From positions 1-28,393 of IMG/VR virus record IMGVR_UViG_3300017763_003712: 28,393 nt of DNA. One strand, 5' to 3'. A program made the position numbers and the translations under genes. Of this stretch, positions 1 to 28,393 are shown piece after piece (within the stretch, counting starts at the first letter, position 1; the number at the start of each line of letters is the position of its first letter). Under the pieces are notes generated by a model. The model had not been told where the DNA came from. It saw only the letters and a program-made list of their open reading frames with translations, and made no database searches. Origin of the DNA: a virus.

Positions 1-1902
1 AAATGTTTTTGTTTTTGTTTTTAGTGTAGCAGTTCGCTTAAAAGAATATGTCGCCTTGGCATCGTCGGTATCTGCAAATCCGTGGCCAGCCGCTAGAGTT
101 AAAGTACAATCTTGGGCTGAGTTCGTAATACTTACATTACTCACCTGTTTGAAGGCACCAGAATCATTAACTACAATATAATCATTTGGGTTATCTTGAT
201 AGTACTGACTTCCGCTCAATGTTGGTAATGCGATAGTTGCAACACCGCTGGAGATCGCTACAGTCCTGTTAGTTGAAGTTTCTCTAATAGGAATTTTAAT
301 TGTATTGAGCGAACTGGAGGGTACTTGAGTTAGACTCTTTACCACATTTTGTGGAAGTGGGAATACTAAATCACCTGAACTGATATCATTTAGCTGAAAT
401 CCGCCAGCAAATCCATTAGTACCTGTAAATGTACTAGTACCATCTGCGGCAGTACCAAAAATAAATTTAGCTGCAGATAATTTATTAGTACCCGTTAGCG
501 TCACAGCGCTAATATAAAGTCTAAATCTTCGTCCAGTATATTCTATACCTCGAATGGTACATGTTCCTAGAGATGTCCCGCCAGATGTTGCTGATAACGT
601 ATACGATGTAGGTGAAGAGGCATTAGCATCGCATTTGGGTAAATTAGTAATACCAGTCAATTCAATATAGTTACCTTGTCTAGCTTGAATAAATTCACTG
701 GTGTGAACTTCAGTGTCTCGTGCTTTATCAACAATGATTTCTTGTTTCTTTATAATTTCAATCCGCTTACCTTTTACGTAGGCGGTAGAAGGTTCTAGAG
801 CTGCAATAAATTTAGCGCCGTTACCTGCAGGAGTATCACCAGTAGCGTATTTTCCTCGGTTGAAACCGGTGTTCAAATGTTCTCTTAATTCAAGTTGGAA
901 CGGCTGAAGAGCGTAGTCTCCACTTTCTTCGAATGTTCTTGTGGCTAAAGTTTCTCCTAATTTATTGTACTTTGTTTCTACTGGCTGAGTAACTTGAGCC
1001 TGATTTAATGTTATGACATCAATTGCATTGGCTGTCGATGTTCCAACTACATGAGCGGGTGTACTAATTATTTGTGTGTCATCTGTAATTAAACAGAGAG
1101 TCAGGCTCATCGTAAATCTATCTGCGCCAGGAGCACTTTGATTTGTAGTTCCAGCTGCATTATCATAAAGAGTATTATCATTGACCGCACTAACTGTATT
1201 CTCATTAACTAAAAAGCCTACTTTACCATCTAAGAGGGTGTACGGGGTTGATTGATCAACATCTATATATTTGGTCTGCGCGTTTGCAATAACAAAATAT
1301 CCTTTAATGAAATATACGCCCTTATTATTATGCAGCTTTATTGCGAACCCACTTTTTACTATATCAGTACCATCACCAAGTACACCATTCACTGACAAAA
1401 ATATTTCACCACTATCTTGTAACTGAGTAGATATTTTAATGTCAGTTTGGATGCGAGTCCCGTTCTCAAAAGCTGTGGTTTGAGAATCATAGCGGACATA
1501 GAATCTATACTTATCGCCAGATACTAATTCGTAATCCATAATGGTGGCAGAGACTGTTGCTGAGGCTAAGGCAGTCCCAACATAAATTCTTTTACCAATA
1601 AGCGGTCTATTTGCATTTGCTGCTGCGTTTGAACCACCACTAGATAATGTGATATCTACCCATTGTACTTTATTATCAACATCAATTTCACCTTCAAGAA
1701 CTCTCGTTCCGTCTACAAATATGTGCTGACCAAACTTATCAATTTGATCTTGAATAGCAGACTGCATTTGATTCAATTCACGAACTTGGACTGACCGCCC
1801 CGCCTGAAATAGAACCTTTAAGTAGTTTTTGTCTGAATTGCCACTGGCCGTATAATCGTCGAAATACGGTTGGCCTGCAGTTGATGATGTGTCGATTGCC
1901 AT
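1..1902 (-). CDS. DUF4815-type phage structural protein (C-terminus outside window)
   Basis: The reading frame is open from an ATG at 1902 to base 1, giving at least 634 residues with no stop. The N-terminus translates as MAIDTSSTAGQPYFDDYTAS and is followed by FQAGRSVQVRELNQMQSAI and then FGQHIFVDG, a pattern I associate with the DUF4815 family of T4-like marine phages. Further in, FEESGDYALQPFQLEL and an AYVKGKRIE segment also fit that family. A good ribosome site (AAAGGAAT) lies upstream and the gap to the gp8 stop is 11 bases, so it is probably co-transcribed with gp8. It sits where T4 has gp9 and gp10, so a role at the baseplate rim, perhaps as a fibre connector, is inferred from position. 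The last visible residues are threonine/lysine-rich (TLTKTKTKTF). The family call is from remembered motifs, not a search. Confidence 0.75.
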   Translation of the reverse strand, partial: MAIDTSSTAGQPYFDDYTASGNSDKNYLKVLFQAGRSVQVRELNQMQSAIQDQIDKFGQHIFVDGTRVLEGEIDVDNKVQWVDITLSSGGSNAAANANRPLIGKRIYVGTALASATVSATIMDYELVSGDKYRFYVRYDSQTTAFENGTRIQTDIKISTQLQDSGEIFLSVNGVLGDGTDIVKSGFAIKLHNNKGVYFIKGYFVIANAQTKYIDVDQSTPYTLLDGKVGFLVNENTVSAVNDNTLYDNAAGTTNQSAPGADRFTMSLTLCLITDDTQIISTPAHVVGTSTANAIDVITLNQAQVTQPVETKYNKLGETLATRTFEESGDYALQPFQLELREHLNTGFNRGKYATGDTPAGNGAKFIAALEPSTAYVKGKRIEIIKKQEIIVDKARDTEVHTSEFIQARQGNYIELTGITNLPKCDANASSPTSYTLSATSGGTSLGTCTIRGIEYTGRRFRLYISAVTLTGTNKLSAAKFIFGTAADGTSTFTGTNGFAGGFQLNDISSGDLVFPLPQNVVKSLTQVPSSSLNTIKIPIRETSTNRTVAISSGVATIALPTLSGSQYYQDNPNDYIVVNDSGAFKQVSNVSITNSAQDCTLTLAAGHGFADTDDAKATYSFKRTATLKTKTKTF

Positions 1903-1913
1903 AGTTTATTCCT

Positions 1914-3746
1914 TTAAAATTGTATAATAAGTCTTACTTCTTCTGTTTGCTGTGCGTTTCTTCTAATTGGTGCTCTGTTATCAACAAATAAAACATCGCC
2001 AGTATCTTGATTATATTCTCCTTGCTTTAAATTGACGTATGCAATCTCAGCAGCGCCCTGTTGAACACCATTACTGTTAAATATTTTAACATTACCACTA
2101 CTATTAAATGGTTTTTGGTTAATAGATTTATGGCTATTCTGGTGAAAGTAAATTCTGTATCCGCCAGATTGTGTGCCAGCCAAATTAGGGTCTCCGTCTA
2201 TTGGGTCTAGTGCTTCGTACTCAGATACCCTATCAAGCCACGCAAGAGGATTTGTCGCGGTGCCGGCTTGCATTTCTATATATGCTCCAGTTCCTAGGTT
2301 TTGAATTTCATTAGGAACTGAGTTCGCGAACACCTGAAGATACTGTAAACAGTTCATCGCTTTCTCCGCGGGAAGATTTTCTTCGTCTGGATATGTCCCG
2401 CCAGGACTATTCAAATCATCTTCAGCTGTTCTCATATCTTTTAGCGAGTCTCTAACTAATGACACCTGTCTAAAGTCAATGCCTACTAACGATTCTGCAA
2501 TATATTGAGGTGGACTATTGTTAACACTTTCTGCAGATTCATTACCCACAGTTCCAACAAAGTCAGAAGAAATACCACAATAATAACTTGGAAGGTCCAA
2601 TAGCGGACTCCAGCCAAAACCATTTTCGGGTGCAATTAAAGGTTGAATATCAGCTTCAACGAAGGTCGCTGAACTAATAAATAGATTCGCGGAATCAATT
2701 ACTTCAATACTGACTTCTCTCATCCCGCCGCCGTTTACTACAGATTGTGTCCAATTAGGTCCACCACTAGTACCTCCAGTTGCGGAAGATGCTGGGACAG
2801 ATGCTATTCCATATCCGAGTGCTTTAGCTTTGTCTAAATCCCATACAACTTTGGTAACCTGGCCACTCGCATTAGTTTCTAAAGATATATCAATTGCGGC
2901 CGTCTCATTACCTTGAAGTATTGTTCCATCTAATCTCCGACCCATGAGTCGTGCCGGCAACGCATTACCATTAGCAACACTTCGATTTTCAGGATACCCA
3001 GTGCCTGGATTCTCAGCACCAATTCTAAATCCATATACTAAACCAGCTGTAGCTCTAGCGGCTCTCTGACGACCATTTTCATACGCGCCGCCTTCGCCAT
3101 GTCCTGCAATATTATTTAATCTACCGTCTACTAGTGCGTTTGGAGTAACATTTACAAATGTCTTTGAATCACCAAACAGATTTGATAAACTTTCTTTATT
3201 ATAATAGTCAATATATCCCCAAATATAACCATCAGTATTTTGTACTACACCAAATGGAAAGTTTTCTCCAGCTGGCATTGTAGGAATTCGTGCGGTTGTG
3301 GCTAATCCACCATTGTTGCCTAAACAAACATAGAGCTTTGAGTGACCTAAACTATCTGTATACATTACATAACAAGGAAGTTCTTGTAAATTGATATCGG
3401 CATCAAAACACCCGGTATTTGTAGGATCATATACTTTATACATGGCCCCAACTTTAAATTCAATTTGTGGTACAAGTCTAAGAACATCAGTAGCATCGAT
3501 CTTCATAAGAGTCATAAGATTCTTTTTGATGTCTGCCTTTTCTAAAACATTACCTTCTGGCAACGGAACAATAAATCCGGTTTCTGCCTCGGTTCGGCCG
3601 TTATCATCTCTGTCCCAAGGGTCCGTTTTACCGATACCTACATAATAATTGACCGCTGTTGAAGTCGGTGATTGACTAGAACTAACATCTTCAATAAACC
3701 TCTCAATGTTACTTTTTCTAAAATCGTCTGTGATAATTGCTGCCAT
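1914..3746 (-). CDS. 8: Baseplate wedge subunit gp8, enlarged
   Basis: This is a 610-residue homologue of T4 gp8, which is 334 residues in T4 and links the wedge to the outer baseplate. Visible matches: an N-terminal MAAIITDDFRKSNIERF resembling the gp8 start, YYVGIGKTDPW at residues 34-44 (T4 has an FGRSEPW motif), a GYIWGYIDYY block (T4 GYVWEYLFEIP), an RQVSLVRD block (T4 RQISII), and the C-terminus VDNRAPIRRNAQQTEEVRLI (T4 ENRPPIIMAMDQTEEINILF). The extra roughly 270 residues lie mainly between about residues 200 and 560 and look like glycine/asparagine-rich beta structure. A perfect late-promoter octamer lies about 30 bases upstream of the ATG. It follows the gp7-like gene after a 66-base gap, as gene 8 follows gene 7 in T4. 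The enlarged middle has no function I can name. Confidence 0.88.
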   Translation of the reverse strand: MAAIITDDFRKSNIERFIEDVSSSQSPTSTAVNYYVGIGKTDPWDRDDNGRTEAETGFIVPLPEGNVLEKADIKKNLMTLMKIDATDVLRLVPQIEFKVGAMYKVYDPTNTGCFDADINLQELPCYVMYTDSLGHSKLYVCLGNNGGLATTARIPTMPAGENFPFGVVQNTDGYIWGYIDYYNKESLSNLFGDSKTFVNVTPNALVDGRLNNIAGHGEGGAYENGRQRAARATAGLVYGFRIGAENPGTGYPENRSVANGNALPARLMGRRLDGTILQGNETAAIDISLETNASGQVTKVVWDLDKAKALGYGIASVPASSATGGTSGGPNWTQSVVNGGGMREVSIEVIDSANLFISSATFVEADIQPLIAPENGFGWSPLLDLPSYYCGISSDFVGTVGNESAESVNNSPPQYIAESLVGIDFRQVSLVRDSLKDMRTAEDDLNSPGGTYPDEENLPAEKAMNCLQYLQVFANSVPNEIQNLGTGAYIEMQAGTATNPLAWLDRVSEYEALDPIDGDPNLAGTQSGGYRIYFHQNSHKSINQKPFNSSGNVKIFNSNGVQQGAAEIAYVNLKQGEYNQDTGDVLFVDNRAPIRRNAQQTEEVRLIIQF

Positions 3747-3776
3747 AAGTGTTCCCGTTAATTTAGATTTTAATCT

Positions 3777-3784
3777 TATTTATA
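3777..3784 (-). promoter_or_regulatory. Late promoter (TATAAATA) for gp8
   Basis: The minus strand reads TATAAATA here, an exact match to the T4 late-promoter element used by the phage sigma factor gp55. It lies in the gap between the gp7-like and gp8 genes, 30 bases from the gp8 ATG, giving room for a leader of about 24 bases. This is the clearest promoter in the window. Confidence 0.75.
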
Positions 3785-3812
3785 TGAGTTGCTGTGTAAT
3801 TTATTTAGTTAT

Positions 3813-6800
3813 TTAAAAATCAAAATCACCAGACTCAACTCCACCGTCTGTAATTTCTATTGATTTACCTCCACCCGAAACTGCTGTTACTAATAGTGTT
3901 CTGGCATTAGAAACTATGTTTGTCGGTGTAGTGTCATTAGGAGAATCATATTGTGCTCCTGCAAAATATTTTGTACTGCCCATAGTAAATTTGATGTCTG
4001 ACGTATCAGTATCATTAAACGTAAGAGCATTACCACTTACTGGATTCACTGCTATATCAACAATTGGGTTTTGTTGGTCTGATGCATCAACTACTTTAAA
4101 TGTCCCATTCCTGCCTGTGCCAGTTACCCGCATTCCATTTACTATAGTGCCTGTTGGTGGTCCGGCTAATCTAATTGTAGTTTCTTTAAATATAATAGAT
4201 TTACCATTCCCAATGTCGCCCGTAAGAGGACTACTTAATTCAATTGCACTCTGTCCAATACTAACAATTGTAACAGTTCCTGTTGGAAAATTAGCATTTG
4301 TTGATGTTACCACCATTCCGGTCGATAAGCTACTCATACTATTACCGCTATTGCCAGTTATAGTATGCACTCCCAACTTAGTATCTCCATTTATATACGC
4401 TCTTTTTATTACTACATTATTTGATAGATTTCCTGTAGGAGCTGAACTTATAGTTATCTGACTATTTGGTACATCAATATTGGTAATTGTAATTGTACCA
4501 GATGGCCAAGTCGATGCGGTACAGGTTAACACATCGCCGATATTTAAATCTGCAATTGTATTTGTATAGCCATCTCTAAATCCATCGATTGCAAATGTAG
4601 CAGATGCTGAAGCAGTTTGATTTCTATCAAAGGTGAATACAGAACTTTTAGCAGTAGGTGCTACTCCGAATGTTCCAGTTGCATCTTCAATAGTACCAGT
4701 AGGTAATGTAAAGTACGCGTTATTCGCCCAAGATACATAGCATCTACTTAGTTCATCGCTATTAAATGTGGTTCCTGCAAAATCTATTTCCGGTCCAACC
4801 GTCGCTCTACTTAAAGAACTTAGATTTAATTTATGAAATCCAACTAGCTTAACTCCACTTCCAATATTTTTAAACGCAGCATTCAATGTAGTTACATTAG
4901 TCGTATCCAAACCTCTTACATCAATATGTCTAAGACTTGAACAATTTTCAAACAGTGTTCTTAAATTAGTAAGATTTGAAGTATTACTAATTCCTTTAAT
5001 AGAAATGAAGTCGGTTAGTCCGGTACAACCTTTTAGTGATAATGATGTACTAGTACTACCACCTTGTACTAACGCCGAATCACCCAAATAGAATTTTCTT
5101 AAGTGTGTTTTGAAATTAGCTCGAGCTGCTGTTAATTGTGTTGCAGTGATTCCAGTTGCTGCAGCTGGACCTGAAGTATTAATAGACCCCACATTAAATT
5201 TGTGGTATGTACCAGACACTCTAATTATAAATCGTTGTGGTGATGCAGTTTCAGTATACACGTGATACAAATCGCGGTCTCTCGATGTGTCTACTTGATT
5301 TGAGGTGCCGTCACCCCAATCGATTGAGATGTTATGGCCATTCGACGACTGATCTTTTTGGAATGGCAATATAATCATATTAGTATTAGTACCGCCCGAA
5401 GCTGGGATTTCAATTTCCACCAAAGTTTCGACCGGTGCGCCAGTACTTATAAGTGAGCCATTAATTTCATCTGAGTATTCAATACCATTTTTAATTTCGT
5501 CAATTGTCACTGAAAAGTCTTGGCCTTCAATAATATGACTGTAATTGCTAATAGCTTCATCTGCATTTAATATAGGTGTCTTCCAATTAATAATTTGAAT
5601 TTTCTTTTCATAATCATCTGCACCTAATTTATACTTAGCTTTGCCACTGGTAAGTTCTTCTATGGATGGTTCTAAGCCATTAACTTCATCAATTCGTGGA
5701 GCATAGAATTGTACTGGGTGTTCGGCATTTAATGGATTAGCATTCTGAAGAACAGTCAGCTGAATCTTAGTCATAGCAGAATTAAATTTCCAATCTCCAC
5801 GACTTGCAGAAGCTGGTAATGTACGAACTTTCAGTGGATTAGTACTTGGAAGATAGATACCACTGTCTTCGTGGTCTGTAGTTCCCGCATGCCCGAATGG
5901 TCTAATATGTCCGACTACTAAGAACCATTGATTTTCATTCAGTGGGTTTCCATCGGGCGATGAGGTTGTAGTTGAATTTAATCCAAAGTCAAAGTCATCT
6001 ATAAATGTTGGTGTATTTATTTCATCACCACTGGTAATGTTTATAGCTTCAAGTGTCGCACCAGAATCATTAAGACCTTTCCATCTAACTATTTTAATTC
6101 CACCGTCTGTAGTGTCATAAGGATTTACTCCTGCAGCGTATCTAACATCAGACGCTTTAACCCATACTGACATTCGATATGTTTTACGCGTATCTACATC
6201 TACTTGTGGGCTTATAAATCCACCATCAGCAAAACTTATTACTTTACCGCTACTTGTATTAATAGTACCACTTACTAAATTTGCTGTGCCTATAAATTCT
6301 GTGCCGGAGGTAGTTAATGTTTGACCGGCTTTAATCTTAACTAAAATATTTACAACTTGTGTTTCAAATACACCCGCTGCAGTAGTTTTACCATAATTAA
6401 CTCCACCATCCGTAATAGTAATTGATGTTGGTTTACCCCCGCTTACTACAATCGTAGCTTTAGCTCCAACACCCGCGGCATCTGAATCATTCGGCGAATC
6501 GGTTATTTCTACATTAGTGTATGTTCCATTGGTATATCCACTACCAGCTACATATCCTGTGCCACTTAAAAATATACTAGAAAGTTTTGCCCAGTCACCA
6601 TCTTTATTTCTGGCCTCCCATAATACATCTGTACTTCCAAATGGTGTTACACCTTCGAGCTGAACGTTTTCTTGCGTTGTTCTAAATGGAGAGTTACTTC
6701 CACTATTAAAGGCAATTGGGTTACCTAGAGCTTCAAAATTATTATTGGTTCCGGTACCGACTGTAAATGGTAAATTACCAGCTAGTAGATTTGATTCTAT

Positions 6801-9800
6801 TATCGGCAGCGCGTTTAAATCAAAGTCGCCTAAATTAGTATTCTTATCGCCTTTTACATTATAGAAATTAGTATCTGCGGGATGTTTAATATCAATTGCA
6901 ACACAAGCCTCATCATTTGTTTTAAGTGTATTTAACGAAATATCATAGTCTACATTATCTTTTAAGTCAATAATAGTTTCTCTTCTTTCGTCAATCTCGT
7001 CTTTGCCTTTTACTATATCAGAATCAAAACCTTCTTTAATATTAACGTCTTTGATATAGAAATATTCTCCGCTAGCATCACCAGTATACCCAGCATAACC
7101 ACGAAGTGCATTATCCTTTAGTGTAGTAACAAATCTAACTATAGGTCTAGGGTCTTGTTGAACAGAAGGCGCAATAAATTTATGAGTAAATGGTATCCAA
7201 TTACCCTTTTCTGTCACAACTACTGGTTCAGTTCCATACGCGTCATAGCCGGCTAGATCGCCCGTCATAATCTGAAACTCGCCTGATAGATTTGAGAACA
7301 AAGGATTTCCAGTATCGTCATACACATATTGACCACTAATTTCGTCCGTAGCTCTTTGATTGATTCCTGCCATAACATGAATCTGTTCTAGTTTAGTATT
7401 TGTTGACGGTATATAAATCTTTCCGGTGACCTCATAAATCTCGCCTGGATTATATAATTCGCCTATTCCAAATCCACCAGACTCGTCACCGAGTGAAACA
7501 TAATGTAATACTGAAGAAGACGCAATATATTTTAAAGCACCATATTTACCTTTAGGTACGCCCAAGTATGGATTTCCGCTTGAATGATATTCTTGACCAA
7601 CATCCGCAGAATCTAAAGTTCTGTTCTCTAATGCAGGTACAATTAGAGAACCTCCGTATTTGGTCATCCCATCCGTAGCTGCAATACTGCTGACATCTAC
7701 AGGTCTATAAAATTCTGTATAAAAATCTGGGTGTTGATTTGTACCTCCTATAAACCCAGCATCTGGAGCATTGGCGACTATACATTGGAAATTCCCTTGG
7801 TATACTCTTTTTCTTTTTACACGAACTTTAAAATTCTCAAGCTTCCAATTGTATTCATAAAGTCTTTCGAGGTCAGCAATTGCAGTATTAATTGCTGAAC
7901 TATTACCAGTCCTAGTTTGGTCTCTATCAACAATATGGTCAATTAGAATTTTAGGGTCATTCTCATCTGCGGGAATGTAAAGCTTATGTGTATTAGCGCC
8001 TTCTACAATCAGACCATTGTCTAATGGCTCTACTTTAACAAATCCACCGCTTCCGCTGATCCCATCGCCAGAATCTCTATTATAAAGTTGGAGTATGTTT
8101 TCGCCAATAGATAGAAATTCTGATTCAAATACGTATAGGCTATAAAATTCACTCTCTGAAGTAATATTATTCAGCTGATTATTCGCGTCAGGCACTGTTC
8201 TAATAGTTGTAGAATCGGACTTATAGTAATCTACTGGAGTGCGAGTGCGACTTATCGAGTCGGCGTTAGTGTCATCAACTCTTAATTGGTGGCCGTTATG
8301 TGCAAAAGAGTATCCACCTTCGGCGTCTCCAATGTACAGATATATTCTACATATGCCTTCTAATGATGAGTTGAATTTAAATTCGTGAGGGCCTGTTCCG
8401 TGGTTTCCAGTACCACCCAAATCTGCATTTGGATTTCCAACACAAGAACTCGGGCTCGACCGACGTATTGGAAAATATTTTCCAATTTTACCGGCAGACA
8501 AGAATAGATTCGCAGGAATGTTTTTATCATTAATTTTAGTGGCATTAAACGAAATTTCATATGCCCGGTCTGATTCCCATCTAAAGTCATCCGATACATA
8601 TGCACCGAGCTCTCCTTTATTCACCGGTTCATTCGTAGAGAACTTAACATCTCTTGTTAAGTACAAGGGTCGGTCGTGAGTATTACTTGCAAGCGCATTA
8701 TGTTCAGTATTAATTTCACCATTACCTACAGTATCAACTATCAATGTTATGTCGGATAAACCTGAAAGATTTCCAATTTCAGCATTTGGAATGACAAATC
8801 TGTCGTATTCGTCAAAACCAGTTATATCAGTCAATAAGTCAATTTGACCATAGCTTCCGCGACGCCCCGCTCGATATGCTAATTCTAAACCACTACCAAA
8901 CGAGCTTGTGATATCAACGCCATCTTTATCGGTTATAGTAAATTGGCCGTCAGTAAGTAATATGTGCTCACTTATTGTACCAACAAGCGCTGACCTGCTA
9001 GCATCTCCAGTTCGCCTAAAGCTTCGAGGTGTTGTAGCCTTAAGAGCTTGTGCGGAGTCTCCGCCCAATGATATAGTATTATTTAATTCCAATACTTCAA
9101 TACCACCGTTATATGTGAGTGGCGTGTAGTCAGTACTGGTTTCGGTCGCAGGAATTGGTTTATGAGCAGGACTATCGGAAGTTAACCTATCAAACGAAAT
9201 ACCAACTTTATCTGTTTCAGTAATTAAATATTTAACTTCTTCTTCATCGCTTTTATTGGTTGAGTAGATATCTCTTACATCAATATTTGTAGGATATTTT
9301 GACAACTGGTGAGGCAAAACATTATTGTGTAATAATGAATGTACACTTGGCGCCTCATTATTTTCATCCAGGTAATCAATTCTCGGTCTTGCGAATTCAA
9401 TTTCATTACCGCTAGTAATAGCTCTATACAAAAAACTTCTAATTAGAAGCGCGTTGGTGTCAGTGCCCAGCGAAAATTCTGCGCCAATTATACTAGAAAT
9501 TTTATTTTTAGTTTCAACAGAGTATACTCCGCCATCACTGTAATCATTATAGCTTAAGCTTTCAGCTTCCGTTCTTTTAAAGAAATTTTTATTATACGTG
9601 CCATCACTGCCATCAGCTTTAGTTATATATCCAACTGCCATATACCATTTGCCTACTTCAATCCCATCTGGCAGAGAATTCAAATCAAAGCTGAAAAAGT
9701 ACGGATTAGTAGTAGTTGTGTTATTCCGTTTCAACACTACATTTCCTCTTACACCACTACTTGTGCTGGTATATGGATAAGCGCCAAAATATAATTTGCC

Positions 9801-12800
9801 ATCGACAGCCTCATTAATTTTAAAAAATTGAATAAATCTGTAATCTTTAATCGCGTATTGGGTAGCTATAAGCGGTGACTTGTATCCGCCGTTACCCCTT
9901 ATGCCCTCTACTGCATTTTTACTCGCGGCCCATACTACATCAATGTCTCCAAAGGGTCCAGTTCTAAATTCTCTAACCGATTCAGCATCATCTTTACTAA
10001 CACCATTCAAGCCAAGCCGACTCCATTGCCCAGTAACGCCATTCGCAGTAGTGTTAAAGCCATTGATACCCGGTCTCCACGGCAAATAGCTGGAAGATTT
10101 AAGTAGATTGGTTTCTACTTCAGGCGCGGTATCCATTGAATGAACCCCTGCTAATTTAGAATCTTTCACTAAAGTGCCGACTGAAAATGTATTAGGATAT
10201 GTTTTGTTTGAATCAGTTGCTGGTGTAGGAACTACTGGAAGTGAGCTATTAGCAATTTTATTAAATCCAAAATTTGGGTCATGTTTTAAAATCGCATTGT
10301 TATAAACTGGTTTACCGTCAGCTCTTTCAATTTTTAAATTCTTAAATAGTGTACTAGGTACGTGTCCCTCTACTTTAGCAGTAGTCGCATCTGGACTATA
10401 GTGCCCAAGGAGAGCTATTCTAAACTTAGTTGAGGTTGGGTCAAACTTTGTAGACGAACGGCTAGTTTGATTTACGGGATATTTATTATATGAATATGGT
10501 GCGGTTCCAATTCGGGTATCATCTCTGCGTGGATTAAATCCACTAAAGTTAGCAGTAAACGTTCTCGACTGCCCTCCGGTTAGATTGACACCACCGGCTA
10601 TTCCCCAATTAAAGGTTTGCGCTAAGTCAGAGAAAATTCTATTACCAGCATCATCAATACTGCTAACGCCAGCATAAACCCTATTAGTTTTATCTGGCAA
10701 TAAATTTTCAATCTCTAATGATATATTGTATGTAGCATCTTCATCAATAGGTATTTCTAAAGGAATTTCTAACCATTGAGAATTACCATATAATACTAAT
10801 CCGCCAAAGGCTTCGTCGTAATCATACCCACCATGGTCAGCTCCGCTGTGCGAGAAATCGTTATAAGCAGTCACATATGGTGACCAGTCGTATCCAGTGA
10901 AATCAATTTTACTGAGATACTTTGGATCGCTAGCTTCTAATTCGCTTCTGTGCTCCACCCAAGCACCATTTATATATTCTGAAACAGCTCCATTTGCATT
11001 AATTCTTAATTTTTGATAGCCTGATGTGGGGTGAGCAATAACTACCGGATTACCCTTCAATACAGGTGTGTCAATACTAATTCTTTCTGTGCCGATGAAT
11101 GGATAATGTTCACATTTATCTGATGTAGTATATCTCAGTGATAATGACGGACTCACTTGCTGAGCATTGAGCGCCGACGCTAAACCCGAGTTCGTCACTG
11201 TTTGAGACTTTTCAAATATTCTGTTATGCCTTTTGTCGTATACAATACATTGTGCAGTTCGCTTTCTGCTCCATGTAGTAGTTGAATTGCGATACTGAGA
11301 ACTGCCTTTACTCTTTAACCATTCTCTTAAAAGTGGTTCTCCTTGACTATTATTTTCTAATCTACAAGAAGATGCATCCTGAGTATATACAATAGCAATC
11401 TCATTAGCTGAAATATTATCTAAGTGATTTACTAACTGCGATTCGGCGGCTTCGCTTTCAATGGTACTGTTGCCATACGTATCGTATGCTGCAGCCGAAT
11501 AAGTTTTAGTAGTTGGATTGAATACTATTATGTTATGTCCGCGATTTGCTTGGCCATAATTATATCCAAGGGCGGTAGATGAATTAACTAATGTTGCGGA
11601 GCCAGATGCATTTTGAGCGGTAAGGTCTGGAAATATACCAGTACCTAGATTTGTGCCCGATAGCAATGTATTACCATCAGCTCTAAGACGGGCAATGTGC
11701 CAAGTTCCGTGTGTCGCTCCAGTTACAACCTCAGAAATATTTTCTTTCTTTATAACGTAAGTAGAATCACCGTCAGTGTGTCTGTAACTACCAAGCCTAT
11801 TGGCAGAATATGCTCTATCAAAATCAGAGTTTGTTGCACTGCTTATTGTAATAACCGACAATAAATCAAAAGTAGTACTAGGTCTTGCGACAGTTCTATC
11901 TGTAAAAGTAACGCCCCTAGCATACACATCCTTTGAATCTAATTGTGTTCCTACAACTCTGAATACTGTATCTACAGCCTTTTGTTCTGCTGTAGCTGTT
12001 ACGCCGTTATCTGTAACCAATACGGAAACCTGTTTCTGACCATTTGGCAAATCATCAATTTGTTTAATTGATAATTCTCTTTCGTAGCCATCTTGACCTG
12101 TCCATTTTGTACCAGCTACATATTTATCACTACCAGATTCCTTTAATTTAAAAGACAATTCAATTTCGGAATCTTTAGTAATCCTTGCGCCAGTACGTAT
12201 ACCGGTTCCATTACCATCTAAAGAAATATATTTGTCTTCGTATGCTAATGAATTAATACTGTTCAGAATAGCGTTATTGGTATGTCCTTTTAGTGTAAAG
12301 CCTGCTGAATCACCATTAGTATCGATACCACCGTCACCGATTTGTTTTATTCTTAGTCCACTGTCGTGGTCATAGAACGTATCTTTTTTGCTATTAAAGT
12401 TAGGTTGAGTCGTTTTGTAAAATGCTGAGAATTTCTCATATAGAATAATCTCTAACAATACATTAAAGAAGTATTCCAACCAACCCGGCTGCCATTTTGG
12501 TGAGTGTTGGCCCTTTGCGACAGTCTGTTGAATAGCAGAAAGCCATACGCGTACACCATCAGCAACATTAATTCTTAATGGATCGCTATCTTTAGCTCGT
12601 CTAGATTCTAGTTCTAAGTACAACGCGGTAAAGAACTTTAAACCAGACGGGTGAATAAGTTTATTATAATCAGTATCCCATCTATCAACAGATAGGTTTG
12701 TTCTGATTACATATGAAAATTCTTGAAAGTAATCGCTATCGTGAAGTTTATTTACATCAGATAAAAATCCTTTTGTTCCGGCCCAAGATATTTTTCTAGG

Positions 12801-14852
12801 GTATGAACTTCCACTGGAAGAAAGCCCAAAATTAGTTTCTACTATTGGGCTGCTAGCACTTCCAAACCCTTTTAACGCTGACGCGATAATCAGGTTCCGT
12901 CCCTTATTTGTAAAGTTGGTACTTCCATTATTATCAAAATCAATATCAATTATCTTGTTTAAGCCTGGTAATGACTTGGAGTTAACGTAATTTTTCAGCT
13001 CGGCGTCAGTACATACTCTATCATAAAAAGCAAACTGGTAAAAATATAATTCGCCATCTGGGTTTAAACCTTTTTCGCCACTTGTACCTGTTGAACCACC
13101 ATTATGGCAATACCCAAGCATCGATGGATATAGTGACATTTGATGATCGTTACGATCAATATTTCCGTTAGTTGATGGCGTTATAGATTGCGGGCCGTTA
13201 TCGGTCACGCCCGAATTTGTCATTGCAATTTTAACTACATCAAATGTAGTCATGATTCCGTTAGCTATTGTTGATTCTACAGTAATAGCTAATCTAATTC
13301 TTTGTCTACCTAAATTTGCGGTTTCTTGGAATGGAAATGCGCCTACGCCCGTTACATAGTTGTTAAATGTTTTACTAAAATCATTTTGATATTGACCAAA
13401 CCGGCCAGCAATATTAAGATTATTGCTACCATCGATTTTAATAGAAACCCCACCGTCTTTACCTGCGTCTAGGCTTAGCTCATTTGCGCTTGCAACATGA
13501 AGATTGCTCGCGGCGAAAAGCGGGGAGTATTTGTGTGCATTTTGCTGGTTAGAATTATATCCAGCGGGTGGAGTAGGGTCTTTTCTATAATTATTTCCAA
13601 ATTTAAAATCGATAAAGTATGTTGCTTTATTAACTTGCGAGTATGCACCCTGTTGGTAAAAAGCAATTCGTCTGTAATCCTCAAACCCTTTCTTATACCA
13701 GTATTTTTCTACTGTTGAAGATTCATCTGCAGTACCTTGGTATATGCCATCAGACGGTTTAAACAATACCTCTTTTGGATAAAATATAGAAGCAATCTCG
13801 TCAAAAAAGATTTTAAAGAAAGATTCGAGTGAAGCTTCACTGCCCCGTGTATTATAATATTCTACAACCTTTTTATATAGTGAATTTCTATCCAAATTTT
13901 TAGCTTCGGGTATGCCTTTAGCAATTTCTTTTGATATTCTTCCAAGATAGTCATCTGTAGTTTTATCGATGTCGTGCTCTTCTAAAATTCTTTTTACCAC
14001 ATTAGTGGGTGAAGCAATAACATCACTGATTGTAAATATAGTAGTACCAAGAATATCAATTTCAATAACATCATCAATCCTGTATCCTTGCCCTGGTTTA
14101 TTAGGAAAAACTGATACCGTTTTTCCCGTATCAACTACGATGTCTAATGTTAGGCCGGATCCGTGTCCGCCTATAGTTGGAACATTAGAAAAATTAATTA
14201 AATCGGTTTTTGTCGGCGTAATCGCGGTGGTTAATGCAATAGGATTAATTGTCCCTTTTGAATACGCAGCGGACGTTGTGATGTCTGCAGTAATAGTCGA
14301 TGCACTTACGTGCTCAGACCACAATACATTTTCTAAATTGTCAATTTTACTACCAATTGGGTCGACCAACCAATCTTTATCATAAAAATCGTATTTAACT
14401 TTACCATCAAGTATTGATAGCATTACCCAAGTATCATTATAAGCAGTTCGATTAGAGTCGAGCCTCATTATAAAATACTCTGGCTGAATAAGACCTCTAT
14501 AAACTATAGTTCCTTTCGCTGATTGAGGAAAATTGCTCGCTACAATTTCTTCATCTGTTAATTTACTATATTGCTGATTATAAGTTGATGGGACAAATGA
14601 TTTTACATCAAGTCCAAGTCGTGCATCAGATTCTTTTAAATCTGCATATTGAAGTTCTTCACCGGAGCCAGTATTAATAATACTAATTCCGTTAACGACC
14701 CCATCAATATTCATATAATCGTAATACTCTGTCAGAAGAGTAATAAGATTACTTGCATTGCCTCTCAACTGCTCGGGTATGAGCGACTCTACGCGAGAAG
14801 ACTCAGTATTGTGTGGTTGAATTGCAAATGATTCAATAGCTTCGTGTGACAT
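3813..14852 (-). CDS. 7: Giant gp7-like baseplate wedge protein (3679 aa) with multi-domain extension
   Basis: T4 gp7 has 1032 residues; this protein has 3679. Two blocks identify it. Residues about 270-370 contain VVEYYNTRGSEASLESFFKI and FYPKEVLFKPSDG (T4: FYSTKGIEASYKFLFKVLYN). Residues about 720-752 contain RWDTDYNKLIHPSGLKFF (T4: RWKSDVIRFVHPVGFGF). In T4 these blocks are much closer; here a LamG-like domain (about 400-690, with FAFYDRVCTDAELKNYV) lies between them. Downstream come an ILEI/FAM3-like domain (about 1100-1215), a pair of related beta-sandwich modules (about 1589-1840 and 2688-3068, both ending in a PRID...PS motif), a PKD-like IDWGDGT followed by BspA-like repeats (about 3140-3390), and a C-terminal beta repeat (about 3418-3600). 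Small glycine beta motifs (GQGYRIDDV, GSGYTNGTY) also occur. The gene lies between gp6 and gp8 as in T4, with a 6-base gap to gp6. No strong Shine-Dalgarno is visible. The gp7 assignment is firm; the modules are read by eye. Confidence 0.85.
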   Translation of the reverse strand: MSHEAIESFAIQPHNTESSRVESLIPEQLRGNASNLITLLTEYYDYMNIDGVVNGISIINTGSGEELQYADLKESDARLGLDVKSFVPSTYNQQYSKLTDEEIVASNFPQSAKGTIVYRGLIQPEYFIMRLDSNRTAYNDTWVMLSILDGKVKYDFYDKDWLVDPIGSKIDNLENVLWSEHVSASTITADITTSAAYSKGTINPIALTTAITPTKTDLINFSNVPTIGGHGSGLTLDIVVDTGKTVSVFPNKPGQGYRIDDVIEIDILGTTIFTISDVIASPTNVVKRILEEHDIDKTTDDYLGRISKEIAKGIPEAKNLDRNSLYKKVVEYYNTRGSEASLESFFKIFFDEIASIFYPKEVLFKPSDGIYQGTADESSTVEKYWYKKGFEDYRRIAFYQQGAYSQVNKATYFIDFKFGNNYRKDPTPPAGYNSNQQNAHKYSPLFAASNLHVASANELSLDAGKDGGVSIKIDGSNNLNIAGRFGQYQNDFSKTFNNYVTGVGAFPFQETANLGRQRIRLAITVESTIANGIMTTFDVVKIAMTNSGVTDNGPQSITPSTNGNIDRNDHQMSLYPSMLGYCHNGGSTGTSGEKGLNPDGELYFYQFAFYDRVCTDAELKNYVNSKSLPGLNKIIDIDFDNNGSTNFTNKGRNLIIASALKGFGSASSPIVETNFGLSSSGSSYPRKISWAGTKGFLSDVNKLHDSDYFQEFSYVIRTNLSVDRWDTDYNKLIHPSGLKFFTALYLELESRRAKDSDPLRINVADGVRVWLSAIQQTVAKGQHSPKWQPGWLEYFFNVLLEIILYEKFSAFYKTTQPNFNSKKDTFYDHDSGLRIKQIGDGGIDTNGDSAGFTLKGHTNNAILNSINSLAYEDKYISLDGNGTGIRTGARITKDSEIELSFKLKESGSDKYVAGTKWTGQDGYERELSIKQIDDLPNGQKQVSVLVTDNGVTATAEQKAVDTVFRVVGTQLDSKDVYARGVTFTDRTVARPSTTFDLLSVITISSATNSDFDRAYSANRLGSYRHTDGDSTYVIKKENISEVVTGATHGTWHIARLRADGNTLLSGTNLGTGIFPDLTAQNASGSATLVNSSTALGYNYGQANRGHNIIVFNPTTKTYSAAAYDTYGNSTIESEAAESQLVNHLDNISANEIAIVYTQDASSCRLENNSQGEPLLREWLKSKGSSQYRNSTTTWSRKRTAQCIVYDKRHNRIFEKSQTVTNSGLASALNAQQVSPSLSLRYTTSDKCEHYPFIGTERISIDTPVLKGNPVVIAHPTSGYQKLRINANGAVSEYINGAWVEHRSELEASDPKYLSKIDFTGYDWSPYVTAYNDFSHSGADHGGYDYDEAFGGLVLYGNSQWLEIPLEIPIDEDATYNISLEIENLLPDKTNRVYAGVSSIDDAGNRIFSDLAQTFNWGIAGGVNLTGGQSRTFTANFSGFNPRRDDTRIGTAPYSYNKYPVNQTSRSSTKFDPTSTKFRIALLGHYSPDATTAKVEGHVPSTLFKNLKIERADGKPVYNNAILKHDPNFGFNKIANSSLPVVPTPATDSNKTYPNTFSVGTLVKDSKLAGVHSMDTAPEVETNLLKSSSYLPWRPGINGFNTTANGVTGQWSRLGLNGVSKDDAESVREFRTGPFGDIDVVWAASKNAVEGIRGNGGYKSPLIATQYAIKDYRFIQFFKINEAVDGKLYFGAYPYTSTSSGVRGNVVLKRNNTTTTNPYFFSFDLNSLPDGIEVGKWYMAVGYITKADGSDGTYNKNFFKRTEAESLSYNDYSDGGVYSVETKNKISSIIGAEFSLGTDTNALLIRSFLYRAITSGNEIEFARPRIDYLDENNEAPSVHSLLHNNVLPHQLSKYPTNIDVRDIYSTNKSDEEEVKYLITETDKVGISFDRLTSDSPAHKPIPATETSTDYTPLTYNGGIEVLELNNTISLGGDSAQALKATTPRSFRRTGDASRSALVGTISEHILLTDGQFTITDKDGVDITSSFGSGLELAYRAGRRGSYGQIDLLTDITGFDEYDRFVIPNAEIGNLSGLSDITLIVDTVGNGEINTEHNALASNTHDRPLYLTRDVKFSTNEPVNKGELGAYVSDDFRWESDRAYEISFNATKINDKNIPANLFLSAGKIGKYFPIRRSSPSSCVGNPNADLGGTGNHGTGPHEFKFNSSLEGICRIYLYIGDAEGGYSFAHNGHQLRVDDTNADSISRTRTPVDYYKSDSTTIRTVPDANNQLNNITSESEFYSLYVFESEFLSIGENILQLYNRDSGDGISGSGGFVKVEPLDNGLIVEGANTHKLYIPADENDPKILIDHIVDRDQTRTGNSSAINTAIADLERLYEYNWKLENFKVRVKRKRVYQGNFQCIVANAPDAGFIGGTNQHPDFYTEFYRPVDVSSIAATDGMTKYGGSLIVPALENRTLDSADVGQEYHSSGNPYLGVPKGKYGALKYIASSSVLHYVSLGDESGGFGIGELYNPGEIYEVTGKIYIPSTNTKLEQIHVMAGINQRATDEISGQYVYDDTGNPLFSNLSGEFQIMTGDLAGYDAYGTEPVVVTEKGNWIPFTHKFIAPSVQQDPRPIVRFVTTLKDNALRGYAGYTGDASGEYFYIKDVNIKEGFDSDIVKGKDEIDERRETIIDLKDNVDYDISLNTLKTNDEACVAIDIKHPADTNFYNVKGDKNTNLGDFDLNALPIIESNLLAGNLPFTVGTGTNNNFEALGNPIAFNSGSNSPFRTTQENVQLEGVTPFGSTDVLWEARNKDGDWAKLSSIFLSGTGYVAGSGYTNGTYTNVEITDSPNDSDAAGVGAKATIVVSGGKPTSITITDGGVNYGKTTAAGVFETQVVNILVKIKAGQTLTTSGTEFIGTANLVSGTINTSSGKVISFADGGFISPQVDVDTRKTYRMSVWVKASDVRYAAGVNPYDTTDGGIKIVRWKGLNDSGATLEAINITSGDEINTPTFIDDFDFGLNSTTTSSPDGNPLNENQWFLVVGHIRPFGHAGTTDHEDSGIYLPSTNPLKVRTLPASASRGDWKFNSAMTKIQLTVLQNANPLNAEHPVQFYAPRIDEVNGLEPSIEELTSGKAKYKLGADDYEKKIQIINWKTPILNADEAISNYSHIIEGQDFSVTIDEIKNGIEYSDEINGSLISTGAPVETLVEIEIPASGGTNTNMIILPFQKDQSSNGHNISIDWGDGTSNQVDTSRDRDLYHVYTETASPQRFIIRVSGTYHKFNVGSINTSGPAAATGITATQLTAARANFKTHLRKFYLGDSALVQGGSTSTSLSLKGCTGLTDFISIKGISNTSNLTNLRTLFENCSSLRHIDVRGLDTTNVTTLNAAFKNIGSGVKLVGFHKLNLSSLSRATVGPEIDFAGTTFNSDELSRCYVSWANNAYFTLPTGTIEDATGTFGVAPTAKSSVFTFDRNQTASASATFAIDGFRDGYTNTIADLNIGDVLTCTASTWPSGTITITNIDVPNSQITISSAPTGNLSNNVVIKRAYINGDTKLGVHTITGNSGNSMSSLSTGMVVTSTNANFPTGTVTIVSIGQSAIELSSPLTGDIGNGKSIIFKETTIRLAGPPTGTIVNGMRVTGTGRNGTFKVVDASDQQNPIVDIAVNPVSGNALTFNDTDTSDIKFTMGSTKYFAGAQYDSPNDTTPTNIVSNARTLLVTAVSGGGKSIEITDGGVESGDFDF

Positions 14853-14858
14853 ATTTTA

Positions 14859-16718
14859 TTAATCTCGTGAGACTGTAGTATAACTAGCTAGACCAGAAGA
14901 ACCAGCAATACTGATATTATCAATATCTCCTTGTATATTAGTTCTTTCCACGTCTATTTGTAAAATTTTCTTTCTTTGTGAAATTATATCATCGGCTGCC
15001 GGTCTAACTTCTACTCGTAATGATTCGTTAACGTCATTCTGCAAATCTGATAAATCGACTAAACCTGTATTAGGATAGAGATAACCAACATTTGCATTAA
15101 TAATAACAACCCGACCATTGGAGTCTATTTGGTACGCATAGATTTGTCGTTTTTCGCTATCACCTGGAATGTGTTTATCCGCAAGAATTGCTTCCTTTCC
15201 TCCAATTATAATTGAAGACGTTGCAATCATTGATTCGGACTGGTCAATCTTTCCATCAATCGTAAATCCAAAATCTACCTGAGCAGTATCTAAAGAACTC
15301 GCTGTAATGTTTACTAATTTATATGCGTATACTCTAGCGATATTGTTCAAGATAGCCGGATTAGCTGCGTCGATTGAAGCTAATAAATTAGAGTGTCGGT
15401 ATACACCGTCAAAATTGTTTAGTTTCGATTGATTGTAATTAATTAGTGTTTGCTTAATAGTAGAAATTAATCCGCCTAAAGATGTACTAGTACCACTTGG
15501 GTCGTATTTAAAGAAAACTTCAAAATATATATATGTGTATTCGGGGTCAACAATAACTGGAGTTATACCAACCATCTTTTTAGACTCAAGCAATGAAAGA
15601 ATTTCAGCTTTCTGTAAAGTAGTTAAATACGGAGCGGCGGTCGGTTTAGCTGAAATATAAACTTTACCGAATTGTGGAATAGGTTCTGTTTCGCCGCCCC
15701 ATGCCGCAACGTTGTCAAGCCCTGAAAAGCTTTTCATAATGATTGACTTATAGTCGTCAGATGTTACAGCTCTTTCCTGTGAGATAAAGGATAATGGGGC
15801 GTTATATTTAATTGAATTAATATCTTCTACCTGATTACCTCCAGCTGCTTTTGCTGTAGTAGTAACTATCGCCGAGCCTGATTCGTATTCTAATCCACTT
15901 TGACCATCGGTAAAATTGAATAGAGAAGCTCCATTTGTTAAAGGCCCTTCGGAAACCAAATATGTAAGTCTAACTAGACCCGAGGCTGCAGGTCTTGCAC
16001 CAAAAAGATTATTACCAAAGCGGATTTCAAAATTGCCATCTGCATTTTCATCTACAAAATAAATTTTTGAAGTACCATCTACGTTTGGAAATTCGGTAAA
16101 TTTATTATAGGCTTGCTGAGTACCATTGACCGCTGCAATTGTTGGAAAGACTTCTACTTTTAATGTTGAGGTATCTGCATTCTGCGCGTTAATAACAAAT
16201 CTTTGGTCATAACTATTATCGATTGTGTAATTCTCTACTCGAGTAGTACCCTGTTTAATAATTAGATTATTAAACGTAAAGGTTTCTTGAGATTCGTCTT
16301 TTTGAGCAACTGTAATCTCGGCTGTTTCAAATGAATAAGTTGTAGAATCAATACTAGTAGTAAATTGAGTACCTTGAGGAAGGGTGAGTGTGCTATTACT
16401 AGCTCCTTGTTTCGAACTCAATACTAATTTTATTGATGCTGATGGTGCAGTTACAGACTTAGGAGTATATCCAAGGAGCTTCGCGCGGGAAACAACATTA
16501 CCACGAACCTGAGCGGAATCAAGAAAGGATTCGTTCATTGCCATGTGAGCATTAACCGCATTATAATGTGTATTATATGCAAGAATGTCCATTATGTGAT
16601 CAAGGCCAGAGCCTGAAAAATCATAGTCCGTAAATGGACCTCCGCTGCGTTTAAAATAGTCAATAAGATTAGCTTTAATCTTATCAAAATCTAGTTCTGT
16701 TGTATTAAATTGTGACAT
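14859..16718 (-). CDS. 6: Baseplate wedge subunit gp6
   Basis: This 619-residue protein matches T4 gp6 (660 residues), which forms the inner ring holding the six wedges together and belongs to the gpJ-like baseplate family. Residues about 10-95 carry the hallmark: IKANLIDYF, then DYDFSGSGLDHIMDILAYNT and NESFLDSAQVRGNVVSRAKL, closely matching T4 EFLDYDFEGSRLNVLCDLLAYNT and YESFMRTANLRSSVVQAA. The central region has the expected sheet-rich part (FEIRFGNNLFGARP), an AVTSDDYKSII block matching T4 VTATDYDTFV, and YISAKPTAAPYLTTLQKAEI matching T4 AAKPKSGLYLTTVQREDI. It follows gp25 by one base, so the pair is translationally coupled. The length is close to normal and I see no broken motif. Confidence 0.95.
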   Translation of the reverse strand: MSQFNTTELDFDKIKANLIDYFKRSGGPFTDYDFSGSGLDHIMDILAYNTHYNAVNAHMAMNESFLDSAQVRGNVVSRAKLLGYTPKSVTAPSASIKLVLSSKQGASNSTLTLPQGTQFTTSIDSTTYSFETAEITVAQKDESQETFTFNNLIIKQGTTRVENYTIDNSYDQRFVINAQNADTSTLKVEVFPTIAAVNGTQQAYNKFTEFPNVDGTSKIYFVDENADGNFEIRFGNNLFGARPAASGLVRLTYLVSEGPLTNGASLFNFTDGQSGLEYESGSAIVTTTAKAAGGNQVEDINSIKYNAPLSFISQERAVTSDDYKSIIMKSFSGLDNVAAWGGETEPIPQFGKVYISAKPTAAPYLTTLQKAEILSLLESKKMVGITPVIVDPEYTYIYFEVFFKYDPSGTSTSLGGLISTIKQTLINYNQSKLNNFDGVYRHSNLLASIDAANPAILNNIARVYAYKLVNITASSLDTAQVDFGFTIDGKIDQSESMIATSSIIIGGKEAILADKHIPGDSEKRQIYAYQIDSNGRVVIINANVGYLYPNTGLVDLSDLQNDVNESLRVEVRPAADDIISQRKKILQIDVERTNIQGDIDNISIAGSSGLASYTTVSRD

Positions 16719-16719
16719 A

Positions 16720-17154
16720 TTATCTTAATCTTTCTAAGTAAAAATCTATAGTTTGATCGCCCGGTGTACCAATAACATTAAAATGTACACTAACGGCCAT
16801 AGCATTCAATTCTGCGTTGTCCTGTATGTTAACTTTTATCTTACCTACTCTAGGCTCTAGGCTCGAGATCATATCTTTAATTTTATTTCTAATAGACTCG
16901 AATGTATAGACATCTACATTATCAAACAATTGTTCAAATATACCACTGCCTATATTTGGGTTAAACAATCTTTCACCTCTTTGGGTTAGTAGCAAATTTT
17001 TAACAGACTGTTTAACTGCATCAATATCAGTAATAGGCCGGATATCATTATATGCGGGATGTGGCTTAAAAGATAAATCTAAATCGGCAAAAACCCGATC
17101 TTGCTTGACCGAGATATTCGACGCGCCATTGTTATTATAATCCGAATAAGCCAT
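16720..17154 (-). CDS. 25: Baseplate wedge subunit gp25
   Basis: At 144 residues this is close to T4 gp25 (132 residues), a wedge component with the gp25/GPW fold that links the wedge ring to the sheath. The core is clear: DAVKQSVKNLLLTQRGERLF, then NPNIGSGIFEQLFDNVDVYT, SLEPRVGKIKVNI and a final strand HFNVIGTPGDQTIDFYLERL. T4 has the matching KNSLLGIITTRKGSRPFDPEFGCDLSDQLF and NYEPRIDKLAVNV. The first 25 residues are extra. A late-promoter octamer ends 6 bases before the ATG and there is no Shine-Dalgarno. The stop is one base from the gp6 ATG. Confidence 0.95.
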   Translation of the reverse strand: MAYSDYNNNGASNISVKQDRVFADLDLSFKPHPAYNDIRPITDIDAVKQSVKNLLLTQRGERLFNPNIGSGIFEQLFDNVDVYTFESIRNKIKDMISSLEPRVGKIKVNIQDNAELNAMAVSVHFNVIGTPGDQTIDFYLERLR

Positions 17155-17160
17155 ATCAAC

Positions 17161-17168
17161 TATTTATA
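17161..17168 (-). promoter_or_regulatory. Late promoter (TATAAATA) at gp25 start
   Basis: An exact TATAAATA on the minus strand lies in the 20-base gap between the 535-residue gene and gp25. Initiation roughly 6-7 bases downstream would fall on or next to the gp25 ATG, which would give a nearly leaderless gp25 message. The match is certain; its use is inferred. Confidence 0.6.
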
Positions 17169-17174
17169 AGACTT

Positions 17175-18782
17175 TTAGTAGTCTTCGCCCAAGAAATCCT
17201 GCAGCTCTGGACTAATTCTTATGGGCTGGGTGGCTCCTTTAGGCACTTCGTGCACAAACCCATAGGAAGCCAAATCTTTATGAGCTTGATAAGTGTCTGC
17301 GAATTGTGTGACATATCTTTTACCATCATCGCTAAGCGAATACATGAAGTGCGGAATAAATGAAGATTCGGAATGCTCAGATACTTGACTAGTATCTTCT
17401 TCAGTTGCATTTCCCGAAAGTACGGATTCCCACGGTTCAAGTTTTCCGCCGACTGAATTTGGTATAAAGTTTTCTGCGGATGGAAAGTCTTCTAATTCTT
17501 TGACTGCGGTATTTGTTGTCCAAGAAATCATTGTTAAAAAGGCCAATCGACTTTCTTTACTAATTATTACTTTAGCGTTAAATAAAGTATTTACATAGTC
17601 TTGTATCATATTGGCATAATCATTATCTGCTTCTACATGAGTACTATTTCTTATGCTCGTGATAGTATAAAAATGTGGAATAAAATTTGCTCGATAATCA
17701 TTATATTTAAATTTAAATGCTGGTGGTATTCTTATCTTAGCTTCATCCGTACCACACAATTGCCTTAAGCCATATCCGTACTCTGGATTATATTCTTTAA
17801 TGCCGAAACCCACTTCATTATATACCTGTCGCTGGAGTTGGGGTTTGTATTGCTCATCAAATTTTCCATCATACCACCGGTTATTGCCCCGAACGTCAGG
17901 TCGTCTACCGAGAGTAAGAAGCACCTTGCTCCCATAGTTCGATATCGCAGACTCCATATTTGCATATGCTGTTAGCTTTGACTTATATAAAACCCAACGG
18001 TCTAATGCAGGTGGAACTCGTATGTTTGGGTTTAATAAATAATAATCAGCCACTTGGCCCTCTGGGTTTCTTATTTTCCACGCAGACGGTAGGTTGTGAA
18101 ACATAGTGGATGCCTGAGTTTGGTCGCCTTGTTGAGTCATTCCGCGGGTCGTCTCTTCCATCTTCTCGCGAAGTGATTTCATAAATTCTTTCTCGGCTTC
18201 AACTATTACGGCCTTCGCGGCTTTCGCTTGAGTTACAGAAAATCCTGACTGCGATATTATTTGGTCTACCTTCGGATCTGTCGGCATCTCCGCAGCAGTA
18301 GGTTGAACTGGCTCTGGGTCTTCTTGCTCTGGATTACCATCAATATTTTCTACTACATCAATAGTAGTAGGTGTTGGTTCTAATTTACCATCTGCTCCAA
18401 CCTTAGCTTCTACTTTAGGAACGTCTTTACATATATCAAAGTCCAATAACGCAAGTGGGTTTTTTACTATATCCAGTACATCTTCAATATTATCGACGAG
18501 GTCACCCCACGCGTTTTGTATTTTCTGTAAGTCTTCTAAAAGCTCAGGTGCACCGGCCTTAGCTTTTGCGATTAGTTTATTAATTTCATCTTGAAAATTA
18601 GGAATTTCTGGCAACTTCGGTATACTTAGATTCATCGCATCTAGTTGCTCTTGGGCAGCTGCCTTTATGTCAGCCAATGCGTCTTTGCCAAGAGTGTCTA
18701 ATTGAGCAAGCTTATCAGCCAATGCTTTTTTCTTTTCTTCTAAGCTCGCTAATAATTTATTCTTTCCACAATCTATTGCCAT
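17175..18782 (-). CDS. Unrecognised virion/baseplate protein, 535 aa
   Basis: I do not recognise this family. An ATG 72 bases upstream is in frame, but I choose 18782 because a strong Shine-Dalgarno (GCAGGAGGTTAAG) stands just before it and the longer form would overlap the PAAR gene. Residues about 10-130 (KNKLLASLEEKKKALADKLA onward) look alpha-helical and probably coiled coil. Residues about 140-200 are acidic and proline-rich (EDPEPVQPTAAEMP), like a linker. Residues about 235-430 form the likely globular domain, rich in Tyr, Trp and Arg (WKIRNPEG, LGRRPDVRGNNRWYDG, EYNPEYGYGLRQLCG, RANFIPHFYTI). No signal peptide or membrane segment is seen. Its place between the PAAR tip and gp25 suggests a structural part of the hub or spike. 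A hidden enzymatic role cannot be excluded. Confidence 0.7.
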   Translation of the reverse strand: MAIDCGKNKLLASLEEKKKALADKLAQLDTLGKDALADIKAAAQEQLDAMNLSIPKLPEIPNFQDEINKLIAKAKAGAPELLEDLQKIQNAWGDLVDNIEDVLDIVKNPLALLDFDICKDVPKVEAKVGADGKLEPTPTTIDVVENIDGNPEQEDPEPVQPTAAEMPTDPKVDQIISQSGFSVTQAKAAKAVIVEAEKEFMKSLREKMEETTRGMTQQGDQTQASTMFHNLPSAWKIRNPEGQVADYYLLNPNIRVPPALDRWVLYKSKLTAYANMESAISNYGSKVLLTLGRRPDVRGNNRWYDGKFDEQYKPQLQRQVYNEVGFGIKEYNPEYGYGLRQLCGTDEAKIRIPPAFKFKYNDYRANFIPHFYTITSIRNSTHVEADNDYANMIQDYVNTLFNAKVIISKESRLAFLTMISWTTNTAVKELEDFPSAENFIPNSVGGKLEPWESVLSGNATEEDTSQVSEHSESSFIPHFMYSLSDDGKRYVTQFADTYQAHKDLASYGFVHEVPKGATQPIRISPELQDFLGEDY

Positions 18783-18786
18783 AATC

Positions 18787-19077
18787 TTAACCTCCTGCAA
18801 ATACGTTTGATGAACCAGCCGCGACTGAAGTACATCCACTAATACCATCACCAACTCTTCCGCATCCTAGTCCATTTACTTTTACTGTAGACGATCCTGC
18901 TGCTATTGGAGCAGAATGAGAACCGCACGGGGAAGGTGGAATTAAGTGCCCTGTGTTATTATCGCCTTGCCTAGACACTGGAATCCCATTCGCGAATACA
19001 TTACTGCTTCCCGCGGCCCTTACCATTCCACTACAATGAGCCACATCTGCGTCTCCTATTCTTGTTACTGCTGGCAT
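18787..19077 (-). CDS. 5.4: PAAR-motif spike tip protein (T4 gp5.4-like)
   Basis: This 96-residue protein has the PAAR pattern: MPAVTRIGDADVAHCSG at the start, then three glycine/serine turns of the type AAGSSNVFANG, AAGSSTVKVNG and AAGSSNVFAGG. PAAR proteins form a sharp zinc-bound cone at the end of the gp5 or VgrG beta-helix. Candidate zinc ligands are H14, C15, H44, C51, H54, C72 and C82; three His and one Cys are usual in the family. The length and repeat number are standard, with no extra effector domain fused. The gene lies downstream of gp5 but is separated from it by the xylanase and protease genes. A near-consensus late promoter lies 6 bases before the ATG. Confidence 0.92.
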   Translation of the reverse strand: MPAVTRIGDADVAHCSGMVRAAGSSNVFANGIPVSRQGDNNTGHLIPPSPCGSHSAPIAAGSSTVKVNGLGCGRVGDGISGCTSVAAGSSNVFAGG

Positions 19078-19082
19078 ATCTC

Positions 19083-19090
19083 TATTTATC
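19083..19090 (-). promoter_or_regulatory. Possible late promoter (GATAAATA) before PAAR gene
   Basis: The minus strand reads GATAAATA in the 27-base gap upstream of the PAAR ATG. It differs from the T4 late element at the first base only. As at gp25, it is so close to the ATG that any message would be nearly leaderless. Confidence 0.4.
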
Positions 19091-19112
19091 TGTATATTGA
19101 ATGTTTATACAG
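19090..19112 (-). other. Small stem-loop at the subtilase stop codon
   Basis: CTGTATA (19090-19096) and TATACAG (19106-19112) form a perfect 7-bp inverted repeat with a 9-base loop, covering the stop codon of the subtilisin-like gene. There is no T-run after it on the minus strand, so it is not a standard Rho-independent terminator. It could be chance in AT-rich sequence or an mRNA-end structure. Confidence 0.3.
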
Positions 19113-20733
19113 AAGCTAATTTAGAATTAATCTGAGCTATTGTATAATTAAGACCTTGTGTTGTAGTAGTTTCGACGGGATATGTAATACTAACGTCTGA
19201 AGCATACTGTGACGATGGATCGAATGGTAAGGTGGGGTCTAAGTATGTAATATTACCTGAGTAACCTTGGCAATTTAAACCATCATTAAAATACTCTGGA
19301 TCGCCGAAGTCGCCTAGATCAGTTGTTAATGTCGTTTTTCCATCATATGCGGTTTCACTCGAAATAGCTTCTTCTCTAAAGAATTTTCTCATTTGTGCCG
19401 GCGTCGTGGTTGGATATTTCTCTAGAACCAAAGCAGCCATCCCTGCTATTTGAGGACATGCAAAAGATGTACCTCTAACAGATGCACCTTGTTGATTAAT
19501 ATTATCACTCATATCAATCAACGTTCCTGCGGCGGCGCAATCTACTCTAGGGCCACGATTAGAACCAGAATATATTTCTTCTTTATCATCATTAAAAGTA
19601 TTAAATCTACTGCTTAAATTTGCTACTATAATAGAATCATCCGCCCATTGGTAAGAACCCCTATTATAATAAAAATACCCATTAGTATTAAAATTTTTGA
19701 CCCGGTTATTCCAATCTGTGCCAGCAGGATGATCGCATTTTTGAGCTTCATTGCCAGCGCTGTAAACAGTAATCACACCCGCGTCACTTAGCGCTTGGGC
19801 AGATGTACCTATGCCAGAGGTTTGGCCCAAGCCAACTTTAAATTTCGACCGCGCGCCTATACTCGCAAGAGGCATACCACCAAGCCCTGGCTCATGAGCT
19901 CTATTTTTTAAAGACATCCCTTGGTATGTTGTAAACGTGGTACCACGAAAGTCGTATTCATGTTCTGACTGTGTATTTGCACCGCTAGAATAACCATACG
20001 CTGCGAAGAAAATTGTTGGTCTATAAGTGCCACCAGCGGCATCAGATATTTTTTTCAAATGAAATTCTTTAGCAGCGTCAAAGTAATCGGTCGATGTACC
20101 TACCTGATCGCGTGGTATAATATATATATTTGCAGCTGTTGCCCATCCGTATGTGTTCGAACATGCAATTGCTAAACATGCTTCGGCGTGTTTGGTGTTA
20201 GCGCGCGCAGGATCATCAATATAACTTATAGTTTCCATTTGAGACATATTCGGCAAAGTATTCCATTGTAGTTGTTGTATTCTACTAGTACCGCTAGTCT
20301 TATATTCGCTATTATCTATATCTGGCATTTCCGCTGCTAAAAATATAATATCGACACCATTACCATCATAATTATATGTGTAAGTGTTATCTACTTGAGT
20401 ATCCACCGCTGTGTATGGATTGACATCATTGCTGTGTCTTATTAATCCCCAATTTCCGTCGCCTTTCACAGATGCTTGGCCATAGGGCTGTGAACTCCGA
20501 CCTAAATTATTAACCGCTTTTGTTGCATCATTAACTTCATATCCTTTAAGCAATTCAACCGATTCGACATTAGTAACATTATTATTAAGCTTTAACACAT
20601 CTACCTGGTCATCTGTGCATTCAGCAATAAAAAATAGAGGATTACTATTTTGCTCATTAACCACATTAGTAACCAACGAATATAGTTCATTTTGTTGAAT
20701 AGAATCGGTAAAAGATATATAATATTTTTTCAT
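19105..20733 (-). CDS. Subtilisin-like (S8 family) protein with degenerate Asp box
   Basis: This 542-residue protein has a subtilase core. The nucleophile motif GTSFACPQIAGMAALVL contains S423, and the oxyanion Asn is N328 in YSAGNEA. H182 in KHAEACLAIACSNTYGWA fits the catalytic His by gapless comparison with phage subtilases of the GHGTH...TYGWA type that I remember, although the flanking GHGTH is lost. The Asp box is odd: where VxxxDSG is expected the sequence is VDIIFLAAEMPDID (about residues 127-140), with Ala at the likely Asp position; D138 or D140 might substitute. Residues 1-70 resemble an I9-like propeptide. There is no Sec signal peptide, which suits a protein assembled into the virion. 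The stop of the xylanase gene is one base from this ATG. The C-terminus ends in QINSKLASV, similar to the xylanase tail. It may be a weakened protease or a pseudo-enzyme. Confidence 0.85.
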   Translation of the reverse strand: MKKYYISFTDSIQQNELYSLVTNVVNEQNSNPLFFIAECTDDQVDVLKLNNNVTNVESVELLKGYEVNDATKAVNNLGRSSQPYGQASVKGDGNWGLIRHSNDVNPYTAVDTQVDNTYTYNYDGNGVDIIFLAAEMPDIDNSEYKTSGTSRIQQLQWNTLPNMSQMETISYIDDPARANTKHAEACLAIACSNTYGWATAANIYIIPRDQVGTSTDYFDAAKEFHLKKISDAAGGTYRPTIFFAAYGYSSGANTQSEHEYDFRGTTFTTYQGMSLKNRAHEPGLGGMPLASIGARSKFKVGLGQTSGIGTSAQALSDAGVITVYSAGNEAQKCDHPAGTDWNNRVKNFNTNGYFYYNRGSYQWADDSIIVANLSSRFNTFNDDKEEIYSGSNRGPRVDCAAAGTLIDMSDNINQQGASVRGTSFACPQIAGMAALVLEKYPTTTPAQMRKFFREEAISSETAYDGKTTLTTDLGDFGDPEYFNDGLNCQGYSGNITYLDPTLPFDPSSQYASDVSITYPVETTTTQGLNYTIAQINSKLASV

Positions 20734-20734
20734 T

Positions 20735-23146
20735 TTAGCTAATGCTTCCTAATTTGTTGTCTAGCTCAGACGTATTTATATCATTTAATGTCAATAGATT
20801 TCCATTAGTATCACGCAAAGGTACACCGTTCGATGAATAAATTAGATTTAGATTAGTTGCTATAGCTACGAACTCAGTTGTTACTGGCGCTTGTGATACA
20901 ATAACGGTTTTAGAATTTGTACCTGTATTACCAGATGAATCAGTCGCAGAATATGTAACTACATATGTGCCAATCGCACTTGGATTAACCGTGTCCCCGC
21001 CGATTGTAACTGATAACGTTCCGTCGCAATGGTCATTAGCATTCGCGCCCAATTCTGTATAAGTATCATTGGTATCTATATTTAGCGGGCTTGAACCATT
21101 TAAAGTAATTACTGGAGCAGTTGTATCTTCAACTAAAACTGTTCTTGTGGCAGTACCTATATTACCTGACGAGTCGGCTGCAGTGTATATAACAGTATAT
21201 GTACCCAATGTGCTAGTATCAACTGTATCACCTCCAACTGTTACTGCTAATACGCCTTCGGTCGCATCATTAGCTTCCGCGCCTAAGTCTGTATATACAT
21301 TGCCGCACTCAATATAAACATTACTTGAACCATTTAAAGTAATTACTGGAGCAGTTGTATCTTCAACTGCAGTCGAACTAGAGCTTGAACTAGAGCTTGA
21401 ACTAGAGCTTGAACTAGAGCTTGAACTAGAGCTTGAACTTGAACTTGAACTTGAGCTTGGAGTTGGAGTAGGAATAACAGTAGGCTGAACTTCCATATAA
21501 GTCTTTAACCACGTTAAAGCGGGTCTTTCTCCCGTACCATCACGATTAATTAGTCCGGTCTGATGGCCCTGGTCGTATCTCCAATTCTCTGTGTTAATAT
21601 ATCCCCAAATCGTTACCCGTTCTACATTAGGGTGATTCCATATCGCTGGAAAAATAACTTGATATCTATCGAGTTGCTTTTGATCTATATCGATACTATC
21701 GCTGTTCGTACCTGAGATATCAAGCTCAGTAATATGAATAGGTAATCCAGTTTGTGAATGTACATCATCAATCGCTGCAGTAATTTGAGCTGCGGTCAAA
21801 TCATTAATATTAAAATAATGAGATTGCATACCTACCCCGTCAATTAAATTTGGATTATGATTTTTAATTGCATTGACTGCAGCGCAATTTTCATCACGAA
21901 CTGTTTGATTACTCATCATACCAAAATCGTTTATCCAAATTTTTGCATTTGGAAAATAATTTCTTACTGTCTCGAAAATATAAATCGCCCAATCATAACC
22001 ACTCGTACCAGCTCCACCAAATTGATTTATGATTCGAGTAGTACCAGCGTCTTGGTGACCTGTAGCGATTTCATTAAGCGCTGCGATACCATAGATATCA
22101 TCTCCATATCGTGTAGATATTGCACTACACCAAGCTTCAAAGGCTGACTTACTTTCAGTAACACTTAATCCTTCCCACCAATCGGGTGTACCTTGATCAG
22201 CTCCCCAAATTAATGTATGCCATAACATTTTAATCCCATTTCTCTTACAGTGAGCATGTAATATATCAGCTCCACTAAAATCGAATGTACCACGATTTTT
22301 TTCTACTGGCTGCCATTTACAAAGATTTCCGGCAGCAGCACTATTCCACAAGTCAGCATAATTTGCAGCATTTTGATCAGTAACAAAAGGTTGAGTGGAT
22401 TGTATTTCACTCATCTGGGCTGTATTAATATTGCCAAGTAGCTTACCTTTTTGATATGCTAATGCACCTATGTTATCTGCAACTTGTATACGTTGTGCAG
22501 TAGCTCTACCTATAAGTTGAGGAAAAATATCTTCACGATTTAAAACCGTGTGAGTGAATTGATAATTTAGGCTATCAGTCGCAGTACTATCGTATACAAC
22601 ATCAAAATATACTGAATATATAACGTCAACTTCTGTTGAAGACCCCTGCGTGGCTTTAATTAATTCGACATTCTCAGGCAAATCCATTATATTATTTGCA
22701 ATAGTAGGCACCACAATAGTTGGAAAACTTTGTTGTTCTATTACAAACTCTTCTGCAGTTAATTCTCTTTCTACAAGATTCTCAACCTTTGTTTTTGCGC
22801 TCAATCCAGCTGGTACATGTTTTACTACATCATCTGTGAATGCGCCGTCGTATTGTCCGACTAATCTTATTTTATATTCTCCACTGGTGTCTACTGTATG
22901 TGGATATGTTACAGGTGTTCCATCCAACTCAAGCGTAATTGTTATAGTATCATTTGTGCTCACTGGAGTTGAGCCGTAACTAAGAAAAGGAGAACTGACT
23001 TCCTGAGTAAGCGCTGTTATGGTTGTAATATTACCTTCGGGGCTAGAGTCTAGGTTTTTATTGACAGTAATTAGTTTGGTAAAATCAAAAAACTCGCTTC
23101 TGTTTTTATCTTGAGAATTAATATTTGTGATTTCAATATCTGACAT
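20735..23146 (-). CDS. GH10 endo-beta-1,4-xylanase domain protein with polyserine linker and Ig-like repeats
   Basis: Residues about 215-555 form a GH10 TIM barrel, the family of endo-beta-1,4-xylanases. Visible landmarks are NLCKWQPVEKNRGTFDFSGA, the WHTLIW motif with the substrate-site His, ALNEIA with acid/base E359, GMQSHY, HITELDIS with nucleophile E474, and VTIWGYINTENWR. Most subsite -1 residues are therefore kept. Residues 1-210 are beta-rich, unrecognised and have no signal peptide, so they may anchor the enzyme to the virion. After the barrel come PTPTP, a run of 28 serines, and two DUF5011/HYR-type Ig-like domains (about 593-671 and 672-750), each starting EDTTAPVITLNGSS. A tail ends in SELDNKLGSIS. 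The gene overlaps the 65-residue gene upstream by one base (TAATG) and lies inside the hub gene cluster. The likely role is cutting a xylan-like or related surface polysaccharide during attachment; the substrate is not proven. Confidence 0.9.
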   Translation of the reverse strand: MSDIEITNINSQDKNRSEFFDFTKLITVNKNLDSSPEGNITTITALTQEVSSPFLSYGSTPVSTNDTITITLELDGTPVTYPHTVDTSGEYKIRLVGQYDGAFTDDVVKHVPAGLSAKTKVENLVERELTAEEFVIEQQSFPTIVVPTIANNIMDLPENVELIKATQGSSTEVDVIYSVYFDVVYDSTATDSLNYQFTHTVLNREDIFPQLIGRATAQRIQVADNIGALAYQKGKLLGNINTAQMSEIQSTQPFVTDQNAANYADLWNSAAAGNLCKWQPVEKNRGTFDFSGADILHAHCKRNGIKMLWHTLIWGADQGTPDWWEGLSVTESKSAFEAWCSAISTRYGDDIYGIAALNEIATGHQDAGTTRIINQFGGAGTSGYDWAIYIFETVRNYFPNAKIWINDFGMMSNQTVRDENCAAVNAIKNHNPNLIDGVGMQSHYFNINDLTAAQITAAIDDVHSQTGLPIHITELDISGTNSDSIDIDQKQLDRYQVIFPAIWNHPNVERVTIWGYINTENWRYDQGHQTGLINRDGTGERPALTWLKTYMEVQPTVIPTPTPSSSSSSSSSSSSSSSSSSSSSSSSSSSSTAVEDTTAPVITLNGSSNVYIECGNVYTDLGAEANDATEGVLAVTVGGDTVDTSTLGTYTVIYTAADSSGNIGTATRTVLVEDTTAPVITLNGSSPLNIDTNDTYTELGANANDHCDGTLSVTIGGDTVNPSAIGTYVVTYSATDSSGNTGTNSKTVIVSQAPVTTEFVAIATNLNLIYSSNGVPLRDTNGNLLTLNDINTSELDNKLGSIS
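20773..20780 (-). promoter_or_regulatory. Late promoter (TATAAATA) for subtilisin-like gene
   Basis: An exact TATAAATA on the minus strand lies inside the 3' end of the xylanase gene, 40 bases before the ATG of the subtilisin-like gene. A leader of about 33 bases with a GGAAG ribosome site would result. The position matches that of the gp8 promoter. Confidence 0.6.
21090..21368 (-). repeat. 45-bp perfect direct repeat marking two Ig-like domains
   Basis: Bases 21090-21134 and 21324-21368 are identical over 45 positions, 234 bases (78 codons) apart. Each copy encodes VEDTTAPVITLNGSS, the first strand of an Ig-like domain. The domains differ more elsewhere, so this is a recent or gene-converted duplication of a DUF5011/HYR-type module within the xylanase gene. 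Confidence 0.9.
21374..21458 (-). repeat. 12-bp tandem repeat encoding polyserine linker
   Basis: Five exact copies of GAACTAGAGCTT (plus strand, 21375-21434) are followed by degenerate hexamers GAACTT/GAGCTT to 21458. In the gene this gives 28 serines in a row using AGC, TCT, AGT and TCA-type codons. Polyserine linkers of this kind are known from Cellvibrio and Saccharophagus carbohydrate-active enzymes. The repeat length is a multiple of three, so copy changes would only alter linker length. Confidence 0.95.
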
Positions 23147-23343
23147 TACATAGTTTCCCGTTCCATTAATTCCTGTAACTTACCTTCCCACTTTTCCATT
23201 TCCTCGTGTTGTTCATCGGTATGAGGTGAAGGTGGTACTTCAGGTACAAATGCAATTACATTTTCAAAAGACTCTGGTATTTCTTCGAAATTTTGATATA
23301 CCTTTGTTCTTCCATTTATTAAAATTTTAAAATAATGGGCCAT
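23146..23343 (-). CDS. Small conserved-looking hypothetical protein, 65 aa
   Basis: This short protein starts MAHYFKILINGRTKVYQNFE, continues with an IPESFENVIAFVPE segment, and ends in an acidic, glutamate-rich helix (EQHEEMEKWEGKLQELMERE). I consider it real because its ATG overlaps the gp5 stop by one base and its stop overlaps the xylanase ATG by one base, so it completes a coupled series with no gap. It has no membrane segment or signal peptide. The first part could be a small beta unit and the last a helix. Its function is unknown; position suggests a hub chaperone or an adaptor between gp5 and the enzymes. Confidence 0.75.
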   Translation of the reverse strand: MAHYFKILINGRTKVYQNFEEIPESFENVIAFVPEVPPSPHTDEQHEEMEKWEGKLQELMERETM

Positions 23344-24671
23344 TAGTTTAAGTCAATTCGTGCACCATCAACATCCACATTTGCTGGTGTTGTCATTGTG
23401 ATATTTCCTACAGCATCAATATCTAAAGTCGATGTCACATCAATCTTATATGTGGTATCAATAACATCTGTCCTTGCACCGGTATTTTGTTTAAGCGTAC
23501 CAATAACTGACCGCGATTCATTACCCATAATTACACTGTTTAAATTTTTACCAAAGGTGATATTCCCGCTTCTCTTACATTCAAACTCAAACGCTCTTGG
23601 AGAATCATTTGCTGATGGAGATTGGTGACTAGCGTGAATAGTTCTTTTTTCGAATTCGCCAATACTAGAAATTAAATTTCCTTTTACATTCATCATTTGG
23701 TTTTTATCTACTTCAAGAAAATCAGACATCACGATCTTTTCATGCTTATTGCCACGAACTAAAAGGTGATAATCTTTTTCTACTTCCATATAATAATCGC
23801 CTTTAACCAATGTTCTTGCATCACCGTTAATAGTTACATTGCAATTTCCTTTAATAGAAACATTATTATTTTCAAGTACAACCTTATATTCATTTCCATT
23901 TACAACGATAGTTTTATCTCCACTAGCATCAATTTCACTATAAGTACCTGAAGTATGTTGTACTAAAATTCTTTCGTTATTTGGAGTTTCATCAAATTCT
24001 ACAATATGACCACAGCCGTATTCTTTAGTATGGCAATTAGGATACGTAGGATTTGTAATGTCTTCTTGGCTTTCTTGTAACCATCGTTTTCTTTCAAAGA
24101 ATTTGGCGTCTTTCTGCAAAGTATTCTTAAGTGTGTCTGTGCTAGGCGGAACCGCCATTGGTATATTTACTTTCTTGCCGTCTTTATCGACCGCGCGAGA
24201 ATCATTCCGTAAACTACTTTTATCAATATAAGACTTAGACTCCCTATATTCACTGGTAGCACCTTTAGGTTGGTCATTCGCGTTTGCAGTTCTGGGATTT
24301 TCTCCAAATGGATCCGCGAACCCCTTTTCGTAATCAGAACCCATGGGTGTTCTAGATGGTAATGTTCCTAATACTAATGGGTCTTGGCATGCCTCGCCAT
24401 CTCTAAAGAATCCAACTACCCAGCTACCTTGAACAACACCAGTAGCAGATTCACCAATACCAGAGCATGACCCAGAAGTAATTGGTGTCATCACGTTCGC
24501 CCACGGCAAATCAATAGTACGAATACCGTCTTCTTTATTTTTATTTGAGGTGTGATAACCAAAGCATCTTACTCTCACTCGTCCTTGTTCATACGGGTCG
24601 CGAATATCTTCTACTACACCAATAAACCAATGAAACCCCGTTGATAGGAAATTATTATTTTTATAATCCAT
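23343..24671 (-). CDS. 5: Baseplate hub/spike protein gp5 without lysozyme domain
   Basis: This 442-residue protein has the T4 gp5 N-terminal OB fold: FHWFIGVVEDIRDPYEQGRV, LPWANVMTPITSGSCSGIG and VQGSWVVGFFRDGEACQDPL (residues about 13-105). The C-terminal half (about 240-442) is a repetitive beta-helix of VgrG/gp5 type (NGNEYKVVLENNNVSIKGN, VNGDARTLVKGDYYMEVEKD, ending NVDVDGARIDLN) that makes the trimeric spike. In T4 gp5 (575 residues) a lysozyme domain of about 170 residues lies between these parts. Here the middle (about 110-240) is a charged linker with no T4-lysozyme motif I can see. The gene starts 3 bases after gp27, its structural partner. A GATAAATA element lies about 53 bases upstream inside gp27. 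Confidence 0.92.
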   Translation of the reverse strand: MDYKNNNFLSTGFHWFIGVVEDIRDPYEQGRVRVRCFGYHTSNKNKEDGIRTIDLPWANVMTPITSGSCSGIGESATGVVQGSWVVGFFRDGEACQDPLVLGTLPSRTPMGSDYEKGFADPFGENPRTANANDQPKGATSEYRESKSYIDKSSLRNDSRAVDKDGKKVNIPMAVPPSTDTLKNTLQKDAKFFERKRWLQESQEDITNPTYPNCHTKEYGCGHIVEFDETPNNERILVQHTSGTYSEIDASGDKTIVVNGNEYKVVLENNNVSIKGNCNVTINGDARTLVKGDYYMEVEKDYHLLVRGNKHEKIVMSDFLEVDKNQMMNVKGNLISSIGEFEKRTIHASHQSPSANDSPRAFEFECKRSGNITFGKNLNSVIMGNESRSVIGTLKQNTGARTDVIDTTYKIDVTSTLDIDAVGNITMTTPANVDVDGARIDLN

Positions 24672-24674
24672 AAT

Positions 24675-26045
24675 TTAAATTTCGGAAAAAACTGAATCCT
24701 TTTTGCATTCTACGTCACATGTATATTTATCTTCTTGATCGTTAAATTCAAATTTGTGTAGAACTGACGTTATTAAATAATTACCAGAAAGCAATTTGTC
24801 GAGATGCCCGGTATCAGCATCTTCGCTGTTATACCCGCGGTATGCTATAGCTTCCATAGATTTAGGAAATAACAATTTGATTTTTCTACCAGCCTGTAAA
24901 TTAAAATCGCCATTCAATGTAATATTTTGGGTCATTGTATTTAATTTAGAATTAAACGCGTTTATTGTAGCAGCCCCGTGTCGCATATCATTTCCATAGT
25001 TCTTATTTGCGCCATACGCTAATTCATTGATAGAAAAATATTCTGTATGGGCATCAGGCAAAGAATTTAAAGGTCTACTGTTATTCCTTCCAATCTTAAA
25101 AGACTGCGATAATAGTGTATGGCCTCTGTCTGATACAGCAGTCTTTCTAACATTCGAACCGCTATCACCACCATAATCAAATTCTTTCTGTTTAAATGTT
25201 TTATTTGACAAATCTAGAAAATTATTTTTCGAGGCATAGCCGCCGCGTACTGATTGCGCAACCTTTGACATACCTAAATTAGAAGAGAAATCTAGTATTC
25301 TAGTCTGTCTTTCTACATAATCATCTTCGGTATGAGGTGCTGCAGTGTATCCTTTTAAATAGACATATGCATTGTAATTTTTATTTAGTTCCGAATCCAT
25401 TAAATACGACAGTGAATATAGTCGTACCATGTTATCAATGCTCTGGAAGAAAAAGAATGGTGCTCCGTTTTCATCGTGAGCAGATTTTCTAAAATACTCA
25501 ATTGCGGATAATGGTTCTTGCATATTAATTATACCTTTATGCCTAGAAACATCAGTTCCTTTAATAGACATACTATCATAAAATAAATCATTTTGTACAA
25601 TTCTTCTAATCTGCTCACTAGCACTACTATTATATGCCCTAGAGATTTTCATAAATTTAGAATTATACGCATGATGCGAAATTCCCTTTAAAACGTATGC
25701 TTGCTGATTAGCATTAGTATGGGATTTTGCGAAGTCAGAGTATTCTGTAATCACAAATTCCATAGTTCTATTAACCGGGGTGTCACTTACAAATGGCCAT
25801 TTCTCAAACTCAATACTTAAAGTCTCTTGTCCAATAAGAGCAAAAGACTCAAAGAAATTAACTGAATCCGCAATAGTAACTTCGATTATAATTGAAGGTA
25901 AGTATATACTTTCACGAATTACAATATTAGAAATCAATTCGTCAATCACACGGAAGTCTCCTGTGTGATTATATAATTTAGCACTTACTAAACTGAAATG
26001 CGAAGGGTCTAAGCTTTTTCCACTGCTCGATAATGTTGTTGCCAT
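24675..26045 (-). CDS. 27: Baseplate hub protein gp27
   Basis: This 456-residue protein fits the T4 gp27 family (391 residues), the trimeric ring that sits on gp5 and adapts the sixfold tail to the threefold spike. Supporting features are an N-terminal beta domain (FRVIDELISNIVIRESIYLP, IIIEVTIADSVNFFE), a central region with ISHHAYNSKFMKISRAYN and FFFFQSIDNMVRLYS, and a C-terminal domain with LSGNYLITSVLHKFEF and a YTCDVECKKDSVF end, which is typical of phage hub proteins. It precedes gp5 by 3 bases. The ATG has an AGGAAAT ribosome site. The order gp53-gp27-gp5 differs from T4 but is a plausible hub grouping. Confidence 0.85.
   Translation of the reverse strand: MATTLSSSGKSLDPSHFSLVSAKLYNHTGDFRVIDELISNIVIRESIYLPSIIIEVTIADSVNFFESFALIGQETLSIEFEKWPFVSDTPVNRTMEFVITEYSDFAKSHTNANQQAYVLKGISHHAYNSKFMKISRAYNSSASEQIRRIVQNDLFYDSMSIKGTDVSRHKGIINMQEPLSAIEYFRKSAHDENGAPFFFFQSIDNMVRLYSLSYLMDSELNKNYNAYVYLKGYTAAPHTEDDYVERQTRILDFSSNLGMSKVAQSVRGGYASKNNFLDLSNKTFKQKEFDYGGDSGSNVRKTAVSDRGHTLLSQSFKIGRNNSRPLNSLPDAHTEYFSINELAYGANKNYGNDMRHGAATINAFNSKLNTMTQNITLNGDFNLQAGRKIKLLFPKSMEAIAYRGYNSEDADTGHLDKLLSGNYLITSVLHKFEFNDQEDKYTCDVECKKDSVFSEI
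24724..24731 (-). promoter_or_regulatory. Possible late promoter (GATAAATA) before gp5
   Basis: GATAAATA on the minus strand lies within the 3' end of the gp27 gene, 53 bases before the gp5 ATG. It is one base from the T4 late element. It falls on a coding Asp-Lys-Tyr segment, so it could be chance. Confidence 0.3.
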
Positions 26046-26055
26046 AATTTATTTC

Positions 26056-27546
26056 CTAATAACCCCCACCGCCGCCGCCGCCGCTAGAAGGAGCACCTCC
26101 ACCGCCACCAGCAGAACCACCGGATGAAAAACCTCCACCACCAGTAGAAGCAGTAGATATGATTCCATTAGTACTTCCTACCCGAGTAAGACCTTGATTG
26201 AGTTTCCGTTTAAATTCTTTTACAAAATCTTCAATTAATTCAGGCCGGACAATTTTAATTCGACTTTTTTCATCATTCACACGTATTGCTGATTGATAAT
26301 TACTAACATAATTCATTGGTTCTTGACCTTCTACTGCAAGTTCATTTCCATATGTTAAGTATTTGTATTCGCCATCAGCGTCAAGATATTGTTTTCGCTG
26401 AATACCGTTTAGCATATCATGCGCATTAATTTTATCGTCAAGATTTGCTGGGTCACCGCCTTGTCTGTAATAATATGCAGGTGCATTTCTTGCTGAAACA
26501 AATGAATGTTCTTTACCATCGGCTTGGCGTCTATACGGCTGAAGACCATACCACTTCATGTTTCCGTTAACGAACCAAGGAGTAAAATAATTTCTAAAAA
26601 CGTTTAATGCAGCTTGAGTTCTTCCAATAGAAACATCTCTCGTCTGGTCTTGAAATTCTCTTAGAGGTAAATTATTATAGGCTAGTATAGTACCGTCTAC
26701 AGTAGTTTGGTTAGCTTGGCCAATAATTTGTGTTTCGAACCACTCAAATAAATGTTCACACCATTCAACTCTTTCTGCCGTCATAAGATTCTTATAAAAC
26801 GGACCCGGTTCCATGTGATTCGCACCGTCGCCTTCCCTATAACCATTCTCCGAATTTTCTCCTATAATTGGCCAATCGTTAAACGTAAATGACATCGTAC
26901 CTTGATGTGCCTCGCTAGCCCATGTTCCTAACGCGTTTTGCTGAAAATTTAAAACGGGGGTTTCTAATAAAGTGTTCTTTAACTCTAATTTAGCATCACC
27001 CATGAACAAATTTCTATTAGAAAAATCTTTTAGGTATAATTGATTTAGCCCTTGGTCCCATTTTACAATTGAAGCCGTGGAAAAATTTCTATAAACTTTT
27101 AAATCTTCGTAAGATAAATCTAAACCCGCTAAGCTATTTGATATATGCTCGTAATCTTTAGTTTCGGGGTCATTGTCTTCTTCTAATTGTCCCGTCGCTA
27201 CAACAATCTTATCTCTAATAACTGGGTTTAACGTAAATACGCCAATATTATCATACTCATTTGTAAATTCTGTTTCAATAGAAGAAGAGGCTTGAGGCCA
27301 ATCATCTAAACCAGCTTTTAAACTTTCATTTATAATAAAGAACGTCCAATAATAATCTGGTGTACCATATAGCCTTTGCGATAAATTGTCTGGTCTTTCG
27401 CCGTCACCGATCGTTATCAATCGATACGATGCAATATCAGAAGCGAGAATGTCATTAACGTCTACGTGGCGGAATAAATCAACAATCGCTTTAGGCTGAT
27501 TGCCTATTTGTAATTGTGTAAATGGAAATTGGCTGAAAAAACTCAT
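26056..27546 (-). CDS. 53: Baseplate wedge subunit gp53, extended, with glycine-rich tail
   Basis: The N-terminal 150 residues match T4 gp53 (196 residues), a wedge protein. The marker block is at residues 50-70: ERPDNLSQRLYGTPDYYW, followed by TFFIINESLK and a DWPQAS motif. The protein has 496 residues, so over 300 are additional. Part of the extension contains aromatic segments (WCEHLFEWFETQIIGQ, YFTPWFVNGNMKWYGLQPYR). The last 40 residues are low complexity with repeated GGGG and SSGG, encoded by runs of CCACCG-type triplets on the plus strand. The ATG overlaps the previous stop as ATGA. Similar long gp53 proteins exist in marine T4-like phages as far as I recall. The glycine tail could be a flexible tether or a surface-contact segment. 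Confidence 0.9.
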   Translation of the reverse strand: MSFFSQFPFTQLQIGNQPKAIVDLFRHVDVNDILASDIASYRLITIGDGERPDNLSQRLYGTPDYYWTFFIINESLKAGLDDWPQASSSIETEFTNEYDNIGVFTLNPVIRDKIVVATGQLEEDNDPETKDYEHISNSLAGLDLSYEDLKVYRNFSTASIVKWDQGLNQLYLKDFSNRNLFMGDAKLELKNTLLETPVLNFQQNALGTWASEAHQGTMSFTFNDWPIIGENSENGYREGDGANHMEPGPFYKNLMTAERVEWCEHLFEWFETQIIGQANQTTVDGTILAYNNLPLREFQDQTRDVSIGRTQAALNVFRNYFTPWFVNGNMKWYGLQPYRRQADGKEHSFVSARNAPAYYYRQGGDPANLDDKINAHDMLNGIQRKQYLDADGEYKYLTYGNELAVEGQEPMNYVSNYQSAIRVNDEKSRIKIVRPELIEDFVKEFKRKLNQGLTRVGSTNGIISTASTGGGGFSSGGSAGGGGGAPSSGGGGGGGY

Positions 27547-28393
27547 AGTACTCTTTGGTCCTCGTTATATGCTTTGTCGACCCCACCACCACCTTTGACC
27601 AGTCCGACATCCGTTTCAACAAATCCTTCTCCATAATTAAGAGCGGTGGCACGGGATGTTCCTTTATTACTAATGCCCCTTGCATTCATCATATCGTCGT
27701 CATCAGCACCTTCAGTACTATATTTTTCAATCATATTGTGAAGGTTATCGATATCGGTTCTTTCTAGAGCTCTTGCTTCTTGGAATGTCATTGATATATC
27801 GACTTCAAGTGGTGCACCATCTACGTGCCATACAGGCGCAGTAGTATTGAACGTAGAATTAAAATTTTGAAGGTAGCATGCCATGATACCAGGCAAAAAT
27901 TTATTTGTCATAACACCCTTATCATTAATTCCTGTTAAAAATTCAATTTCCCATATAGCAGGATATTGTAAAAAACCAGCAGAATCTGATTTACCTTGAT
28001 TTAATCTTCCGGCGTACATATATCTTCTAAATCTATGATGTATATGTCTAATTGCCAATGCTTCTTCTTGACTATCTGCAATCATTTTGAAATTAAAGGT
28101 AAAAGAACGAATACCAGACCCTTGGAATGCAGTATTTTGAAATGGATTAGCAACGATTCGATTTGCAAATGTAACTTTATCTACAAACCCTTCAGCTCCG
28201 GCAAGTTTAGCTCCCATGATTCCTAATTTACCTAAGGCCTGAAGAACAGTACCACTTTTAGTAAAATTGCCGCCAAGTGAAGCAACACCAGAATCTTTGT
28301 TACCTTCTGTTCTATTTAATCCATCACTCAATCCCGCACCGAACATTCCTAAATCAATAGTAGAAAGCGCTGCATTATCAGCAAATGCGATAT
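27543..28393 (-). CDS. 48: Baseplate tail-tube cap protein (gp48-like), 5' end outside window
   Basis: The visible part is 283 codons. An internal ATG at 28346 is preceded directly by AGGA with no spacing, and the frame stays open upstream to the window edge (reading IAFADNAALSTIDLG), so the true start is probably outside. The core NPFQNTAFQGSGIRSFTFNF, then IADSQEEALAIRHIHHRFRR, YPAIWEIEF, LPGIMACYLQNFNSTFN and PVWHVDGAPLEVDISMTFQE is the tube-like fold of T4 gp48/gp54, which cap the hub and nucleate the tail tube. The C-terminal 60 residues are acidic and glycine-rich. I prefer gp48 to gp54, but the two are alike and position does not settle it. Confidence 0.75.
   Translation of the reverse strand, partial: IAFADNAALSTIDLGMFGAGLSDGLNRTEGNKDSGVASLGGNFTKSGTVLQALGKLGIMGAKLAGAEGFVDKVTFANRIVANPFQNTAFQGSGIRSFTFNFKMIADSQEEALAIRHIHHRFRRYMYAGRLNQGKSDSAGFLQYPAIWEIEFLTGINDKGVMTNKFLPGIMACYLQNFNSTFNTTAPVWHVDGAPLEVDISMTFQEARALERTDIDNLHNMIEKYSTEGADDDDMMNARGISNKGTSRATALNYGEGFVETDVGLVKGGGGVDKAYNEDQRVL

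Follow-up and report, generated by a model that had tools for sequence, protein, structure and literature searches.

A GH10 glycanase barrel fused to a phage-specific Ig-like domain in the spike-tip gene cluster of a T4-like virus

Glycosidases associated with the phage baseplate are already known, but we found no description of a GH10 enzyme at that site in open-licence PMC papers. What, then, might a xylanase-family protein do within the baseplate hub cluster of a T4-like virus? The protein at issue is encoded in a stretch of 28,393 nucleotides, IMG/VR record IMGVR_UViG_3300017763_003712, which we call the window. A first-pass annotation assigned it to the hub cluster, and the genes around it (gp53, a gp27-position protein, gp5, PAAR, gp25 and gp6) bear this out. 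Its location "between gp5 and PAAR" is right for the interval but not for direct adjacency: the order is gp5, p65, the GH10 gene, a subtilase-like gene and PAAR, with p65 on the gp5 side and the subtilase-like gene on the PAAR side (Table 1). The same annotation spoke of a late operon. Gene packing agrees with that description, but exact copies of the T4 late motif TATAAATA number three across the window, where chance alone predicts 5.2, and this whole-window count of exact motifs places none before the GH10 gene. Each site lies on the coding strand and precedes the start of a gene, those for the gp8-like protein, gp25 and the subtilase, by 7-40 bases; the count not being above chance, we do not call them T4 late promoters.

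Table 1. Positions in the window of the fusion gene, its parts and the neighboring genes
Feature	Coordinates	Strand	Basis
Slot-domain/GH10 fusion protein, 803 aa	20735..23146	(-)	ORF call and Pfam
N-terminal phage-specific slot domain, residues 1 to ~215, Ig-like, remote kin of PHROG 23903	22502..23146	(-)	Profile homology
GH10 catalytic barrel, residues 252-547	21506..22393	(-)	PF00331, 4.2e-49; fold match 4pmy
E359, general acid/base	22070..22072	(-)	Aligned with XynB; invariant in 81/81 other rows
E474, nucleophile	21725..21727	(-)	Aligned with XynB; invariant in 81/81 other rows
Poly-Ser linker, residues 564-591, 12-base tandem repeat	21374..21457	(-)	Window only; absent from L002 and L003
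Two Bact_surface_Ig-like domains, ~residues 602-751	20894..21343	(-)	PF16403, 5.6e-30, 2 stretches
p65, 65-aa protein, phrog_24555, conserved neighbor of PAAR	23146..23343	(-)	PHROG match and locus survey
gp5-like spike, OB and trimer-C domains	23343..24671	(-)	Pfam; phrog_430, 5e-81
Subtilase-like protein, same slot	19105..20733	(-)	PF00082, 5e-17; phrog_9158, 1.5e-33
PAAR spike-tip protein	18787..19077	(-)	PF05488, 2e-9; phrog_281
gp27-position tail protein, phrog_350	24675..26045	(-)	PHROG; name gp27 inferred from position

The fusion ORF starts with ATG, has exactly the ends first assigned to it, and encodes a protein that begins MSDIEITNINSQ... Three parts of the protein are missing from the first-pass annotation: the slot domain at its N-terminus, the poly-Ser linker and a pair of Ig-like domains. 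That pair is confined to the window copy among the three fusions that we know, those of contigs L002 and L003 being without it. The earlier statement that the protein has no signal peptide agrees with our measure: the most hydrophobic 12-mer starting within the first 45 residues has a mean Kyte-Doolittle value of only 0.68, and by hydrophobicity no signal peptide is evident.

The GH10 identity of the barrel, first read from the letters, was upheld by both a profile search and structure prediction. The match to PF00331 (Glyco_hydro_10) reaches 167.9 bits, where the curated cut-off is 22.1, and phmmer finds 138 PDB sequences at E<=0.001, led by XynB (4pmx, 160 bits). The AlphaFold model has ten-residue mean pLDDT values of 64-98 over residues 261-550; its top Foldseek matches are GH10 xylanases, with TMt 0.81-0.84 to XynB (4pmy, 0.84), and the predicted fold conforms to the (β/α)8 barrel of the GH10 type. 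E359 and E474 are intact where the first-pass annotation put them, and are the same in all three phage rows of our alignment and in 81 of the 81 others, one of which (L094) is an IMG/VR contig that clusters with Xanthomonas xynB. Most other active-site landmarks are likewise present, as had been claimed: at 16 of 17 positions, all three phage proteins carry the commonest residue of the 81 other rows. The odd position is Y384, which is Trp in 65 of those 81 rows and Tyr in seven. A two-residue insertion directly after the active-site residue W314 is absent from XynB and from the eight bacterial rows compared, and specificity of the barrel may therefore differ. We infer a xylose-type linkage as the substrate from GH10 family membership by itself. 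The barrel is under purifying selection, with dN/dS values of 0.07 and 0.09, and neither alignment nor phylogeny puts it in the catalytically dead clade that the first-pass annotation had considered. Judged from these residues, it looks like an active xylan-cutting enzyme.

The N-terminal domain may tie this enzyme to its location. By profile homology, residues 1 to ~215 appear to be a diverged member of a phage-specific family of Ig-like domains related to PHROG 23903. The nearest relative is the slot protein of locus L023 (32% identity, E 1.5e-11), which itself has no match to PHROG 23903; the link from the fusion to that family runs through profiles built in this analysis. One such profile, made from 27 slot proteins and including no GH10 protein, matches L002 at 1.9e-13 and L003 at 1.3e-12. 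It does not report the window protein under default filters; with filters off, it matches window residues 1-240 at 3.1e-8, the first non-slot ORF following at 0.16. A six-sequence profile gives the window only 0.058, and the whole GH10 protein has no PHROG match at E<=0.01. The slot proteins are 133-248 aa long (some cut by contig ends) and have no recognized catalytic domain. In PHROGs, the category of their family is "moron, AMG and host takeover" and its product "toxin"; it is not placed under tail. The AlphaFold model of the domain within the fusion is poor, with 142 residues below pLDDT 50, nearly all of them before residue 254. The slot-domain fold is Ig-like, with a best VIA Z of 7.9 (rmsd 3.0, 95 aligned) that may reflect only a common arrangement. 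We do not conclude kinship with pilus chaperones, and Foldseek gave no match for the domain at E<=0.001.

How typical is this domain of the interval between p65 and PAAR? We surveyed 148 fetched phage loci having both genes, PAAR being placed by aligned position. The two are adjacent in 108 loci, a slot-domain protein lies between them in 35, the slot-GH10 fusion in four (from two contigs), and another ORF, of 57 aa, in one (L229). Counted by distinct p65 sequence (n=111), the figures are 83, 25, two and one, respectively. Because the slot is empty in 108 of 148 loci, its occupant is not essential for the spike. Relatives of p65 are present in at least 545 stretches of IMG/VR. Variable, fibre-like ORFs occupy the same slot in other phages (L206, L208 and L213), and in Synechococcus phage MA01 the interval contains a gene annotated as an HNH homing endonuclease. 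Such an unrelated occupant means that position alone is no proof of a role in the spike.

The fusion itself was found in three contigs only, the window, L002 and L003, in the same slot. Their gene order is the same, and the best-segment protein identity is 79-85%. The IMG/VR scans used the protein, the GH10 alignment and the back-translated motif PI[HY]ITE[LF]D, and rely on short exact peptides that may miss distant relatives; for GH10 in other T4-like phages they returned just the same two contigs, the Xanthomonas-type L094 and L095, and L259. We rejected L259 as a carrier, its motif falling in a terminase-like ORF without GH10. PF00331 matched two of 20 viral records, the two contigs already known, and one of five named phages, Cr30 (22.9 bits). 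Among GenBank phages, no full-length relative was found; three fecal contigs match at 23-28% identity over 28-32% of the fusion protein, and five records match at the Ig part only.

Comparison of the three contigs reveals that the fusion travels with its neighbors. Between the window and L003, DNA identity is 84-89% at the gp5 tip-p65-GH10 start, at the GH10 barrel and at PAAR; aligned pieces of the flanks have 67-78%, except for one distant 56-base piece (82%). Between the window and L002, dS is 0.03-0.09 for gp27, gp5, gp25 and gp6, versus 0.83 for p65, 0.74 for the N-terminal domain and 0.41 for PAAR. The stretch from the gp5 tip to PAAR thus moves by recombination as one cassette among phages that have diverged elsewhere. 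The subtilase-like gene is present in the window alone of the three contigs, and its peptide patterns matched no stretch of the viral contigs scanned.

We consider it fairly probable that the fusion protein is a glycanase associated with the spike tip, loaded via its slot domain and cutting an envelope or extracellular β-1,4-glycan at entry. An Ig-like domain that in many T4-like phages forms a small free-standing protein is here joined to a GH10 endo-β-1,4-glycanase. Judged from gene position, the slot domain would dock on the tip formed by gp5 and PAAR, perhaps through p65 as an adaptor, and each virion would carry a few copies of the enzyme. These would act at contact or as the sheath contracts, cutting a xylan-type or related β-1,4-glycan of the host capsule, exopolysaccharide or surrounding matrix. 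In the window version, the flexible Ser linker and the two Ig-like domains perhaps add reach or binding, and the subtilase-like protein would be a second slot passenger. A role in the hub or spike gains support from the kinship of the N-terminal domain, whose family occupies the p65-PAAR interval in 35 other fetched loci, and from the recombination of the cassette as a unit.

The protein might instead be an auxiliary metabolic enzyme that the infected cell produces and lysis sets free, its target being xylan in the environment or associated with the host and its place in the baseplate cluster an accident. Viral GH10 genes are listed as AMGs in mangrove soil viruses (PMC6460857, Table 1), the slot family is counted among morons and AMGs in PHROGs, and the MA01 endonuclease indicates that genes unconnected with the tail can settle in this interval. 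We nevertheless judge this explanation unlikely, given that the barrel is fused to a domain typical of the slot and exchanged along with the gp5 tip, p65 and PAAR, that no signal peptide is evident, and that the L002 and L003 contigs have one GH10 match each and no further GH10. It is also rather improbable that the barrel serves as a binding or structural module, gripping algal or matrix polysaccharide with hydrolysis incidental or lost. The extra Ig-like domains of the window copy and the fibre-like occupants of the slot in L206, L208 and L213 would suit such a role, but both catalytic glutamates and nearly all checked active-site residues are retained, and the barrel evolves slowly.

The window gp5 matches no lysozyme domain in Pfam, which, with the insertion by W314, might suggest that the barrel stands in for the T4 gp5 lysozyme, having turned to peptidoglycan or some other glycan of the periplasm as its substrate. 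However, none of six gp5 proteins scanned from other loci matches a lysozyme domain at E<=0.01 either (seven of seven without a match, counting the window); one of the six loci, L003, has GH10 and the other five show none. Lysozyme loss therefore does not track GH10. The active-site residues, moreover, are those of xylanases, and we regard such a replacement as very unlikely. An artefact of assembly or of a prophage edge, in which a gene from a bacterium was joined to a viral contig by mistake, is excluded for practical purposes. IMG/VR contigs L094 and L095 do have a Xanthomonas xynB-type gene near an edge, but here the same order recurs in three contigs at the identities given above, the GC3 of the fusion gene (0.23) is near that of its neighbors (0.24-0.33), the N-terminal domain is phage-specific, and bacterial GH10 proteins reach no more than 39% best-segment identity among the 80 loci listed.

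The proposed spike-tip glycanase has partial parallels. T4 gp5, the tail lysozyme, is a baseplate hub glycosidase on the cell-puncturing device (PMC5380687); the GH10 protein would share that location, judged from gene position, but belongs to a different GH family and stands apart from gp5 as a protein of its own. Gp255 of Bacillus phage vB_BpuM_BpSp is a stand-alone virion glycoside hydrolase (GH25) that binds a baseplate protein (PMC4870245). Unlike the fusion, it has LysM domains and acts on peptidoglycan, and the parts of that paper on Gp255 mention neither a slot domain nor a p65-PAAR cassette. In the T4-like Caulobacter phage Cr30, gp072 has been called a "beta-1,4 xylanase" (PMC5380687). 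Its GH10 match is partial and just over the cut-off (22.5-22.9 versus 22.1 bits), its pairwise alignment with the window protein is short and weak, and none of the annotated genes around gp072, over the record's first 50 kb, bears a baseplate name; its best Pfam matches being GH39 and GH42, we do not take it as a GH10 precedent. PHROG 23903, which includes a "putative RTX toxin" of the cultured phage P-HM2 (PHM2_081), occupies the same slot between p65-like and PAAR genes; in P-HM2 the genes concerned are PHM2_080, PHM2_081 and PHM2_082.

A wider reading, which we offer tentatively, is that the p65-PAAR interval is the phage counterpart of a type VI secretion effector cassette. Modules of VgrG, adaptor, effector and PAAR, with PAAR as carrier, are described for that system (PMC8651079), and the phage gene order of spike, small protein, variable cargo and PAAR is similar. 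By this analogy, p65 would be a loading adaptor, the slot domain a docking unit, and the swapped enzymes or variable binding proteins would be delivered at entry. The first recognized enzyme cargo would then be GH10, together with the subtilase-like protein of the window. The module here differs in being phage-borne, in that p65 is only a possible adaptor, and in its cargo, a glycanase and no known toxin. If the analogy is right, a widespread and unexplained gene pair by the T4-like spike tip would be a mounting point for interchangeable entry proteins, and phage spikes would be linked to type VI effector loading. It would further mean that some "xylanase AMGs" of viromes may be entry enzymes rather than carbon-cycling genes, and the fusion would reveal a route of a plant/alga-type xylanase into the virion.

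XynB of Xanthomonas citri (4pmx, 4pmy, 4pn2) has the same fold and active site at ~35% barrel identity, but the phage barrels, fused to the slot domain in the spike cluster and bearing the insertion after W314, form a long separate branch. When all 84 rows are included, the tree groups the phage clade with L096 (Prolixibacteraceae; 98/80), a placement flagged as long branches meeting. A reduced tree, omitting 34 of the 84 rows (L096, three Polyangiaceae and 30 of the Xanthomonas/Dyella type including L094), sets the clade on a stem of 1.9, nearest to five Cytophagaceae/Flavobacteriaceae rows (96/98), and the long branch is flagged again. We name no bacterial donor from these two flagged placements. 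With gp6 (36%) as with the capsid protein from the contig of L002 (55%), the nearest named phages are the Methylophilales phages Melnitz.

The 28,393-base window is a virus record of IMG/VR; on its minus strand lies a T4-like baseplate cluster, within which the first-pass annotation had placed a GH10 xylanase. The ORF and coordinates proposed for this protein match the window exactly, and a Pfam search confirmed its family (PF00331, E 4.2e-49, residues 252-547). In an AlphaFold model of residues 1-560 the barrel is mostly confident, and its best matches among solved structures are to Xanthomonas citri XynB (PDB 4pmx, 4pmy, 4pn2; TMt 0.81-0.84). The catalytic glutamates named at first reading, E359 and E474, are intact and are invariant in all 81 other GH10 rows of our alignment, one of which (L094) derives from an IMG/VR contig. 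Of 17 positions taken to belong to the active site, 16 have in the phage proteins the residue that is commonest in the other rows; the exception is Y384 (Trp in 65/81, Tyr in 7/81). Barrel dN/dS is 0.07 (dS 0.15) and 0.09 (dS 0.76) against the related proteins of viral contigs L002 and L003, respectively; purifying selection thus acts on the barrel. In all three phage proteins, though not in XynB or in the eight bacterial rows inspected, two residues are inserted directly after the active-site residue W314; this insertion could alter substrate specificity.

Features of the window's baseplate cluster and of compared loci
Feature	Position	Strand	Remark
267-aa tail-tube-cap-like protein		-	
gp53-like protein		-	
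gp27-position protein		-	
gp5-like protein		-	
p65 (65 aa, phrog_24555)	23146-23343	-	
GH10 protein (803 aa)	20735-23146	-	
Subtilase-like protein	19105-20733	-	motifs by reading
PAAR		-	
559-aa protein		-	
gp25		-	
gp6		-	
3,679-aa protein	3813-14852	-	position equivalent to 13-kb gp7 wedge gene of P-HM2
gp8-like protein		-	
TATAAATA, exact sites	3777-3784, 17161-17168, 20773-20780	-	sole three in window
P-HM2 PHM2_081	L086:4490-4999		free-standing slot protein
MA01 HNH homing endonuclease	L087:4461-4973		annotated
Second ORFs (335-453 aa)	L206:4754-6115, L208:4754-5761, L213:952-2253		between slot protein and PAAR
Tryptophan-halogenase-like protein	L177:11727-13184		L002's contig; by reading of protein start
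Serine hydroxymethyltransferase	L177:10583-11722	-	matches annotated phage glyA
Terminase-like ORF	L259:1145-3121		apparently with intein-like insert (by reading)
Cr30 gp072	L261:34691-35875		named beta-1,4 xylanase

The fusion was found on only two other viral contigs, L002 (105 kb; best-segment identity 85%) and L003 (51 kb; 79%), in both cases between p65 and PAAR, as in the window; neither has the window's Ser linker, Ig-like domains or subtilase. Among the best 80 of 184 relatives, the highest best-segment identity of a bacterial GH10 locus is 39% (Balneola sp.). The three phage barrels form one clade (100/100) on a long stem; the clade's sister group varies with the rows included in the tree. 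Two further IMG/VR contigs, L094 and L095, carry a xylanase at the contig edge that clusters with Xanthomonas xynB (only L094 is in the tree). These are likely host genes adjoining a prophage, and counsel caution in surveys of viral xylanases.

The N-terminal domain is related to small phage-specific proteins (“slot proteins”) encoded in the p65-PAAR interval of other phages. A six-sequence profile (five slot proteins of the first of the two locus sets described below plus that of P-HM2) matched 31 slot proteins in the second set, besides the two GH10 proteins; 29 of these 31 immediately follow p65, and the other two precede it. This profile scored the window protein at only 0.058. A second profile, built from 27 unique slot proteins with the GH10 proteins left out, matched the N-termini of L002 (E 1.9e-13), L003 (E 1.3e-12) and, with HMMER filters off, the window (residues 1-240; E 3.1e-8), the first unrelated ORF appearing at 0.16. 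With the filters at their default, this second profile left the window protein unlisted, an omission that we tentatively attribute to composition bias. Profile-profile comparison gave a probability of 88% (six slot proteins) and 96% (27 slot proteins); against PHROG the GH10 protein had no match of its own. For the slot domain by itself, the prediction (pLDDT 84.6) is an Ig-like β-sandwich plus a helix at the C-terminus.

We surveyed 80 loci with PAAR (best of 485 relatives) and 80 with p65 (best of 545), locating both genes by aligned position. Both were present in 148 loci (71 + 77); p65 went undetected in nine PAAR loci, and PAAR in three p65 loci. The two genes are adjacent in 108/148, enclose a slot-domain protein in 35 and a GH10 fusion in four (two contigs, each twice), and in one, L229, are separated by 160 bases that hold a 57-aa ORF. 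Per distinct p65 sequence (n=111), the respective figures are 83, 25, 2 and 1. Outside this count, P-HM2 has a slot protein in the interval, and MA01 has an HNH homing endonuclease between a p65-like gene and PAAR; the interval is therefore not closed to other genes. The P-HM2 protein is labelled “putative RTX toxin” (PHROG “toxin”), probably a misannotation. At three loci a second ORF follows the slot protein; these share an N-terminus, vary in the remainder, have no Pfam match and are perhaps a fibre-like second cargo.

The tract from the gp5 tip to PAAR has a history distinct from that of its flanks. Against L003, the aligned flanks (14546-17100, 23778-27863) are 67-78% identical in DNA, whereas identity is 89% over 23066-23426 (gp5 tip, p65, GH10 start), 84% over 21491-22873 and 88% over 18750-19089 (PAAR). 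The C-terminal 27 residues of gp5 differ once, whereas the whole protein is 54% identical. Against the near-identical L002, dS is 0.03-0.09 in gp27, gp5, gp25 and gp6, whereas within the tract it is 0.83 for p65, 0.74 for the N-domain, 0.15 for the barrel and 0.41 for PAAR. These contrasts indicate that the tract was replaced as a unit, as would be expected if its products function together. Such exchange would likewise be promoted by homologous recombination via p65 and PAAR, which are conserved, and the MA01 endonuclease is a possible agent of recombination here.

We consider it reasonably probable that the protein is a spike-tip glycanase: the slot domain would fix the enzyme to the tip, and the enzyme would open a β-1,4-glycan surrounding the host cell. 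More tentatively, and with the odds somewhat against it, the p65-PAAR interval may be the phage counterpart of a type VI secretion (T6SS) effector cassette. Our confidence in both is lowered by the L229 ORF and the MA01 endonuclease. PAAR proteins are T6SS effector carriers (PMC8651079), PAAR of jumbo phages is described as stand-alone (PMC7824862), a stand-alone glycosidase of Bacillus phage BpSp was shown to bind the baseplate (PMC4870245), and the cell-puncturing device of T4 has a lysozyme that is part of gp5 (PMC5380687). Unlike T4 gp5, the window's gp5 and six others scanned match no Pfam lysozyme domain.

A virion glycosidase at the hub is already known; what appears new is a GH10 enzyme fused to a spike-slot domain within a recombining p65-PAAR cassette. 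We found no description of a GH10 protein as a spike or baseplate component in the open-licence PMC literature. One report treats viral GH10 as an AMG (PMC6460857), and another cites Cr30 gp072 as a phage xylanase (PMC5380687). The latter was rejected as a GH10 precedent: its best Pfam matches are GH39/GH42, the GH10 match being only marginal and partial.

All three TATAAATA sites are on the coding strand, 7-40 bases 5' of the gp8-like, gp25 and subtilase gene starts; their count is not above chance. On L002's contig, the halogenase-like and serine hydroxymethyltransferase genes adjoin. In the subtilase-like protein, GTSFACP is the Ser motif (S423), H182 is a candidate His and AGNE the oxyanion motif, but FLAAE stands at the expected place of the catalytic Asp motif; the protein may be a pseudoprotease or have a variant triad. 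Distant relatives occur in 38 phage records, of which Synechococcus or Prochlorococcus phages account for 35.
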